From: an uncultured Carboxylicivirga sp.
GTDB taxonomy: Bacteria > Bacteroidota > Bacteroidia > Bacteroidales > Marinilabiliaceae
Length of the DNA: 64,000 bases
Direction: 5' to 3'
Assembly (NCBI GenBank): GCA_947503525.1
Contig: CANNEA010000008.1
Span: forward strand, 1 to 64,000
Under the pieces are notes generated by a model. The model saw nothing but the letters and a program-made list of their open reading frames with translations, did no database searches and had not been told where the DNA came from. Within the stretch, counting starts at the first letter, position 1. Each line of letters begins with the position of its first letter. This document shows positions 1 to 64,000 of this stretch, piece after piece. A program made the translations under genes and the position numbers.

Positions 1-2073
1 ACATTAACACTAGCCGTTAACGATGGCTCATCCGACGATACTTATGATGGCATGAGTACAACTGTTGATGTCACCAACATGGATAATGATTCTGCCGGTT
101 TAAGCGTGACTCTAACAGGAAGTTCAACCGAAACATCAGAAGCCGGAACAAGCGATGCCTTTGATGTGGTACTGAATACTCAACCTGCATCAGATGTGAT
201 AATCGACATTACAGGTTTAGATGCCACAGAAGGTAGTTTGGATGTAAGCACCTTAACCTTCACCTCAGCCAACTGGGACCAGGCACAGACCGTGACTGTA
301 ACAGGGCAAGACGATGCAGAAGTAGATGGCGATATTGATTATACTTTAACGTTAGCCGTTAACGATGGCTCATCCGACGATTCTTATGATGGCATGAGCA
401 CAACTGTTGATGTCACCAATATCGATAATGATACTGCCGGTTTAAGTGTTACTTTAACAGGAAGTTCAACCGAAACATCAGAATCTGGTACAACAGATGC
501 CTTTGATGTGGTACTGAACACACAGCCAACATCAGATGTTGTGATTGATATTACTGGATTAGATGCCACAGAAGGTAGCATAGATGTAAGCACCTTAACC
601 TTCACCTCAGCCAACTGGGACCAGGCACAGACCGTGACTGTAACAGGGCAAGACGATGCAGAAGTAGATGGTGATATTGATTATACTTTAACGCTAGCCG
701 TAAACGATGGCTCATCCGACGATACTTATGATGGCATGAGTACAACTGTTGATGTCACCAACATGGATAATGATTCTGCCGGTTTAAGTGTTACTTTAAC
801 AGGAAGTTCAACCGAAACATCAGAAGCCGGAACAACCGATGCCTTTGATGTGGTACTGAATACACAGCCAACATCAGATGTGGTAATCGACATTACAGGC
901 TTAGATGCCACAGAAGGTAGTTTAGATGTAAGCACCTTAACCTTCACATCAACTAACTGGGACCAGGCACAAACAGTGACTGTAACCGGTCAGGATGATG
1001 CAGAAGTAGATGGCGATATTGATTATACTTTAACGTTAGCCGTTAACGATGGCTCATCAGATGATACTTATGATGGCATGAGTACAACTGTTGATGTCAC
1101 CAATACTGATGATGATACCCTTGTGACGCCTAATCAGGCTCCAATTGCGGTAGATGATAACGTAAGTGTTGAGGAGAATGATATTCTTGAAGGAGGAAGT
1201 TTATTAATTAATGATTCGGATCCTGATGGTGACGCAATCACGATTAATACAACGCCGATAACAGAACCGGAACATGGATCTTTAGTAATCAATTCAGATG
1301 GTACATTCACCTATACTCCGAATTTAGACTTCTTTGGAGATGATAGTTTTGTTTATCAGATTTGTGATAATGGTACACCTAAGGAATGTGCAAATGCAAC
1401 TGTATACATTACCATAACCGACTCACCATGGAATAATGATAAAGATGGTGATGGTTTGCTTGATGTAGATGAAGGTGATGATGATGTTGATGATGATGGT
1501 ATTCCTAATGATGAAGATTTAGATTCAGACGGAGATGGTATTGGCGATGAAGACGAAGGAGATGATGATACAGATGGCGATGGTGATCCGGATTATAAAG
1601 ACACTGACTCCGATGGAGATGGTATAGATGATGATGAAGAAGGTGATGAAGATACCGATGGCGATGGCGATCCGAATTATAAGGATCTGGATTCGGATGA
1701 CGATGGAATTCTTGATGAAGATGAGAGTACAGGTGATTGTGATAATGATGGCATTCCTGACCGTATTGATGTAGATAAGTGTTATGGTGAGGATGAGTTG
1801 CCTATGCTTGATGGTTTTACACCTAATGGTGATGGTATAAATGATGAGTATAAAATTGCCTGGTTGTCGCAATACGATAAGGTAAGTATTGAAATATTCA
1901 ACCGTTGGGGTAATGTGGTTTACCGTGTTGATAAATATGAAAATGACTGGAAAGGTATTTCAAATGTAGGAATGACCATAGGAAAAGAACTTCCGGTAGG
2001 AACCTATTACTACATCTTACATATCCAGGATAATAATAAGAAACTTAACGGATACATTTATTTACATCAATAA
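1..2073 (+). CDS. T9SS type-B surface adhesin, 3' part (5' end outside window)
   Basis: The reading frame is open to the first base, so this is the C-terminal 690 residues of a longer protein. It opens with three full 114-aa tandem modules (52-1077) containing TGLDATEGS and NWDQAQTVTVTG motifs. A cadherin/VCBS-like domain follows (about 1138-1420, core DGTFTYTPNLDFFGDDSF), then an Asp-rich thrombospondin-3-like calcium-binding stretch of DxDGDG repeats (about 1435-1797). The end is a gliding-motility-associated C-terminal (CHU_C, T9SS type B) domain with GFTPNGDGIND, IFNRWGNVVY and LPVGTYYYI. Such proteins cross the outer membrane by T9SS and are held on the surface. A PorP/SprF gene follows 54 bp downstream, probably its dedicated partner. 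An internal ATG at 52 lies inside a repeat and is not the start. Binding target unknown. Confidence 0.93.
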   Translation, partial: TLTLAVNDGSSDDTYDGMSTTVDVTNMDNDSAGLSVTLTGSSTETSEAGTSDAFDVVLNTQPASDVIIDITGLDATEGSLDVSTLTFTSANWDQAQTVTVTGQDDAEVDGDIDYTLTLAVNDGSSDDSYDGMSTTVDVTNIDNDTAGLSVTLTGSSTETSESGTTDAFDVVLNTQPTSDVVIDITGLDATEGSIDVSTLTFTSANWDQAQTVTVTGQDDAEVDGDIDYTLTLAVNDGSSDDTYDGMSTTVDVTNMDNDSAGLSVTLTGSSTETSEAGTTDAFDVVLNTQPTSDVVIDITGLDATEGSLDVSTLTFTSTNWDQAQTVTVTGQDDAEVDGDIDYTLTLAVNDGSSDDTYDGMSTTVDVTNTDDDTLVTPNQAPIAVDDNVSVEENDILEGGSLLINDSDPDGDAITINTTPITEPEHGSLVINSDGTFTYTPNLDFFGDDSFVYQICDNGTPKECANATVYITITDSPWNNDKDGDGLLDVDEGDDDVDDDGIPNDEDLDSDGDGIGDEDEGDDDTDGDGDPDYKDTDSDGDGIDDDEEGDEDTDGDGDPNYKDLDSDDDGILDEDESTGDCDNDGIPDRIDVDKCYGEDELPMLDGFTPNGDGINDEYKIAWLSQYDKVSIEIFNRWGNVVYRVDKYENDWKGISNVGMTIGKELPVGTYYYILHIQDNNKKLNGYIYLHQ
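52..1077 (+). repeat. Three in-frame 342-bp tandem repeats
   Basis: The ATGAG that opens each unit recurs at 52, 394, 736 and 1078, so the spacing is exactly 342 bp (114 codons). Parts of further units lie at 1-51 and 1078-1104. Copies are nearly identical in protein and share long identical DNA stretches, which implies recent duplication or gene conversion. The array continues off the left edge, so copy number is unknown. Confidence 0.95.
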
Positions 2074-2081
2074 AAGTGATA

Positions 2082-2111
2082 ATGGGGCCTGTTATCAGAA
2101 CAGGCTCCCAT
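2082..2111 (+). promoter_or_regulatory. Intercistronic stem-loop between adhesin and porP
   Basis: The arm ATGGGGCCTGTT pairs with AACAGGCTCCCAT around a five-base loop, giving a 12-bp stem with a single bulge. No U-tract follows, so it is unlikely to be a simple intrinsic terminator. It sits 9 nt after the adhesin stop and 16 nt before the porP start. A role in mRNA stabilisation or partial attenuation between the two genes is inference. Confidence 0.6.
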
Positions 2112-2127
2112 ATAAAGCAAATAAGAT

Positions 2128-3075
2128 ATGAAGATTCAGAAATTATATAAAAAGCTCATTCTTGTTACAGCCATATTGCTTTTTAGCTTTGGGTGGCAGG
2201 ATGTAAAGGCTCAACAAGAGCCACTTTATACGCAATACATGTTTAACACTGTATCTGTAAATCCGGCTTATGCAGGAACCAGAGATGCAATGAATGTTTT
2301 GTTTCTATCACGCATGCAGTGGACCGGTATGGATGGTGCACCCAGAACATATGATTTTACGATGCATACACCTTTGAATAATTATAAAATGGGATTAGGT
2401 TTATCTATAGTATCTGATAGCCATGGACCGGTTAATAATTACTACATCAACTTTAACTATGCCTATCGTGTAAGTCTGACGGAAAAAATGACACTGTCGA
2501 TGGGAGTGAAGGGTGGAATCTATAATTATTACGTAGGTCTTAATTCCCTTGATTTTGGTCAGAATGATCCAAGTGCTCAGAATGATCTTGAGCAACGTTT
2601 CCAACCCAACGCAGGTTTAGGCTTATACCTTTATACTGATCGTTATTATTTTGGTGCATCTGTTCCCAAATTAATTTCAACCGACTTAAGTGGAAATCAA
2701 ACGACCACAAGTAATTTGGGTGAACTAAAACAACATTTCTTTTTAATGGGGGGATATGTTATGGATTTAAATAAAGACTTTAAGTTCAAACCTTCAGCCA
2801 TAGCTAAAATGGTAAATGGAGCTCCACCATCATTAGATTTAACCGCTCAGTTTCTTTATCGTGGGGCGTATTGGTTTGGTGCCACATACCGATGGGGCGA
2901 TGCCGTTGCTTTTATAGGCAATATTCAATTAAACAAACAGTTAATGGTAGGATATTCCTATGATTATTCAGTATCTAACCTGAGTACTTATAATAATGGT
3001 TCTCATGAAATTATCATCTCATACGACTTTGATGGTTTCTTAAAGAATAAAGTCAAATCACCAAGATATTTTTAA
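2128..3075 (+). CDS. PorP/SprF family type IX secretion membrane protein
   Basis: A 315-aa predicted outer-membrane beta-barrel with an N-terminal signal peptide (hydrophobic core LILVTAILLFSFG, cleavage near VKAQ). The mature N-terminus begins with the family hallmark QQEPLYTQYMFNTVSVNPAY, and alternating Gly/aromatic strands run to the C-terminus. Family members (PorP of Porphyromonas, SprF of Flavobacterium) sit in the outer membrane, and SprF is needed for surface delivery of the type-B cargo SprB. The gene lies directly downstream of a type-B adhesin and 22 bp upstream of the OmpA-like gene, so all three are probably cotranscribed. It resembles the second PorP/SprF protein at 18398 closely. 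Role as cognate partner of the upstream adhesin is inference from family and position. Confidence 0.93.
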   Translation: MKIQKLYKKLILVTAILLFSFGWQDVKAQQEPLYTQYMFNTVSVNPAYAGTRDAMNVLFLSRMQWTGMDGAPRTYDFTMHTPLNNYKMGLGLSIVSDSHGPVNNYYINFNYAYRVSLTEKMTLSMGVKGGIYNYYVGLNSLDFGQNDPSAQNDLEQRFQPNAGLGLYLYTDRYYFGASVPKLISTDLSGNQTTTSNLGELKQHFFLMGGYVMDLNKDFKFKPSAIAKMVNGAPPSLDLTAQFLYRGAYWFGATYRWGDAVAFIGNIQLNKQLMVGYSYDYSVSNLSTYNNGSHEIIISYDFDGFLKNKVKSPRYF

Positions 3076-3097
3076 TCAAAGCACTTAAACCAGAACA

Positions 3098-5299
3098 ATG
3101 ATAAATCGTAAACATATATTGATGATCCTGGTGCTATTTGTAGTGGCATTTGGTGAATCATCGGCACAAAAGTTCAAGCGTAAAGTTGATAGTTTATATA
3201 CCTCGTATCGTATTAATCGTGCGGATAAAGCCTATGATAATATGGCTTATAAAAAAGCCATTGATCGATATCAAAGCATGTATAACAAACAAACTTTACC
3301 GGATTCTGTAAAGGGACAATTGGCCATAGCTTATTTTAAAGTTAGTGAAACCTCAAAGGCCGAGGAAGTATTCGCTACTATTCCGGAAGAGAATTTAAAT
3401 GACGAGGAGTTGTTTTTGTATGCACAAACTCTTAAGTACAATGGAAAGTACAATCAGGCGGATGGTTTGATTGAACGTTTCCATAATATCAATGCGTCAG
3501 ATTCAAGGGGAGTAAAGCAATTAAATGCCACTCCTGAGATTGAGAAAATATTATCAGAAGAACGTTATTTAATTGAAGAATTAGATATTAATTCAACACA
3601 ATCTGATTTTTCACCATTTGTAATGGAAGACAAGCTATATTTTACCTCGGCGCGCGATATTGATTACATCGTTAAACGTGATTATGCCTGGAAAGAAACG
3701 CCATATCTGAATGTTTTTAATGCGAAAATAAAAGAAGAAGGAGCGTTTTCTAATCCAAATCTTTTTTCGGGTGATATGCGATCGATGTATCACGACGGAC
3801 CGGTTTGTTTTAATGAAGCAGGTGATGAAATGTTTATAACGCGCAACTCTTTTCATAGTATGTTGAAAAAAGGTAAGGATGGTTATAATAACCTTAGAAT
3901 CTTGTACTCCAAGAAAATGATTGATGGTTCATGGACTAAACCTGAAGAACTACCTTTTAACGATCCGTCGTTCTCATGTGGACATGCCTTCTTAACAAAG
4001 GATGGTCAAAAAATGTACTTTACATCTGATCGCCCTGGTGGTTATGGAGGTGCGGATATCTATTACGTCCTTCGTTCGGAGCAAGGATGGGGTGAACCGA
4101 TTAATCTTGGTTCTGAAATCAATACTGAAGGTGAAGAAATGTTTCCATTTGTAGATGATAAGGGACAATTGTACTTTGCATCAAACGGTCATCTGGGGGT
4201 TGGAGGATTAGATCTGTTCATAGCCAGTAAGGTTAATGAAGCTTATCGGGTTAAAAATATGGGGTACCCAATTAATACAGCAAAGGACGACTTTTCCATT
4301 TTTATTATGGATGATGGCATTAATGGTTATTTTGCTTCAAACCGTGAAGGTGGTAAAGGAGATGATGATATCTATCGCTTTAAAGTATTAAAGGAAGTGG
4401 CCTTTAAATTACCGTTGAATGGGCGATTGGTAGATCAGAAAACAAAGCAGATTATTGCCAATACGCCTGTTGAACTTCGAGGACCGGAAGGTACAGTACT
4501 TGCTAACTTAGTTGCTGATGCTCAAGGTATGATTTATACTGAGTTGGATGAACATGCTTCAATTACAGCTATTGTAAACGCAGAAGACTATTTTCCTTAT
4601 ATGGAAACACTTCAGATGGTTACCGGAACTACGGAATTTGAATTGGCATTGGTACCCAAACCATACTATGGAATTTATGGTTCTGTTTTCTTGTTGCCCG
4701 ACATGACTCCTATTTCGGATGTAAGCCTTAAAATAGAAGCCAAAAATGGAGCCGAAGATTTAGCGGCTACCAATGAAGAAGGTGCATTCAAAACTAAATT
4801 ATTACCTGATACTGATTATGATATTGTATTTACTAAGAAGCAGTTTTTTACCAAACGTGTAAAATACTCAACGCTTGGGCGTGATACCGGTTATGTCAAC
4901 CTAAATGAGTTTATGGAACTTGAGCTTGAAGAAGCTAAAGTGGGTAAGAGTATCGAGATACAAGTATTATATGATTTGGGCAAATGGAATATTCGGGAAG
5001 ATGCGGCTGTGGAGCTGGATGATATGATTCAATTCTTAAATGATAATCCTAATATTAAAATTGAGTTGAGTTCTCATACCGATGCTCGTGGAAGTCGATC
5101 AAGCAATCAATCGCTTTCGCAGAAACGTGCTGAATCAGCTGTAAACTATATGGTTGAAAACGGCATTAGCAAAGAGCGTATGCAGGCCAAAGGTTATGGC
5201 GAAACTCGATTAAAGAATAAGTGTGCTGATGGGGTTAAGTGTTCGGAAGAAGAGCACCAAGCTAACCGTCGCACCGAAGTAACAATTATAGAAATGTAG
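3098..5299 (+). CDS. TPR/PD40/OmpA envelope protein (PorE-like)
   Basis: A 733-aa exported protein with signal peptide (cleavage near SSAQ). Order of parts: TPR-like helical region (about 30-145); WD40-like PD40 propeller repeats (about 165-430) with recurring blade motifs such as MYFTSDRPGGYGGADIYY and YFASNREGGKGDDDIYRF; a carboxypeptidase-regulatory-like beta-sandwich (about 435-600); and a C-terminal OmpA peptidoglycan-binding domain (about 620-733) with SSHTDARGS, QSLSQKRAESAVNYM and NRRTEVTI. This architecture matches PorE-type proteins, which link the T9SS trans-envelope complex to peptidoglycan, and related OmpA proteins next to PorP/SprF genes. It is the last gene before the terminator at 5345. 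Whether it is the core PorE or a locus-specific paralogue cannot be decided here. Confidence 0.9.
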   Translation: MINRKHILMILVLFVVAFGESSAQKFKRKVDSLYTSYRINRADKAYDNMAYKKAIDRYQSMYNKQTLPDSVKGQLAIAYFKVSETSKAEEVFATIPEENLNDEELFLYAQTLKYNGKYNQADGLIERFHNINASDSRGVKQLNATPEIEKILSEERYLIEELDINSTQSDFSPFVMEDKLYFTSARDIDYIVKRDYAWKETPYLNVFNAKIKEEGAFSNPNLFSGDMRSMYHDGPVCFNEAGDEMFITRNSFHSMLKKGKDGYNNLRILYSKKMIDGSWTKPEELPFNDPSFSCGHAFLTKDGQKMYFTSDRPGGYGGADIYYVLRSEQGWGEPINLGSEINTEGEEMFPFVDDKGQLYFASNGHLGVGGLDLFIASKVNEAYRVKNMGYPINTAKDDFSIFIMDDGINGYFASNREGGKGDDDIYRFKVLKEVAFKLPLNGRLVDQKTKQIIANTPVELRGPEGTVLANLVADAQGMIYTELDEHASITAIVNAEDYFPYMETLQMVTGTTEFELALVPKPYYGIYGSVFLLPDMTPISDVSLKIEAKNGAEDLAATNEEGAFKTKLLPDTDYDIVFTKKQFFTKRVKYSTLGRDTGYVNLNEFMELELEEAKVGKSIEIQVLYDLGKWNIREDAAVELDDMIQFLNDNPNIKIELSSHTDARGSRSSNQSLSQKRAESAVNYMVENGISKERMQAKGYGETRLKNKCADGVKCSEEEHQANRRTEVTIIEM

Positions 5300-5610
5300 T
5301 ACCGATAATAATCGGTATATAATATTGCTGGGGGAAGTAAAGAGAGGCGTTTTGCATTAAATTGCAAAGCGCCTTTTTTGCTATTTTAGCTCCATTAAAT
5401 GTTTATTTCAACAATGAATTATCCAAAGTCTTTTCTATCTCGAATATCTTGAGCAAAAAGTCAAAGCTTATCCCAATTTAGTAGTGCAAATTCAATCATT
5501 CGTAAGAAAAAGCAAGCTGTTAATCCAATTTGATTTATGGATTGGTAACAATTATTAACAAAGGGCGTAAAAACCTATTATTTGGGACCAATACATTATT
5601 ACTTGATTAT
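5300..5610. other. Intergenic region between ompA-like gene and giant adhesin
   Basis: It holds a small hairpin (ACCGAT/ATCGGT just after the stop), the terminator at 5345-5379 and a degenerate promoter-like element, TATTATTTG, at 5576-5584 (one base longer than the TAnnTTTG consensus). That element lies about 27 nt before the chosen adhesin start. No coding region is convincing, and no Shine-Dalgarno sequence is visible. Confidence 0.5.
5345..5379 (+). terminator. Intrinsic terminator after ompA-like gene
   Basis: GGCGTTTTGCA pairs with TGCAAAGCGCC (11-bp stem with one G-U pair) around a six-base loop and is followed by six T residues. It ends the adhesin-porP-ompA transcript and separates it from the giant adhesin gene. 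Confidence 0.88.
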
Positions 5611-8600
5611 ATGAGACTAAATCTACAACGTTTAGGGAAATCTCTTTTTGTTTTTTTATTTTACTTTACTAGCCTTCTTAATGCACAGGAAGGGACAAAG
5701 CAATTTATGCCTAACGCTTCTGACCGTCTTTGGCTTGAGATTTATCGTTCTACTGATAAGCTCTTTGCAACCTACGCAGCAACAGACAAAGAGCGTTTGT
5801 ATATTTATTTAAATGCAGGTGAAACCATGCATTTTGGTATGAAGATGGCCAGCTATAGTGGAGCAAATGTTGATTATATCAAGTTTCGAATCAAAGATGA
5901 AGGTGGAAGTGTTGTGTATACTGAAACGGATTTGCCTCAAACAGGTTCAGGCTATATATCTTCATACGATGCTGCTGTAAAAGGTCCCAATGGATTGGTT
6001 TTGAATGGAACCACGATTTCAGGTGGATATAGCGCCTTAAGCTATACGGCTGCAACAAGTGGTAATCATTATATTGAGTTTAGTTCTAAGGAGTGGAATT
6101 GGTATTCAGGAAGTTGGCATTTTGATGAAGGTCAACGTTTTGCTCTTGAATTCTTTGATGTAACAGTAACGGATGCTTCAAATAATGTAGTTACTAACCC
6201 TGGTAATCCCAATGTATCAGCCGGTCGTTTATGGTCGAAAGGTTGGGCTTTTACCACAACCAGTTTTTACGATTATCCTGTAAAAACAGACTTTTATGTA
6301 TTTACTGCCGATGAATTTGTAAATAAGGTACAGTATGAAATGAAACCTTATTCATTCAACTTTGTAGCCAATTCCTATGGCGTTTCAGTTGATGTAAATG
6401 ATAATGTTATCGAAAAAGCGCAAAGCCAGGATGGCGACCTAACTAATACTTCAGATATTTCGGAATATCGAATTTTCTTAAACGACCCTGATCGTGGTGT
6501 TTGGCAAAATACAGCCTTACCACCTCCTACAGTGCAAGTTTGGTTTGATGATGATTTGTTATACGATTACGATTATGACCGTGATCCTCAGGAATTAACT
6601 TTTCCATCTTCCACTATATTGTTGGAAAAGAACAATGTGACATGCCCATACAATAGTGTGACCATGTTTAAGATTGTCAGCAATATTGATGGTTTTGCAA
6701 CTATAATGCTCGATCTTGATGGAGGTGGTTATTCCACAGCGGGTAATGACCGTGCCTTAGAACTACCTTTAGTTCAGGGAGAAAATTATGTGCTTTGGGA
6801 TTTTAAAGATGATAGCGGTAATGAAGTTTCTGATGGTAGTTATACAGCATCAGGAACATTTTTGGGAAGAGGTCCTGCGCATTTTCCATTATACGATGTG
6901 GAAAGTTTGAGTGGAATTTCAACTTATTCAATACGTCCTTTTAATAAATTAGGACCAACCTTATACTGGGATGATACACAAACAGCTGAATGGGGAGATC
7001 AAGGCTCAGGAACAATGTCGGAAACGGCACAGAAGCAATTAACCATTAATAATCATATTCCTAGAGTTTGGACTTATAATGGGAATAATTATAACGGTAA
7101 TGGTACTACTTTAAACTCATGGTTTAATGCCATTGATTTAGGCATGTCTGTCATCAATTTTGATGTGGTTACCAGTGGTACCAAATGTGTTAATGGAGAA
7201 GCTCCTGTAATAGGAGATGTTAACATTATTGGTGCTATTGATGAAGTATTAACTTTTTCTTTAAGTGATTTTACCGATAAGTATTACGATCCAAACGATT
7301 TACCTTTAGTAAAGATTCAGGTACTTGAATTGCCTTCGCAAGGTGAATTAAGATTAAGTGGAGTTTTAGTAACAGATGATCAGGAAATATTAGCAGCGGA
7401 CATTGCCAACTTAACTTATACTCCTCCGTCTGGTTTTGGAGGAACTATACCTTTCGAATATAAGGCTTCAAGTGCAGATAACTATTCACTACAATCTAAC
7501 TATGTGAATTTAATTAGTAATTCAGCACCGACAATTGCTGCCATTGCTGATCAAACCATCTGTACCAACGACGGTTTGGTCAATCAGGCCATTACTGTTG
7601 GAGATGCTGAAACAGCAGCAGCAGACTTAACTGTTATTGCTTATTCTCACGATCCTGATTTTGTAGCTAACAATAATATTGAAGTAACAGGAACCGGTGC
7701 TACACGTTATTTGAATGTAACTCCGGTTAACGATGAGTCAGGTTTTGCAATCATCTATTTATTGGTTGATGATGGCCATTCACAAACCATTGAAGAATTT
7801 GCTCTGCATGTTGGGCCTTCTGTAGTGGTAAGTGGTGATTTATCTGTATGTGTAGGTGGCGATCTATTATTAACTGCTGAAGAAGTAGGAGCTAGCTATG
7901 TCTGGCAAAAGGGTGGAACAACTTTAAGTACAACAGGTCAGTTAAGTATTCCTTCGGTTACATTGGGAGATGCTGGTTTGTATTCATTAACAGTATCCAA
8001 AGAAAGCTGTGTAACTACCAAAGATTTTATGGTATCCATTGCACCGGCTGTATCTTTTACTGGTGATGTTGATCTTTGTGTAGGTGAGTCTATTTCATTA
8101 AGTGCAGATGAAACAGTGGCAACAACTTATTCATGGCGAAGAGGTGGAACTGAAATTGGAGATCAAAAAGTATTTAATCAAGCCAATCTTACACTTGCTG
8201 ATGCTGGTAATGATTATACGCTTTATGTTGAGAAAGAAGGCTGTGCTAATACTTCAGCACCGTTCTCCATTACAGTTGTTCAAATGTTAGATGCCAACAT
8301 TAGTGTAAGTTCAAATGATGTGATTGCGGGAAATGATGCTACTATTACACTTAGTAGTGCAGAGCAAAATATTGTTTATACCATATATGATAGTGGCGAT
8401 AATGCTGTAGCTACAGGATCTAATTCTACTGTAGGTGATGATTTGGTATTGACAGTATCAAGTGGCAATCTCGTTACAGGAACAAATACCTTTAGAATTG
8501 AAGGAAACAATGGGAACTGTACAGTTGAACTGAATAATACAGTAAGTTTAAATGTAAATTCAATTCCAACGGTTTCAGCTTTAACGATATCTACCGATGA

Positions 8601-11600
8601 AGATATCGCATATAACGGCAATGTATTAACAGGTGCTTCAGATGATGATGGTGGATCAATGACCGCGGCTTTAGCCACAGGTGGCGATCCGGCTAATGGT
8701 TCAGTAACTATTAATTCTGATGGATCATTTACTTATACACCTGATCTAAATTATTACGGATCTGATAGCTTTACTTTTGAAGTATGCGACAATCAGAGTC
8801 CTAATGCATGTGTTACGGCAGATGTAACAGTAACTGTTGTTGCTCAAAATGATGCCCCAACTTTAAGCACAGATACTAAAGTGCTGACGGAGGATAATAC
8901 CTTAATGTTTGCTGCGTCTGATTTTACCGATTTATTTGACGATGTGGATGGAGATGTGTTAAGTCAGCTTAGAATTGATGCTGTACCTAATGCCAGTACC
9001 GGTGTTCTGCAGTTGTCAGGTTCTACAATCGGGAACGGACAAATTATCTCCGCAGCACAATTGAGTAATCTAACCTTTGTGCCAGCCAACAATTGGAATG
9101 GTTCAACATCCTTTAGCTGGTCTGCAAGCGATGGCACATTGTGGTCTGCTTCGGGTGTGACAATGAGCCTAACAGTATCCGCCGAAGATGATGAACCAAG
9201 TGTGGCTAATGCAAGCGCTTCGGTTAATGAGGATGCTTCCAATGGAGCATCGGTAATAAATCTGAACGATCAACTGACAGGAACCGACTTTGATATTGAT
9301 GGTGAGGCCATTACTTACTCTGTTTTCTCAGGAAATACAGGTTCGGTATTTACCATTCATCCAACATCAGGTTTAATTACCGTTAATAATACTTCAGGTA
9401 TCGACTTTGAAACTTTAGATCAATATTCACTGGTCATTCGCTCAACGGATACACAAGGTTCATTCTCTGATGCTACAATTACAATTGATATAATTAATAC
9501 CGATACAGATGTAGTCTTGACAATTGCAGATCAGTCATTGACAGAAGGCAATACCGGTACATCTAATATGACTTTTACCATTTCGTCATCGGCCATAGTA
9601 GCCGCTGATTTAACGGTGAACTTTATCGTAAGTGATATTACTGCAGCACATCCTGCTGATTACACTGTGAATTCAGGTAGTGCTACCATTAGTGCAGGTA
9701 CGAACTCAACAACGATTAATATCCCTGTAGTAGGTGATGCCATAGTGGAAAGTACAGAAACTTTCAGACTGGATCTTAATTCACCAAGTTCTGGGTCAGT
9801 ATCCGGTTTTGCAACAGGAACCATTAATGATAACGACAATGCCAGTCTGACAATTTCTAATGCGACAGCCAATGAGGGTGACGGAAGCGTTGAGTTTTCA
9901 GTAACTTTAAACGGTACAGTTGCTTCGGCCTTTGATGTGGATTATGCTTTAAGTAATGGTTCAGCAACAGGTGGATCTGATTTTAATGCTTCAGCAGGCA
10001 CAATTAATTTTACAGGAACAAACGGACAGACCAGAACGATAAGTGTACCAATAACAGATGATGCTGTTGTTGAAAATACTGAGAGTTTTGGAATAAGCTT
10101 GTCAACAACTAATGTGGCGATTGATGCAACGGATACAGCAACAGGAACCATTAACGATAATGATGGTTCGGCTACCCTAAGCATAGCAAATATTTCATTT
10201 AATGAGAATGCCAGCGGTACATTTCGTGTGACTGTCGATAAAGCCGTTCAAGGTGGATTTGATGTAGGGTATTCCTTTGTTAATGGAACAGCCATTGCGG
10301 GAACAGACTTTAGTAACAGTACATCAGCGCTGTCATTTACCGGTACAGCAGGTGAATATGAAGAATTTACAGTGGCTGGTTTAGATGATGCCATTGTTGA
10401 GGGAACAGAGCAGTTTACAATTAACTTAAATAGTGCAAGTGGCCTGGTGGATGCCGGTGCTAGTGCAACTGGAAGCATTATTGATGATGATGCGGTTAAT
10501 GTAACCATAGATGATGTTTCAGCTTCAGAAGGAGGCTCTGCGAACTTTACCATAACTCTGAATAATGCTGTTGTGGGAGGTACTGTAATTACATATAGCT
10601 TCACTGATATAAGCGCTACAGGTGGATCAGATTATAATAATACATCCGGAACCGTAACGTTTGCTGGTACAGCCAACGAAACAAAATCCTTTAGTGTTGC
10701 TCTTACTGATGATAACAATGTGGAAACGGATGAAAGTTTCGAAGTAAGCCTATCAAGTAGTAATGTTCTGGTTGGTGCCGATGATAAGGCAACGGTAACC
10801 ATTAATGATAATGATGGTACAGCAATGGTATCTGTTTCAGATATTACAATAGATGAAAACCAGAATGCTACCTTCACTCTTGTATTAGATAAAAATGTTC
10901 AGGGTGGATTTGTTGTGGATTATTCCACTGAAAATGGAACCGCAAATGCAGGAACCGATTATGTGGCTCAATCATCCAATGTGAATTTTACAGGAAATGC
11001 AGGTGAATCACATGCAGTTACAATAGTTGTAAACGATGATAATATCGTTGAAACTGCCGAAAATCTATTGGTGAACTTTTCATGTGCCAATGCCTTGGTT
11101 AATACTACAGCACAGGCTCAGGCCTCAATAAACGATAACGATGGTTTGGCTACATTATCTATTGCTAATGTTACTTTCGATGAAAACGGTTCGGGTACAT
11201 TTAGTGTAACAGTTAATAAAGCCGTTCAGGGTGGATTTGATGTTACTAATGGATTTACAAGTGGAACTGCCATTAGCGGAACTGACTTTGATAATTCAAC
11301 TCAAACTTTAAGTTTTAACGGATCAGCCAATCAAACGCTTACTTTTAATGTCGCGGCTGTGGATGATGCCATTGTTGAAAACTCAGAAAGTTTTACTGTA
11401 ACATTAAGTACTGCCAATGCTTTAGTAGATGCTACGGCAACAGCCATTGGAACAATTAATGATAATGATGCAGCAAATATTTCTGTAGGAGATATCAATA
11501 TCTCTGAAGGAAATAATGCAGTGTTTAGTTTACAGTTATCGGCAGCAGTTGCTGGTGGTGTGACAGTTAATTATACTTTAGAAGGAATTAGTGCTAGTCC

Positions 11601-14600
11601 TGTTAATGATTATTCTGATTTATCAGATCAGGTCAGTTTTGTGGGTAATGCCAACGAAATAGTAACCATAACAATTCTTACAGTGGATGATGCAGTAGTG
11701 GAAGCGACTGAATCATTCCGTTTACGTTTAACGATTTCCAATACATTGGTGACTTTGGATAATCAAGCCATTGCCAATATAACAGATAATGATGGTAGAG
11801 CCAAAGTGAGTGTCAATGATATTAGTGTAAGTGAAGGAGCTAATGCGGTCCTCACCCTTAGTCTGGATAAAGCTGTTCAGGATGGGTTTAGTATTAACCA
11901 TAGTACATCTGCCGTAACTGCACTTGCTGTGAGTGATTTTGCTTCAAGTACAGGTAGTACAAGTTTTGTCGGAACGCTTGGCGAAACACAGACTATCACA
12001 ATCACTTTAAATGATGATAATGTTGTAGAGTCTGATGAACTATTTACCATTGACTTATCTACTATTCATGCCTTAGTTGATGTGGATGCAAGTGCTCAGG
12101 TTACTATTCAGGATAATGATGGAATAGGTACTTTAAGCACATCTAATATCACCTTTGATGAAGATGGTAGCGGATCTTTTGATGTGACAGTTGATAAGGC
12201 CGTTCAGGGTGGTTTTACTGTGGCTTATGCATTTACAGATGGAACAGCACTTGAAGGTATTGACTTCAATGGTGTGGGAACAAGCATAAACTTTAACGGT
12301 ACTGCTGGTCAGACTCAAAGTTTTACAGTAAATGCCATAGATGATAATATTGTTGAGGGACCTGAAAGTTTTACAGCTACACTATCAACAATAAGTCCAC
12401 TGGTAGATGCATCAGCAAGTGCCAGCGGAACAATTACAGATAATGATATTGCAGCTGTTTCGGTTGTTGATGTTAATATAATTGAAGGTGAAGATGTTGT
12501 CTTTACAATGGAACTAAATAAAGATGTAGTTGGTGGTTTTGAGGTGGATTATTACTTAAGCGGATTGACTGCAACTTCGGATGTTGATTATGCTGATGTT
12601 TCAGATAAAGTAATATTTACCGGAACAGAAGGAGAACAACGCACCGTTACGATTTCAACAGCTGATGATAACAGTGTTGAAAGTGCTGAGACTTTCCGAC
12701 TAAATATGTCAACGGTGCATACTTTGGTTAATGTACAGGCTTCTGCTTTGGCAACCATTGCCGATAACGATGGAACAGCTAATGTAAGTATCAATGATAT
12801 CAGCATAACAGAAGGAGATGATGCTGTATTGACTTTAACTTTAGATAAAAATGTTCAGGGAGGAGTAACAATTTCTTATTCCACTGCTGATGCTACAGCT
12901 AATGCAGGATCTGATTTTAATAATACCATTAGTTCGGTTTCGTTTGCCGGAACAAGCGGAGAAACACAAACAGTAAGCATTACTATCATTGATGATTCTG
13001 TGATTGAAGGTGCAGAAGCCTTTAATGTATTAATATCTTCGGCCAATGCCTTGGTAACAACTTCAGGAACCGGTGAGGTAAGTGTTGCTGATAATGATGG
13101 AACAGCTACTTTAATTGTTGATAACATCACCGTAAGCGAAGGTGGTTCATCTAATATTACCTTAAGTATCGATAAGGAGGTACAGGGATCAGTTGATATT
13201 AACTATAGTATGACTGATTTAACTGCAACAGCCGGTGATGATTATGATGCAAGTGCCGGTGTTGTTACTTTAACAGGTACTGATTCACGTATTATTGAAA
13301 TGACAGCCATGCAGGATGTTTTGGTGGAAGGTAACGAACAATTTACGGTTGCCTATTCGGCTTCATCCTTATTGGTAGATGCTAGTGCAGAATCAACAGT
13401 GACCATTATCGATGATGATACAGCCAACCTGCTGGTTGCTGATGCTTCGGCCAGCGAAGGAGATAACCTGAGCTTTACGGTAAGTTTAAGTCAGGAAGTT
13501 CTTGGTGGAGTGGATGTCACATATAATTTAACCGCAGTAGATGCAAGTGCCGATACGGATTATACGGATGTTTCAGGTGGTGTTTTGAACTTTGTTGGAA
13601 CAGCAGGCGAAACACAAACTTTTGATGTGCCATTAGCTTCTGATTTATTGGTGGAGAGTAGTGAGACTTTTATAGTAAGTTTGAGTTCATCAAATGCACT
13701 GGTTGGAGCTGACGATACAGCCACAGGAACAATTTTGGATACCAATGGAAGAGCTGGTATTACCATATCAGACATCATTATTGATGAAGATGAGAATGCC
13801 GTATTTGAAGTTATTTTAGACAAAGCCGTTCAGGGTGGTGTTGTTGTTAATTATTCCAGTGCTGATGGAACAGCTGGTGCAGCATCAGATTATACTTCAA
13901 AAATTGATGTACTTAACTTTGCCGGTATAGTTGCAGGCGAAAGCCAATTTATAACTATTGATGTTAATGATGATCTACTGGTTGAGACTGTTGAAAACTT
14001 CAGTGTAAATCTATCTACAGCTCATAGTCTGGTAGATGTTGATGCTACGGCAATGGCAACTATCAATGATAATGATGGAGATGTTACCCTATCTGTAAAT
14101 ACTATTTCCTTCCAGGAAGATGGAGATGCAACGGTAACCGTAAGTTCTGATAAAGCCATTCAGGGAGGTTTTGATGTTGATTATACATTTGTTGGAGTAA
14201 CAGCCACAGCAGATCTTGATTTTGAAGATACGCCAGGTACTTTAAATTTTGTAGGTAGCTTAAACGAAGAACAAAGTTTTACCGTAAGAGGTATTGACGA
14301 TTCGATACTGGAAGGAAACGAAACCTTCCAGATAACATTTACTAGCTCTAACAGCTTGGTAGATGCGTCAGTAGTGTCTTCAGGTACAATTACCGATAAT
14401 GATGTCACAGTGGTGACAGTTGATGAAATCACCATAACAGAGGGAGCGAATGCCATCTTTACGCTGACTCTTTCTGATGAGGTTGTTGGTGGATTTGATT
14501 TAGATTATAGCTTATTGGCTGCTACAGCAACAGCTAATGTGGATTATACAGATGCTTCAGGGCAGGTTAGTTTTATTGGAACGGCTGGTGAACAACAGAC

Positions 14601-17600
14601 CGTTGAAGTTACTATTACCGATGATGCTATTGTTGAAACAAGCGAAACTTTCTCATTGGTATTAAGTTCAGCAAACATCGCGATTACACCTGATTCGGAA
14701 ACGCTAGCAACAATTACCGATAATGATGGAACAGCTGCTGTAAGTGTATTGGCAGTGACAATAAATGAAGGTGAAGAAGCTATACTGAGCTTAGAACTGG
14801 ATAAAGCGGTTCAGGGTGGGTTTGGCATCAATATCAATACCGCAGATGTCACTGCCTTGGCTGGTTCTGATTATACAGCTTTAATTGATGTTGTGACTTT
14901 TGTAGGTGCAGCAGGTGAAACACAGGAAGTACGTATTTCAACCAGCGATGATGCAATTGTTGAAACCCAGGAGTCCTTGTCATTAGCCTTGTTAAGTGCT
15001 AATACATTAGTGGTGCCAACAGCTTCGGTTGATATTAGCATAATTGATAACGACGGATTGGTTAACTTATCTCTTGATAATGTAAGTGTTCAGGAGGACG
15101 GTGAAGCTGTAGTGACAGTTAGCGCTGATAAAGCCATTCAGGGAGGTTTTGATGTGGATTATTCTTTTATCAATGGTACTGCAACAGCGGGTCTGGATTT
15201 TGAAGATACGCCAGGTACATTAAATTTCTCTGGTTTAATGGGTGAAGAGCAAACAATTACTGTAAAAGCAATTGATGATGCCATATTAGAAGGAGAGGAG
15301 ACTTTCCAGATTGGCCTGACTACAACCAATGCATTGGTAGATGCCTCTGCTCTGTCTTCATCAAGCATTACCGATAACGATGTTACTGTTGTGACAGTGG
15401 ATGAAATAACGGTTGTTGAAGGTAATAAGGCCATTTTTACCCTAACGCTTTCCGATATGGTTATGGGTGGATTTAATCTGGATTACAGCCTACTTGCCGG
15501 AACCGCAACTCTTAATGATGACTATACTGATCTTAATGCACAGGTAGCATTTGTTGGAACAGCCGGTGAACAGCAGGTTATTGAAGTAATTACTATTGAT
15601 GATGCTATTGTTGAAGCGGATGAAACTTTCTCTTTAGTACTTAGCTCGTCAAATATTGCCATTGAACCGGATGCCGAAACTATGGCTACCATAAGTGATA
15701 ATGATGGTGCAGCTTCTATTACCGTTGAAGAAGTAACAGTTAATGAAGGCGAAGAGGCCGTATTAACCTTGGTGTCTGACAAAGCTGTTGAAGGCGGTTT
15801 TGATATTAATATTTCAACTACAGATAATACAGCAAGTTCAGTTACTGATTATACAGCTTTAGTTGATGTGGTGAGTTTTACTGGTACAGCCGGTGAAACG
15901 CAGGAAGTACGAGTGGCAACAACAGATGATAATGTGGTGGAAAGTCAGGAAAGCTTTAGCTTAAATCTGACCTCGGCCAATACATTGGTTGTGCCTGAGC
16001 CTTCAGTTAATATTAATATCAATGATAATGATGATGTAGCAAAGTTAATTGTAGGTGATATAGCAGTAACAGAAGGCGGCTTGCAGTTTGTTAATCTATG
16101 GCTCGATAAGGCGGTTGAAGGTGGTGTCACAATTAATTTGAGTGTGGTGGAAGGAACTGCATCGGCTTCCGATATCAGCTTATCTACCAATAGCGTGGTG
16201 ATAAATGGAACAGAAATTAAGACCGTTAATTTAACTGCAATAGAAGATTACATTGTTGAAGGTAATGAAACCTTGGAAATTCATTATAGTTCTGGTTCTG
16301 ATAAAGTTGATGTAAGTGGTATTACAGAAGTCTTAATTACTGATTTAGACATGACATTTGTATCTATTAGTGATGTAAGTGTTGAGGAAGGTGAAACAGC
16401 AACTATGGAAGTAACCTTAATTGGTGAAGTAGCCAATGCCTTTACCGTTGACTATGTTATTACTGATGGAACAACAAGTGTAGATCTGGATTATACAGCA
16501 AGCAATGGAACCTTGAATTTTGAGGGTAATGCCGGTGAAGTTCAAAGTTTTGATATCCTAACCATCGATGATGCACTTCTTGAAGGTAGTGAAGAATTAT
16601 CTATTGCATTGATCTCATCTAATGCAGCCGTTGATGCTTCTGCCACATCTACCTTAACTATTGAGGATAACGAAGAAGGGGGATGGACTGTTACAGCAAC
16701 AGATGATATTACCATTACATCGGAGGCAGGCATAAGTGACGATATCACACTCGTATTGGATACTAAACCAAATAGCGATGTTGTTATTGATGTTACAGGT
16801 TTGGATGCAACAGAAGGAAGTCTTTCTGCAACAAGTTTTACGTTTACAACGGATAACTGGGATACAGAACAAACTCTAACAATTACTGGAGTTGATGATA
16901 CGGAAGTGGATGGCAATATCAGTTATGATTTAACCATTGCGGTTAATAATGCTTCTTCTGATGCCGACTTCCATAATTTAACTACAACATTAACTGTTCA
17001 GAATAACGATAATGATGTGTTAAATCCTGTACCGGTATTAACTGATGATGTGGCAACAACCACTGAAGATACAGGAATTGATATTGACGTGCTGGCCAAT
17101 GATAGCGGTTTGGATGATACACCAATTACAGTGATACTGGTGGCTCAACCTACAAATGCCTTAGTGACCAGAAACGCAGATAATAGTTTTAATGTGGTGC
17201 CTTATGCCAATTATTATGGTGATGTCACCTTCGAATATCAGGTATGTGACTCGGGTGATGATTGTGCAACAGCTACAGTTACGGTAAGCGTAACATCAGT
17301 TAACGATACTCCTGAAATTGGTGGAACCTTTGCCTTAACACTTGAACAAGGTGAAACGGCTACGGGCCAAAATCTGAAGAGTACAGCTACTGATGTGGAA
17401 GACGATGTACTAACATTGAACACCGTTCCTACACCAGCGCCTGCTCATGGTGATGTGCAAATCAATACTGATGGTACATGGAGCTATACGGCAGATTCCG
17501 ATTACGAAGGAACGGACTTCTTTGACTTTACCATTTGTGATGATGGAACACCTCAGGAATGTGTGACTGCCAGAGTGAACATTACCATTACTGCTCAGGT

Positions 17601-18366
17601 AGTTGAAAATATCGCTCCAGAAGCCAATGATGATGCTTATCAAACAGGGCGTAACGAGTTGCTTTCAGGACAGAACTTATTGGATAACGATACAGATGCC
17701 GATGGTGATAACTTAAGCATTAATGTATTGCCAATTGCAAATACGTTAAACGGTGACTTGACTATTCATCAGGATGGTACCTTCAATTATACTCCGGATA
17801 AAGATTATACTGGTGAGGATAGTTTTACCTATCAGGTTTGTGATAATGCAAGCGACTCGAAATGCTCGGTGGCTACCGTAACAATTACTGTTATAGTGAA
17901 GGACACGGATGGTGATACAATAGCCGACGATATTGAAGGTGATGACGATGTGGATGGCGACGGTGATCCGAATTATCTTGATTTGGATAGTGATGGTGAT
18001 GGGCTTTCTGATGAGGAAGAAGGATTGGGTGACTGTGATGAGGATGGCATTTACGACTTCCTGGATGCCGATCAGTGTTTCGATGATGAATTGCCTTTAT
18101 CCAAAGGTTTCTCGCCAAATAACGATGGTATAAACGATACCTATGTGATTCCTTGGTTGGGAGAATACACAGCTGTTAGTCTGGAGGTATTTAACCGTTG
18201 GGGTAATGTAGTGTTTAAAAGGGATATCTATGAAAATGATTGGGATGGTAAAGCTAATGTAGGCATGACCATAGGAGATGAATTACCGGTGGGTACTTAT
18301 TTCTATATCATTACCATTGCAGAGACCAATCAGCAATTAAACGGATACATTTACCTAAATCGTTAA
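5611..18366 (+). CDS. Giant Calx-beta repeat T9SS type-B adhesin
   Basis: About 4,251 aa. The ATG at 5611 is chosen because it starts directly with a signal peptide (LFVFLFYFTSLLNAQ); an upstream TTG at 5530 would bury it. Parts in order: a unique N-terminal region (to about 730); Ig-like domains with paired Cys (about 735-900); cadherin-like domains (about 985-1300); about 22 Calx-beta-like domains (about 1301-3690) with the recurring ends TFTITDND-like and EGxxA; one module related to the repeats of the upstream adhesin (about 3692-3802); tandem-95/VCBS-like domains (about 3805-4093); a short DxDGDG calcium-binding linker; and a CHU_C type-B sorting domain (about 4161-4251) with GFSPNNDGIND and FNRWGNVVF. 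Calx-beta domains usually bind calcium, so the stalk is probably stiffened by it. A PorP/SprF gene follows 31 bp downstream. Ligand unknown. Confidence 0.95.
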   Translation: MRLNLQRLGKSLFVFLFYFTSLLNAQEGTKQFMPNASDRLWLEIYRSTDKLFATYAATDKERLYIYLNAGETMHFGMKMASYSGANVDYIKFRIKDEGGSVVYTETDLPQTGSGYISSYDAAVKGPNGLVLNGTTISGGYSALSYTAATSGNHYIEFSSKEWNWYSGSWHFDEGQRFALEFFDVTVTDASNNVVTNPGNPNVSAGRLWSKGWAFTTTSFYDYPVKTDFYVFTADEFVNKVQYEMKPYSFNFVANSYGVSVDVNDNVIEKAQSQDGDLTNTSDISEYRIFLNDPDRGVWQNTALPPPTVQVWFDDDLLYDYDYDRDPQELTFPSSTILLEKNNVTCPYNSVTMFKIVSNIDGFATIMLDLDGGGYSTAGNDRALELPLVQGENYVLWDFKDDSGNEVSDGSYTASGTFLGRGPAHFPLYDVESLSGISTYSIRPFNKLGPTLYWDDTQTAEWGDQGSGTMSETAQKQLTINNHIPRVWTYNGNNYNGNGTTLNSWFNAIDLGMSVINFDVVTSGTKCVNGEAPVIGDVNIIGAIDEVLTFSLSDFTDKYYDPNDLPLVKIQVLELPSQGELRLSGVLVTDDQEILAADIANLTYTPPSGFGGTIPFEYKASSADNYSLQSNYVNLISNSAPTIAAIADQTICTNDGLVNQAITVGDAETAAADLTVIAYSHDPDFVANNNIEVTGTGATRYLNVTPVNDESGFAIIYLLVDDGHSQTIEEFALHVGPSVVVSGDLSVCVGGDLLLTAEEVGASYVWQKGGTTLSTTGQLSIPSVTLGDAGLYSLTVSKESCVTTKDFMVSIAPAVSFTGDVDLCVGESISLSADETVATTYSWRRGGTEIGDQKVFNQANLTLADAGNDYTLYVEKEGCANTSAPFSITVVQMLDANISVSSNDVIAGNDATITLSSAEQNIVYTIYDSGDNAVATGSNSTVGDDLVLTVSSGNLVTGTNTFRIEGNNGNCTVELNNTVSLNVNSIPTVSALTISTDEDIAYNGNVLTGASDDDGGSMTAALATGGDPANGSVTINSDGSFTYTPDLNYYGSDSFTFEVCDNQSPNACVTADVTVTVVAQNDAPTLSTDTKVLTEDNTLMFAASDFTDLFDDVDGDVLSQLRIDAVPNASTGVLQLSGSTIGNGQIISAAQLSNLTFVPANNWNGSTSFSWSASDGTLWSASGVTMSLTVSAEDDEPSVANASASVNEDASNGASVINLNDQLTGTDFDIDGEAITYSVFSGNTGSVFTIHPTSGLITVNNTSGIDFETLDQYSLVIRSTDTQGSFSDATITIDIINTDTDVVLTIADQSLTEGNTGTSNMTFTISSSAIVAADLTVNFIVSDITAAHPADYTVNSGSATISAGTNSTTINIPVVGDAIVESTETFRLDLNSPSSGSVSGFATGTINDNDNASLTISNATANEGDGSVEFSVTLNGTVASAFDVDYALSNGSATGGSDFNASAGTINFTGTNGQTRTISVPITDDAVVENTESFGISLSTTNVAIDATDTATGTINDNDGSATLSIANISFNENASGTFRVTVDKAVQGGFDVGYSFVNGTAIAGTDFSNSTSALSFTGTAGEYEEFTVAGLDDAIVEGTEQFTINLNSASGLVDAGASATGSIIDDDAVNVTIDDVSASEGGSANFTITLNNAVVGGTVITYSFTDISATGGSDYNNTSGTVTFAGTANETKSFSVALTDDNNVETDESFEVSLSSSNVLVGADDKATVTINDNDGTAMVSVSDITIDENQNATFTLVLDKNVQGGFVVDYSTENGTANAGTDYVAQSSNVNFTGNAGESHAVTIVVNDDNIVETAENLLVNFSCANALVNTTAQAQASINDNDGLATLSIANVTFDENGSGTFSVTVNKAVQGGFDVTNGFTSGTAISGTDFDNSTQTLSFNGSANQTLTFNVAAVDDAIVENSESFTVTLSTANALVDATATAIGTINDNDAANISVGDINISEGNNAVFSLQLSAAVAGGVTVNYTLEGISASPVNDYSDLSDQVSFVGNANEIVTITILTVDDAVVEATESFRLRLTISNTLVTLDNQAIANITDNDGRAKVSVNDISVSEGANAVLTLSLDKAVQDGFSINHSTSAVTALAVSDFASSTGSTSFVGTLGETQTITITLNDDNVVESDELFTIDLSTIHALVDVDASAQVTIQDNDGIGTLSTSNITFDEDGSGSFDVTVDKAVQGGFTVAYAFTDGTALEGIDFNGVGTSINFNGTAGQTQSFTVNAIDDNIVEGPESFTATLSTISPLVDASASASGTITDNDIAAVSVVDVNIIEGEDVVFTMELNKDVVGGFEVDYYLSGLTATSDVDYADVSDKVIFTGTEGEQRTVTISTADDNSVESAETFRLNMSTVHTLVNVQASALATIADNDGTANVSINDISITEGDDAVLTLTLDKNVQGGVTISYSTADATANAGSDFNNTISSVSFAGTSGETQTVSITIIDDSVIEGAEAFNVLISSANALVTTSGTGEVSVADNDGTATLIVDNITVSEGGSSNITLSIDKEVQGSVDINYSMTDLTATAGDDYDASAGVVTLTGTDSRIIEMTAMQDVLVEGNEQFTVAYSASSLLVDASAESTVTIIDDDTANLLVADASASEGDNLSFTVSLSQEVLGGVDVTYNLTAVDASADTDYTDVSGGVLNFVGTAGETQTFDVPLASDLLVESSETFIVSLSSSNALVGADDTATGTILDTNGRAGITISDIIIDEDENAVFEVILDKAVQGGVVVNYSSADGTAGAASDYTSKIDVLNFAGIVAGESQFITIDVNDDLLVETVENFSVNLSTAHSLVDVDATAMATINDNDGDVTLSVNTISFQEDGDATVTVSSDKAIQGGFDVDYTFVGVTATADLDFEDTPGTLNFVGSLNEEQSFTVRGIDDSILEGNETFQITFTSSNSLVDASVVSSGTITDNDVTVVTVDEITITEGANAIFTLTLSDEVVGGFDLDYSLLAATATANVDYTDASGQVSFIGTAGEQQTVEVTITDDAIVETSETFSLVLSSANIAITPDSETLATITDNDGTAAVSVLAVTINEGEEAILSLELDKAVQGGFGININTADVTALAGSDYTALIDVVTFVGAAGETQEVRISTSDDAIVETQESLSLALLSANTLVVPTASVDISIIDNDGLVNLSLDNVSVQEDGEAVVTVSADKAIQGGFDVDYSFINGTATAGLDFEDTPGTLNFSGLMGEEQTITVKAIDDAILEGEETFQIGLTTTNALVDASALSSSSITDNDVTVVTVDEITVVEGNKAIFTLTLSDMVMGGFNLDYSLLAGTATLNDDYTDLNAQVAFVGTAGEQQVIEVITIDDAIVEADETFSLVLSSSNIAIEPDAETMATISDNDGAASITVEEVTVNEGEEAVLTLVSDKAVEGGFDINISTTDNTASSVTDYTALVDVVSFTGTAGETQEVRVATTDDNVVESQESFSLNLTSANTLVVPEPSVNININDNDDVAKLIVGDIAVTEGGLQFVNLWLDKAVEGGVTINLSVVEGTASASDISLSTNSVVINGTEIKTVNLTAIEDYIVEGNETLEIHYSSGSDKVDVSGITEVLITDLDMTFVSISDVSVEEGETATMEVTLIGEVANAFTVDYVITDGTTSVDLDYTASNGTLNFEGNAGEVQSFDILTIDDALLEGSEELSIALISSNAAVDASATSTLTIEDNEEGGWTVTATDDITITSEAGISDDITLVLDTKPNSDVVIDVTGLDATEGSLSATSFTFTTDNWDTEQTLTITGVDDTEVDGNISYDLTIAVNNASSDADFHNLTTTLTVQNNDNDVLNPVPVLTDDVATTTEDTGIDIDVLANDSGLDDTPITVILVAQPTNALVTRNADNSFNVVPYANYYGDVTFEYQVCDSGDDCATATVTVSVTSVNDTPEIGGTFALTLEQGETATGQNLKSTATDVEDDVLTLNTVPTPAPAHGDVQINTDGTWSYTADSDYEGTDFFDFTICDDGTPQECVTARVNITITAQVVENIAPEANDDAYQTGRNELLSGQNLLDNDTDADGDNLSINVLPIANTLNGDLTIHQDGTFNYTPDKDYTGEDSFTYQVCDNASDSKCSVATVTITVIVKDTDGDTIADDIEGDDDVDGDGDPNYLDLDSDGDGLSDEEEGLGDCDEDGIYDFLDADQCFDDELPLSKGFSPNNDGINDTYVIPWLGEYTAVSLEVFNRWGNVVFKRDIYENDWDGKANVGMTIGDELPVGTYFYIITIAETNQQLNGYIYLNR
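9511..16680 (+). repeat. Array of about 22 Calx-beta-like domains
   Basis: Domain boundaries can be placed after each DND/DDD-type end. The 22 units are mostly 106-110 codons long. Unit starts that I read directly include 9511, 9841, 10168, 10495, 10819, 11146, 11473, 11797, 12124, 12451, 12775, 13102, 13423, 13750, 14080, 14407, 14731, 15058, 15385, 15709, 16036 and 16354. DNA identity between units is moderate, so most duplications are not recent. Confidence 0.88.
10168..16035 (+). repeat. Six consecutive 978-bp higher-order repeats (three Calx-beta domains each)
   Basis: Blocks start at 10168, 11146, 12124, 13102, 14080 and 15058, and the next unit starts at 16036. Every block is exactly 978 bp (326 codons). 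Five blocks divide as 109+108+109 codons; the block at 13102 divides as 107+109+110. Within a block the first domain is an xATLSI/SFxE type, the second typically ends DNDG after a VVGG-type core, and the third carries LDKAVQGG-type cores. Blocks 14080 and 15058 are the most alike, for example both have DFEDTPGTLNF in domain one. Confidence 0.85.
16684..17016 (+). repeat. Single copy of the module tandemly repeated in the upstream adhesin
   Basis: This 111-aa segment has SEAGISDD, VVIDVTGLDATEGSL and DDTEVDGNISYDLTIAV. It aligns along its length with the 114-aa units at 52-1077 (SEAGTSDA, DITGLDATEGSL, DDAEVDGDIDYTLTLAV). The two adhesins therefore share a module in addition to their C-terminal sorting domains. 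Confidence 0.85.
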
Positions 18367-18397
18367 GCTTAACTCTAACACTATTGAAATTGACACT

Positions 18398-19348
18398 ATG
18401 TTTAAATCAATTATAAATATCAAGAAAAGCTTGTTAGCGCTAATGCTTTTAGTTTCACTAAAAGCATTGGCTCAGCAAGAGCCTTTATATACCCAATACA
18501 TGTTTAATGCCATGTCCGTGAATCCGGCAATCACAGGTGTGGATGAAACACTTAACATGACCTTTCTATCGCGCTTGCAATGGGCTGGTATGGATGGGGC
18601 ACCGGAGACTTATTCTTTTGCGGCTCAAACACCCTTTACTAACCTAGATATGGGTATTGGATTATCACTGGTGGCTGATAATCTAGGACCGGTTAAAAAC
18701 TATTATTTCAACTTTAATTATGCTTATCGTTTACAGGTAACGGATCAGATTAAACTGTCCTTTGGTTTGAAGGCAGGTATTTATAATTACTATGTTGGAC
18801 TTGATGGCTTATTGCTTGATGGTACCGGCAACGATCCTGCTTTTCAGGGGCAGATAGAGCGTAAGTTTCAACCAAATATTGGCGCAGGATTGTACTTGTA
18901 TGATGAAAAGTTTTATGCAGGCTTCTCAGTTCCGCGTATGATTAATAACCGCCTGGATAATGCAGAAAGTGAAACGGAGGGTAATGTTTTTGCACAGGTG
19001 TCACAGCACTATTATATAATGGCTGGTTATACTTTTGATATTGATAGAGATTGGCAATTACGCCCTTCCTTTATAAACAAAATGGTAACGGGAGCACCGC
19101 CTTCAACGGATATTGCAGCTCAGGCCATTTATAAAGAAACCTATTGGCTGGGTGCATCCTATCGTTTTGGTGATGCAGTAGCTATTTTAGCCAATATGAA
19201 AGTAAGTGATCAGTTTTTTGTTGGCTACTCCTATGATTTCTCAATATCTAAGATGAACTCCTTTAATAAAGGCAGTCACGAAATAGTAATTTCGTATAGC
19301 TATGGTGGCCTCTTAGATAAAGTTGGTCGAACGAAGCCGATCAGATAA
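18398..19348 (+). CDS. PorP/SprF family type IX secretion membrane protein, second copy
   Basis: A 316-aa outer-membrane barrel with a signal peptide (SLLALMLLVSLKALAQ) and mature start QQEPLYTQYMFNAMSVNPAI. It is close in sequence and length to the protein at 2128, sharing QWAGMDGAP/QWTGMDGAP, YYFNFNYAYR, and the C-terminal SYDFSISK and GSHEIVISY signatures. It lies 31 bp after the giant type-B adhesin. By analogy with SprB-SprF, it probably serves that adhesin in surface delivery or anchoring. The start ATG is followed at once by the signal peptide, so the start is well supported. Confidence 0.93.
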   Translation: MFKSIINIKKSLLALMLLVSLKALAQQEPLYTQYMFNAMSVNPAITGVDETLNMTFLSRLQWAGMDGAPETYSFAAQTPFTNLDMGIGLSLVADNLGPVKNYYFNFNYAYRLQVTDQIKLSFGLKAGIYNYYVGLDGLLLDGTGNDPAFQGQIERKFQPNIGAGLYLYDEKFYAGFSVPRMINNRLDNAESETEGNVFAQVSQHYYIMAGYTFDIDRDWQLRPSFINKMVTGAPPSTDIAAQAIYKETYWLGASYRFGDAVAILANMKVSDQFFVGYSYDFSISKMNSFNKGSHEIVISYSYGGLLDKVGRTKPIR

Positions 19349-19379
19349 TTTAGAGAAGTGTTGAAACAAAACTCTACCC

Positions 19380-19766
19380 ATGAGATGCTTCAGGCTGATA
19401 TTGTTCGTGTTTATACTGGCTTATTATTTGACGTCTTGTGATGTTCCGGGACAGATAAAGCTTGTGAATCAATCCGGATCCACAGCCTACTATAAATACA
19501 TTGTAGTAGATGAGAGTGGTCAAACGGATACCGTTGACATTGAACTGCTAGGGATTAAAGGTGAGAATACTGCCACCCTCTTTCTAGGCTTTGGACATAG
19601 GTGGTACGAAAATCAAATAATGGACTATGTCAATTCGATTGAACGGATTGAATTAAGAACCGTAAATGATACAACGGTCTTGAATGACAAGAAAAAGATG
19701 TATGATTTATTTCAGGATCACCGTAAAGGTGTGTTTAAGAGAACCGTTAAGATTAAACTGAAATAA
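19380..19766 (+). CDS. Small predicted lipoprotein of unknown function
   Basis: A 128-aa protein with an N-terminal hydrophobic segment ending in a lipobox (LILFVFILAYYLTSC), so it is probably lipidated at Cys20. The rest looks like a compact beta-rich domain followed by a basic C-terminus. I do not recognise a family. It lies 31 bp after the second porP gene on the same strand, with a hairpin right after its stop, so it is probably the last gene of the giant-adhesin transcript. An accessory role in adhesin export is possible only by context. Confidence 0.75.
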   Translation: MRCFRLILFVFILAYYLTSCDVPGQIKLVNQSGSTAYYKYIVVDESGQTDTVDIELLGIKGENTATLFLGFGHRWYENQIMDYVNSIERIELRTVNDTTVLNDKKKMYDLFQDHRKGVFKRTVKIKLK

Positions 19767-19768
19767 TA

Positions 19769-19806
19769 ATGGAGTGCTACCTTACAACTGCAATTCTGCA
19801 CTCCAT
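19769..19806 (+). terminator. Hairpin after the lipoprotein gene
   Basis: ATGGAGTGC (19769-19777) pairs with GCACTCCAT (19798-19806): a 9-bp perfect stem with a long loop. There is no clear U-tract. It lies between convergent genes and may stop or protect the adhesin-operon transcript. Confidence 0.5.
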
Positions 19807-19881
19807 ACCATTATAACAGTACGCCAACTTAAGCCAATAATTCACATTTATTAAATAATGATCTTTAGATGATCATGTCGG

Positions 19882-20769
19882 TTATTTAAGATGCTTGTTA
19901 AAGAATTCAATGGTTCGTTGCCACGACAAGTCAGCAGCTGCTTCATCATATCTTGGTGTTGTATTATTGTGGAAACCATGATTTACTTCAGGGTAAATAT
20001 AGGCTTCAAATTCTTTATCAAATTCTTTAAGGGCTTTTTCATACTCAGGCCAACCTTCATTTACCCTTTTGTCTAAACTGGCATAATGCAGCATCAGTGG
20101 AGCATTAATTTGAGGGGTGTCTTCTCTTGAAGGCTGTCCGCCATAATACGGAACTGCGGCTGATAGTCCGGGTACTTTAACGGCCATCATATTTGAAATC
20201 CAACCTCCAAAACAAAATCCTACAACTCCGATCTTACCTGTACATTGCTCATTGGATTTAAGATATTCGTAAGCAGCAATGAAATCTTCAAGCATCTCAT
20301 TTCTGTCACGCTTCCTTTGCATTGCACGACCATCATCATCATTACCTGGATAGCCTCCAAGGGGACTTAAAGCATCAGGAGCTAGGGTAATAAATCCTTC
20401 TAAAGCGGCCCTTCTAGCTACGTCTTCTATATATGGATTAAGGCCTCTGTTTTCATGAACTATTACTATTCCTCCCAGTTTGTTCTTAACATTTTTGGGT
20501 TTGGAGAGCAAACCTTGAATCTTACCTCCTCCCTTAGGCGATTCATAAGTAATAAACTCAGAGTCTAACCTTGGATCATCTTTCTTTATAATAGTTGAAT
20601 CCACATAATTAGGCATTATAAAACTGAGCAGTGATGTAACTGTTATACTTCCAACAGCATGCAAAGATAAACTCTTAATAAACTGTCTTCTCTCTATTCT
20701 ATTGTGGGCGTAATCGTCATATAAGTCAAAAACTTCCTGCTTAATGTCTTCCTTTTTTAGTTTTTTCAT
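19882..20769 (-). CDS. Dienelactone hydrolase family protein with Tat-like signal
   Basis: A 295-aa alpha/beta hydrolase. The nucleophile elbow is VGFCFGGW with Cys where many hydrolases have Ser, as in dienelactone hydrolases. The late catalytic His is in PEVNHGFHN, and an acidic residue is expected in the ASLDKRVNEGW region. The N-terminus has RRQFIKSLS (about 27-35) followed by a hydrophobic stretch, which fits a twin-arginine export signal and suggests folded export to the periplasm. Substrate cannot be told from sequence; the family cleaves dienelactones and other small esters. It lies about 200 bp downstream of the AraC gene on the same strand, so regulation by that protein is possible. 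Confidence 0.85.
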   Translation of the reverse strand: MKKLKKEDIKQEVFDLYDDYAHNRIERRQFIKSLSLHAVGSITVTSLLSFIMPNYVDSTIIKKDDPRLDSEFITYESPKGGGKIQGLLSKPKNVKNKLGGIVIVHENRGLNPYIEDVARRAALEGFITLAPDALSPLGGYPGNDDDGRAMQRKRDRNEMLEDFIAAYEYLKSNEQCTGKIGVVGFCFGGWISNMMAVKVPGLSAAVPYYGGQPSREDTPQINAPLMLHYASLDKRVNEGWPEYEKALKEFDKEFEAYIYPEVNHGFHNNTTPRYDEAAADLSWQRTIEFFNKHLK

Positions 20770-20969
20770 GCTCTACATCGTTTTATAAAATTATCACCTC
20801 TTAATTTATGCGATTGATTATTTAAAAGCTTACTAACTAATTAACAACGAAATGTGAAAATTGTTAAACTTGAATAATCAGAATCGGAGAGGTGAGCAGG
20901 TAAACTAATTACCCGCATTGCTTGCAAGTATGAATTAAGGAAGGATGACTCAGGTATGCATTGATTAAG

Positions 20970-21811
20970 TTAAAACTCAAAATACTTAAGAGATACATGC
21001 TCTGTACTTTTTAAAAATTGTCCCGGAGAAAGATTGACCAACTTTTTGAAACTATGGTTAAAATGGGCTTGATCGAAGAAGCCTGATAAATAGGCAATGT
21101 CAAACATTTTATGGCGGTCTGTTGTGCCCCCCATTCTGCCGATAATACGATGTAATTGTAGGATTTTTATATAGGTCTGAGGACTCACGCCAATAAGCTT
21201 TTTAAACAGCCGGCTAAAATTGCGCGCGCTCATGTTCACTTCATCGCATATGTCAGTTACATTGATTATTCCCTTAGATTCCATAATTAAAGTAAGTGAT
21301 CGGATTATTCTGTTATCAGCTTCTCTGGCATCGTTACTTAATGCTTTTAAACAATCTTGTAGCTTATATGCACAATCATATATTGAGAAAGTCTTATCTA
21401 AAGATTCATCCATAGCTGAATTTGCCAATATGGGGCCAGGTTCTTGTGGATTATTACAATAGGCTTCTGGTGAGGTGCTAAATAAACGATAAAAGCCACA
21501 TGCCGTAAATTCAAATAGCAACTGTTCAATAGCACCATTGTGCTCAACATAAATGTCGCTTCGTGTTTTAGGACCTGCAATCTGTAACCTTTTGTCAGCC
21601 TGATTTTTTTCTTGCCAACACAAAATGTAGGAATACCTTCTTTATTAAAGGAAAGATAGGTATACATACTTGGCATTAGACGCTGGGTATATCGTATGTG
21701 ACCATCGCTTTTAAAAAGCGTGATCTTTCGAATAAAGTTCAGTAATTCTTTATCAATTGGAATGTCGGTTAATTCAAGCACTTTATTAGTCTGGGTTATA
21801 GTATTGGGCAA
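20970..21811 (-). pseudogene. AraC-family transcriptional regulator, frameshifted
   Basis: Two overlapping frames together make one AraC-type protein. The first (from a TTG at 21811; no in-frame ATG before residue 46, and a stop lies upstream) encodes the N-terminal sensor part through MYTYLSFNKEGIPTFCVGKK. The second continues with NQADKRLQIAGPKTRSD, the EHNGAIEQLLFEF region and a complete C-terminal double helix-turn-helix (VNMSARNFSRLFKKLIGVSP and FDQAHFNHSFKKLVNLSPGQF). The break is at a run of seven A (T run at 21604-21610 on the plus strand). Adding one A restores a single 280-aa frame. It may be a true loss, a base-calling error, or slippage-controlled expression. Confidence 0.82.
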
Positions 21812-21978
21812 AAATCAAAAGCTTATTAAAAATAAGAAATTGTCCGATATGTACAATTTTTTTAAATCACATAAGTGGAAATTTGTTTGGTATAAATCAT
21901 TCAATACCACTGATCCCGCCTTTCCTGATTATTTAAGGCTGTTCTCAAACAAACTTTTAATATCTAAAACTTAAGCCC

Positions 21979-23919
21979 ATGAATGAATTACAATTACTCC
22001 TAAAAAATGCTTGTTACACCATGCTTACCATTCTTTTAAGCATGGGAGCATGGCAAACCATTACAGCCAATAACAGTCTTGGTAAAACGTCTCAATCCAA
22101 TGAGTTACCAAACATTATTTTCTTTGCAGAGCCAAATAAACCGGTTGAGCTTTTTGTAAGAACAATAGACGGACAGGTAGATGTTGATTGGGGAGATGGT
22201 TCTATCCAGCAATATAACAGTGAATATCCCATTGTGGGGCAAGCTACTGATACTGTGAGAATTTATGGTCAGGCCATCGATTCCATTGACTGTTCTAATG
22301 CTGGTATATCCAGCCTTGATATTAGTAATTCTGAAGATCTGGAGTATTTACTTTGTTATAATAATCATTTGCTTTTTTCTTCAATGCCTAAAGTAGATTC
22401 GGACATAACAGCTTTTGAGTATGCGCCACAAGAGAGGGTGCAATTGCTCAGATCCTTTAATGCCAATCTACCACTAGATTTATCCTCAGAATGGATTATT
22501 CAAAATAAAGCAGGGAGCTATTCAAATACCCAATACCTTTGGAAAACCAAGTCGGGTAATACCTTGGTGCTTAATGTAGATTATACTTTTGATAAGGGGA
22601 TCACTCGATTTATTGAGGAACAAGCGGATAGTGTGTATTGCGAAATGACAAATGGCTTCTTCCCGGACCTGGTTTTAAGGACACGAAATGTTAAAATTCT
22701 TCCGGCCAAACCAGATCTTACTTTATTTGGGCCTTTATTCGAGGAGTTTACCTTTTGGCTGAATCCTGTTGGAGGCCCTGGTGAACATTACGTTCAAATA
22801 GATTGGGGCGATGGAGTAAGAGTGAATACTCAAATTAATTCAAGTATAGTGACAGGAATTGCTAGTGATACTGTAAAGATTTATGGTAAAACCTTACGAT
22901 TTACGGCTTATGCCGACAGCAAAATCACGTATTTAAATACTAATGATAATCAGTTTATCGATCAGATTACTGTTGTTAACAGCAATATAAAGGAGTTCCA
23001 TGCTAAAAACTGCCCCAATCTTCGTTATATCGATTTTAATGATAATAAGACTGAGAGCATAGATATCACAGGTTCTAAGTCTATCATACAACTCAATAGT
23101 GTTCAGAATAAATTAAAGGCTATAGATTTATCAACTAATATTAATCTTGAGATATTAGGCCTCAATTACAATCAATTGGAATATATCGACATTAGTAATA
23201 ATACGAAGCTAAAAATGGCATACCTCTATGATAATAACTTGCAAGAGATTAATATAGATAATAACCAAGCCTTAACTAGTCTTTCTGTTTTTAATAATTA
23301 CTTTAGGATATCGGCACTACCAGCGCCTCGCTATGGCATGAATTATAGTTTTAGTCCGCAGAAGTTGATTAAAATGCCAAAGAAAGATTATTTAACTGAA
23401 GAGTCAATTGATTTAAGTAAGGAGTTATTCAGTATCGATAGAGACGGAGTCATACAAACTACCGCTTTTAAATGGTACGCTCAGCCTTATTCAGCCTATC
23501 CCTATCTATTGCAAAAAGATTTAGATTATGCCGAGGATAATGGGGTATTTACATTTTTATCAGCTCAAACCGATAGTGTTTATTGCCAAATGACGAATGC
23601 TGCCTTTGGTAATCAGATTTTTCAGTCGCGCAAGCTGTTTATAAGTGACGATACACCGACTGGTCTCTTGGATTCCGAATTGGCTAAGAAAGATAAAAGG
23701 TTGTTTTATCCCAACCCTGTTAACTCGACTATAAACTTGAATATGGATTATCAGAATTTGGAGGAAATTAAAATCTATGATCTGAATGGCGAATTGGTGT
23801 TTGCACGTTCCACATTCAATAATTCAGTAATGGATTTATCATCACTAAAACAGGGCGTATATCTGCTTTGTATTAGCTATGAGGGCAAAGTTTATTCCGA
23901 TAAGTTGATTAAGTATTAA
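21979..23919 (+). CDS. Secreted leucine-rich repeat protein with T9SS type-A sorting domain
   Basis: A 646-aa exported protein; the signal segment is MLTILLSMGAWQTITA, and a later Met at 22021 could also start it. It has two PKD-like/WGDG segments (VDVDWGDGS and VQIDWGDGV), each followed by TDTVRIYG/SDTVKIYG. A long run of irregular leucine-rich repeats follows (about 310-440; NLRYIDFNDN, NLEILGLNYN, KLKMAYLYDN). Two homologous SVYCEMTN/SVYCQMTN segments also appear. The C-terminus (about 575-646) has FYPNPVNSTINL, EIKIYDLNGELVF and LKQGVYLLCI, the type-A T9SS sorting signature. Probably a surface binding protein; ligand unknown. Confidence 0.9.
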   Translation: MNELQLLLKNACYTMLTILLSMGAWQTITANNSLGKTSQSNELPNIIFFAEPNKPVELFVRTIDGQVDVDWGDGSIQQYNSEYPIVGQATDTVRIYGQAIDSIDCSNAGISSLDISNSEDLEYLLCYNNHLLFSSMPKVDSDITAFEYAPQERVQLLRSFNANLPLDLSSEWIIQNKAGSYSNTQYLWKTKSGNTLVLNVDYTFDKGITRFIEEQADSVYCEMTNGFFPDLVLRTRNVKILPAKPDLTLFGPLFEEFTFWLNPVGGPGEHYVQIDWGDGVRVNTQINSSIVTGIASDTVKIYGKTLRFTAYADSKITYLNTNDNQFIDQITVVNSNIKEFHAKNCPNLRYIDFNDNKTESIDITGSKSIIQLNSVQNKLKAIDLSTNINLEILGLNYNQLEYIDISNNTKLKMAYLYDNNLQEINIDNNQALTSLSVFNNYFRISALPAPRYGMNYSFSPQKLIKMPKKDYLTEESIDLSKELFSIDRDGVIQTTAFKWYAQPYSAYPYLLQKDLDYAEDNGVFTFLSAQTDSVYCQMTNAAFGNQIFQSRKLFISDDTPTGLLDSELAKKDKRLFYPNPVNSTINLNMDYQNLEEIKIYDLNGELVFARSTFNNSVMDLSSLKQGVYLLCISYEGKVYSDKLIKY

Positions 23920-23945
23920 TCTAAAATCGCTCAGAGGAAGGAAGT

Positions 23946-23984
23946 AGGGTTCTGCATTTCAATATGTCAGAACCCTTTATTTAA
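23946..23984 (+). terminator. Terminator between convergent LRR genes
   Basis: AGGGTTCTG (23946-23954) pairs perfectly with CAGAACCCT (23968-23976). A T-rich tract follows on the plus strand, and the hairpin also lies just past the stop of the minus-strand gene. Confidence 0.75.
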
Positions 23985-24592
23985 ATCATTAACTTGTTAA
24001 AATAGTCCATTGGAAGATTCTCTGGTTTTTCCATTGGATTATTCAATAATATCAATTCATCGATAAAGCTCTCTACCTTATTGAAAGGGAATTGCTTGAT
24101 TTGGTTATCCTTTAAATAAATATTGGTAAGCATTGGTGCTTCAAGTAGTATTTCACATCCTTCAGATATTTGGTTTTCCATAAGATCGATTAACCAGAGT
24201 GATTCAAAAACCGCCAATGCTTGGGGTACCTTTTTAAATTGATTATTGGCCAAATAAAGTTTTTCAAGTTCTTTTAATTCGGATAGTTCATTTGGAAGAT
24301 CGTCAATTGAATTATTTCGTAAATCCAAAAAACGGAGGCTATGCAGTTGGCTTAATTCCTTTGGAACTTCAATAATGTCATTCTCTCTAATGTCGAGATG
24401 TTCCAGGTGTTTTAACTCAAATAACTCCTGGGGTATTTCACCATTTAAATGGGCCTTAAAAAGGTTAATTTGGATGACATCTCCAACACTGTTCAGTTTG
24501 TATCCTTTTAGAAACCAGGTTAGTTTATCTCGCTCTTTAAGAGGGCTGCGAAGTTTTTTATTTAGTTTATTAATAATATCTACGTCACTCAT
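23981..24592 (-). CDS. Cytosolic leucine-rich repeat protein
   Basis: The start at 24592 (MSDVDIINKLNK) is preferred to an ATG eight codons upstream. The 203-aa product has no signal peptide. Residues about 55-180 are regular LRRs of about 23 aa with LxxLxLxxN spacing: HLEHLDIRENDI, SLRFLDLRNNSI, ELEKLYLANNQF, SLWLIDLMENQI. This is the typical SDS22/plant-intracellular-like type found in many Bacteroidota. Probably a protein-protein interaction scaffold; no partner is suggested by its neighbours. Confidence 0.8.
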   Translation of the reverse strand: MSDVDIINKLNKKLRSPLKERDKLTWFLKGYKLNSVGDVIQINLFKAHLNGEIPQELFELKHLEHLDIRENDIIEVPKELSQLHSLRFLDLRNNSIDDLPNELSELKELEKLYLANNQFKKVPQALAVFESLWLIDLMENQISEGCEILLEAPMLTNIYLKDNQIKQFPFNKVESFIDELILLNNPMEKPENLPMDYFNKLMI

Positions 24593-24723
24593 CTTATTTG
24601 GTTTAGGGTACACCAAATATAAGAGATGATCTTGTTTAAAAGAACGCTTTCCTCTAATTTAATCCTGAAAAATGAAATGCCTGGCTCGTTTATTATTAAA
24701 TCCCGGAGTAGGCAGCATACGGT

Positions 24724-26013
24724 TTATCTTCTCCTGTTTATTTTTTTACCGCTACTTTTGGGGCTTCTTTTCGATGAAGAATTTTTATTCTTATTTCGAT
24801 TGGCAAAAAACTCTTGTTTACGCCTCATCTTCTCTTTCTCAGCCTCTTTTTTCTCCTGAGCATTCATTGGTTTTTCCGTTTGTTGATACGGATTGTCTTT
24901 TACAACAGTAATTTTCTGCTTTATCAATTTCTCAATATCCTTCACATAAGCGTTTTCTTCAGGCTCACATAAGGAGATGGCTATTCCATCTTCGCCAGCT
25001 CTACCGGAACGGCCAATACGATGTACATAGGTTTCAGCTATATTAGGAATGTCGAAGTTGATAACATAACGCAGTTTGTCGATGTCAATACCACGTGCAG
25101 CAATATCGGTAGCCACAAGCACTCGTACTTTATTGGCTTTAAAATCTGTTAATGCTTTTTGTCTTTGATTTTGAGCTTTATCACCATGAATAGCAGCAGC
25201 CTCAATCTTACTTTTTTTAAGATGGCGTGCTATCTTATCTGCACCATGTTTTGTTCTGGAGAACAAAAGCACTTGAGTAATCTGATGATCCTTAAGGATG
25301 TGAAGTAACAAATCCTTTTTGGTCATCTTATTGGTATAATAGAGATATTGCTTTATGGTTTCGGCAGTTGATGATACCGGACTAACTTCTACTTTTTTAG
25401 GATTACGAAGAATAGTTCGTGAGAGATCAACAATATTTTGGGGCATGGTAGCCGAAAAGAATAAGGATTGTCGCTTTTCAGGTAAGATCTTCAGTAGCTT
25501 TTTAATATCATGAATAAAGCCCATATCCAACATACGATCAGCTTCATCCAAAACAAATAAATTAACAGCATCCAGATTCAGAAGCTTTTGAGAATGCAAA
25601 TCCAACAAACGTCCGGGTGTGGCAGTTAAGATATGCACTCCGGCCTTCAATTGATTAACTTGCTTACCTTGCGATACACCACCAAAAATAACGGCATGTT
25701 TTACATCCGTATATTTACTGTAGGCCTTTATATTATCATCTATTTGAATAGCTAATTCGCGAGTAGGGGTAACAATTAAAGCTTTAATTTTTGCTCTGTT
25801 TCTTGAATGTGCAATTTGCTTTTGAATATGTTGAATAATAGGTATAGCAAAGGCTGCAGTTTTACCAGTTCCTGTTTGTGCACAGCCAAGTACATCTTGT
25901 CCTTCAAGAATTGGAGGTATAGCTTTTGCCTGAATTGGTGTTGGTTCTGTATAGTTTTTGGCCTTTAGTGCCCTTAAGATTGGTTCAAATATTCCTAGCT
26001 CTTCAAAAATCAT
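24724..26013 (-). CDS. DEAD-box RNA helicase (RhlE-like)
   Basis: A 429-aa ATP-dependent RNA helicase with all core motifs in order: Q motif (TEPTPIQ), Walker A AQTGTGKT, PTRELAIQ, TPGRLLD, DEAD, SAT, ATDIAARGIDI and HRIGRSGRAG. A Lys/Arg/Ser-rich tail (about 385-429) is typical of RhlE-type helicases and probably adds RNA affinity. In this group the enzymes unwind short RNA duplexes in ribosome assembly or RNA decay, often in the cold. It is a single-gene unit with its own TACTTTTG promoter 71 nt upstream. Confidence 0.95.
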   Translation of the reverse strand: MIFEELGIFEPILRALKAKNYTEPTPIQAKAIPPILEGQDVLGCAQTGTGKTAAFAIPIIQHIQKQIAHSRNRAKIKALIVTPTRELAIQIDDNIKAYSKYTDVKHAVIFGGVSQGKQVNQLKAGVHILTATPGRLLDLHSQKLLNLDAVNLFVLDEADRMLDMGFIHDIKKLLKILPEKRQSLFFSATMPQNIVDLSRTILRNPKKVEVSPVSSTAETIKQYLYYTNKMTKKDLLLHILKDHQITQVLLFSRTKHGADKIARHLKKSKIEAAAIHGDKAQNQRQKALTDFKANKVRVLVATDIAARGIDIDKLRYVINFDIPNIAETYVHRIGRSGRAGEDGIAISLCEPEENAYVKDIEKLIKQKITVVKDNPYQQTEKPMNAQEKKEAEKEKMRRKQEFFANRNKNKNSSSKRSPKSSGKKINRRR

Positions 26014-26083
26014 CTTCTCTTTTTTAACTCCCTTTATAAACTATTTGTTAGAGAGTTTTTAATAGGAAAGTATTATTTGAGCG

Positions 26084-26091
26084 CAAAAGTA
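26084..26091 (-). promoter_or_regulatory. Bacteroidota -7 promoter element for the DEAD-box gene
   Basis: On the minus strand it reads TACTTTTGCGC, an exact match to TAnnTTTG, 71 nt before the helicase ATG. No clear -33 TTG is seen at the usual spacing. Confidence 0.6.
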
Positions 26092-26220
26092 CAATAAAAT
26101 CTGTCAAAGTACTAAAGCAACATAATTCGCTTATGCTTTAAGTGCCATTGTTGATAATAATGAAATGTTTTTCAGTAGATCAAAATATAAATTGTCATAT
26201 AGCAAATTGATATGTGTTGG

Positions 26221-26495
26221 ATATACCTCCATGGCTTCACCGGTGTGCCAAACTTGTCATTAATGTTTATTAACGGCCTGCTTTTTAAAAAAAGAAGCTA
26301 TGAATATACCTCCATGGCTTCACCGGCGTGCCAAACTTGTCATTAAAGTTTATTAATGGCCTGCTTTTTAGAAAAAGAAGTCATGGATAAACCTCCATGG
26401 CCTGTCCGGCGTTAAAAATAGGCTATAAAAGTACAATAATGAGCTTCCTCTTCGGAAAACGAGGCTTAGATATACCTCCATGGTTCCCGGATAGC
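26221..26495 (+). repeat. Four phased copies of an intergenic repeat with 83-bp spacing
   Basis: The core ACCTCCATGG (preceded by ATAT or ATAA) begins units at 26221, 26304, 26387 and 26470, exactly 83 bp apart. Units 1 and 2 differ at about 7 of 83 bases. Unit 3 is diverged but keeps the core, and unit 4 is truncated after about 25 bases. Units 1 and 2 contain TGGC...GCCA around a CACCGG-type centre and end in a GCTTTTT...GAAGC hairpin; unit 3 ends in a different hairpin (CCTC...GAGG) at the same place. Confidence 0.85.
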
Positions 26496-26632
26496 AAAAG
26501 AGTTGATGTTAAACTTCCAATACCTTTATCAGGGCATCAAAAACAATATCTTTCGATCGGAAGAGTTATTTTCCAAGCTAACTTTTATGTTTGTTTTCTT
26601 TGAATTAATTTTGTTTTACATTTAAACGATTG

Positions 26633-27730
26633 ATGAGACAAACTACCTTACTCATATTAATTAGCTTAATTGGATTAGGTGCTTTTGCACAAACGAAAAA
26701 GGATTCACTTGTGTATCGGAATTTTTTTCTGCCTTCTCCATCAATAACCTATTCTCCCGAAACCGATTTTGTATTTGGTGTTTATGGCCTCTATCAATTT
26801 AAGTTTAAAGATTATCAGGATGTGAAAAGGGCGTCTGTCCTGCAGATTTACGGTTCTCAAAGTCTAAAAAAACAAACAACTGTTCGATTTGAGCACAAAG
26901 TGTATTTCCCTTCTGATAAATGGTATTTTGAAGGTATAGTCTTATATCGAAACTTTATTGAAAAGTATTATGGTATTGGCTATGACTCATCATCGGAGAA
27001 TGAAGTAAATGCTGCATATGAAACCTTCAGTATTGATGAAAAGGTATATAAACATATAAAACAAAGTCAGTTTTATATAGGCTTACATATAAAATACATC
27101 AATTATTTTAATGTTCAGTTCAGTGATAACCAAGGAGAAAAAGTTGATAATAGCTTAGTGCCGGGGGGTGAAGGTAGCAAACATTTAGGTTTAGGTGTAG
27201 CTCTATTGTGGGATAAGCGAAATAGCATATTAACGCCAACCGAAAATTTTTACTTTGAAGTATCCAGTTTGAGTTTCGTGGAGAAATGGACAAGTCCTGA
27301 AAGCTTTAACGTGTTTAAACTTGATGCACGTTCTTATTTTAATTTTAAGACAGTTAATAAACATGTACTTGCTTTTCAGTTTCTATCACAATTCTCTCAG
27401 GGAGAAATCCCTTTTCGTGAGATGGCGCTTATGGGAGGTCCGAGAATGATGAGAGGCTATAGTGAAGGACGTTATCGCGATCAGCACAAATTAGAACTGC
27501 AATCGGAATATCGATTTAAATTATACAAAAGATTTGGAATGACAGCCTTTGTTGCGGGCGGAAATGTGATGGGTAATTACAGTGGTTGGAACTTTGACGA
27601 TTACAAATATAGCTATGGCTTTGGTTTCAGGTATAATATCAATAAGCGTGACCCTGCCAATATTCGCCTCGACTTTGGTTTTGGTCAGAAAAGCGAAGGA
27701 GTTTATATTACCTTTGGTGAAGCCTTTTAA
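26633..27730 (+). CDS. Omp85/BamA-TamA superfamily outer-membrane barrel
   Basis: The ATG at 26633 leads straight into a signal peptide (TLLILISLIGLGAFAQ). The 365-aa product lacks POTRA domains and is almost all beta-barrel. It carries the Omp85 surface-antigen signatures LLWDKRNSILTPTENFYFE, MGGPRMMRGYSEGRYRDQ and, near the C-terminus, NIRLDFGFG. Proteins of this type in Bacteroidota are annotated as BamA/TamA-family; function without POTRA is not established. A related but longer barrel is encoded at 37921-39276. Confidence 0.87.
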   Translation: MRQTTLLILISLIGLGAFAQTKKDSLVYRNFFLPSPSITYSPETDFVFGVYGLYQFKFKDYQDVKRASVLQIYGSQSLKKQTTVRFEHKVYFPSDKWYFEGIVLYRNFIEKYYGIGYDSSSENEVNAAYETFSIDEKVYKHIKQSQFYIGLHIKYINYFNVQFSDNQGEKVDNSLVPGGEGSKHLGLGVALLWDKRNSILTPTENFYFEVSSLSFVEKWTSPESFNVFKLDARSYFNFKTVNKHVLAFQFLSQFSQGEIPFREMALMGGPRMMRGYSEGRYRDQHKLELQSEYRFKLYKRFGMTAFVAGGNVMGNYSGWNFDDYKYSYGFGFRYNINKRDPANIRLDFGFGQKSEGVYITFGEAF

Positions 27731-27738
27731 TAGTTGAC

Positions 27739-28836
27739 CTAAAGCTTCTCATTAAGAATTTTATCTATAGCTTTCCAGTATCTGATATGAAAATCCATGC
27801 TTTCCTCATCGATCCATTCCGATAAATATTTACGTTTTCCATTTGGTTCAAACTGATATTTATCTTCTTCTAAATAATAGCCTGTGCGTTCCGGATGAAA
27901 CTGAACTGCAAATACATTGGGATAAGAACAATGAAACATTGCTTCAATTACCTTATTGTCATTGGATACGGCGCAAACCCTAAAGCCTTTTCCTAGTTTT
28001 TCAACCGCTTGATGATGATAACTGTTTACACTTGGAGTTAAATTTGAGTCCATCTCCAGTAGGTCGGGAAAGAAGAAGTCTTTGAAACGAATGCTATGAA
28101 AACTTGATCCACTAAGTTGATTTTTATATTCAGGAGATGAAAAACGATGGTAATTGCGATGTACTTCTTCTTGCTCCAGATGTTGAAGTCCCTTTACTTC
28201 TTCACTGTTGTATATTTCCAGAGGAATGTCTTGTATTAATGTTCCACCACTTGCAATATTCATGGTTTGCATGCCCAGACAAATTCCATTTACCAAATAA
28301 TCAGGATTACTTTCAATTAAAGGGATAAATGAATTATCCTGATATCCTCCAATTAGGTGAAAAATAAATGAAGCCTCAAAATAATGTCGATAGGGATCAG
28401 TTATTACTGTTCTGGAGTGTGTTTCTTCCTTATAAATTGCAGGAGGAATGTCTGGTCCTCCAAAGAATATTATACCTATACTATTGTCAAATAAGTCCTT
28501 AAAATGATGGCTTAAGCGATTTTTGCAATACAAACTGTCAGCAAATAAAGAATCATTGATTTCTACAAGATGAAAACTCAATGAGCTGATTGTGTCAATT
28601 ATACTTTGCGATTTCTCGTAATCATATATTTCTTGCCCATGATGAATGCCAATAAGATTAAATTCAGATAAATCCATTAAGCCCTGATGATGTAAAGTAT
28701 GAATGATTTTAATATTTGATTCGCTTGGATGAGCCAGTAAGAGGGTTTTATCCAAACTATCGAGCTTAAATTCAATAGAATTCGATGCTTGAACAAAAAA
28801 TGATAGAAAAATAAAAAGGGGAATGAAAAAACGCAT
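27739..28836 (-). CDS. Exported class-I glutamine amidotransferase-like protein (peptidase C26 type)
   Basis: A 365-aa protein with a Sec signal peptide (FFIPLFIFLSFFVQAS) followed by a gamma-glutamyl-gamma-aminobutyrate hydrolase-like domain. It has FFGGPDIPPAIY, the nucleophile elbow NGICLGMQTMN with Cys, and the His-Glu pair in AVQFHPERTGY. Cytosolic PuuD relatives split gamma-glutamyl amides. The signal peptide puts this one in the periplasm, where it could act on gamma-glutamyl peptides. It converges with the Omp85-like gene (8 bp between stops) with no terminator. Upstream, TATCTTTA at 28853-28860 (minus strand) is a near match to the -7 element. Confidence 0.82.
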   Translation of the reverse strand: MRFFIPLFIFLSFFVQASNSIEFKLDSLDKTLLLAHPSESNIKIIHTLHHQGLMDLSEFNLIGIHHGQEIYDYEKSQSIIDTISSLSFHLVEINDSLFADSLYCKNRLSHHFKDLFDNSIGIIFFGGPDIPPAIYKEETHSRTVITDPYRHYFEASFIFHLIGGYQDNSFIPLIESNPDYLVNGICLGMQTMNIASGGTLIQDIPLEIYNSEEVKGLQHLEQEEVHRNYHRFSSPEYKNQLSGSSFHSIRFKDFFFPDLLEMDSNLTPSVNSYHHQAVEKLGKGFRVCAVSNDNKVIEAMFHCSYPNVFAVQFHPERTGYYLEEDKYQFEPNGKRKYLSEWIDEESMDFHIRYWKAIDKILNEKL

Positions 28837-28970
28837 AAATTTAAACTTTGCATAAAGATATAAAATCCATAAAAAAAAGCATTATCAAAACAATGTGTAG
28901 ACAAATGGGTTAATATCTAGTGAAGAATATAATTAACGCATATAAATCTCGCTAATAAATCATTTACCCT

Positions 28971-29843
28971 ATGAGTGTATTAGTTAAAAAAGACTCAAAA
29001 GTAATTATACAAGGTTTCACTGGTAGTGAAGGTACATTTCATGCCACTCAAATGATTGAGTATGGAACCAATGTTGTAGGTGGTGTAACGCCCGGAAAAG
29101 GTGGAACTGAACATTTACAATTACCGGTATTTAATTCGGTTGCTGATGCAGTGGCCAAAACACAAGCTGATGTGTCAGCTATTTTTGTGCCGCCTCCGTT
29201 TGCAGCTGATGCTATTATGGAAGCTGCTGAAGCAGGAATAAGTGTTATTGTTTGTATCACTGAAGGTATTCCTACATCTGACATGGTTAAAGTGAAGCAG
29301 TTTCTGGAAGGAAGAAATTCTCGTCTGGTCGGACCAAATTGTCCTGGTGTAATTACTCCCGGCGAAGCTAAGGTTGGTATTATGCCTGGTTTCATTCATC
29401 AAAAAGGAACTATCGGTGTTGTCAGTCGATCGGGTACATTAACCTACGAAGCTGTTGACCAGTTAACCAAGCAAGGCTTAGGTCAAAGTACTTGCATAGG
29501 TATTGGTGGTGATCCTATCATTGGAACAACTACTAAACAAGCTGTAGAACTTCTGATGAATGATCCGGAGACAGAAGGTATCATTATGATTGGTGAAATT
29601 GGCGGAGGTATGGAAACTGAAGCAGCCAGATGGATTAGAGATAACGGGACAAAACCTGTTGTGGGTTTTATCGCCGGTCAGACTGCTCCTAAAGGTCGTC
29701 GTATGGGACATGCCGGAGCAATTATTGGCGGTAAGGATGATACGGCAGCAGCCAAAATGGAAATCATGCGTGAATGTGGTTTACATGTTGTTGAATCTCC
29801 TGCTGATTTGGGAGCAACAATGGTGGCCGCTTTAAAGAAATAA
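28971..29843 (+). CDS. sucD: Succinate-CoA ligase alpha subunit
   Basis: A 290-aa protein matching SucD throughout: CoA-binding Rossmann part with [47 protein letters not shown], and the phospho-histidine loop [12 protein letters not shown]. The enzyme interconverts succinyl-CoA and succinate with nucleotide phosphorylation in the TCA cycle or in succinate/propionate fermentation. The usual partner sucC (beta subunit) is not next to it and not in this window. It is a single-gene unit ended by the terminator at 29877. Confidence 0.97.
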
Positions 29844-29876
29844 ATAGTATAATCTTGATATTTGACAATTATCGGG

Positions 29877-29907
29877 CCGGCTTTCTTAATTGAAAGTCGG
29901 TTTTTTT
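29877..29907 (+). terminator. Intrinsic terminator after sucD
   Basis: CCGGCTTTC pairs with GAAAGTCGG (one G-U pair) around a six-base loop, followed by seven T residues. Confidence 0.87.
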
Positions 29908-30026
29908 GTGCCCAAAAAACAAAGATATTTAAGTGTCGTTTTAAAGTCCTGGTTATATTAATTCAATAGCCTTTAAGTGCTATTCTTGAGGATTAACTTT
30001 ATTGGCTTATGCTTAGCAATTAAGCT

Positions 30027-31883
30027 CTAATTGGTTCTCACCTTAAAATATTCAACTTGTTGATGCAGCTCTACTGCAAATGAGTTTAGTTGATCAGCAT
30101 TTTGAGCTAATGTTTCTGCAAAACTGGCATTTTGCTGAGTGCCACTATTTAAATCATGAATTGCATCCGAAATCAGTTGAATGTTCGAGTTTTGCTTATG
30201 ACTGGCAGTTGTAATTTCACTGACTAAATCGGAAGTCTGCTCAATTTTCGGAACCAATTCCTCCATATCGTTACCCGCTCTTTCTGATATCATTAGTGCT
30301 TTTCGCGAAAGTTTTTCAATGCCACTTGCTGCCTCCTGACTCTTATCAGCCAACTTTTTTACTTCTGCAGCAACAACCGCGAACCCTCTGCCTGATTCAC
30401 CCGCCCTTGCAGCTTCTACCGCCGCATTAAGTGATAAAATATTGGTTTGTGCAGCAATATCCTGTATAATTGAAATACGCTCTGCCACCGTGCCCATTGC
30501 CGACCTCATTTTTTGTGTAGAAGCATTACTGCTTTTTACACTATCCAGTGCTCCTTTCGATAATTCCAATGTTCGTTCGGCATTCGCACTGTTCTGTTCA
30601 ATGTTCGAAGCCATTTCTTCTATCGTTGAAGTGACCTGCTGTGCCGATGAACTCATTGATGATGTCGCATCAGAAAGGATATCCGAATCGTTCTCCAATT
30701 GAGATGAGGCATTTTGGATTGATGCTGAATTGATTCGGATCACATTAACAACTTCGGTTAAACTCTGAATCATGGTCCGAAGCGAATTGTTCAGTCGGTC
30801 CAATTCATCATTTTCTGACTTTATTTTTATTTCTCTGGTTAAATCGCCTTTAGATATATCAGAGGTAATGTTAACTGTTTTAATAATTGGGCTGGTGATT
30901 TTATTTGTAATTAAATAAACAGAAAGCGCAATGATCAACAAACTAATGAAACCAATGATAAGTAAATTATTAGTTAGAGATCTTGCTTCTTGCACAATTG
31001 TTGTGTTGGGAGTTTTCAGAATAATATGCCAAGCCTCATTTTGGTTTCCGTATAATTGAATTGGAGCTGTACTTAATTGAAAGTCATTTGTGCTGTCTGC
31101 AAATTTTACCAGATTCTTCTTCATTGAGGTATTCGGATAGAAGGAAGTAAAGGCTTTGCCTAACTCTTCTTTATTAGGACTACATATGATCGTTCCTTTA
31201 TCCGTAATAACATATACCTGCGAGCTATTACTGCTATTGATTTTCGTTAATGTCTCTTGCATGGCCTTCAGGCTAATGTATATTCCAAGAAGGCCGCTAT
31301 TTTGTTCGTCAGAATATATCGAAGTTAGCAATGTTGTTTCAAGAGCTTGTTCGTCACTATTAGGATAATTATACCAGTATGGCTCGGATAAATGAAACCG
31401 ACCGTCTGATGATAGCTTTTCTATGTTGAAGGTATTTTCATTAATCGAAACATCACTTTTAAGTTCTTTGTAATTAATATTCTCCTGATCTTTTAGATAG
31501 ACCATACTCAGCCGTTGTGAATTTGTATGGCCATCAGAATTAATTTCATTTAAAGGCCATGAATGTCCGATACCTCTTAATACCGAGCTACGCTGTATAA
31601 CTTTATGAATGGTTTTGTTATAAATGCTCTTTCTTTCTGACCATGGAAGATGATCTGCGGCTCTCATTGAATAGGAGAGTGCGTCGGCTGTAATAAAATG
31701 CGCATTAAATAAAGAGGCAGTTTCCTCGGCTAATTTTTGAGTTTTCAGCTTAAGTTGATCAGTTCTGGAATCAGAATAGTAGGATTGGAGATATAGTAGA
31801 GTAGTTATGATAAAAGTAATAAAGACAAATCCGGTAGTAATTATAACAAAGCCAGATAGCTTCTTTTTCAAACTTAACTTCAT
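30027..31883 (-). CDS. Methyl-accepting chemotaxis protein with dCache-type sensor
   Basis: A 618-aa transmembrane chemoreceptor. TM1 is at about 12-32 and TM2 at about 306-328 ([19 protein letters not shown]). Between them is a large periplasmic dCache/PDC-like sensor ([24 protein letters not shown]). A HAMP domain follows ([20 protein letters not shown]), then the cytoplasmic signalling coiled coil with the conserved hairpin tip [20 protein letters not shown] and [18 protein letters not shown]. It should signal through CheA/CheW, which are not in the window. Gliding or twitching outputs are possible in this phylum; flagella are not indicated here. Ligand not predictable. Confidence 0.95.
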
Positions 31884-32240
31884 TTTGGCGAAATGTTCAT
31901 TATGGTAATTCCCTTGTATTCGAAATATATTATTTTGATGATGATTATTGTATAAACTTTGACGAAATGTCCTATAGTTATGATATGTGATCAGTTTTTG
32001 TGAGTAACGACCATGGGAGTATGAAGTTTATAATGCTGCTTTTTTCTGAAAAAATGGTAAAAACCTTATAATTGTTATATTTTTGTTTCGACTTTTTACA
32101 AGCGAAAGTCTTTTTGAATTATATGCTCAAATAGTCCATAATTATTATTTAAATAGATAATCAGTTTTAATAGCCATTAATTCATATTTGATGATTTGGG
32201 ATTGGAAAGTTTTAACTGATTGAAACTAAAAATTAAAAAA
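31884..32240. other. Divergent intergenic region between MCP and fabG
   Basis: A 357-bp AT-rich region. TATTTTTG at 32078-32085 matches TAnnTTTG for plus-strand transcription of fabG, giving a leader of about 150 nt, but no -33 TTG stands at the usual distance. No promoter match for the chemoreceptor, no hairpin and no small coding region are evident. Confidence 0.45.
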
Positions 32241-32987
32241 ATGAAGTTACTGGAAGGAAAAACTGCCATAATTACTGGTGCTGCAAGAGGTATTGGTAAA
32301 GCAATTGCTATGCGTTATGCTCAGGAAGGTTGTAATGTAGCATTTACTGATTTGGTAATTAATGAGGCAGCTCAGGAAACTGAAAAAGAACTTGAAGCTT
32401 TAGGAGTTAAAGCTAAAGGGTATGCTTCGGATGCGAGTAATTTTGACGATACGCAAAAGGTTGTTGCCGAGATCGTAAGTGATTTTGGTCAGGTTGATAT
32501 CTTAGTAAATAATGCTGGTATTACTAAGGATACTTTGTTAATGCGTATGACTGAAGATCAGTGGGATGCAGTAATAAATGTTAACCTTAAGTCTGTGTTT
32601 AACTTTACTAAAGCAGTACAGCCAACAATGTTACGTCAGCGTTCAGGATCTATTATCAATATGAGCTCTGTTGTTGGTGTAAGTGGAAATGCTGGTCAGG
32701 CTAACTATTCAGCTTCTAAGGCAGGTATGATTGGTTTTACAAAGTCTGTAGCCAAGGAATTAGGATCTAGAGGTATTCGTAGTAATGCAATTGCTCCTGG
32801 TTTTATTATTACCGAAATGACAGGAAAATTACCAGAGGATGTAAAGAAGGAATGGGAATCTCAAATTCCATTAAAACGTGGTGGAACTCCTGAGGATGTT
32901 GCTAACATTTGTATTTTCTTAGGTTCTGATCTTTCATCATATGTAAGTGGACAAACTGTTCATGTTTGTGGTGGAATGAACATGTAG
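32241..32987 (+). CDS. fabG: 3-oxoacyl-ACP reductase
   Basis: The ATG at 32241 (MKLLEGKTAIITGAARGIGK) gives 248 aa, the usual FabG length; an upstream TTG would add seven lysine-rich residues. It is a short-chain dehydrogenase with TGAARGIGKA (NADP binding), NNAG, catalytic Ser in MSSVVGVSG, and YSASK. It reduces 3-oxoacyl-ACP in type II fatty-acid synthesis. The C-terminal GGMNM end is typical. It stands alone between a long leader and the terminator at 33013, not in a fab cluster. Acetoacetyl-CoA reductase activity cannot be ruled out. Confidence 0.93.
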   Translation: MKLLEGKTAIITGAARGIGKAIAMRYAQEGCNVAFTDLVINEAAQETEKELEALGVKAKGYASDASNFDDTQKVVAEIVSDFGQVDILVNNAGITKDTLLMRMTEDQWDAVINVNLKSVFNFTKAVQPTMLRQRSGSIINMSSVVGVSGNAGQANYSASKAGMIGFTKSVAKELGSRGIRSNAIAPGFIITEMTGKLPEDVKKEWESQIPLKRGGTPEDVANICIFLGSDLSSYVSGQTVHVCGGMNM

Positions 32988-33012
32988 AAAATATTTAATA
33001 ATATTTTAGATT

Positions 33013-33042
33013 AAGGGTGGTTTTTTAAATCACCCTTTTTTA
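33013..33042 (+). terminator. Intrinsic terminator after fabG
   Basis: AAGGGTG (33013-33019) pairs with CACCCTT (33031-33037) and runs into a T tract (TTTTTT). A second AT-only hairpin lies just upstream. Confidence 0.85.
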
Positions 33043-33119
33043 TTTTTATAAATCGTATTATGGTGCAATATTTGTAATAGACATAATCTCGTTTTTATCA
33101 ATATTTAAGTTCAAATCAC

Positions 33120-34283
33120 ATGAATAATTTTACATTCGCGGCATCAACACGCATCCTTTTTGGAGAAAATAGAATTTCAGAGCTGCCTCAGGAAATTAGA
33201 CAACACGGTTCTAGAATTCTTCTGGCCTATGGGGGAGGTTCAATTAAGGAAAGTGGTTTGTATCAAAGAATTATTGATGAACTTTCCAAAGATAAAATTT
33301 TCTTTGTTGAATTGAGTGGTATTCAACCTAATCCGCGTATTGAAAGTGTAAGAGAAGGGGTGAGGTTATGTCGCGATCATAATTTGGATTTCATTCTTGG
33401 AGTAGGTGGCGGTAGTGTTATTGATTGTATCAAGGCGATTGCGGCGGGCGTTTTATACGATGGTGATGCCTGGGATTTCTTTATAAGAAAGGCAAATATC
33501 ACCAATCCATTGCCGATTGGTACGGTATTAACATTAGCTGCAACCGGAAGTGAAATGAATGGTAATATGGTTATTTCAAATCCAGAAACTGAGGAAAAAA
33601 GGGCAGGAGGTCACGATGATCTGCGACCAAAATTCTCTATTCTTGATCCCACCTTAACTTATTCAGTAAATAAGTGGCAAAGTGCAGCAGGTGTTGTAGA
33701 TGTCATGAGTCATATATTTGAACAGTATTTTACTCTGGATAAAGGAACTTTTGTGCAAGATGCAATCGCCGAAGGTATTTTAAAAACATGTTTGCGATAT
33801 GGATCCATAGTCATAAATGATCCAACAAATTATGAGGCGCGTGCCAATATAATGTGGGCCTCTACGTTGGCTTTAAATGGATTGACTGTGAGTGGAAAGA
33901 CTTCAGGAGATTGGGCTACCCATGCCATAGAACACGAGGTAAGTGCTATTTATGATTTGACACACGGAGCTGGTTTATCCATTTTGTTTCCTGTTTGGAT
34001 GCGTTATGTGTTAAGTGACGATACGGCACCAAAATTGGCTCAGTATGCACGAAATATTTGGAATATTAATAATACAGATGATAAAGAAGCTGCAATAGAA
34101 GGGATAGAGAAGACCAGAGAATTCTTTTCGAGTTTAGGTATGCCGGCTAAGCTATCGGAAGTAGAAATTCCAGATGATAAAATTGATGACATGGCAAAAG
34201 GTGCATGTTTGTTTGGACCCATTGGAGTATTTAAGAAATTAGACGTAGCAGCGGTGAAGGATATCTTACTAAATGCCCGGTAG
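33120..34283 (+). CDS. Iron-containing alcohol dehydrogenase (butanol dehydrogenase/YqhD type)
   Basis: A 387-aa group III alcohol dehydrogenase. The N-terminal nucleotide-binding part has LLAYGGGSIKESGLY and VGGGSVIDCIKAIAAG. The GGGS at the first site is typical of NADPH-preferring members. The metal site residues are visible: Asp and His in GVVDVMSHIFEQ, His in HAIEHEVSAIYD and His in LTHGAGLSI. It reduces aldehydes such as butanal or acetaldehyde to alcohols in fermentation or detoxification. Four bases separate it from the next gene, so it may be cotranscribed with the DUF6340-like and dacB genes. Confidence 0.94.
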   Translation: MNNFTFAASTRILFGENRISELPQEIRQHGSRILLAYGGGSIKESGLYQRIIDELSKDKIFFVELSGIQPNPRIESVREGVRLCRDHNLDFILGVGGGSVIDCIKAIAAGVLYDGDAWDFFIRKANITNPLPIGTVLTLAATGSEMNGNMVISNPETEEKRAGGHDDLRPKFSILDPTLTYSVNKWQSAAGVVDVMSHIFEQYFTLDKGTFVQDAIAEGILKTCLRYGSIVINDPTNYEARANIMWASTLALNGLTVSGKTSGDWATHAIEHEVSAIYDLTHGAGLSILFPVWMRYVLSDDTAPKLAQYARNIWNINNTDDKEAAIEGIEKTREFFSSLGMPAKLSEVEIPDDKIDDMAKGACLFGPIGVFKKLDVAAVKDILLNAR

Positions 34284-34287
34284 AAAT

Positions 34288-35328
34288 ATGATAAGAATAG
34301 TTATAGCACTTGCTTTTATTATTACCATGTTTGCCTGTCAAACATCAAATTCTATTATAGAATACGATGTGTTACGACCGGCTAAGTATAGTATTCCACC
34401 CGAAATAAAATCGGTTGTTCTAGTAAATAATAGTTTACCGTATTTAGAGAAAAATATTCATGTGGCTGTTGTTGATGATTTTATACAGCCCTTAGATTCA
34501 GTTTGGTATGAGGGCTATGCTGACAGCGTTATCCATAGTTTGTATAGAAATTTACAGAGTAGGAATTTTTTTGATACAGTATACATTGATACCCTTTATA
34601 GAAAAAAAGCGACATCTGGTATGTTAAATAAAATATCAGATTGGGATATGCAAGGGATCTATAATCGTTTTGATGCGGATGCTATTTTATCTATTGATGC
34701 ATATACATACGGAACTAAAGTAAAAGTAGAATCTTATCCGGAAAGTTATTATTCTACAATGGCTATGTATGGAATTTCTTATTGGCGCTTTCATGATCGT
34801 TTTCAGCAAGATCCTATCTTTGAGGATGTTCAGAATGATTCAATTTATTGGCATGGTTCAGGTGATATGGTAGAAACCTCTGTAATGAGATTTCCTTCTA
34901 TTTTGGAAGGTCTGAAGGATTTCTCATATTATATTGGAGAAAATTTTGTAGATGAGATAGTACCAAAGTGGGAAGGTGTTGAACGGGATTTATTTTTAAC
35001 GGGTCATCCTTATTTCATATCAGCTGCTGAATGGTTAAGTAAAAATAATAATGATGAGGCTAAGAAGTTATGGGGTTATATCTTCGAACACGGTAAGCCC
35101 ATAGATAAAGCACGTGCAGCACATAATATTGCAATTATTTTAGAAAAGGAAGATGATATTTACAATGCGATGAAGTGGGCTTATAATAGCTATGATGCGT
35201 ACAAGTTGTCGAGTGGGGCTTTGTACAAAACAGAATTGAATGATTCCAAGCGATATTATATTTATCTCTCACAACGCAAGCAGGAATTGGAAAAACTGCA
35301 AATTCAAATGGGAGGGGGTAACGAATGA
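34288..35328 (+). CDS. DUF6340-like lipoprotein
   Basis: The start at 34288 (MIRIVIALAFIITMFACQ) avoids overlap with the alcohol dehydrogenase and gives a lipoprotein with Cys at the lipobox MFAC. The 346-aa product has an N-terminal mixed domain (YDVLRPAKYSIPPEIKSVVLVNNS) and a C-terminal helical, TPR-like half (DEAKKLWGYIF, KARAAHNIAIILEKEDD, YNAMKWAYNSYDAY). I recognise it as like the DUF6340 family common in Bacteroidota, function unknown. Its stop overlaps the next start by 4 nt, so translation with dacB is coupled. Confidence 0.78.
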   Translation: MIRIVIALAFIITMFACQTSNSIIEYDVLRPAKYSIPPEIKSVVLVNNSLPYLEKNIHVAVVDDFIQPLDSVWYEGYADSVIHSLYRNLQSRNFFDTVYIDTLYRKKATSGMLNKISDWDMQGIYNRFDADAILSIDAYTYGTKVKVESYPESYYSTMAMYGISYWRFHDRFQQDPIFEDVQNDSIYWHGSGDMVETSVMRFPSILEGLKDFSYYIGENFVDEIVPKWEGVERDLFLTGHPYFISAAEWLSKNNNDEAKKLWGYIFEHGKPIDKARAAHNIAIILEKEDDIYNAMKWAYNSYDAYKLSSGALYKTELNDSKRYYIYLSQRKQELEKLQIQMGGGNE

Positions 35329-36746
35329 AACTTTACCTGTTTTCCCTATTAGTCTTTTTGATTGGATGTGCTTATGTTTCTGATGATGAACAAAAAAAGG
35401 AAAAGTATGATGTTGACGTAAGTAATGCTGGAACAGTATCATTTATGGTTGTTGATCTGGAGTCTGATGAAATAATAGTATCACATAATGAATCAAAGCG
35501 CTTAATACCTGCATCTTTAACCAAAATATTCACCACAGCGGCAGCGTTTGAAAAACTGGGAGCTGATTATAGATTTAAAACAAAATTTATGATGTCTGGG
35601 GCAAGTGAAAATTCTTTGGCCCGGAACCTAATAGTTGTTGGAGGTGGAGACCCATCTCTTGGATCTTCCACGTTTTCGGAGACTAAACCGCATAATATCT
35701 TTAGTAAACTTAAGAGTGAATTAAGTGAAGCAGGTATTACTAGTATAAATGGTGATGTAGTTATCGACCCTTCAATTTATAATGGTATTAAATATCCTTC
35801 AAAACGAATATGGGAGGATATGGCTAATTATTACGGGGCAGTTCCAAGTGGTTTATCCTTTAAAGAAAATACATTTCAACTAACTCTCTCGTCACCTCAA
35901 AATGTTGGTGGTCAATGTAAAATAATAAACTGCGAACCAGATATAGGGAAGAATTGGGAGTGCTTTGTTAACAGCGCAGCAAATAACAAAGATAGTGCGT
36001 ATATCTATGGCCATCCGGAAATGGATACATGGTATGTTAGTGGATCTATTCCATCCGGCCGTTCACAGTTTACCATAAAAGGAGCTATGCCTGACCCGGC
36101 TTTATTATTTGGAAGAGAACTTAAATCCTTTCTCCAAAAGAATGGAATCAAAGTTCAGGGACAGGTTCGTATAGGTGGTTTAGAAGAATATGAAGAAATC
36201 AAATTGATTTATGAGCATCTTTCACCGTCTATGCTGGAGCTTTGTAAAATAGTAAATAAAAAAAGCAATAATCTTTTTGCGGATCATATCCTTTATCAAT
36301 TGGCTATTTCAGATGAAAAAGATGCCAATTGGGATAATGCCTCTCTTTTGCTAAATGATATTTGGTCCAAAGCTTTACCAAATTCTACAGCCAACTTTTA
36401 TGATGGAAGTGGATTGTCACCGTTTAATCGATTTTCGGCATCAGACATGGTTAAGGTTTTGACCTATATGGAGAAGAGCGATAACAAAGAAGCTTTTTTA
36501 TCAAGCCTTTCTATTGCTGGAGAAGATGGTACCTTGCGTAATTTATTAAAGGATGAAGGTATTAAAGGTCGTTTTATTGGTAAAAGTGGTTCGATGCAAG
36601 AGGTGCTTACCTATAGTGGTTACATAACAACAGAGGGTGGCAAGCGACTGGCAATGTGTATTATGGTTAACGGATTCACTGAACCTTATTCAGGTCTACG
36701 ATCAAGAATTACCAATCTTATTGAAGAAATTATTCGAAAGAATTAA
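35325..36746 (+). CDS. dacB: D-alanyl-D-alanine carboxypeptidase/endopeptidase (PBP4)
   Basis: A 473-aa class C penicillin-binding protein of the S13 peptidase family. The active-site motifs are SLTK (in RLIPASLTKIFTTAAAF), SNN (VNKKSNNLFADHILY) and KSG (GRFIGKSGSMQEVLTYSGY). The N-terminus FSLLVFLIGCAYV carries a lipobox, so it is probably a lipoprotein facing the periplasm. PBP4 enzymes cleave peptidoglycan cross-links and terminal D-Ala. It overlaps the preceding lipoprotein gene by 4 nt (ATGA), which suggests coupled expression. Confidence 0.93.
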   Translation: MKLYLFSLLVFLIGCAYVSDDEQKKEKYDVDVSNAGTVSFMVVDLESDEIIVSHNESKRLIPASLTKIFTTAAAFEKLGADYRFKTKFMMSGASENSLARNLIVVGGGDPSLGSSTFSETKPHNIFSKLKSELSEAGITSINGDVVIDPSIYNGIKYPSKRIWEDMANYYGAVPSGLSFKENTFQLTLSSPQNVGGQCKIINCEPDIGKNWECFVNSAANNKDSAYIYGHPEMDTWYVSGSIPSGRSQFTIKGAMPDPALLFGRELKSFLQKNGIKVQGQVRIGGLEEYEEIKLIYEHLSPSMLELCKIVNKKSNNLFADHILYQLAISDEKDANWDNASLLLNDIWSKALPNSTANFYDGSGLSPFNRFSASDMVKVLTYMEKSDNKEAFLSSLSIAGEDGTLRNLLKDEGIKGRFIGKSGSMQEVLTYSGYITTEGGKRLAMCIMVNGFTEPYSGLRSRITNLIEEIIRKN

Positions 36747-36755
36747 TAGTTAAGC

Positions 36756-36763
36756 TACTTTTG
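36756..36763 (+). promoter_or_regulatory. Promoter -7 element for the DUF819 gene
   Basis: TACTTTTG, an exact TAnnTTTG match, stands 18 nt before the ATG at 36782, right after the dacB stop. This implies a very short leader. The -33 region has only a weak TTCG. Confidence 0.5.
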
Positions 36764-36781
36764 CATACATACATGTAGGTT

Positions 36782-37924
36782 ATGGGGAGTAGTGTATTAT
36801 TGATTTTATATGTAGGTCTGCCGGCCTTGGCCATATTTTTATGCCATAAATATCAGTTCTTAAATAGAATAGGTAGCGTAGTGCTATGTTACCTAATTGG
36901 ATTGGTTTTGGGGCCCTTGGGCGCTTCATCGGAAGAGTTTTATTCCTTGCAGGAAATTCTGATGTCGGTATGTGTTCCATTGGCCATACCTCTGTTGCTT
37001 TTTTCTTCAAATGTTTCTGAATGGAGAAAGCTTGCTGTAAAACCAATGTATTCGCTGATTTTTGCATTACTTGCTGTATTTATAGCTGTTGTTTCTGGCT
37101 ATTTTCTTTTTCACGGAAATGAAATTCAAGGTTTTAATAAAGTAGGAGGGATGCTTGTTGGTATCTATAGTGGTGGCACTCCAAATTTAGCTTCTCTTAA
37201 ATTGATGCTCAATGTTGACGAGGAAATATATCTGGCAGTTCATTCGTACGATATGGCAATTGGGGCAATTTATCTATTTGTATTAATGAGTGTTGGGCAA
37301 AGGATATTTCAATTCGTTTTACCGGCCTACACCCTTACAGAAGAAGTAAATGAAGAAAAGGTGTCGGAACAAAAGTTTAGCCAATTGCTTAAAGTGAAAA
37401 AAAGCAGAATAGAATTAATCAGGGTATTTTTGATTGCTCTATTAATGGTTGCCGTTGCCGGAGGTATTATGTTATTGGTTCCGGAATCAGTACAAATGGT
37501 GGTTTTTATTTTCTTTATCACGGCTTTTGGAATCGCTGGCTCATCAATGTCACGGATTAGAAAGGTGAAAGGCAGTTTTGATTTAGGAATGTACTTGATA
37601 TTGATTTTCAGTATAGTGGTGTCTTCAAAAGTTCAGATTGGGAATTTCTCCAATGTAAATCCATCTATTTTTGGTTACATTACTTTTGTTGTTTTTGTAA
37701 GCTTGTCTCTTCATGTTCTGTTGGCTCGACTTAAAAATATTGATGCGGATACCGTTATAATTACTTCTGCAGCTTTAATTTGTAGTCCACCATTTGTTCC
37801 TGTTGTAGCTGGGTCAATTAAAAATAGAAATCTGATAGTACCAGGTTTGACAATTGGACTAATTGGTTATGCTTTAGGAAATTATTTGGGCTTTGCTATG
37901 TCCCAATTATTGAGTTTGTTTTAA
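36782..37924 (+). CDS. DUF819 family multi-pass membrane protein
   Basis: A 380-aa inner-membrane protein with about ten hydrophobic segments, starting with LLILYVGLPALAIFLCHKYQ. Family marks include GLVLGPLG, the conserved GGTPNLASLKLML loop and AALICSPPFVPVVAGSIKNR. Members such as YjcL are annotated as DUF819, and transport is suspected but not proven. Its 3' end overlaps the convergent Omp85-like gene by 4 nt, with no room for a terminator between them. Confidence 0.87.
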   Translation: MGSSVLLILYVGLPALAIFLCHKYQFLNRIGSVVLCYLIGLVLGPLGASSEEFYSLQEILMSVCVPLAIPLLLFSSNVSEWRKLAVKPMYSLIFALLAVFIAVVSGYFLFHGNEIQGFNKVGGMLVGIYSGGTPNLASLKLMLNVDEEIYLAVHSYDMAIGAIYLFVLMSVGQRIFQFVLPAYTLTEEVNEEKVSEQKFSQLLKVKKSRIELIRVFLIALLMVAVAGGIMLLVPESVQMVVFIFFITAFGIAGSSMSRIRKVKGSFDLGMYLILIFSIVVSSKVQIGNFSNVNPSIFGYITFVVFVSLSLHVLLARLKNIDADTVIITSAALICSPPFVPVVAGSIKNRNLIVPGLTIGLIGYALGNYLGFAMSQLLSLF

Positions 37925-39276
37925 AATAGATAATTGAGCGTAATGTATAAGCCGGAAGTTCCATCCTGCTCATCTATGGCGAATCCATAATCGGCCGAAA
38001 CAACAAAATTTTCATTCATTGCAGCTTTTAATCCCAGACCATAACTCCAGTGCGCTTGGTCATTTGCATCATTAAAGTATAGATTGTATTCGGTTGAAGG
38101 AACATTAGATTTGTCAATTTTATAATCTTGGGTAATCATTCCCATGTCAACAAAGTAGTTGCTTGCCAGGTAAAAGTCTTGTTTAAACAATTTGGTCTTC
38201 CACATTTTCCATCTGGCTTCAAAATTGGCCAATAAACCACCATCTCCAACTACACGATTTCGTCGGATTCCACGCAATGTTTTTGATCCGCCTAAACCCT
38301 GAGACGTAGCTGAAGTCAGAACGCTTGATGCCATGTGAGGTAGCATGTAAAAAGGCATATCTCCACTCAATTTATGCTGAAATCCAACCCTGTAGGCAAG
38401 GATGAAATTGTTTTTTGGAGTAAGAGAGAAATATTGACGGTGAAATAAGTTGAATCGCAAGTAATGATTTTCCTGGCTGGAGAATAATGATGGCATATAA
38501 GATAAAAACATCTCGGTCCAGATACCTTTCGTCGGATTAGAAAGCACATCTCTGGTATCGTATGAGAAACCACCTTTTAGATAGGCATGATCGCCTCCAT
38601 ATTTTTCCTCTTTTTTAATCACTCCCCATTCTACATACTTATCATACAAGCCTGGAATGTCCGGAAGCTTTTCATCTTCGTCATGTTTTTTATTTAAACG
38701 ATCTATATCAACTGTTTTGATATCGAATTTAAAAAACACCAATCCGCCAATCCATTCAAAAGGAGAATCCAAGCCTCCAATATGTCCTTTAAAATTGGTT
38801 AGAATTCGAAACATATCCCTATGATGGCGATAAAAAACACGTGATCTATAATCGCTGGCTTTGTCATCTTCCCAGGTTTGGTTATAGACGGACTGGTAAC
38901 CATTAAATCCATAAAAGTCCATTGCTAAATCACGAAACCAGGTAACATCAGCGGTGGTTCTAATATTCTTAAAAGCTTCAGGTGAATCATAATAAAAACG
39001 AACAAGTGTTGAACCTGCTGTGTAGCGCGATATTTCAAAGTATAAGGAGTGATTGTAATCAGGATATCGTGATCCATCGCCATACCAGTATAAATTGGTG
39101 AGTGCTCCGTATTGAAAACCAAGATCAGCGTCGTACGAAATGGCCGGTAGAATACCAAATGAAAAGCCGTCCTTTAGATAGGTGCTGTCTGTTTGTGATT
39201 GGGTAGAAAACGAGTATAGAAAAGATAAAAGAATAACTACGACGGTAGATTTGTATTTTGCTAGATCTTTATTCAT
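37921..39276 (-). CDS. Omp85/BamA-TamA superfamily outer-membrane barrel, second copy
   Basis: A 451-aa barrel with a signal peptide (STVVVILLSFLYSFSTQSQ). It carries the family signatures GGFSYDTRDVLSNPTKGIWTEM and LGGSKTLRGIRRNRVVGDGG and ends in a typical C-terminal strand (SGLYITLNYLF, final Phe). No POTRA domains are visible. It is longer than the barrel at 26633 but of the same type. Upstream, TATCTTTA at 39282-39289 (minus strand) is a near match to the -7 promoter element. Function in outer-membrane assembly or transport is not established. Confidence 0.87.
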   Translation of the reverse strand: MNKDLAKYKSTVVVILLSFLYSFSTQSQTDSTYLKDGFSFGILPAISYDADLGFQYGALTNLYWYGDGSRYPDYNHSLYFEISRYTAGSTLVRFYYDSPEAFKNIRTTADVTWFRDLAMDFYGFNGYQSVYNQTWEDDKASDYRSRVFYRHHRDMFRILTNFKGHIGGLDSPFEWIGGLVFFKFDIKTVDIDRLNKKHDEDEKLPDIPGLYDKYVEWGVIKKEEKYGGDHAYLKGGFSYDTRDVLSNPTKGIWTEMFLSYMPSLFSSQENHYLRFNLFHRQYFSLTPKNNFILAYRVGFQHKLSGDMPFYMLPHMASSVLTSATSQGLGGSKTLRGIRRNRVVGDGGLLANFEARWKMWKTKLFKQDFYLASNYFVDMGMITQDYKIDKSNVPSTEYNLYFNDANDQAHWSYGLGLKAAMNENFVVSADYGFAIDEQDGTSGLYITLNYLF

Positions 39277-39305
39277 AATTATAAAGATACGATTAAAGAC
39301 TTAAA

Positions 39306-39338
39306 ACAAAAAAAGGCCCTTACACACGGTAAGAGCCT
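39306..39338 (-). terminator. Intrinsic terminator for the YitT gene
   Basis: Read on the minus strand: AGGCTCTTAC pairs with GTAAGGGCCT (one internal mismatch), followed by a T-rich tract of about eight bases. It lies 26 nt past the YitT stop and upstream of the next minus-strand gene. Confidence 0.8.
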
Positions 39339-39363
39339 GATGTATAATTAAAGGTTTTGTGTG

Positions 39364-40266
39364 TTAATCTATTTTTTCTTCCAATGATTTAAATCCTTCA
39401 CCGAGTATTTCCGAAGTATCCATAATGGTTAAAAAGGCATTTGGATCTATTTGGTTAATCATCGCTTCAAGGGTAGCTACTTCTCTTCTGGTTACAACTG
39501 TGAAAATTATTTTCTTCTCTTCACCACTAAATAAACCTTCTCCGCTTAGGTATGTTCCTCCTCGTTCAAGACTGTTTAATATTCTGTCTTTAATAAGTTC
39601 ATGTTTGTCTGATATTATTATTAATGCTTTCTCATAGCTAATACCATCCAGCATAATATCAATGACCTTGCCCGTCACAAAAATTACAATCCATGAATAC
39701 AATGGAATTTTCCAGTCTTTAAAAACGATTAATCCGGTCAGTACTATAACAGAATCAACAATAATAAGAAATTGTCCTACAGAAATTTTGGTAAACTTAT
39801 TGCCGATCATAGCAACAATATCCGAACCTCCTGAAGTTGCCTTTGCTTTAAAAATTAATCCTAAACCAAAGCCAATCACAATTCCGCCAAATATGGATGA
39901 TAATAGCAGGTCGTTTTGTAAGCCCAAAGGATCATTCTCTCCTATGAAATACGTTAAACTATCCATAAATATGGTAGTAAGAATCATTCCCAATACAGTC
40001 TTAAAGCCAAACTTAGATCCGAGAATTCTGATGCCGAGCAAGGTTAGAGGAATGTTTAATACCAAACCAAATGTACCAACCGGTATTGCCGGTATCAAGC
40101 TATGAACTACAATACCCAAGCCGTAAACTCCACCTGGTACGATATTATAAGGATTTATAAATAATACAAATCCTGCTGCCAGAATAAATGCTCCAATCAC
40201 AATTAATAAGTGATCTATGATAATCCGTTTTGTGTTTTTGCCGTAAATCTGAGTTGTTATCTTCAT
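39364..40266 (-). CDS. YitT family membrane protein (DUF2179 C-terminal domain)
   Basis: The start at 40266 (MKITTQIYGKNTKRIIIDHL) fits the family; an upstream in-frame start adds 44 odd residues and crosses the promoter. The 300-aa product has five or six membrane segments (LLIVIGAFILAAGFVLFI; IVPGGVYGLGIVVH) with KATSGGSDIVAM, then a cytosolic DUF2179 domain (SYEKALIIISDKHELI; GLFSGEEKKIIFTVVTRRE; NAFLTIMDTSEILGEGF). Family function is unknown, though transport has been suggested. It has its own promoter and terminator. Confidence 0.9.
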   Translation of the reverse strand: MKITTQIYGKNTKRIIIDHLLIVIGAFILAAGFVLFINPYNIVPGGVYGLGIVVHSLIPAIPVGTFGLVLNIPLTLLGIRILGSKFGFKTVLGMILTTIFMDSLTYFIGENDPLGLQNDLLLSSIFGGIVIGFGLGLIFKAKATSGGSDIVAMIGNKFTKISVGQFLIIVDSVIVLTGLIVFKDWKIPLYSWIVIFVTGKVIDIMLDGISYEKALIIISDKHELIKDRILNSLERGGTYLSGEGLFSGEEKKIIFTVVTRREVATLEAMINQIDPNAFLTIMDTSEILGEGFKSLEEKID

Positions 40267-40287
40267 ATCCCCATTTTTAAGAAGGCG

Positions 40288-40295
40288 CAAAATTA
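40288..40295 (-). promoter_or_regulatory. Promoter -7 element for the YitT gene
   Basis: On the minus strand it reads TAATTTTGCGCC, an exact TAnnTTTG match, 21 nt before the chosen ATG. It supports that start over the longer open frame. Confidence 0.6.
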
Positions 40296-40424
40296 GACAC
40301 TTTTCCGACATAAAAAAGGAAAAAACACACATGGGGTTAAAAAAGTTAAAAAAATAACAATTCATTAAGAGTATTGTCAAGTAAAAAAAAACATACATTT
40401 ATCAAACATTAAAATTCGCATAAT

Positions 40425-41198
40425 ATGAATCTGTTACATACTGCTATTGTACAACAAGATATAGTTTGGGAGGACACAGATAAGAATCTGAAGAAATTAG
40501 ATATTTTGTTAAAAGATTTAAATGATTCGACAGACTTAGTGATCTTACCAGAAATGTTCCATTCCGGTTTTACAATGAACCCTGAACGAGTGGCGCAGAC
40601 GGAAACAGGCAAAGCAGTGCGTTGGCTCAAGGCAAAGGCCATGGAGTTAGATGTCCATATTATGGGAAGTGTTGTATTTAAAAGTGGTTCGGTATACTAT
40701 AATCGCTTGTATATTTATGATCCTTTGGGTGAAGTTAATTATTACGATAAAAGGCATTTGTTTAGTATAGGCGGTGAAGGGGAACATTATAAAGCAGGAA
40801 AATTTCGTCTAATTATTAATATTAAAGGATGGAGAGTTTGTCCTCTTATCTGTTATGATCTTCGTTTTCCGGTTTGGAGTCGTAATTGTAATGATTATGA
40901 TTTATTGATTTATGTGGCAAACTGGCCTAAATCACGACGCGAAGTGTGGTCAACATTGTTAAAAGCAAGAGCAATTGAGAACCAAACTTATGTTATCGGT
41001 GTTAATCGTATAGGTGAAGATCATTCAAATGAATATAGTGGAGATTCGGTGGTGTTGAATGCTAAAGGGAACAGTGTGTTTGATATAGAGAAGGATAATG
41101 AGGTGGTAGCGTATTCTAGATTAGATTTGGATGAGTTAAATGCCTTTAGAAATAAGTTCCCGGTGTGGAAAGATGCAGATGATTTCAAGTTGTATTAG
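40425..41198 (+). CDS. Carbon-nitrogen hydrolase (omega-amidase/nitrilase family)
   Basis: A 257-aa soluble enzyme with the nitrilase-superfamily triad: Glu43 (VILPEMFHSGF), Lys109 (YYDKRHLFSIGGE) and Cys143 (VCPLICYDLRFP). Length and the ANWPKSRREVWSTLLKARAIENQ helix match YafV/omega-amidase proteins, which hydrolyse alpha-ketoglutaramate or alpha-ketosuccinamate to the keto acid and ammonia. Exact substrate is inference. A near-consensus TACATTTA (40394-40401) with TTG at 40374 could be its promoter. It stands alone. Confidence 0.92.
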   Translation: MNLLHTAIVQQDIVWEDTDKNLKKLDILLKDLNDSTDLVILPEMFHSGFTMNPERVAQTETGKAVRWLKAKAMELDVHIMGSVVFKSGSVYYNRLYIYDPLGEVNYYDKRHLFSIGGEGEHYKAGKFRLIINIKGWRVCPLICYDLRFPVWSRNCNDYDLLIYVANWPKSRREVWSTLLKARAIENQTYVIGVNRIGEDHSNEYSGDSVVLNAKGNSVFDIEKDNEVVAYSRLDLDELNAFRNKFPVWKDADDFKLY

Positions 41199-41247
41199 TT
41201 AGGGTTTAATAATTAATATTTCTTGTTTGTTTTAAACAATAATCTTA

Positions 41248-41315
41248 ACTTGAATTAATAATTATTCAAGTGCTGAATGATCTTTATGATTACTTTAATT
41301 GATAAATGTATCAAT
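41248..41315 (+). promoter_or_regulatory. Two adjacent inverted repeats upstream of a small gene
   Basis: ACTTGAAT (41248-41255) pairs with ATTCAAGT (41264-41271) across 8 nt. ATTGATA (41298-41304) pairs with TATCAAT (41309-41315) across 4 nt. Both are perfect. They lie 50-130 nt before the 89-aa gene at 41370. They could be operators or RNA hairpins; AT-richness makes chance occurrence possible. Confidence 0.35.
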
Positions 41316-41369
41316 CAAAATTAAGTTCAATTTTAATTAGAATGTTTTTTTTGTATTAAATTGTGTACT

Positions 41370-41639
41370 ATGAGAACTTACAAGGTGACAATTCCAGATG
41401 ATAAAATTGATTTTTTCGTTAAGCTGATGGAAAATCTTGGTATTAGCTCGGAACTTGATACAAATCAAATTTCGAAAACAAGCAAACTATCGGCAAGTAA
41501 ACGCACAAGCAGATCAGATTTAACTACTGCTAAAGAAGGAAAGATTGGCAATATGAAAAGTAAAATGGCATCGATTAAGGGTGATAAAAGTATCCAGGAT
41601 GTCTTAGGTAAAATTCAGGAGCTAAGAAATAAAAGATAG
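41370..41639 (+). CDS. Small protein of unknown function
   Basis: The ATG at 41370 gives 89 aa: MRTYKVTIPDDKIDFFVKLM, then MENLGI, a Ser/Thr/Lys-rich middle (about 30-55), and a helical end with DKSIQDVLGKIQELRNK. No signal peptide or membrane segment. The N-terminal pattern is like small Bacteroidota proteins sometimes grouped with antitoxin-like or DUF2683 proteins, but no toxin gene is adjacent, so I do not assign that role. The gene is flanked by clear gaps on both sides and preceded by two inverted repeats. Confidence 0.6.
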   Translation: MRTYKVTIPDDKIDFFVKLMENLGISSELDTNQISKTSKLSASKRTSRSDLTTAKEGKIGNMKSKMASIKGDKSIQDVLGKIQELRNKR

Positions 41640-41738
41640 ATAAGGGAAAAAGGAAGTGATTTTCATTTTTTTTGTTAAAAAGTCTTATGCATGGTATGAT
41701 TATTGTTAGTTTACTGGTGACCTTTTAAAACTTGTCTT

Positions 41739-42380
41739 ATGAAAACATATACTTCCTTATTACAAGCTCTATTGTTATCCCTTTTTCTAATCGTTCCGTT
41801 TAGCGCTTTTTCTCAGGAAACGGGAAATGTTGAACAAATAGAAACGGTAGTTGATAAGCTACCTAAGCTAAAAAATGCTCGCGGAGGAATCAATAAGTAC
41901 ATCGAAAAAAAGATTTCATATCCTGAAAATGCTAAATTGAGAGGTGTTGAAGGAGATGTGTGGGTTGGCTTTGTTGTATCTTCATCAGGAGTTGTTAAAG
42001 ATGTTAAGGTTGAAAAAAGTGTTGATCCACTTCTTGATCAGGTGGTTGTTGATTTTGTTAAGAAAACTGGTCCCTGGAAACCAGGCGAGTTGAATGGTAA
42101 AATTGTGAATACACAGATGATTGTCCCGGTCAAATTTACCTTAACACATAATGAACGTAATCTTGCCAACCAATTAAAAAGTTTTAATCTGCTGGATTCG
42201 CCTCCTTTATTTGTACTGGATGATAAGTTAATTGATGGGATGACTGAAATCGAAGATTACAATGTCAAGTCGATAAGAGTAATTAAAGGTAGCAAAGCAA
42301 TTAAATTATACGGGGATCAAGGTAAGAATGGTGTTGTAATTATAACCTCAAAAAACGGAACACCTCCATTATACTACTAA
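41739..42380 (+). CDS. Exported TonB C-terminal domain protein with plug-like tail
   Basis: A 213-aa protein with a signal peptide (ALLLSLFLIVPFSAFSQ). Residues about 50-135 form a TonB C-terminal domain (INKYIEKKISYPENAKLRG, GDVWVGFVVSSSGVVKDV, WKPGELNGK). The tail (about 150-208) has IRVIKGSKAIKLYGDQGKN followed by GVVIITSK, the signature of a TonB-dependent receptor plug end. The usual cytoplasmic/TM anchor and Pro-rich spacer of TonB are absent, so it is not a normal energy transducer. Many Bacteroidota carry such periplasmic TonB-domain proteins; role unknown. Confidence 0.82.
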   Translation: MKTYTSLLQALLLSLFLIVPFSAFSQETGNVEQIETVVDKLPKLKNARGGINKYIEKKISYPENAKLRGVEGDVWVGFVVSSSGVVKDVKVEKSVDPLLDQVVVDFVKKTGPWKPGELNGKIVNTQMIVPVKFTLTHNERNLANQLKSFNLLDSPPLFVLDDKLIDGMTEIEDYNVKSIRVIKGSKAIKLYGDQGKNGVVIITSKNGTPPLYY

Positions 42381-42384
42381 AAAT

Positions 42385-42408
42385 AAACCATCGATTTCTC
42401 GATGGTTT
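42385..42408. terminator. Bidirectional terminator between convergent genes
   Basis: AAACCATCG pairs perfectly with CGATGGTTT around a six-base loop. The A/T ends of the stem provide short U tracts in both directions between the TonB-like and DUF1338 genes. Confidence 0.7.
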
Positions 42409-42418
42409 AGTATGTATA

Positions 42419-43228
42419 TTATTTATTTCTGAAGTTTGTGCTCTCAAATATTTTGTCTGCTGATTTAGCAATAAAGCCATTAAAGAGTGTATTGTCTGGT
42501 AGATTGTACCTTCGTGCGAATTCGTAATAACAGGCAGGGATAGTATATTTTCCTTCCAAAAATTCAATTTCCACCATGTCAGCAAGTGTGCTGGATTGTT
42601 CTAAACATTCAGCCGGTGTTCCCTTTATTTCACCACCTGAGGAATTCAATTTGTAATTATTCTCTTTTAAATAAAGATTGACTTCTTCAAGGGAGTCAAA
42701 ATTATTAAGCTCATTTACCAATACGGTAAAGTGATTTGCTCTGAAGCCAAATACATAAAGCCAAGCTGCATATTCCGATTCTTTGAGCAGTTGCTGGTAG
42801 ATTGGATAGGACGGAGTGCCCCATATGTTACCTGCGAAAAGAATGTCATCGCTGGTTGGAATTGTAGCATCGTTCTGTTTAATATTTAACTCAAGTATCT
42901 TTTGAGTTACTTCGGATAGTTCTTCAACCATTAACTGACTAATGAAAATTTTAGGAGCAGTTGCGTCATTTTCAATTTCATAATGAGTAGCTGTTAATTT
43001 TTTTTGCTCAAACCGATAATTACCCTTTTCTTTGTAGCCTCTTTCAAGAAATGGCTTTGCCAAGACATTTATGTTAATATCCTTAAAATTGAACGTTCTA
43101 AACGCAATATGATCGTTGAGGATACTTTCCTGTTTTGAATTAAATAGTTGATGAATGCTTTTAACCGAAGGATTAAGATTTTGGTATTCATCAAACAATT
43201 GATCAAATAATTGAGTGTAGTTGGTCAT
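42419..43228 (-). CDS. DUF1338 family protein (2-oxoadipate dioxygenase/decarboxylase-like)
   Basis: A 269-aa soluble protein. DUF1338 marks: an early His in NDHIAFRTFNF, a central His in GFRANHFTVLVNEL, and a Glu in ADMVEIEFLEGKYTIPACYYEF, matching the two-His-one-Glu metal site of the family. Studied members (HglS/YdcJ) convert 2-oxoadipate to 2-hydroxyglutarate in lysine breakdown. This protein is shorter than HglS, so that reaction is only a possibility. No lysine-catabolic genes are adjacent. It is divergent from pta and shares a 275-bp upstream region with it. Confidence 0.85.
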   Translation of the reverse strand: MTNYTQLFDQLFDEYQNLNPSVKSIHQLFNSKQESILNDHIAFRTFNFKDININVLAKPFLERGYKEKGNYRFEQKKLTATHYEIENDATAPKIFISQLMVEELSEVTQKILELNIKQNDATIPTSDDILFAGNIWGTPSYPIYQQLLKESEYAAWLYVFGFRANHFTVLVNELNNFDSLEEVNLYLKENNYKLNSSGGEIKGTPAECLEQSSTLADMVEIEFLEGKYTIPACYYEFARRYNLPDNTLFNGFIAKSADKIFESTNFRNK

Positions 43229-43345
43229 GTGTTTTTTATTTCAAAATAGAAAACTATTTGCTTAATATCAAATTGTAAGAAAATCCGGAAAAGGATTAAG
43301 AAATGAAGATGTTAATTAGACTATTTCAAATTTATTTAAGCTATT

Positions 43346-43364
43346 CACTTACAAATTGTAAGTG
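43346..43364. promoter_or_regulatory. Perfect 19-nt inverted repeat, candidate operator
   Basis: CACTTACAA, one central A, then TTGTAAGTG: two perfect 9-bp arms. It lies in the divergent region, 117 nt from the DUF1338 start and 139 nt from the pta start. The ACTTAC...GTAAGT form is reminiscent of HxlR/MarR-type operators, which is only a weak analogy. It could regulate either side. Confidence 0.55.
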
Positions 43365-43457
43365 TGATAAAATGCTAAAACAAGGATGCGTCTTTTTTCT
43401 GTTTTTAAACATCTTATTTTGATGATAAAATACAAGTGAAATATGCAATATTCGCCG

Positions 43458-43465
43458 TAAATTTG
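43458..43465 (+). promoter_or_regulatory. Promoter -7 element for the pta operon
   Basis: TAAATTTGCGGC matches TAnnTTTG exactly, 38 nt before the pta ATG. No TTG is found at the standard -33 spacing, so activation by a bound regulator is possible. Confidence 0.6.
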
Positions 43466-43503
43466 CGGCAAATTCTTAAATGTTAACTCTTTTATAGACA
43501 AAA

Positions 43504-44508
43504 ATGGAATTCATTAAACAGCTGAAGGAAAAAGCGAGTCAGAACAAGAAAAGAATTGTTCTTCCGGAAGGTTTGGAAGAAAGAACCTTAAAAGCAGCCG
43601 ATACTATTTTAGGTGAAGGTTTTGCAGAGGTTATCCTAATTGGAAATCCTGATAAGGTTAAAGCAGAAGCAAGCACCTACCAATTAGAGCATATTGATCA
43701 GGCTTTAATTGTGGATCCTGAGAGTCATGATAGGATGGATGCCTATGCTGATATGATGGTGGAGATTCGTAAGAAGAAAGGATTGACTAAAGATGAGGCT
43801 TTAACGCTGATCAAGAATCCACTTTTTCTTGCTGTAATGATGATTAAAGCAGGTGATGCTGATGGTGAGGTTGCTGGTGCTGATAATGCCACTGGTGACG
43901 TTTTGCGTCCGGCATTTCAATATGTTAAAACAGCTCCTGGCATTAGTGTTGTTTCAGGTGCGTTCATCATGATTTTGAAAGATAAAGAATTTGGTGAAGA
44001 TGGAATGATGGTTTTTGCCGATTGTGCTGTTCATCCAAATCCTACTGCTGAAGAGTTAGCCGAAATTGCCGTTGCTACCGGAAGGACTACTCAGGCAATA
44101 GCGGGTTTTGAACCAAAAATAGCCATGTTGAGTTTCTCAACAAAAGGAAGTGCCAAGCATGAAATGGTAGACAAGGTGGCTAAAGCTACTGAGTTGGCTA
44201 AGCAATTAGCTCCTGATCTGAAAATTGAAGGTGAACTTCAATCAGATGCTGCAATAATTCCTGCTATTGGTCAGAAGAAGGCTCCGGGAAGTGATATTGC
44301 CGGTCAGGCTAATGTATTAGTATTTCCTACATTAGAAACGGGAAATATTGCATATAAACTTGTTCAGCGTATGGCGCATGCAGAAGCCATTGGTCCTGTT
44401 CTACAAGGAATGGCAGCGCCTATTAATGATTTATCAAGAGGTTGTTCGGTTAGTGATATTGTAAATTTAGTTGCAATAACGGCGAATCAAGCTGCCGGTA
44501 TAGTATAA
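43504..44508 (+). CDS. pta: Phosphate acetyltransferase
   Basis: A 334-aa short-type Pta (no N-terminal DRTGG region). Family marks: RIVLPEGLEERTLKAAD at the start, GDADGEVAGADNATGDVLRP, VFADCAVHPNPTAEELAEIA, and IGQKKAPGSDIAGQANVLVF with the C-terminal TGNIAYKLVQRMAHAEAIGP. It interconverts acetyl-CoA and acetyl phosphate. It is the first gene of the acid-kinase operon; a hairpin and then ackA follow within 40 bp. Together with AckA it would make acetate and one ATP per acetyl-CoA. Confidence 0.97.
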   Translation: MEFIKQLKEKASQNKKRIVLPEGLEERTLKAADTILGEGFAEVILIGNPDKVKAEASTYQLEHIDQALIVDPESHDRMDAYADMMVEIRKKKGLTKDEALTLIKNPLFLAVMMIKAGDADGEVAGADNATGDVLRPAFQYVKTAPGISVVSGAFIMILKDKEFGEDGMMVFADCAVHPNPTAEELAEIAVATGRTTQAIAGFEPKIAMLSFSTKGSAKHEMVDKVAKATELAKQLAPDLKIEGELQSDAAIIPAIGQKKAPGSDIAGQANVLVFPTLETGNIAYKLVQRMAHAEAIGPVLQGMAAPINDLSRGCSVSDIVNLVAITANQAAGIV

Positions 44509-44512
44509 TTGA

Positions 44513-44531
44513 AGAGCCGGTTTCCGGCTCT
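44513..44531 (+). promoter_or_regulatory. Triloop hairpin between pta and ackA
   Basis: AGAGCCGG, loop TTT, CCGGCTCT: a perfect 8-bp stem ending 16 nt before the ackA start. Only a short T stretch follows. It may act as a weak attenuator or protect the upstream message. Confidence 0.6.
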
Positions 44532-44547
44532 TTGTGTATTACATCAA

Positions 44548-45753
44548 ATGATAATACTTGTATTAAACAGTGGTAGTTCATCAATTAAATTTCAATTGTT
44601 CGAAATAAACGAGCATGAAAAACTATTGTCTAAAGGTATAGTTGATCGAATTGGAATTTCAGGTGGTGTGCTTAAGCAATGTGTGAATGGTGTTTCTAAA
44701 AAAGTTTTAGAGAGCGATGTTCCGGATCACACTATTGGTTTAAAATTGGTATTTGATAATCTGATAAATGGTGAATTTGCGGTTTTAAAAGAACTATCGG
44801 AGATTGATGCAGTTGGACACCGTGTAGTGCATGGTGGTGAATGGTTTAAGGAGGGAGTTTTAATTGATGAGGAGGTCAAAAAGCAAATTGCGGATTGTTC
44901 CGAACTGGCTCCTTTGCATAATCCTGCAAATTTAAAGGGCATAATGTCTGTCGAGAACTTACTTCCTGATATACCTCAAGTAGCTTTATTTGATACATCA
45001 TTTCATCAAGGTATGCCCGAAAGAGCATATCTATATGGGATTCCATATAAATACTATGAGAAGTATAGGATCCGTCGATATGGATTTCACGGAATAAGTC
45101 ATAAATATATTAGCGAAGAGGCGGCGAAACTTTGTAATAAACGATTAGTTGATTCAAAGATTGTCACATGTCACTTGGGTAATGGGGCCTCTGTAACCGG
45201 TATTGATGGTGGAGAATCGATCGATACCTCCATGGGCTTTACTCCCGTAACCGGATTAATGATGGGTACTCGTTGTGGGACATTGGATCCGGGTATTTTA
45301 TTGTATCTTGAAGAGAAAGAGCACTTAAGTATTAAGGGAATCACTGATATGATCAATAAGGAAAGTGGTTTGCAAGGTATTTCTGGACTCTCTTCTGATA
45401 TGCGAGATATAGAAAAGGCAGCATTGGATGGAATACATCGTGCAAAATTGGCTTTTGATATGTACACATACCGAATCCGCAAATGGATTGGATCTTTTAT
45501 TGGAATATTAAATGGTATTGATATTCTAGTGTTTGCTGGAGGAATTGGAGAGAACTCTTTTAAGGTAAGGGAAGATGTGTGCCGCAACTTATCATTTTTT
45601 GGTATTAAAATTGACGAGCTTGTGAATGTTGGTATGTGTGGCAGGAGTGGGATAATTTCTGCCTCAGATTCAAGTGTTTCAGTTGCGGTTGTCAATACAA
45701 ATGAAGAACTTGTAATTGCTAGGGAAACCTATGGAATATTAAATAAAAACTAA
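44548..45753 (+). CDS. ackA: Acetate kinase, first copy
   Basis: The ATG at 44548 (MIILVLNSGSSSIKFQLF) is the family start; the longer open frame crosses the hairpin. The 401-aa product has HRVVHGGEW, DTSFHQGMPERAYLYG, RRYGFHGISHKYI, HLGNGASVTGIDGG, TPVTGLMMGTRCGTLDPG and GGIGENSFKVRE, and ends with the ENEEL-type NTNEELVIARET. It makes acetate and ATP from acetyl phosphate and ADP. The GTLDP variant of the GDxDP motif sets it apart from the second copy at 46866. It lies second in the operon, 29 bp before the dehydrogenase gene. Confidence 0.96.
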   Translation: MIILVLNSGSSSIKFQLFEINEHEKLLSKGIVDRIGISGGVLKQCVNGVSKKVLESDVPDHTIGLKLVFDNLINGEFAVLKELSEIDAVGHRVVHGGEWFKEGVLIDEEVKKQIADCSELAPLHNPANLKGIMSVENLLPDIPQVALFDTSFHQGMPERAYLYGIPYKYYEKYRIRRYGFHGISHKYISEEAAKLCNKRLVDSKIVTCHLGNGASVTGIDGGESIDTSMGFTPVTGLMMGTRCGTLDPGILLYLEEKEHLSIKGITDMINKESGLQGISGLSSDMRDIEKAALDGIHRAKLAFDMYTYRIRKWIGSFIGILNGIDILVFAGGIGENSFKVREDVCRNLSFFGIKIDELVNVGMCGRSGIISASDSSVSVAVVNTNEELVIARETYGILNKN

Positions 45754-45782
45754 ACAAAAGGAAATTATTAAAACTGAAATAA

Positions 45783-46760
45783 ATGGCTGAAATTCTTGTA
45801 GAACCTATTGAATCGTATGCTTTAGGACAGAAAAAGCGAGGTAAAACTCTTTTCTCGAAAGTAGGAATAGTAGGATGTGGTAAGGAAGGGCAAAGTATTG
45901 CTCGTATTGCTAGTTGGCATGGCATGGAAGTAGTTTTCATCGAATTAAGTGATGAGAAAATTAATCATGCAATTGAGAATATTGGTAAGGAACTTGATCA
46001 TCGCATCGAAAACTGGGGTTTAACTCAGAGCGAAAAGCGTGCAATCATGAGTCGAATCAAAGGAACTCTTGATTATAACGAATTAACTGATTGTGATTTT
46101 GTGATTGAAGCTATTCGTGCGGATAATTCTGGTAACAGAAGTATTGTTGCACGTAAAGAGGTTTTCAGACAAATTGAAAAAGTGGTGAGTAGTGATGCTA
46201 TTATTGCTACAAATGCTACAACTATTGTTATTACAGAATTAGCTTCGGAATTAAAGATCCGAGAACGTTGTGTGAGTTTACATTTCTTTGTTACCTCTCC
46301 GGAAGCAAGAATTATTGAGGTTGTTAAAGGTTTATACACTTCGGCTGAGGTATATGAAAGAGTTTGCACATTTGTGAAGTTAATTAACCGTGATGTTATT
46401 CCTGTTGAAGAGTCAGCCGGTATCGTAAGTGTTCGTTTGTACGTCACTCTTTTAAATGAGGCTTGTGCCACTTTAATGGAAGGGGTTGCAACTATGCGTG
46501 ATATTGATACAACCATGGAAATTGGTTTGGGGATGCGCTTAGGGCCTTTTAAAGCAGCCGATGTTATTGGTTTGGATAAAGTTGTTAAGTGGATGGAAAA
46601 TTTACATGAGGAGTTTGGAAACCAAAAGTTTGCGCCATCTCCATTGATCCGTCGTTTGGTTCGTGCTAAGCGTTACGGTTCGCATGTTGGAGTTGGGTTT
46701 TATCGCTACGATCAGGATGGTAATATTCAAAATGATGAAGATCCAACGCGTAAGTTTTAA
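45783..46760 (+). CDS. Divergent 3-hydroxyacyl-CoA dehydrogenase family protein
   Basis: A 325-aa protein with an NAD-binding Rossmann fold (KVGIVGCGKEGQSIARIAS, then Glu in VVFIELSDEK) preceded by about 27 extra residues. The rest follows 3-hydroxybutyryl-CoA dehydrogenase: CDFVIEAIRAD, the TNATTIVITELAS strand, His in LHFFVTSPEARIIEVVKG and the C-terminal GLGMRLGPFKAADVIGLD. Two usual active-site positions look changed: the TSS Ser is Thr (NATT), and the GFIVNR Asn aligns with Val (GIVSVR). It belongs to a group I have seen in Bacteroidales. Role in butyrate formation is inferred from its place between two acetate kinases and before ptb-buk. Confidence 0.85.
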   Translation: MAEILVEPIESYALGQKKRGKTLFSKVGIVGCGKEGQSIARIASWHGMEVVFIELSDEKINHAIENIGKELDHRIENWGLTQSEKRAIMSRIKGTLDYNELTDCDFVIEAIRADNSGNRSIVARKEVFRQIEKVVSSDAIIATNATTIVITELASELKIRERCVSLHFFVTSPEARIIEVVKGLYTSAEVYERVCTFVKLINRDVIPVEESAGIVSVRLYVTLLNEACATLMEGVATMRDIDTTMEIGLGMRLGPFKAADVIGLDKVVKWMENLHEEFGNQKFAPSPLIRRLVRAKRYGSHVGVGFYRYDQDGNIQNDEDPTRKF

Positions 46761-46779
46761 TTATTAGCAAAGGCCTATA

Positions 46780-46841
46780 ACCTTGATGAATTATCAGGGT
46801 ATCTTAAAACAATTTTCCTGTCATTAATTGATTATTAATGA
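46780..46841 (+). promoter_or_regulatory. Two small hairpins upstream of second ackA
   Basis: ACCTTGA/TCAGGGT (46780-46800, one G-U pair) and TCATTAAT/ATTAATGA (46821-46841, five-base loop). The gap here (105 bp) is the largest within the operon. No TAnnTTTG promoter is visible, so processing or stability elements are more likely than a new start. Confidence 0.35.
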
Positions 46842-46865
46842 CGATTAAAGAAACAATTACGACAA

Positions 46866-48083
46866 ATGAAAATATTAGTATTGAACTGCGGAAGTTCATC
46901 AATAAAATATCAGTTATTCAATATGTCAGACGCCGAATGGGACGTTATGGCAGCAGGTGTAGTTGAAAAGATCGGTTTAAAAGGATCTTTCCTTAAGCAT
47001 CAAAAAGAAAATAACGAAAAGGTTTTGCTGGAAGGTGAAATTCTTGATCATCAAGTAGGAATCGATTACATTCTAGGAGTATTGGTTAGTGAGCGACATG
47101 GTTGTATCGCTAATCTTGAAGAGATAGATTCTGTTGGTCATCGTGTAGTACACGGTGGTGAGGAATTTAATTCTAGTGTGTTTATCACCGAAGAAGTAGT
47201 TCGTAAGATGGAAGAGTGTATTGATTTAGCACCTCTTCACAATCCTCCAAACTTGAAAGGTATTGAGGCCATTACTCAATTGTTGCCGAATGTACCTCAA
47301 TGTGGTGTTTTCGATACTGCATTTCACCAAACAATGCCTAAAACGGCCTATATGTATGCGATTCCACAATCTTTATACAAGAAGTATGGTATCCGTCGTT
47401 ATGGTTTCCACGGTACAAGCCATCGTTTTGTTTCAAAACGAGCATGTGAGATTTTAGGTGTAGACTACGGAACACAAAAAATCGTTTCTTGTCATTTAGG
47501 GAACGGAGCTTCTGTAGCGGCCATCAAAAACGGTGAGTCTGTTGATACATCAATGGGTTTCACACCATTAGAAGGTTTGGTAATGGGTACTCGTGCCGGA
47601 GATTTAGATCTTGGTGCTGTTACCTATATTATGGATAAAGAATTGATTGGAACACGTTCGGCCAGTACTTTATTTAATAAGCACAGTGGTATGCTTGGAC
47701 TAACAGGTATTTCATCCGATATGCGTGAGATTGAAGACGCTGCAAATGATGGCAATGCTACAGCTCAATTAGGCTTGGAGATATACGATTATCGTATCAA
47801 AAAGTACATTGGGGCGTATGCTGCTGCCATGGGAGGTATTGATATCTTAATTTTCACCGGTGGTATTGGTGAGAATGCAGATTCGACTCGTGCAGGTGTT
47901 TGTAAAGATCTTGAATTCCTTGGTTTAGACCTTGATGAAAAGAAAAACAAAGGTCTACGTGGTAAAGAACAAGTTATTAGTAAAGACGATGCTCGCGCAA
48001 CTGTTATGGTTGTACCAACTAATGAAGAATTAGTTATTGCATTGGATACTAAAAATATAGTTGAAGAATTAGCTAATCGTTAA
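46866..48083 (+). CDS. ackA: Acetate kinase, second copy
   Basis: A 405-aa ASKHA kinase with LVLNCGSSSIKYQLF, HRVVHGGEEF, DTAFHQTMPKTAYMY, RRYGFHGTSHRFV, HLGNGASVAAIKNGES, GLVMGTRAGDLDLGA and FTGGIGENADSTR, and PTNEELVIALDT near the end. All phosphate- and nucleotide-site motifs are intact. It differs from the first copy across the whole length, so this is an old duplication or a separately acquired gene, not a recent tandem copy. Substrate preference (acetate, propionate or other) cannot be told. It stands 42 bp before ptb. Confidence 0.95.
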   Translation: MKILVLNCGSSSIKYQLFNMSDAEWDVMAAGVVEKIGLKGSFLKHQKENNEKVLLEGEILDHQVGIDYILGVLVSERHGCIANLEEIDSVGHRVVHGGEEFNSSVFITEEVVRKMEECIDLAPLHNPPNLKGIEAITQLLPNVPQCGVFDTAFHQTMPKTAYMYAIPQSLYKKYGIRRYGFHGTSHRFVSKRACEILGVDYGTQKIVSCHLGNGASVAAIKNGESVDTSMGFTPLEGLVMGTRAGDLDLGAVTYIMDKELIGTRSASTLFNKHSGMLGLTGISSDMREIEDAANDGNATAQLGLEIYDYRIKKYIGAYAAAMGGIDILIFTGGIGENADSTRAGVCKDLEFLGLDLDEKKNKGLRGKEQVISKDDARATVMVVPTNEELVIALDTKNIVEELANR

Positions 48084-48125
48084 TCCCCCAAATTAGCAAA
48101 TTACTAACATTTAGATTCAAAATTA

Positions 48126-49022
48126 ATGTTTAAATCCCTATCCGATCTTCAAAAGCTTATTCAAGAGAATAAGGTAAGGAAGAAGTTGGCACTAGCTGTA
48201 TCTCAGGATGATCATTCCTTAGATGCAGTTCATAGTGCGTATAAAGCTGGAATTATTGAACCAATTTTAATTGGATCACGTCCAGATACTGAAGCTATCA
48301 TAGCTGAAAAGGGCTATGATTTTTCAGGTGCAACTTTTATTCATGAATTAGACAATGAAAAAGCAGTTGAGCTTGCTGTTAGAATGGTGCATGATAATAA
48401 GGCAGATATTCTAATGAAAGGTAAAGTGCCGACACCTGTTTTACTTAAAGGCGTATTAAATAAGGAATGGGGACTTCGTACTGGAAGTCTTCTATCTCAT
48501 TTTGCCTTGTTTGAGGTGGACACTTACCATAAGTTAATTGCCGTTACGGATGTAGCAATGAATATTGCTCCTAATCTTAAGGATAAGATTGCTATTGTCA
48601 ATAATTCAGTGGGTTACTTAAATAAGATGGGCATTGTAAAGCCTAAGGTTGCCGTACTGGGAGCTATTGAGATGGTGAATGAAAGCATGCAGGCCACATT
48701 AGATGCTGCTTTATTGTCAAAAATGAATCAACGCGATCAGATTAAGAATTGTATTATTGATGGTCCGTTGGCGTTTGACAATGCCGTAAGCTTTGAAAGT
48801 GCAAAACACAAGGGTATCAAAAGTGAGGTAGCAGGTGATACTGATATTTTACTTATGCCTGATATTGAAGTAGGAAATGTACTTTATAAAACCTTAGTGT
48901 TTTTTGCTAAAGCTAAAGTCGCATCTGTAATACTTGGAGCCACAGCTCCGATTGTATTGACTTCCCGCAGCGATTCTGAAGAATCGAAGTACAATAGTAT
49001 TTTATTGGCCGCGATGGCATAA
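48126..49022 (+). CDS. ptb: Phosphate butyryltransferase
   Basis: A 298-aa member of the phosphate acetyl/butyryl transferase family. Visible marks: PILIGSRPDTEAI, ADILMKGKVPTPVLLKGVLN, TDVAMNIAPNLKDK, IDGPLAFDNAVS and GDTDILLMPDIEVGNVLYKT. Length and the immediately following buk gene favour phosphate butyryltransferase over a second Pta. It makes butyryl phosphate from butyryl-CoA; branched acyl-CoAs are an alternative substrate. A triloop hairpin lies between it and buk. Confidence 0.93.
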   Translation: MFKSLSDLQKLIQENKVRKKLALAVSQDDHSLDAVHSAYKAGIIEPILIGSRPDTEAIIAEKGYDFSGATFIHELDNEKAVELAVRMVHDNKADILMKGKVPTPVLLKGVLNKEWGLRTGSLLSHFALFEVDTYHKLIAVTDVAMNIAPNLKDKIAIVNNSVGYLNKMGIVKPKVAVLGAIEMVNESMQATLDAALLSKMNQRDQIKNCIIDGPLAFDNAVSFESAKHKGIKSEVAGDTDILLMPDIEVGNVLYKTLVFFAKAKVASVILGATAPIVLTSRSDSEESKYNSILLAAMA

Positions 49023-49030
49023 ATCAAATA

Positions 49031-49053
49031 CTGGCTGCCATAGGCAGCCAGTT
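49031..49053 (+). promoter_or_regulatory. Triloop hairpin between ptb and buk
   Basis: ACTGGCTGCC, loop ATA, GGCAGCCAGT: a perfect 10-bp stem, 30 nt before the buk start, without a U-tract. It has the same form and position (between transferase and kinase) as the one between pta and ackA. Confidence 0.65.
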
Positions 49054-49083
49054 ATTCTGAAAATCCCAATAACAAGAACAAAA

Positions 49084-50160
49084 ATGAACCGAAGTAAAGT
49101 TTTAGTGATTAATCCCGGATCGACATCTACTAAGATTGCTGTCTACCGTGGTACTGAATCCGTTTTTCTTAAAACTCTGAGACACTCTTCAGAACAGTTG
49201 GCTCAATTTGAAAATATTTCATCACAATTTGAATTTCGTAAGGAAAATATTCTTAGCGAGTTGATTCAAGCCGATATTGATATTGAAGATTTCGATGCTA
49301 TTGTTGGACGAGGTGGATTAGTGAAGCCTATCGAATCTGGAGTGTACGAGGTGAATGAAGTACTTAAGGCTGACCTTAGAAAAGGAGTACTTGGTGAACA
49401 TGCCAGTAACTTAGGTGGATTAATTGCTGATGATATTGCAAAAAATATTCCTAATGCACGTGCTTTTATTGCTGATCCTGTTGTGGTTGACGAACTTGAA
49501 GATGTAGCCAGAGTAACAGGTCATCCTGAAATGCCACGTCGTTCTGTTTTTCATGCACTTAACCAAAAAGCTGTAGCCAAACGTTTTGCGAAAGAGATAG
49601 AGCGTCAATATGAAGATATCAATGTTATTGTGGCTCACCTCGGAGGAGGAATTTCCGTTGGCGCTCATCGTAAGGGAAAGGTTATCGATGTCAATAATGC
49701 GTTGGATGGATATGGTCCATTTTCGCCTGAGAGAGCTGGTACTTTACCAACAGGTGCCTTAATTGACGCTTGTTACAGTGGTAAATATTCGTATGAAGAA
49801 ATGCGTAAGGTGGTAAATGGTAAAGGCGGTATGGTGGCTCATCTTGGAACAAATCAAGCTCATGAAGTTGAGGCTAAGGCTATTGCCGGTGACGAGCACA
49901 ATATGCTTATATTAAATGCTATGGCTTACCAGATTGCCAAAACAATTGGTGGTTGTGCAGCAGTTCTAAAAGGTGATGTTGATGGTATTGTTATCACGGG
50001 AGGTATTGCTCATGATAAAACGGTAACCGGATATATTAAAGAAATGGTTGGTTGGATTGCAACTATGAAAATTTATCCGGGAGAGGATGAAATGAAGGCT
50101 TTAGCTGATAATGCCTTAAGTGTATTGTCAGACGAAGTAGAATGTAAGGTTTACAACTAA
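49084..50160 (+). CDS. buk: Butyrate kinase
   Basis: A 358-aa butyrate kinase: VLVINPGSTSTKIAVYRG at the start, VGRGGLVKPIESGVYEV, ADPVVVDELEDVARVTGHPE, VAHLGGGISVGAHRKGKVID, NNALDGYGPFSPERAGTLP and DGIVITGGIAHDK. It makes butyrate (or isobutyrate/isovalerate) and ATP from the acyl phosphate supplied by Ptb. It is the last gene of the operon; a strong terminator follows 20 bp later. Confidence 0.96.
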   Translation: MNRSKVLVINPGSTSTKIAVYRGTESVFLKTLRHSSEQLAQFENISSQFEFRKENILSELIQADIDIEDFDAIVGRGGLVKPIESGVYEVNEVLKADLRKGVLGEHASNLGGLIADDIAKNIPNARAFIADPVVVDELEDVARVTGHPEMPRRSVFHALNQKAVAKRFAKEIERQYEDINVIVAHLGGGISVGAHRKGKVIDVNNALDGYGPFSPERAGTLPTGALIDACYSGKYSYEEMRKVVNGKGGMVAHLGTNQAHEVEAKAIAGDEHNMLILNAMAYQIAKTIGGCAAVLKGDVDGIVITGGIAHDKTVTGYIKEMVGWIATMKIYPGEDEMKALADNALSVLSDEVECKVYN

Positions 50161-50180
50161 TTCTAAGAAAATACTGTTTA

Positions 50181-50212
50181 ATTGCCACAGACTTGTCTGT
50201 GGCAATTTTTTT
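50181..50212 (+). terminator. Intrinsic terminator after buk
   Basis: ATTGCCACAGAC pairs perfectly with GTCTGTGGCAAT (12 bp, tiny TT loop), followed by a T tract. It closes the pta-buk operon. Confidence 0.92.
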
Positions 50213-50245
50213 ATATCTTAATTGCATCAATACGAAACAATTTAT

Positions 50246-51547
50246 ATGGAAGGCATAAATGCATATTACATTGTAATTGGAGCAGCTGTTATAATTATTT
50301 TATCTTATTTGTTCAATATTATAGCAAGTAAGACCAATATTCCCAGTGTCATATTATTAATTGTATCGGGATATTTGGCTAAGGAAATATTTGGTTTAGA
50401 CTTTAAAGAAGAAGACTGGTTTTTACCCTTGGAATTACTGGGAATAGTTGGCTTGGTTTTAATTGTCCTTGAAGCTGCCCTCGATCTTAAATTGCGTAAG
50501 GATAATCTGCGCTTAATAGGTCGATCTACTATTGTTGCTGCACTATCCCTCTTTTTCAATACTTTTCTTTTAGCTGTTGGTATCGAGTATTTTATTGGCA
50601 ATATGGATTGGATAACAGCAATTATTTATGCCATTCCATTGGCAATTACCAGCAGTGCAATTGTCATCCCCAGTGTATCAGGTTTACCAACTGAAAAAAA
50701 GGAATTCTTAATTTACGAAAGTACTATTTCTGATATCTTGGGAATAATGTTCTTTTATTTGCTTGTTGAAAACTTGGATGCCAAAAGTACGGCGATGGTT
50801 GGTTTGAATATTGTTTCAAATGTTGGCGGAACAGTAGTGTTAAGTGTCATCATATCGTATGCAATGATATTTGCATTTCAAAGGATTAGATCTGATGTTA
50901 AGTTATTTTTATTCTTTGCAGTACTGATTCTAATCTATGGTATTGGTAAATTATTCCATTTGTCTTCACTATTAATGATTTTAATATTTGGATTGATATT
51001 GGAGAATAGAACTTTGTTTTTTAGAGGTTATTTACGAAAGTATTTGTATGAGGAGAATGTGGCTAAAGTATTGGACGACTTTAAACTGATTACAAAAGAG
51101 AGTTCATTTGTTGTACGAACATTTTTCTTCTTTGTATTGGGCTTATCCATAACATTAGCGGGAGTATTCGTCCCTAAGATTTTAATGCTGACCACATTTT
51201 TTATAGTAGGGATGTATGGATTTAGATGGTTGATTTTTAAAATTATATATAAACGTGATTATTTTCCCCAGTTTTTAATTGCGCCTCGGGGATTGATTTC
51301 GGTATTACTATTTTTTGCCATCCCCATTGAGTTTAGGATAAACGATTTTGAATTAGGCATATTGCTTTTGTCTATAGTAGTGACCAGTATAGTTATGGCA
51401 TGGGCTTTAGTGCATGATCGTTTGGGTAAAATGGGAAGATTAAAGCGCTTATTGACCTTCTTAAGGGTAATGAAATCTCGTAAAATGTATAAAGGTATTG
51501 CCAAAAAAAAAGGCGATATTCGGAAAGAAAATAACGAAACATTTTAA
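50246..51547 (+). CDS. Cation:proton antiporter (CPA family)
   Basis: The ATG at 50246 (MEGINAYYIVIGAAVIIILS) is preferred; an upstream TTG adds eight residues. The 433-aa product has about 12 membrane segments, with IPSVILLIVSGYLAKEIFG, GIVGLVLIVLEAALDLKL and AITSSAIVIPSVSGLP resembling NhaP/KefB-type exchangers, and FLIAPRGLISVLLFFAIP late in the protein. It probably exchanges Na+ or K+ for H+. It follows the operon terminator by 34 bp, so it could be reached by readthrough. A basic cytosolic tail follows the last helix. Confidence 0.88.
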   Translation: MEGINAYYIVIGAAVIIILSYLFNIIASKTNIPSVILLIVSGYLAKEIFGLDFKEEDWFLPLELLGIVGLVLIVLEAALDLKLRKDNLRLIGRSTIVAALSLFFNTFLLAVGIEYFIGNMDWITAIIYAIPLAITSSAIVIPSVSGLPTEKKEFLIYESTISDILGIMFFYLLVENLDAKSTAMVGLNIVSNVGGTVVLSVIISYAMIFAFQRIRSDVKLFLFFAVLILIYGIGKLFHLSSLLMILIFGLILENRTLFFRGYLRKYLYEENVAKVLDDFKLITKESSFVVRTFFFFVLGLSITLAGVFVPKILMLTTFFIVGMYGFRWLIFKIIYKRDYFPQFLIAPRGLISVLLFFAIPIEFRINDFELGILLLSIVVTSIVMAWALVHDRLGKMGRLKRLLTFLRVMKSRKMYKGIAKKKGDIRKENNETF

Positions 51548-51568
51548 TCGTATTGAGGTACAAAAGGT

Positions 51569-53710
51569 ATGTTTAAACGAATTCTTATTACGCTGCTTAT
51601 AATTGGCAGTTATACTTCATATGCTCAGGTTTCGCAAGGTGGTTCGCCTGTTTTTTTTGAATCTAAGAGTGAGGCTGTTGAGTTAAGAGCAGAACGATCT
51701 TTAATGGCATTACAAAATGAGCCCCTTATTCCTAATGGTCCATTACGATTTGCATATCCGATATTTGTTAATTATTCTACTTCCAATTCAGGCGAATGGT
51801 TCGATATAGGAGGAGGTGAAACACTTTGGCGCTTGTCTCTTAAATCCGAAGGAGCTAAAAGTCTCAGCTTAGTTTTCGACCATTTCTTATTGCTTGATGA
51901 TACTCAGGTTTTTATTTACAATAAGGATAAGTCACATATTTTAGGAGCCTTTACAAGTGCTAATAATAAGTCGTTTGGAACACTTGCTACATCACCCGTA
52001 TTAGGGGATGAAATAATTATTGAGCTTATTACTAAGAATGCAAATTCCGATTTACATCAACTTCAAATTGGAGAGGTGTATCACGACTATATAGGAGTAT
52101 TGGAGTATCTGACTAAAAAATATAACGATTTTGGAAAATCTGGTGATTGCAATATTGACGTTAATTGTGATACAGAATTGTCAGAAGAGGTAAAGCGTGC
52201 GTCCTGTAAAATTTTGGTTAATGGTTTTGCTTGTTCAGGTACCTTAGTTAATAATTCTAATAATGATGGAACGGCCTACTTCTTAACGGCAGGGCATTGT
52301 GTTAGTGATCAGTCAGGTGCTGAAAACGCTATTGTATTTTTTAATTTTGAATCTCCTGCATGCATTGACAGTATTGCTGGTGCGGACCAACAACAGATTA
52401 GTGGTGCAAATTTTATAGCTGGAGTAGAAAGTATGGATTTTACTCTACTTGAGTTATCTACCGTGCCACCTGCTTCCTATAGGCCATATTGGGCTGGATG
52501 GGATAGAGCAGTAAGTTTTTCCAATCCTGCATATTCCATACATCATCCGGAAGGTGATGTAAAGAAAATTTCGCGATCAGAGAAGGCTCCGGTATCAACG
52601 ACTTTTGTCTGGGCAGGTTGGCTAACAGATAACCATTGGCAAGTTGAAAAATGGGTAAGCGGAACTACTGAAGGAGGTTCATCCGGGTCAGGTTTGTTTT
52701 CTAGTAATGACAAATTGATAGGATCTTTATCTGGAGGTGAAGGCTCATGTTCTAACCCCAGAAATGATTATTACGCGCGTTTAAACAATGCCTGGAGTTA
52801 TTATAATGGGGAAGGCAATGAAAGTAAGCAACTAGCTAAATGGTTAGATCCGGGAAATACCGATCAAATGTCGATAGATGGCTTTGATTTATACAATAAT
52901 GAGGTAAGCCGGGTTACTTTTGCTTCGAATGAGTTTTCGCCAATTCTAAAATATAGTGATGACTTTTATGGATCCTGGTCGGGGAATAATGAAAGGGGAT
53001 ATGATGGATATGCACAATATTTTTACGACTATAGTAGTGCTACTTTACATGGCGCATATATTATTCCCGCCAAATGTGATCAAACGGGTTCCAGTTCTAT
53101 AAATCTGAAAGTTTGGAATAGTATTAACAGCATGCCAGCCAATGTAGTTTTCGAAGAAAATAATATTACATTGACTGAATTAAAGCGAAGAGAATACCTT
53201 GTTGATTTTCAGGATCCAATTACTGTTAATGGAGAGTTTTTTATTGGTATTGAATTAAATAACCCAAGTGCAACAGATACCGTAGCCCTCTATAATGTCA
53301 ATAAAGTAAATGGAGAGCCACATGCAGTTAATAGAGCTTATATGCGTGATAACGGCACATGGAAAGCATTTAATGACCTGCATCCTTCAGGAGAGAACGG
53401 TATTTTTTGGGTCGATTTTCTGGGGTCTGATTTAGAATTAGCAACGGAGCTGGATACATTACTGTTGGAGCCTGTTGAGATTAGACCAAATCCATGTCGG
53501 GATGGAATCGTTAATTATAAAACAAATCTGGAACATTTGTCTTCAGTTGAACTTTACGACCTTAGCGGTTCATTGGTTAAGCTTTACCCTCGAGAAGGAG
53601 AGAAAGAAGATCAATTGATAATTCCATCATCTGTTAATGGAGGAATGTATATTCTGGTATTTAAAAATCCGCTACAGTCGGTAAGTAGAAAGGTTTTTAT
53701 TATTAGATAA
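51569..53710 (+). CDS. Secreted trypsin-like (lysyl endopeptidase-type) protease with T9SS type-A domain
   Basis: A 713-aa protein with a signal peptide (ILITLLIIGSYTSYAQ). An N-terminal propeptide-like region (to about 200) leads into a serine protease domain: His in YFLTAGHCVSD (about 241), Asp in SMDFTLLELS (about 291) and Ser in TEGGSSGSGLFS (about 373). Cys pairs (CNIDVNCDTE, CKILVNGFACSG) resemble lysyl endopeptidases. A beta domain follows, and the C-terminus has EIRPNPCRDGIVNY, VELYDLSGSLVKLY and NGGMYILVF, a type-A T9SS sorting domain. Probably a secreted or surface protease for nutrition. It starts 21 bp after the antiporter stop. Confidence 0.92.
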   Translation: MFKRILITLLIIGSYTSYAQVSQGGSPVFFESKSEAVELRAERSLMALQNEPLIPNGPLRFAYPIFVNYSTSNSGEWFDIGGGETLWRLSLKSEGAKSLSLVFDHFLLLDDTQVFIYNKDKSHILGAFTSANNKSFGTLATSPVLGDEIIIELITKNANSDLHQLQIGEVYHDYIGVLEYLTKKYNDFGKSGDCNIDVNCDTELSEEVKRASCKILVNGFACSGTLVNNSNNDGTAYFLTAGHCVSDQSGAENAIVFFNFESPACIDSIAGADQQQISGANFIAGVESMDFTLLELSTVPPASYRPYWAGWDRAVSFSNPAYSIHHPEGDVKKISRSEKAPVSTTFVWAGWLTDNHWQVEKWVSGTTEGGSSGSGLFSSNDKLIGSLSGGEGSCSNPRNDYYARLNNAWSYYNGEGNESKQLAKWLDPGNTDQMSIDGFDLYNNEVSRVTFASNEFSPILKYSDDFYGSWSGNNERGYDGYAQYFYDYSSATLHGAYIIPAKCDQTGSSSINLKVWNSINSMPANVVFEENNITLTELKRREYLVDFQDPITVNGEFFIGIELNNPSATDTVALYNVNKVNGEPHAVNRAYMRDNGTWKAFNDLHPSGENGIFWVDFLGSDLELATELDTLLLEPVEIRPNPCRDGIVNYKTNLEHLSSVELYDLSGSLVKLYPREGEKEDQLIIPSSVNGGMYILVFKNPLQSVSRKVFIIR

Positions 53711-53717
53711 AAGAGGT

Positions 53718-54680
53718 TTATGTTTTAATCTTGATATTATCTAAACAAAAATATTTAGGTAAAAATAATTCGGGGTCGGAATCAATAGAGGACGTCAAAC
53801 TAAAGCCCAATTCTTTAACAGCACCTAGAGGTGTTAGATCAATTGTATTCCAACTAGCAACGATGTATCTTTCCCCAACGGTTTCAAATCGGTAATCGGC
53901 TAGATAAAAATCTACTGAACCTGTTTCAATTCCGGAATCACTATATCCGGTTATGGTGAGTTTGAAATAATCGACATTGTTTTTTTTGTCAAATATTAAA
54001 CCATTCTGCATGGTTAAATAAGCATATGTTGAGTTATTGACTTCAATGGATTTGACGATGTGTGCCTTATCAGTGAAACTAAGACGATGATTTATATTAT
54101 CAGATTGTTTGAAAACGCTAAAAAGTTTTGATTCATCAGCCCCTGAACTAGCATAAACACTAAATTCATTTTCAACTGTGGCCGTGCTGTTATTTGTATT
54201 CTTACTTATGGCGAAACCGCTCCAATTGGTGCTTTGTCCTGTTTCGTTATCATTACTCAATCGATCATATTCTTTAAAGCTATAATACCCCTCGCTTGGA
54301 TTGTTATTGTAACCATCGTCATTTAGCTTCTCAAAGGTCTCAAAAGTGATAATATCCAATGAGTGCACAGGTATTGTCATGGTATCAAAACCCGAAGGAG
54401 TTGTTACGGTAAATAAAAAATCATAGCTTCCCAGTTCAGGTTCAACTAAAGTATATTCTTTGGTATCAGCTATAACTTCATCATTTAATTTCCATTCGTA
54501 TATTGATGAATTATCATAGGTGATTTTGGGTGAAATAAGAAAGGAGGTGTCCTGATCAACCTCGAATCCACCATCAGGCATTTGGATGTAAATCTCGGGT
54601 TCCGGGATTACCTTAGTATGCTTTTTACAAGCAGCAAACAGGATGGCAGTGAGAATAATAGTATATTTTAATAAACGCAT
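53718..54680 (-). CDS. DUF4465-like lipoprotein with PKD-like domain
   Basis: A 320-aa predicted lipoprotein (lipobox ILTAILFAACKKH). Residues about 25-110 form a PKD/Ig-like sandwich (SIYEWKLNDEVIADTKEYTL). The rest resembles DUF4465, with NWSGFAISKNTN, YAYLTMQNGLIF, YFKLTITGYSDSG, GSVDFYLADYR and a C-terminal FCLDNIKIKT. DUF4465 proteins are surface or secreted proteins of Bacteroidota, sometimes near TonB/cobalamin receptors; function unknown. It begins right at the stop of the thioredoxin-like gene, so both form one operon. Confidence 0.8.
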   Translation of the reverse strand: MRLLKYTIILTAILFAACKKHTKVIPEPEIYIQMPDGGFEVDQDTSFLISPKITYDNSSIYEWKLNDEVIADTKEYTLVEPELGSYDFLFTVTTPSGFDTMTIPVHSLDIITFETFEKLNDDGYNNNPSEGYYSFKEYDRLSNDNETGQSTNWSGFAISKNTNNSTATVENEFSVYASSGADESKLFSVFKQSDNINHRLSFTDKAHIVKSIEVNNSTYAYLTMQNGLIFDKKNNVDYFKLTITGYSDSGIETGSVDFYLADYRFETVGERYIVASWNTIDLTPLGAVKELGFSLTSSIDSDPELFLPKYFCLDNIKIKT

Positions 54681-56084
54681 TTACATATTTTTAAAATGAT
54701 GATCAAGGAATCCAGGTATCTGATCAACCCCAAGTCGTTTTGCAAGTATCTTCTTATCCTTATCAAGTATATAAATTACAGGTGTGCTGTAAATATCGTA
54801 ATTGTTTCTGTATCCGCTTCTATTATAAGGATCGTATAAATGAATCCATTCTTCGAGTTGATGGTTGCTAATAAATTCTTCCCAAGATTCCTTTTCATGT
54901 TGAGTAAAAACGGCTACAATTTTAACACCTCGATCGGCATAGCTCTTCCAAACTTCTTCATTTAGTTTTGGAACTTCCTTTTCACAATGCCCGCATTCCG
55001 GTTCCCAAAACACAAGGATTGTGAATGGCGCTACAATTTCGCTTAATTTATAATATTCACCGGTATACGATTCCATTTTAAAATCGGCAGCAACCTTATT
55101 AAGTAAATTAGGTTTTATTTTATCCACTCGTTCACGAAGTTTAGCCAGGAATTCGTCATCAACCCAATCCGCTTTGCCACTCAGGTAATATGCTTCTCCC
55201 AGGTCAACCATTACGGCATCCATGCCCATGGTTTTACTTTCATTGGCCCAATTAAATAGATATTGGATCAAGTACTTTTCCATTTCTTCATTACCTGAGG
55301 CCATTGCTATCATTTTATGACATCCAATAATAATAGAATCAGGAATTACTAAAGTCTGAGTTAGATAGCGCTCAATTTTATCTGTAAAATAAGGTGTTCG
55401 CAGTAGACGTTCATCTTGAAAATCAATGTTGTCGAAATAATGAGCCTTGTAATAATTAAATCGCTTTTGTTGAATCTCTTGATCTGAAAGTGCTTTGTTC
55501 GAATCGTCTTTCATTTCAGGAACTTCAATTTCCTGAAGACCTTTTAGAAATACTGCTAAGAAAGTATTGGGATTATTCTCAATGGTTGTAGTGCCTGCTG
55601 CCTTAACATCAAGTCCCATCTGACTTAGTTGTTCACCTAATTTCTTCTTTTCATCAGTACTTGCTTTGTAGCGCTCTTGTATAGATTGGGCCTCTTTTTG
55701 TTTAGACCGTAGTACCTTTTGATAATTTAGGAAGGCTTCACTCTCATTGGAGCCTTTTATCGATAGCTCTTCAAATAAATTGTCGGCTGAGCTTTGTATG
55801 CTAAATTCCTGATCTCCACCGATAAGAATGTCAAAGAAGCTTTCAGTATTAAGGTAGATGATATATATACCTTGCTTAAGAGGTTCTTCAGAAGAAATGA
55901 TATAAGAACCATTCGTACTTCTGGGTATGGTATCCTCAACAAACATTTGTTTGTTGAAATAATAGCCTAGAATTAGAGCGCTATCCTCATGGTTGCTAAT
56001 GTCTATATGTATTTTAGTAGATTGAGCATAAGATGACAATAATAATGTAATGGAAAATATTATTGTAAGAAAACAAAATCGCAT
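54681..56084 (-). CDS. Periplasmic thiol-disulfide oxidoreductase with DUF4369/DUF5106-like regions
   Basis: A 467-aa exported protein (signal LTIIFSITLLLSSYAQS). The N-terminal part (about 20-120) is DUF4369-like (SALILGYYFNKQMFVEDTIP). The middle (about 130-330) is DUF5106-like helical sequence (KAHYFDNIDFQDERLLRTPY). The C-terminus (about 335-467) is a thioredoxin fold with the redox motif EPECGHCEKEVPKLNE (CGHC) and cis-Pro in YSTPVIYILD. Such TlpA/ResA-like proteins reduce periplasmic disulfides. Its own TATATTTG promoter lies just upstream. Its partner is not evident. Confidence 0.88.
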   Translation of the reverse strand: MRFCFLTIIFSITLLLSSYAQSTKIHIDISNHEDSALILGYYFNKQMFVEDTIPRSTNGSYIISSEEPLKQGIYIIYLNTESFFDILIGGDQEFSIQSSADNLFEELSIKGSNESEAFLNYQKVLRSKQKEAQSIQERYKASTDEKKKLGEQLSQMGLDVKAAGTTTIENNPNTFLAVFLKGLQEIEVPEMKDDSNKALSDQEIQQKRFNYYKAHYFDNIDFQDERLLRTPYFTDKIERYLTQTLVIPDSIIIGCHKMIAMASGNEEMEKYLIQYLFNWANESKTMGMDAVMVDLGEAYYLSGKADWVDDEFLAKLRERVDKIKPNLLNKVAADFKMESYTGEYYKLSEIVAPFTILVFWEPECGHCEKEVPKLNEEVWKSYADRGVKIVAVFTQHEKESWEEFISNHQLEEWIHLYDPYNRSGYRNNYDIYSTPVIYILDKDKKILAKRLGVDQIPGFLDHHFKNM

Positions 56085-56100
56085 ATGTATTTATTTTAGG

Positions 56101-56108
56101 CAAATATA
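56101..56108 (-). promoter_or_regulatory. Promoter -7 element for the thiol-disulfide gene
   Basis: On the minus strand it reads TATATTTGCC, an exact TAnnTTTG match, 17 nt before the ATG. Confidence 0.55.
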
Positions 56109-56146
56109 ATTAATAAGTCATTCTGAAAAGAAAGAATTATAAATGT

Positions 56147-57277
56147 TTAATATATCTCACTTTTATCAAACATGATATTAGAAATCTTTACTGCACTAGC
56201 ATCATTATTATAAGTCGAATTCAATATTTCGGCTCGGTGATTTTTCTTGTCAGAAGAAAAACTTTCGTTAAAGAACCGTATTGTTTTACTTTTCCATTCA
56301 TTATGGTCCGATGCTACTTCACAAATAGTTTCAAGGCCGGTGCCAACCAGCATATTTTCATTACACAAACAGTACCTTCCTTCAAATAGTGAATATAGAA
56401 GTTTAAGTTTTATTCCTGTACTTTGATGTGTATGAAGTAATATCAGTTGCGCATTTTGAATTATTTTATCCATGTGTTCAATGGATGGATTTTTTATTAT
56501 TTGAACAGAACTGATCATTTTATTAGCAGCGTTAATAATCTGTTGTGCCGGGTTTTTACCTGCTATAATTAAAGGTACGTCTATATCTTTAAGTATTTTG
56601 TTAATCAGGTATAAAGCCGAACTGATATTTTCTTCTACCATAAAATTTCCATGTAAAAGAATGTACTCTCCTCTGCCTGGTTTTGATGTTACTGATGTAA
56701 ATTGGTGAAAAGGAGGAATATGAAACGATCGATTGTTAATCGAGTTAAAGTAAGAGGATTCTGATTTCGAAATATTAAATAATGCTTTGGCAGTCTTCAG
56801 GTTTGACTCAAAGTTTTTAAGTTTTTTACTTTCAAGCCAATAATAAGCTTTTTTTAAAAAAGATGATGATGCTTTGTACAAGCCATGATAGTACAAGTGT
56901 TCAATGTTATGCGTTCGTATAAATATCCGATCAGGATTCACTTGTTTAAGAACATAAGCACAATGCAAGCCTTCTACCAGTATTGAGTGATTATCTTTGT
57001 TAAGCCTTGCAGCTAATTCATTATTCTTCCTTGATTTAACAATAAATGGAGTATCAGAGAAATGATGCCAAAGTTTTCTAGATCTTTTATAATAGTACAC
57101 CTCTTTACAATACTTATCAAGCTCCTTCGATTTACTCCCATTATATTCATAGCAGTGCAAAATAATATTTACACCAATTTTGTTTAAATGTTTTATTTTA
57201 TAAAATATGTCAATAGCTCCACCATAGGTTGGAGGAAACGGAATTGTCAAAGAAATGAGATGAATTACCTTCTCCAT
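56147..57277 (-). CDS. Glycosyltransferase (GT-B fold, group 4-like)
   Basis: A 376-aa protein resembling GT4-type glycosyltransferases. The N-terminal half has ISLTIPFPPTYGGAIDIFYK, a GG loop typical of GT-B donors/acceptors, and RTHNIEHLYYHGLYKA. The C-terminal half has ILLHGNFMVEENISSALYLI, PLIIAGKNPAQQI, and IKLKLLYSLFEGRYCLCNE, where E-x-x is usual for nucleotide-sugar binding. No membrane segment. Its ATG shares one base with the aminopeptidase stop (TAATG), so translation is coupled. Sugar and acceptor unknown. Confidence 0.8.
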   Translation of the reverse strand: MEKVIHLISLTIPFPPTYGGAIDIFYKIKHLNKIGVNIILHCYEYNGSKSKELDKYCKEVYYYKRSRKLWHHFSDTPFIVKSRKNNELAARLNKDNHSILVEGLHCAYVLKQVNPDRIFIRTHNIEHLYYHGLYKASSSFLKKAYYWLESKKLKNFESNLKTAKALFNISKSESSYFNSINNRSFHIPPFHQFTSVTSKPGRGEYILLHGNFMVEENISSALYLINKILKDIDVPLIIAGKNPAQQIINAANKMISSVQIIKNPSIEHMDKIIQNAQLILLHTHQSTGIKLKLLYSLFEGRYCLCNENMLVGTGLETICEVASDHNEWKSKTIRFFNESFSSDKKNHRAEILNSTYNNDASAVKISNIMFDKSEIY

Positions 57278-59055
57278 TAAACTCTTTCCGTTGATTTAAC
57301 CAACCATTGCTTTTCATCTTCTTCCAGATGTTTTTCCAAAGCGAGCCTTACTTTTTGATGGTAATTATTTAACCATTCCTTTTCCTCAGAAGTGAGAAGA
57401 TCGACTTTAATAGCTCTTAAATCTATTGGACAAAGTGTTAATGTTTCGAATTTAAGAAATTCTCCAAATTCGGTTTTTTGATCATTTTCACATAAAATAA
57501 GGTTCTCAATTCGAATACCATATTTACCAGTACGATATAGTCCTGGTTCGTTAGAAGTAATCATTCCTTCTTTTATCTCAACTCCATTATCTTGAGGGCG
57601 TATGCTTTGAGGACCTTCATGAACATTTAAGAAATGACCAACACCATGTCCTGTGCCATGTCCATAGTTTAATCCGGCCGACCAAAGAGCCTGACGCGCT
57701 AATATATCTAAATGAACCCCTCTTGTCCCTTTAGGAAAAATAGCTTTATCAAGAGCAATGTGTCCTTTTAAAACAAGGGTAAAATCCTTCTTCTCATCTT
57801 CACTTAATGCGCCAAGTGCAATTGTTCTGGTTAAATCTGTAGTTCCTTCCAAATATTGGCCTCCGGAATCTATAAGGTAAAATCCTTCGGGTTTTACTTC
57901 CAAAGCAGATTCTTTATTTACTGAATAATGAACGATTGCCCCATTTGCCCCATAACCACTAATTGTACTAAAAGAGTCGCCTTGATAATTGGCTTGTTTT
58001 TTTCTAAAAGATCTTAGTTTTTTTGTAAGGGTATATTCATTTAAAGATTCCTTGCCGATTGCATTATCAAGCCAGTATAAGAAATTAACCATGGCGACGC
58101 CATCCTTAATCATTGCTTTTCGAAAGTTTTCAATTTCAACAGGATTCTTCCGAGCCTTAAGCTGAGTGATTAAACTTTCAATTTCAATTTTAGCCGATTG
58201 CGATGGTAAATAACTAAAAATAGAACTATTAACCCTATCCGGATCAATCAATATGATGCTATCTTGCAACATGTCCTTTATAAACTCATAAAAATCATCA
58301 TACAGATAGACTTTAATTCCCTCCTTAGCTAATTGCTTGCCAATTGAAGAGGTCAACTTATGAGGATCAATAAAAAGGTTTATTTGATTCTCGGTAATGA
58401 TAAGGTATGAATGGAATACGGGATTGTATGATACGTCTTTACCTCTGAAATTCAAGATCCAGGCAATTTCATCTAAAGCAGCTATAACATAATGCGTAGC
58501 TCCTTTTGATTTCATTATATCACGTATTAATTCAATTTTATCCGACCGCTCCATGCCGCAATAGTCCGCACTTAATTCAAATATGCCTTCTTCGGGAATA
58601 AGAGGTCGACCTTCCCAAATTTCATCTTCAAGAAAGAGTTTTCCATCCAAACGGATATCAGCTTTTTTTAGCGTCTTTGCCAGTGTTCGGTAGGCATTAA
58701 CTGTAATGGTTTTTCCATTTATGCCAACAACACATCCGGGGTATAGTTGAAGATTTAACCATTCTTCGTAAGCAGGAGTATCTTTTTCTCCCATCCGAAA
58801 TAGCTCTATGCCTGAGTCGTCAAGTTGTTGTTCAGCTTGCAAAAAGTATCTGGAATCCGTCCATAAACCAGCTTCTTCTTGTGTTACAACAAGTGTCCCC
58901 GCAGAACCAGTGAACCCGGATAACCAGTTTCTGAATTTCCAGTGATCAGCTAAATACTCACTCAAATGTGGATCACTGCTGGTAACAACATATGCATCAA
59001 CTCCAAGAGTTGCCATGTAACTTCTTAACTTAAAAAGATGATCTGCTGCTGACAT
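57277..59055 (-). CDS. Xaa-Pro aminopeptidase (M24B family)
   Basis: A 592-aa aminopeptidase P of the long, three-domain type: two creatinase-like N-terminal domains (TSSDPHLSEYLADHWKFR, DSRYFLQAEQQL; second to about 310) and a C-terminal pita-bread catalytic domain. Metal ligands are visible: Asp in YLIDSGGQYLEGTTDLTRT (two), His in HGTGHGVGHFLNVHEGP, Glu in TSNEPGLYRTG and Glu in GIRIENLILCE. It removes N-terminal residues preceding proline. No signal peptide, so cytosolic. It is the middle gene of a three-gene minus-strand operon. Confidence 0.95.
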   Translation of the reverse strand: MSAADHLFKLRSYMATLGVDAYVVTSSDPHLSEYLADHWKFRNWLSGFTGSAGTLVVTQEEAGLWTDSRYFLQAEQQLDDSGIELFRMGEKDTPAYEEWLNLQLYPGCVVGINGKTITVNAYRTLAKTLKKADIRLDGKLFLEDEIWEGRPLIPEEGIFELSADYCGMERSDKIELIRDIMKSKGATHYVIAALDEIAWILNFRGKDVSYNPVFHSYLIITENQINLFIDPHKLTSSIGKQLAKEGIKVYLYDDFYEFIKDMLQDSIILIDPDRVNSSIFSYLPSQSAKIEIESLITQLKARKNPVEIENFRKAMIKDGVAMVNFLYWLDNAIGKESLNEYTLTKKLRSFRKKQANYQGDSFSTISGYGANGAIVHYSVNKESALEVKPEGFYLIDSGGQYLEGTTDLTRTIALGALSEDEKKDFTLVLKGHIALDKAIFPKGTRGVHLDILARQALWSAGLNYGHGTGHGVGHFLNVHEGPQSIRPQDNGVEIKEGMITSNEPGLYRTGKYGIRIENLILCENDQKTEFGEFLKFETLTLCPIDLRAIKVDLLTSEEKEWLNNYHQKVRLALEKHLEEDEKQWLVKSTERV

Positions 59056-59059
59056 AGTT

Positions 59060-60127
59060 TTATTCTGTTTTAATCGTTAAATCCGAATTGTTATTAAACA
59101 ATACTAGTTCACAATTGGTGCCGTTTTGCGCATTCACTTCACCGGAAATGGAGATGCTATTGGCTTCTTTTAATAGTTGTAGTTGAGTAGAATTGGGGTG
59201 TGAGAATTGTCCATTGCTGACTTCTCCGTTAATAACATACGGAAATCCTTGAGGCAAGGTTATGTTTGAATTTGCTGACTGGTTTGAAATGGATAATTGT
59301 TTTAGGCCTCTGTTTACCTTCAGTTCCAAATGACCTTTTTTAAGTTCTATAAATCCAAATGTGTTAAGTTCATCACAATTCACCAAAACTTGTTCCCCAA
59401 TAATTGTAAGACTGTCGGTATTATTAATATTTACTCTATCCGTATTGGAATGCAGTTTTATGGAAGAGCATTGTTTAAAAGATAATATTGAGTATTCACT
59501 ATTGACGTCAATTTTGTTTGATTCAGAAGCGTTAAGTGAACTATTTGTAAAATCAGCAGTAAGATTTTGGCAATTTTCAATTATGGCTTCTATAAATTGA
59601 AGTTGAATGTTATGTGCCGATTTATTCTGTGAATTAACTAAATGCAGGTGTCCATAGTTTTGCATTAGTTTAATGCTTCCGTTTACATCCTGAATTAAAA
59701 CATCTCCTAATTTATTTTTTATGCTCAAGTTGAGTCTTTTAGGAACCTTAACGGTGTAATCAATATTAAAAGGGAAATTTGAGAAGAATTCCTCATCGAA
59801 CTGTGTTCTGAAAATTACCTTATCTTTAACCTGGGCTCTTTGAATGGATATAAATTCCAATACTTCTTCAGCTGCATTTGGACCCGGCGTATTAACATTA
59901 ATTAGTGTATGAATCTCAATTGTATCTCTATCCCATCCTTGAATCGTAATGTTTCCATGCTGATTAGAAATATCAAGATATAATAATTTATTCGCCTTTA
60001 TTTCGAGTTTCTCCTCTATACCATATCCATTTGGATTTTTAGTATACTCCTCTTGTGCTCTAGTATTTTGAATAAATAGCACCATACTCAAAAGAGCTAT
60101 TGAATATTTTATGAGATTGTTTTTCAT
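59060..60127 (-). CDS. Exported beta-solenoid (DUF4097/DUF2807-like) protein
   Basis: The start at 60127 (MKNNLIKYSIALLSMVLFIQ) gives a 355-aa protein with a signal peptide ending near TRAQ. The body is made of short repeating beta turns (NQHGNITIQGWDRDTIEIHT; VPKRLNLSIKNKLGDVLIQD; NGSIKLMQNYGHLHLVNSQN), as in DUF4097/DUF2807 putative adhesins. Probably periplasmic or surface; function unknown. It begins the operon with the aminopeptidase (4 bp gap) and its promoter is divergent from that of the TonB-dependent receptor. Confidence 0.78.
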   Translation of the reverse strand: MKNNLIKYSIALLSMVLFIQNTRAQEEYTKNPNGYGIEEKLEIKANKLLYLDISNQHGNITIQGWDRDTIEIHTLINVNTPGPNAAEEVLEFISIQRAQVKDKVIFRTQFDEEFFSNFPFNIDYTVKVPKRLNLSIKNKLGDVLIQDVNGSIKLMQNYGHLHLVNSQNKSAHNIQLQFIEAIIENCQNLTADFTNSSLNASESNKIDVNSEYSILSFKQCSSIKLHSNTDRVNINNTDSLTIIGEQVLVNCDELNTFGFIELKKGHLELKVNRGLKQLSISNQSANSNITLPQGFPYVINGEVSNGQFSHPNSTQLQLLKEANSISISGEVNAQNGTNCELVLFNNNSDLTIKTE

Positions 60128-60160
60128 TTTATATACACTTATGTAGGTGGCTAATTTAAG

Positions 60161-60168
60161 CAAAAATA
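60161..60168 (-). promoter_or_regulatory. Promoter -7 element for the beta-solenoid/pepP/GT operon
   Basis: On the minus strand it reads TATTTTTGC, an exact TAnnTTTG match, 34 nt before the ATG at 60127. Confidence 0.55.
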
Positions 60169-60236
60169 CAGGTGATTTAAAATTGAATACTCATCTTCAT
60201 ATTTGGGATCAGCATATTTGACAATTGGACAAAACA

Positions 60237-60268
60237 TTGAACATAGGAAAAGAATTGTTTTACCTTTG
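60237..60268 (+). promoter_or_regulatory. Full Bacteroidota-type promoter of the TonB-dependent receptor
   Basis: TTG at 60237-60239, 21 nt spacer, TACCTTTG at 60261-60268: both -33 and -7 elements at normal spacing, 31 nt before the ATG. This is the best promoter in the window. Confidence 0.75.
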
Positions 60269-60298
60269 CGGCTTCTAATAAATTTTAAATAATAAATA

Positions 60299-62353
60299 AT
60301 GAAACGTACAATGTTTTTTGAAAAGGAAATTGCTTGTTTTAAGCAATGGAGAGGTAATAATTATGCTGTTTTCAACAGTATGCATAAAGTGTTAAGAATA
60401 GGAACTTTATTGGCAGTTTATTTTAGTTTGTTTGGATTTAAGCAAACACTTGCGCAAGTAGATACTACATCGCTAAATAAAAAAATAAGTTTAGAGGAAG
60501 TTGAGGTGTCTGCCAGAAGAGCTCCAGCCGTTTATTCAGAGGTGGGAAGAGTATTACATATCATTTCGAAGAAGGAAATCGAATCACTTCCGGTGTATAG
60601 TGTTCAGGATTTACTGCGCTATGCAATGAATGTTGATGTAAGGCAGAGAGGACCATTGGGAATACAAGCTGACGTAAGTATTCGTGGTGGTTCTTTTGAT
60701 CAGGTTATGATCCTGTTTAATGGAATAAATGTTACCGATCCACAGACCGGACACCTCAGTTTGAATTTGCCGGTCAGTATGCAGAGTATTGAGCGTGTGG
60801 AGATATTGGAAGGTCCGGGAGCCAGAGTTTATGGTCCGGGAGCTTTTAGTGGAGCAATTAATTTTGTTACGGGTTCTAAAACCAAAGATAATGTAACCGT
60901 AAATGCGATGGGAGGTCAACACGGCTTATACAATTTTGCAGCCAATACAACCATTTCAACAGGAAAACTAAAAAGCTACGCGGCAGCTGATATTTCAAGT
61001 AGTGATGGCTATATTGAAAATACTGATTTTAAAAATCATAGTTTGTTTTATCAGGGGCAATACGATTTTGGCTATGAGAAATTAGATTTTCAACTTGGAC
61101 ATAATAACAAAGCGTTTGGAGCCAATGCCTTTTATACTCCAAAATATCCTAATCAGTTTGAGCAAAACAAAACGACCTTTGCTTCCTTAAAACTGACTTC
61201 AGGAAAGAAAGTTAAAGTTACCCCTGCCATCTATTGGAGAAGGCATCACGATCGATTTGAATTATTTAGAAATAATCCGGCTTCATGGTATGGTGGTCAT
61301 AATTACCATATGACTGATGTGTTCGGAGGAAATCTTAATATGGTTATTCCATGGAAATTTGGTAAAACTTCTGTAGGTGGTGAAGTTAGAAGTGAGAATA
61401 TTTGGAGTAACAATATTGGTTATGATATGGAGAATACCTTACCTGTGCCAGGTGAAGGTGATGCGGTATTTACTAAAAGCTACAGTAGAGCTAATTCTTC
61501 AGTGTTTCTTGAACACATGTATACAACAGGCCGTTTTTCAATGTCAGCAGGTGTATTAATGAATTGGAATTCAGCTCTTGACTATAAATTTCGGTTTTTT
61601 CCTGGTGTTGATGTTAGTTATTGGATTACAGACGAGTTCAAGGCTTTTGCAAGTTTAAATAAATCACTTCGCATGCCTACTTTTACGGATTTGTTTTACA
61701 CAGGACCTACTAATATTGGAAACCCTGATTTAAAACCAGAAGAGGCTCTGACCTATGAAGGTGGATTAAAATATTCCAAGCAATGGTTGAGTTCACAAGC
61801 GAGTGTTTTTTATAGAGAAGCTAACAATTTAATTGATTGGGGACGTCTCGAAGGAGAAGAGAAATATAAAACCCGTAATTTATCTCAGATGAATTCTGTT
61901 GGTTTTACTTTTCAAGGTAGAATCGATTTTGAATCCTTATTAAATCAGGATCATTTAAGAGGTTTTACTTTTGGATATTCAATGATTGATCAGGATAAAG
62001 ATAATTTACCGGGATACGAGTCGGTATATGTTTTGGATTACCTGAAGACAAAGGTGAATTTAGGATTAGATCTTCGATTAATTAGTAAGTTGAATGCCGT
62101 TATTAATGTGAACTATCAAGATAGAAATGGTGCTTATAACAAATATATTCCAACGGATGATGGGTACATTGAAGTGCCTACAGATTATAAACCATTTTGG
62201 TTAACCGATTTGAGATTACAATGGACTGAGCAGAACTATAAAATATATGTTGATGCCAATAACTTATTTGATACTACCTATTACGATTTAGGAAATGTCC
62301 CACAGCCTGGCCTGTGGCTTAAGGCAGGAGTTCAAGTTAGTTTGGACTGGTAA
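60299..62353 (+). CDS. TonB-dependent receptor (BtuB-like)
   Basis: A 684-aa outer-membrane receptor. After a long N-terminus with a hydrophobic signal (VLRIGTLLAVYFSLFGFKQTL), the plug domain (about 65-195) has ISLEEVEVSARRAPAVYSEV, VQDLLRYAMNVDVRQRGPLG, VSIRGGSFDQVMILFNGINV, IERVEILEGPGARVYGPGAF and SGAINFVTG. The barrel follows with DLKPEEALTYEGGLKY and a C-terminal strand ending in VQVSLDW. Size and absence of a carboxypeptidase-like domain suggest a small-substrate (cobalamin or siderophore) receptor, not a SusC type. No cobalamin riboswitch is seen upstream, so the substrate is open. Confidence 0.92.
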   Translation: MKRTMFFEKEIACFKQWRGNNYAVFNSMHKVLRIGTLLAVYFSLFGFKQTLAQVDTTSLNKKISLEEVEVSARRAPAVYSEVGRVLHIISKKEIESLPVYSVQDLLRYAMNVDVRQRGPLGIQADVSIRGGSFDQVMILFNGINVTDPQTGHLSLNLPVSMQSIERVEILEGPGARVYGPGAFSGAINFVTGSKTKDNVTVNAMGGQHGLYNFAANTTISTGKLKSYAAADISSSDGYIENTDFKNHSLFYQGQYDFGYEKLDFQLGHNNKAFGANAFYTPKYPNQFEQNKTTFASLKLTSGKKVKVTPAIYWRRHHDRFELFRNNPASWYGGHNYHMTDVFGGNLNMVIPWKFGKTSVGGEVRSENIWSNNIGYDMENTLPVPGEGDAVFTKSYSRANSSVFLEHMYTTGRFSMSAGVLMNWNSALDYKFRFFPGVDVSYWITDEFKAFASLNKSLRMPTFTDLFYTGPTNIGNPDLKPEEALTYEGGLKYSKQWLSSQASVFYREANNLIDWGRLEGEEKYKTRNLSQMNSVGFTFQGRIDFESLLNQDHLRGFTFGYSMIDQDKDNLPGYESVYVLDYLKTKVNLGLDLRLISKLNAVINVNYQDRNGAYNKYIPTDDGYIEVPTDYKPFWLTDLRLQWTEQNYKIYVDANNLFDTTYYDLGNVPQPGLWLKAGVQVSLDW

Positions 62354-62361
62354 GAATGTAC

Positions 62362-62393
62362 AATGCGATCTATAATTATAGATCGCATTTTTT
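62362..62393 (+). terminator. Intrinsic terminator after the TonB-dependent receptor gene
   Basis: AATGCGATCTATAA is followed by its exact reverse complement: 14-bp perfect arms, then a T tract (TTTTTT). Confidence 0.9.
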
Positions 62394-62527
62394 ATTTTGA
62401 TAGCAATATTGATTAATATTCAATTCATACGCAAACGCACACCGTAATTTAAGTCTGATTTTAGAAAGTAATGTCGTGTGCAATGTTAAAACCTTGAAGC
62501 AAATATTATTATTGAAGCAAGCGAATT

Positions 62528-64000
62528 TTACATTCCTGATAAGTAGTTTACTAAATTAGTATCGGTATTGGTTAAATTTAATTTTTTACGGAGTCTTCCA
62601 CGTGCAACATCAACACCTCTTGGGCTTTGGTGAGTAATACTAGCTATCTCTTTAGTGTTAAGGTTTAGCCTTAAAAATGCTGCTAAACGTTCTTCAGATG
62701 GACTTAGATCGGGATGTGCCTTTCTAAGGTTTTCATAAAAAGTGGTATGTACCTGTTGAAACCGCAATTCAAATTCTTTCCATACCTCATTATCCACTTC
62801 TGACTGTAAGTCAAAAATAGCCGACTTCACAATTGGTAAGTTCTCTGACTTTAATTTTTCTTTAAGCGTAAGGAGCTTTTTGGCTACGCTATTAATCAAT
62901 TCGTTTTTACGAACCAGGTACATTACATTAGTTGTGAGTTCTTTATTTTTTAACTCAACATCCAGTTCAAGGTTTTCTTTTTCCAGTTGAACTTTATTCT
63001 TTTGCGCTTTTAAAAGCACGGTTAAGGCAATTGATAACAAAATAATAAAGGATAGAATAATTATATACAAGGTATACTTTAAGGTAAGTGCTTGTTTCTC
63101 AGCTAATGCCTCCTGATCATACTTCTCCATAGCAAAGCCGGTCTGAAGATTTGATAGTTGACTGATTTTTTGTTTGTTAAGTATGCTGTCGCTTAGTGTT
63201 TTAAAAGTTTTATAATGCGCCAAAGCTGAGGCATAATTATTTTCCATTTCATCTAAGGATGAAAGAACACTATATGAATGTTGCTGTACCTCGAGTAAAC
63301 CTGCCGACTTGGCGAGTTTAATTGCTTTATCTATATAGTAACGAGAACTATCTTTTTTAGAATTAGCATCACGAAAGAAGTAGCTCAGATATAGATATGA
63401 CTTAGCTATGCCATGAACATCATTCGCCTGTTGCCGAATTTTTAATGATGCTTTAAAAAAGTTATATGCCTCCAGCGTATCACCTTGTTCAAGTTTAATA
63501 AATCCCAGGTTGTTATATAAATTGGAGGCAGCTGTGCCGTCATAGTTGATCTCTTCCAAGCCTTTATTAAAGTATTCAATACTTTTATCAATTTGGTCTA
63601 ACCTATCGTATATTGATCCAATGTTATTCAGTAAGATTCCAATATGTTGCTTATCTGTTACAATTTCTGGATTAAGAATGTATAAGGAATAGGCATCTTG
63701 AAAATAAGACAGGGATTTATCGTTGTCGTTCAATTTAAAGTATAATGTACCAAGGTTAAGAGCTGAACGAAATTGCTTTCCAAAATTTTTGGTTTCTACA
63801 AAATAATCATAAGCAATACGAGAATGTTTTAGTCCTAATTCGTAAACACCTAGGTTTATATATTGTCTGCCAATCAACGAGTTTAGGTCTGCCATTAACT
63901 CATCATCTTTAAGGGTGCTGGCAATAACGTAGCCATCTTTGGCATCTTTAAGAGCTTGTTTTAAATCATATGATTGGTGTAATTCACTAAGCTCAATATA
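62528..64000 (-). CDS. TPR-containing LuxR/GerE-type regulator (5' end outside window)
   Basis: The frame is open through the right edge (the codons before the Met at 63895 read on as ASTLKDDEL), so the N-terminus is missing. Visible are about six TPR units (YINLGVYELGLKHSRIAYDY; ALNLGTLYFKLNDNDKSLSY; LYNNLGFIKLEQGDTLEAYN), one membrane helix (YIIILSFIILLSIALTVLL), a coiled coil, and a C-terminal helix-turn-helix (LSPSEERLAAFLRLNLNTKE, then SPRGVDVARGRLRKKLNL). This TPR-TM-HTH layout is common in Bacteroidota membrane-bound regulators. Targets unknown. Confidence 0.9.
   Translation of the reverse strand, partial: YIELSELHQSYDLKQALKDAKDGYVIASTLKDDELMADLNSLIGRQYINLGVYELGLKHSRIAYDYFVETKNFGKQFRSALNLGTLYFKLNDNDKSLSYFQDAYSLYILNPEIVTDKQHIGILLNNIGSIYDRLDQIDKSIEYFNKGLEEINYDGTAASNLYNNLGFIKLEQGDTLEAYNFFKASLKIRQQANDVHGIAKSYLYLSYFFRDANSKKDSSRYYIDKAIKLAKSAGLLEVQQHSYSVLSSLDEMENNYASALAHYKTFKTLSDSILNKQKISQLSNLQTGFAMEKYDQEALAEKQALTLKYTLYIIILSFIILLSIALTVLLKAQKNKVQLEKENLELDVELKNKELTTNVMYLVRKNELINSVAKKLLTLKEKLKSENLPIVKSAIFDLQSEVDNEVWKEFELRFQQVHTTFYENLRKAHPDLSPSEERLAAFLRLNLNTKEIASITHQSPRGVDVARGRLRKKLNLTNTDTNLVNYLSGM

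Follow-up and report, generated by a model that had tools for sequence, protein, structure and literature searches.

The 64-kb window analysed here (W, the whole 64,000-nucleotide stretch, from an uncultured Carboxylicivirga sp.) encodes a giant protein that is probably best explained as a surface adhesin with a stalk of Calx-beta domains in an A-B-C super-repeat, grown by in-register duplication of multi-domain stretches. Four things are observed directly: the super-repeat, the fact that the genus conserves it, shifts of domain number by three or by two, and the ends of the duplicated tracts. This kind of evolution is known; it is unusually readable here. Related species preserve different states (15, 17, 19 and 22 domains), which show directly by what rules the stalk grew: where copies were inserted, how many domains were involved per event, and what stayed constant. 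The gene is a clean case of a bacterial surface-protein super-repeat in which duplication history can be separated from selection on length. In literature searches on Calx-beta adhesins and the type IX secretion system (T9SS), SprB repeats, Carboxylicivirga adhesins, and higher-order adhesin repeats, neither this gene nor a Calx-beta super-repeat was found among the matches listed.

Gene, protein and secretion context

The open reading frame as listed opens at TTG 5530, upstream of ATG 5611 (Table 1). The latter is the likely start: the residues downstream of it resemble a signal peptide and are followed by EGTKQFMP, as in five orthologs (genomes G002, G003, G009, G010 and G011). The N-terminal region was detected at 27 loci, is 52–78% identical to 20 aligned homologs, and also occurs on other stalk types in other Bacteroidota. 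A Pfam search of this region gave sub-cut-off matches only, and a PDB profile search gave four weak matches, none convincing (the best was mitochondrial ribosomal mS29, E 0.0099). An AlphaFold model of the region was poor (mean pLDDT 64.1, pTM 0.46) and reached TM-scores of at most 0.17 by query length among the 50 matches to PDB structures shown. As a conserved, uncharacterised region, it offers a separate lead on the binding targets of these proteins.

The C-terminus carries the profile matches expected of a T9SS type B substrate, CHU_C at 90.7 bits (cut-off 27; residues 4191–4276 of P0001) and TIGR04131 at 50.2 bits (cut-off 35). In all five orthologs an ORF matching PF11751 (278–280 bits, cut-off 22.3) lies directly downstream, as it does in W, giving six of six genes; a Calx-beta gene in another genome, G017, likewise has a PorP/SprF gene directly downstream. 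Type B proteins are described as working with PorP/SprF-like partners (PMC9143113; PMC12618676). Here the PorP/SprF-family protein is a putative anchor for the adhesin and its putative shuttle. The giant protein is most likely built as a fibrillar type IX, type B surface adhesin: the conserved N-terminal region would be its head, the Calx-beta domains its extended stalk, and the PorP/SprF neighbour the partner that handles its C-terminal signal. Of the two stalk ends, the C-terminal one would be proximal to the cell.

Table 1. Positions of the stalk gene, its parts and its downstream neighbour in the window; D01–D22 number the Calx-beta units of the W protein from N- to C-terminus, and A, B and C are domain classes
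Feature	Position	Strand	Remarks
Giant T9SS type B surface protein	5611..18366	+	4251 aa from likely start ATG 5611
Conserved N-terminal region, putative head, 545 aa	5689..7323	+	no Pfam family above cut-off
D01 Calx-beta, outside blocks	9505..9837	+	
D02 Calx-beta, outside blocks	9838..10164	+	
Block 1: D03 A, D04 B, D05 C; 109/108/109 codons	10165..11142	+	
Block 2: D06–D08; 109/108/109	11143..12120	+	
Block 3: D09–D11; 109/108/109	12121..13098	+	
Block 4: D12–D14; 107/109/110; divergent block	13099..14076	+	
Block 5: D15–D17; 109/108/109	14077..15054	+	
Block 6: D18–D20; 109/108/109; nearest copy of block 5	15055..16032	+	
D21 Calx-beta, terminal, without clear class	16033..16350	+	singly below Pfam cut-off
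D22 Calx-beta, terminal, without clear class	16351..16674	+	
CHU_C / T9SS type B C-terminal sorting domain	18100..18357	+	CHU_C, TIGR04131 profile matches
PorP/SprF-family outer-membrane protein	18398..19348	+	PF11751 277.6 bits, TIGR03519 268.4 bits

The first-pass annotation had counted 22 Calx-beta domains in the stalk, with six blocks of exactly 978 bp, five of them split alike and the fourth differently. The domain count, the block length and both splits were all recovered, with D03–D20 forming the six A-B-C blocks; each block begins one codon earlier than first placed, with domain boundaries set immediately after the xDND motif. The Calx-beta family (PF03160) matched the whole protein at 671.5 bits (cut-off 27) in 21 stretches, and 21 of the 22 domains exceeded the Pfam cut-off when scored singly, the exception being D21 (24.5 bits against 27).

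The three-domain super-repeat in W and its relatives

Self-comparison of the region from 9.5 to 16.7 kb gave a peak at lag 326 in protein (identity 0.363) and at lag 978 in DNA (0.494), each the highest among all lags tested; the protein peak exceeded chance, as did the modulo-3 signal. The proposal that every third Calx-beta unit belongs to the same subtype held up: among the 18 block domains, identity averaged 47.1% within and 38.3% between classes, an excess matched in none of 10,000 label permutations. When moduli from 2 to 7 were tried, only 3 and its multiple 6 were positive. For 18 of the 22 domains the closest domain shared their class, and for four it came from another class. In the domain tree the units clustered by class, but not perfectly, with five label changes against a possible minimum of two (taken singly, A 2, B 4 and C 3); shuffled labels required 10.8 changes on average, and five or fewer in 1 of 200 shuffles. 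Blocks 5 and 6 were, as first suspected, the youngest pair, with domain identities of 69, 75 and 65% and the next best pair anywhere at 62%. At about 70% identity, the copying was not recent.

Comparison of block number placed the gene in five other genomes, with 22, 19, 17, 15 and 15 domains. The modulo-3 signal was matched in 0 of 5000 permutations in five of the six orthologous arrays, W included; the G010 array missed significance (363/5000). Class profiles built from W, G002 and G003 were applied from D03 on to the three most distant orthologs, where the domains fell in the expected class phase in 11 of 13 (G009), 12 of 13 (G011) and 12 of 15 (G010) cases. Because the domains of these distant orthologs are mostly in the expected class, the A-B-C order predates the genus split. 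Blocks 1–4 are common to W, G002 and G003, and the relationship ((W,G002),G003) emerges from each of them and from the N-terminal region alike. The positional partner was the best W match for 12 of the 14 domains D01–D14 of G003 and for 15 of the 16 domains D01–D16 of G002, the remaining one being a tie; domains beyond these were not counted, since blocks 5 and 6 confuse the matching.

The super-period was absent from the two other testable Calx-beta arrays, in G017 (23 contiguous domains) and G188 (16), and super-periodicity as a general trait of Calx-beta arrays is therefore unsupported. In the remaining ORFs of more than 900 aa with Calx-beta matches in the fetched stretches, the arrays were too short for the comparison: either the runs spanned only three contiguous units, or the domains numbered fewer than nine.

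Growth of the stalk and possible roles of its classes

Growth by duplication of a three-domain unit, as first proposed, is well supported by the permutations, the tree, the orthologs and the tract ends. In G010 two domains were duplicated, so that the array now ends C-A-C-A, and for this reason the three-domain unit is not obligatory. Along the arrays, identity at lag 326 (W, G003) or 217 (G010) climbs and drops again no more than about 20 residues from a joint, at a resolution limited by the 18-residue window. The most likely course of events is as follows: multi-domain tracts were duplicated in register, breaking at the conserved DNDG joints between domains or close to them, possibly by unequal crossing-over; change continued towards the C-terminal end of the array, and blocks 1–4 stayed fixed in three species. 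Domain repeats are described as often expanding by several domains per event (PMC1553488), and divergence between neighbours as limiting misfolding (PMC4660218). Copying of several domains may have been retained since it lengthens the stalk without placing near-identical domains, which favour misfolding, side by side. Across the six arrays, the highest identity between adjacent domains was 0.44–0.49, and recent copies at lag 3 or 2 reached 0.65–0.75. Such a filter is not absolute, as the Calx-beta array of G017 has a lag-1 identity of 0.71, and the absence of single-domain copies is weak evidence because only three fairly recent duplications were seen.

The A-to-B joint is unlike the other two in that it is without the linker glycine and has an altered BC loop. 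Counted on 90 of the 110 domains across arrays, the glycine was absent from all 29 class-B domains and present in all 61 of classes A and C. Eight of nine class-B-specific columns lie at the domain base (p 0.0014 against background, with region limits set post hoc), and the predicted model has 4 residues between strands in the A-to-B linker against 5 at the other two joints. Since this linker and base differ from those of the other joints, each block has one odd joint. The A-B-C pattern could equally well be a passive fossil of duplication, its classes without separate roles, a reading compatible with growth by in-register duplication: multi-domain expansion is described as common in domain-repeat arrays (PMC1553488), and no class-specific function is known in this stalk. 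Against it, class-specific columns persist across arrays whose N-terminal regions are only 63–67% identical between the two clades, and class-B columns are non-randomly spread, within region limits chosen after the sites had been seen. It is also conceivable, if unlikely, that the A-to-B joint serves as a mechanical element placed at regular intervals, in which the shorter, glycine-free linker would pack the calcium-binding apex of A on the specialised base of B; every third joint of the stalk would then be stiff or kinked, a rhythm that would be preserved when the stalk grows by entire blocks. One special joint per block is a testable claim, and it makes the idea that a block may be a structural repeat testable too.

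Block 5 appears to have been doubled separately in W and G003. The members of the two block 5/6 pairs failed to pair across these species in the tree, and AU tests rejected W block 5 with G003 block 5 (p 1.8e-49) and W block 6 with G003 block 6 (p 1.3e-4); the pairing of W blocks 5 and 6 against all other blocks, the G002 block 5 included, had a support of only 64/41. It is less probable, though it deserves some weight, that a single duplication preceded the split of W, G002 and G003, that gene conversion homogenised its copies separately in W and G003, and that G002 lost one of them. The W and G003 duplications do have joint and phase in common, and in G003 the domains D03, D06 and D09 carry the same additional residue and resemble one another in local sequence, a hint of exchange within a class. 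Such a history costs a gain, a loss and homogenisation over the full length in two lineages, where separate doubling costs two gains. A scan of D03–D14 found few exchange tracts, in 5 of 1080 windows within a class and in 1 of 2880 between classes, a small number that may speak against homogenisation.

Selection on the exact total length of a block, which the first-pass annotation had also suggested, was not borne out, as blocks of 325 and 327 residues occur in other species. Of 30 consecutive three-domain sums from D03 onward in the six genes, 23 were 326 residues, six were 327 and one was 325. The 107/109/110 split is identical in G002, and so inherited and not an independent compensation; in G003 it becomes 107/108/110, or 325. 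In three A domains of G003 an extra residue is left uncompensated, and by arithmetic three deviations of size 1 or 2 cancel in 6 of 64 combinations of sign and size. Small variance in domain length, along with inheritance, yields the exact 978 bp as a by-product. The combined reading, in which the block of 326 residues forms a structural repeat of the stalk and selection keeps its total length constant, is improbable: all six W blocks sum to 326 despite the different split of block 4, and there is the one odd joint per block, but the seven deviating sums, the shared split of block 4, the two-domain growth in G010 and the presumption that one-residue loop indels need not alter domain length all stand against it.

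Comparison with known systems

The Calx-beta fold was modelled for D15–D18 (mean pLDDT 94.5) and is like that of the NCX1/CALX domains CBD1 and CBD2 (3us9, 3gin). Single-domain matches to CBD1 fell on D17 with Z of 15.1–15.8, the highest being 3gin (rmsd 1.7 Å over 109 residues). Two-domain matches to CBD12 covered D16–D17 and D17–D18 with an rmsd near 10 Å (3us9, 10.8 Å over 217), and for this reason the modelled joint geometry differs from that of CBD12. Four-domain matches, with Z of about 9 to 11, were to cadherins and RTX adhesin extenders and may reflect no more than a common arrangement. The top Foldseek rows for the stalk model, chains of the ciliary central apparatus, were set aside as relatives at TM-scores of at most 0.40 by query length.

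BapP of Pseudoalteromonas tunicata is described as a calcium-dependent biofilm adhesin with Calx-beta and Big_9 repeats (PMC12153261); it differs in its beta-propeller head and repeat order, and the available part of that account mentions no T9SS signal. In periscope proteins, as reported, the number of stalk repeats likewise varies between relatives (PMC8201768), and the reach of the head would therefore vary. The variation here is between species, with one genome per species, and the highly identical repeats of periscope proteins are lacking: the best within-array pair is 0.75 identical in W and 0.53–0.71 in the other five arrays. The type B signal, the PorP/SprF gene directly downstream and the giant repetitive build are features in common with the T9SS type B proteins described in Flavobacterium johnsoniae, SprB among them (PMC9143113; PMC12618676).

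Nebulin and other domain repeats offer a parallel in that several domains are reported to duplicate together, with nebulin duplications biased to the C-terminal side (PMC1553488), as the stalk changes near its C-terminal end. The stalk gene differs in being bacterial, and therefore without exons, and in its unit of three Calx-beta domains. The titin A-band super-repeats are an unrelated protein of Ig and FnIII domains, with a period of about 43 nm that is described as fitting the thick filament (PMC10665226); no such partner is known for the Calx-beta stalk. Titin is likewise described as having same-position domains most alike, recursive duplication of super-repeats, and periodic linker types (PMC10665226). 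Same-position domains were most alike in five of the six arrays here, with G010 the exception, and linkers were periodically distributed. The difference at the A-to-B joint is a new detail that resembles the periodic linkers of titin; if the mechanical role outlined above is true, this joint would be their bacterial counterpart.

Super-repeat and class order in the Calx-beta array

The first-pass annotation had divided the stalk of the giant type IX-secreted, type B surface protein into 22 Calx-beta domains (D01-D22) with six blocks of 978 bp; both were recovered here, with block boundaries one codon to the left. Blocks 1-6 span D03-D20, each running through classes A, B and C, and the codon splits were also as described (109/108/109 in five blocks, 107/109/110 in one). 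Self-comparison gave a protein peak at lag 326 and a DNA peak at lag 978. Among the 18 block domains, mean identity was 47.1% within and 38.3% between classes, a same-class excess reached in 0 of 10,000 permutations; of moduli 2-7, only 3 and 6 gave positive signal. In the domain tree, the predicted clustering by position modulo three held in that domains grouped by class, but five class changes were needed instead of the minimum of two, and the clustering is thus strong but imperfect. The exceptions were D12, paired with D21 (87/88), and D04 and D13, placed with D01 and D02 (79/94).

The full gene was found in five of 13 other genus genomes examined; in the remaining eight, the N-terminal query matched solely at residues 918-1115, an Ig- or cadherin-like part. 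Counted as domains scoring over 50 bits, the arrays held 22 (window), 22 (G003), 19 (G002), 17 (G010), 15 (G009) and 15 (G011) Calx-beta domains. The tree of the N-terminal region joined the window to G002 (93/94) and then to G003 (the three together 100/100), against G009-G011. Judged by class profiles trained on the window, G002 and G003, with block 4 and the tested genome excluded, the A-B-C order is old: from D03 on, the expected class was recovered for 11/13 domains in G009, 12/13 in G011 and 12/15 in G010. The figures for the closer arrays (window 18/20, G003 19/20, G002 16/17) are helped by direct orthology. Permutation at modulo 3 gave 0/5000 in five of six arrays and 363/5000 in G010.

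Selection on total block length, as first proposed, fails on the ortholog lengths. Successive three-domain sums, taken from D03 onward across the six genes (n = 30), were 326 in 23 cases, 327 in six and 325 in one, the fifth G010 sum being out of phase. The block 4 split of G002 is identical to the window's, and so was inherited; that of G003 is 107/108/110.

Class-specific joints and a model of the stalk

The classes differ at their joints. Glycine follows DND in 61/61 A and C domains and in none of 29 B domains (90 of 110 domains counted, leaving aside D01 and D02 everywhere and the last two of the window, G003, G002 and G010). In the BC-loop DKAVQ stretch, B domains retained D, K and Q in just 4/29, 6/29 and 3/29. 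One-against-rest tests, with classes shuffled over domain positions, returned 12 A, 9 B and 15 C columns, each at no more than 2/300 shuffles (nominal, per column).

A model of D15-D18 built from 22 aligned four-domain stretches had mean pLDDT 94.5 and pTM 0.69. With region limits chosen after the sites were seen, 8/9 B columns mapped to the base of the domain and none to the apex (p 0.0014 against background); 7/12 A columns lay at the apex, which was not significant (p 0.17, same post hoc limits). The base carrying the B columns should be the side facing the preceding A domain, a facing deduced from strand order in the model. In the model, the gap between strands is four residues long at the A-to-B joint and five residues long at each of the remaining joints. 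The top PDB hits to a single domain, on D17, were CBD1 of NCX1 and CALX (3gin, Z 15.8, rmsd 1.7 A/109); aligning two domains to CBD12 gave rmsd 10.8 A over 217. Among the hits spanning four domains was an RTX adhesin extender (6xi1; Z 9.9, rmsd 8.1 A over 369), a match consistent with an extended rod that may nevertheless reflect just a common arrangement.

Head, ends and neighbours of the gene

Features of the window around the giant gene
Feature	Coordinates	Description
Giant Calx-beta gene	5530-18366 (+)	Listed ORF; likelier start ATG 5611
N-terminal region, putative head	5689-7323	545 aa, starts EGTKQFMP
Second type B system, just upstream	52-5299	673-aa CHU_C protein, own PorP/SprF gene, PorE-like OmpA gene
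Protein with Por_Secre_tail match	21979-23919	
Protein with Por_Secre_tail match	51569-53710	Just below Pfam cut-off; trypsin-like peptidase domain also present

The start is most likely the later ATG, based on a signal-peptide-like stretch ahead of the head, likewise found in orthologs. The head had no Pfam family above its own cut-off in a profile scan, and occurs in 27 Bacteroidota loci with stalks that differ by lineage. Searched with our own Calx-beta profile, the 27 ORFs gave four arrays of 15-22 domains, all in the Carboxylicivirga group, a single match in two and none over 25 bits in 21; many contigs are open, and in one ORF (L061) the profile missed a Calx-beta match that Pfam scores at 69.6 bits. 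Among six scanned with Pfam, four (L063, L066, L067, L068) carried Big_9/cadherin-type stalks with CHU_C, L074 carried CHU_C with Ig-like domains, and no CHU_C was seen in L061, whose contig stretch ends before the ORF does. Given this varied make-up, the head appears conserved and the stalk open to replacement.

The C-terminus matched the CHU_C/type B type IX sorting domain, and a PorP/SprF gene directly follows in the window and in 5/5 orthologs. The named relatives of the window genome are Carboxylicivirga; contigs with an ortholog that carry a name come from C. mesophila, Carboxylicivirga sp. A043, C. sediminis and Marinilabiliaceae bacterium N1Y90. PorP/SprF-like partners bind type B proteins (PMC9143113, PMC12618676). 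We infer the function of the giant protein, a putative adhesin. A GldJ homolog in the window genome scored 465.2 bits, just above the curated cut-off of 458.2; this permits gliding and is no proof of it. In the upstream system, the PorE-like gene had NCBIfam matches under cut-off, and an NCBIfam toxin match to the 673-aa protein (21.7 bits against 720) was dismissed as noise.

Growth of the stalk

The super-repeat is real and well defined, and the stalk grew by in-register multi-domain duplication. Blocks 1-4 are common to the window, G002 and G003, and all four yield one species order in the block tree. G003 blocks 5 and 6 were sisters (100/99); window blocks 5 and 6 clustered with the one copy present in G002 (support 99/96), and the window pair by itself had 64/41. 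AU tests rejected joining the window and G003 copies of block 5 (p 1.8e-49) or of block 6 (p 1.3e-4). The simplest reading of these trees is that the block 5 unit doubled twice, separately, at one site in the two lineages; the rival is a single older doubling, followed by homogenisation and loss. In each of three cases, analysed at lag 326 for the window and G003 and at lag 217 for G010, the similar tract began and ended within about 20 residues of an interdomain DNDG joint, which is as fine as an 18-residue sliding frame resolves. The DNA at this joint is alike across the window's array.

In G010, a two-domain C + A unit was doubled (D14-D15 copied to D16-D17, 71% identity), breaking the A-B-C rhythm and ending the array in C-A-C-A. 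The G003 A domains D03, D06 and D09 share one extra residue that the window and G002 are without, and similar local letters (VSANRTL, VPVNRTL, VPANQTL); this likeness could possibly stem from exchange among same-class domains.

As to why several domains are copied together, neighbouring domains were at most 0.49 identical in the six arrays, although recent copies reached 0.65-0.75 (lag 3 or 2). Adjacent homologous domains are described as diverging to avoid long-lived misfolding (PMC4660218), and domain repeats as often expanding several domains at once, often mid-array (PMC1553488). Neighbour divergence as a strict rule is countered by G017, from a different genus of this family, where a Calx-beta array has lag-1 identity 0.71. 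The G017 gene (3307 aa, 6270-16193 of its locus, followed by a PorP/SprF gene) contains 23 such domains scoring over 12 bits, most of them at 112-aa steps, and shows no super-period: a stalk of near-identical repeats, in contrast to the window's. Growth of the stalk follows a familiar evolutionary route that can be read unusually well here, and the A-to-B joint adds one new structural hint.
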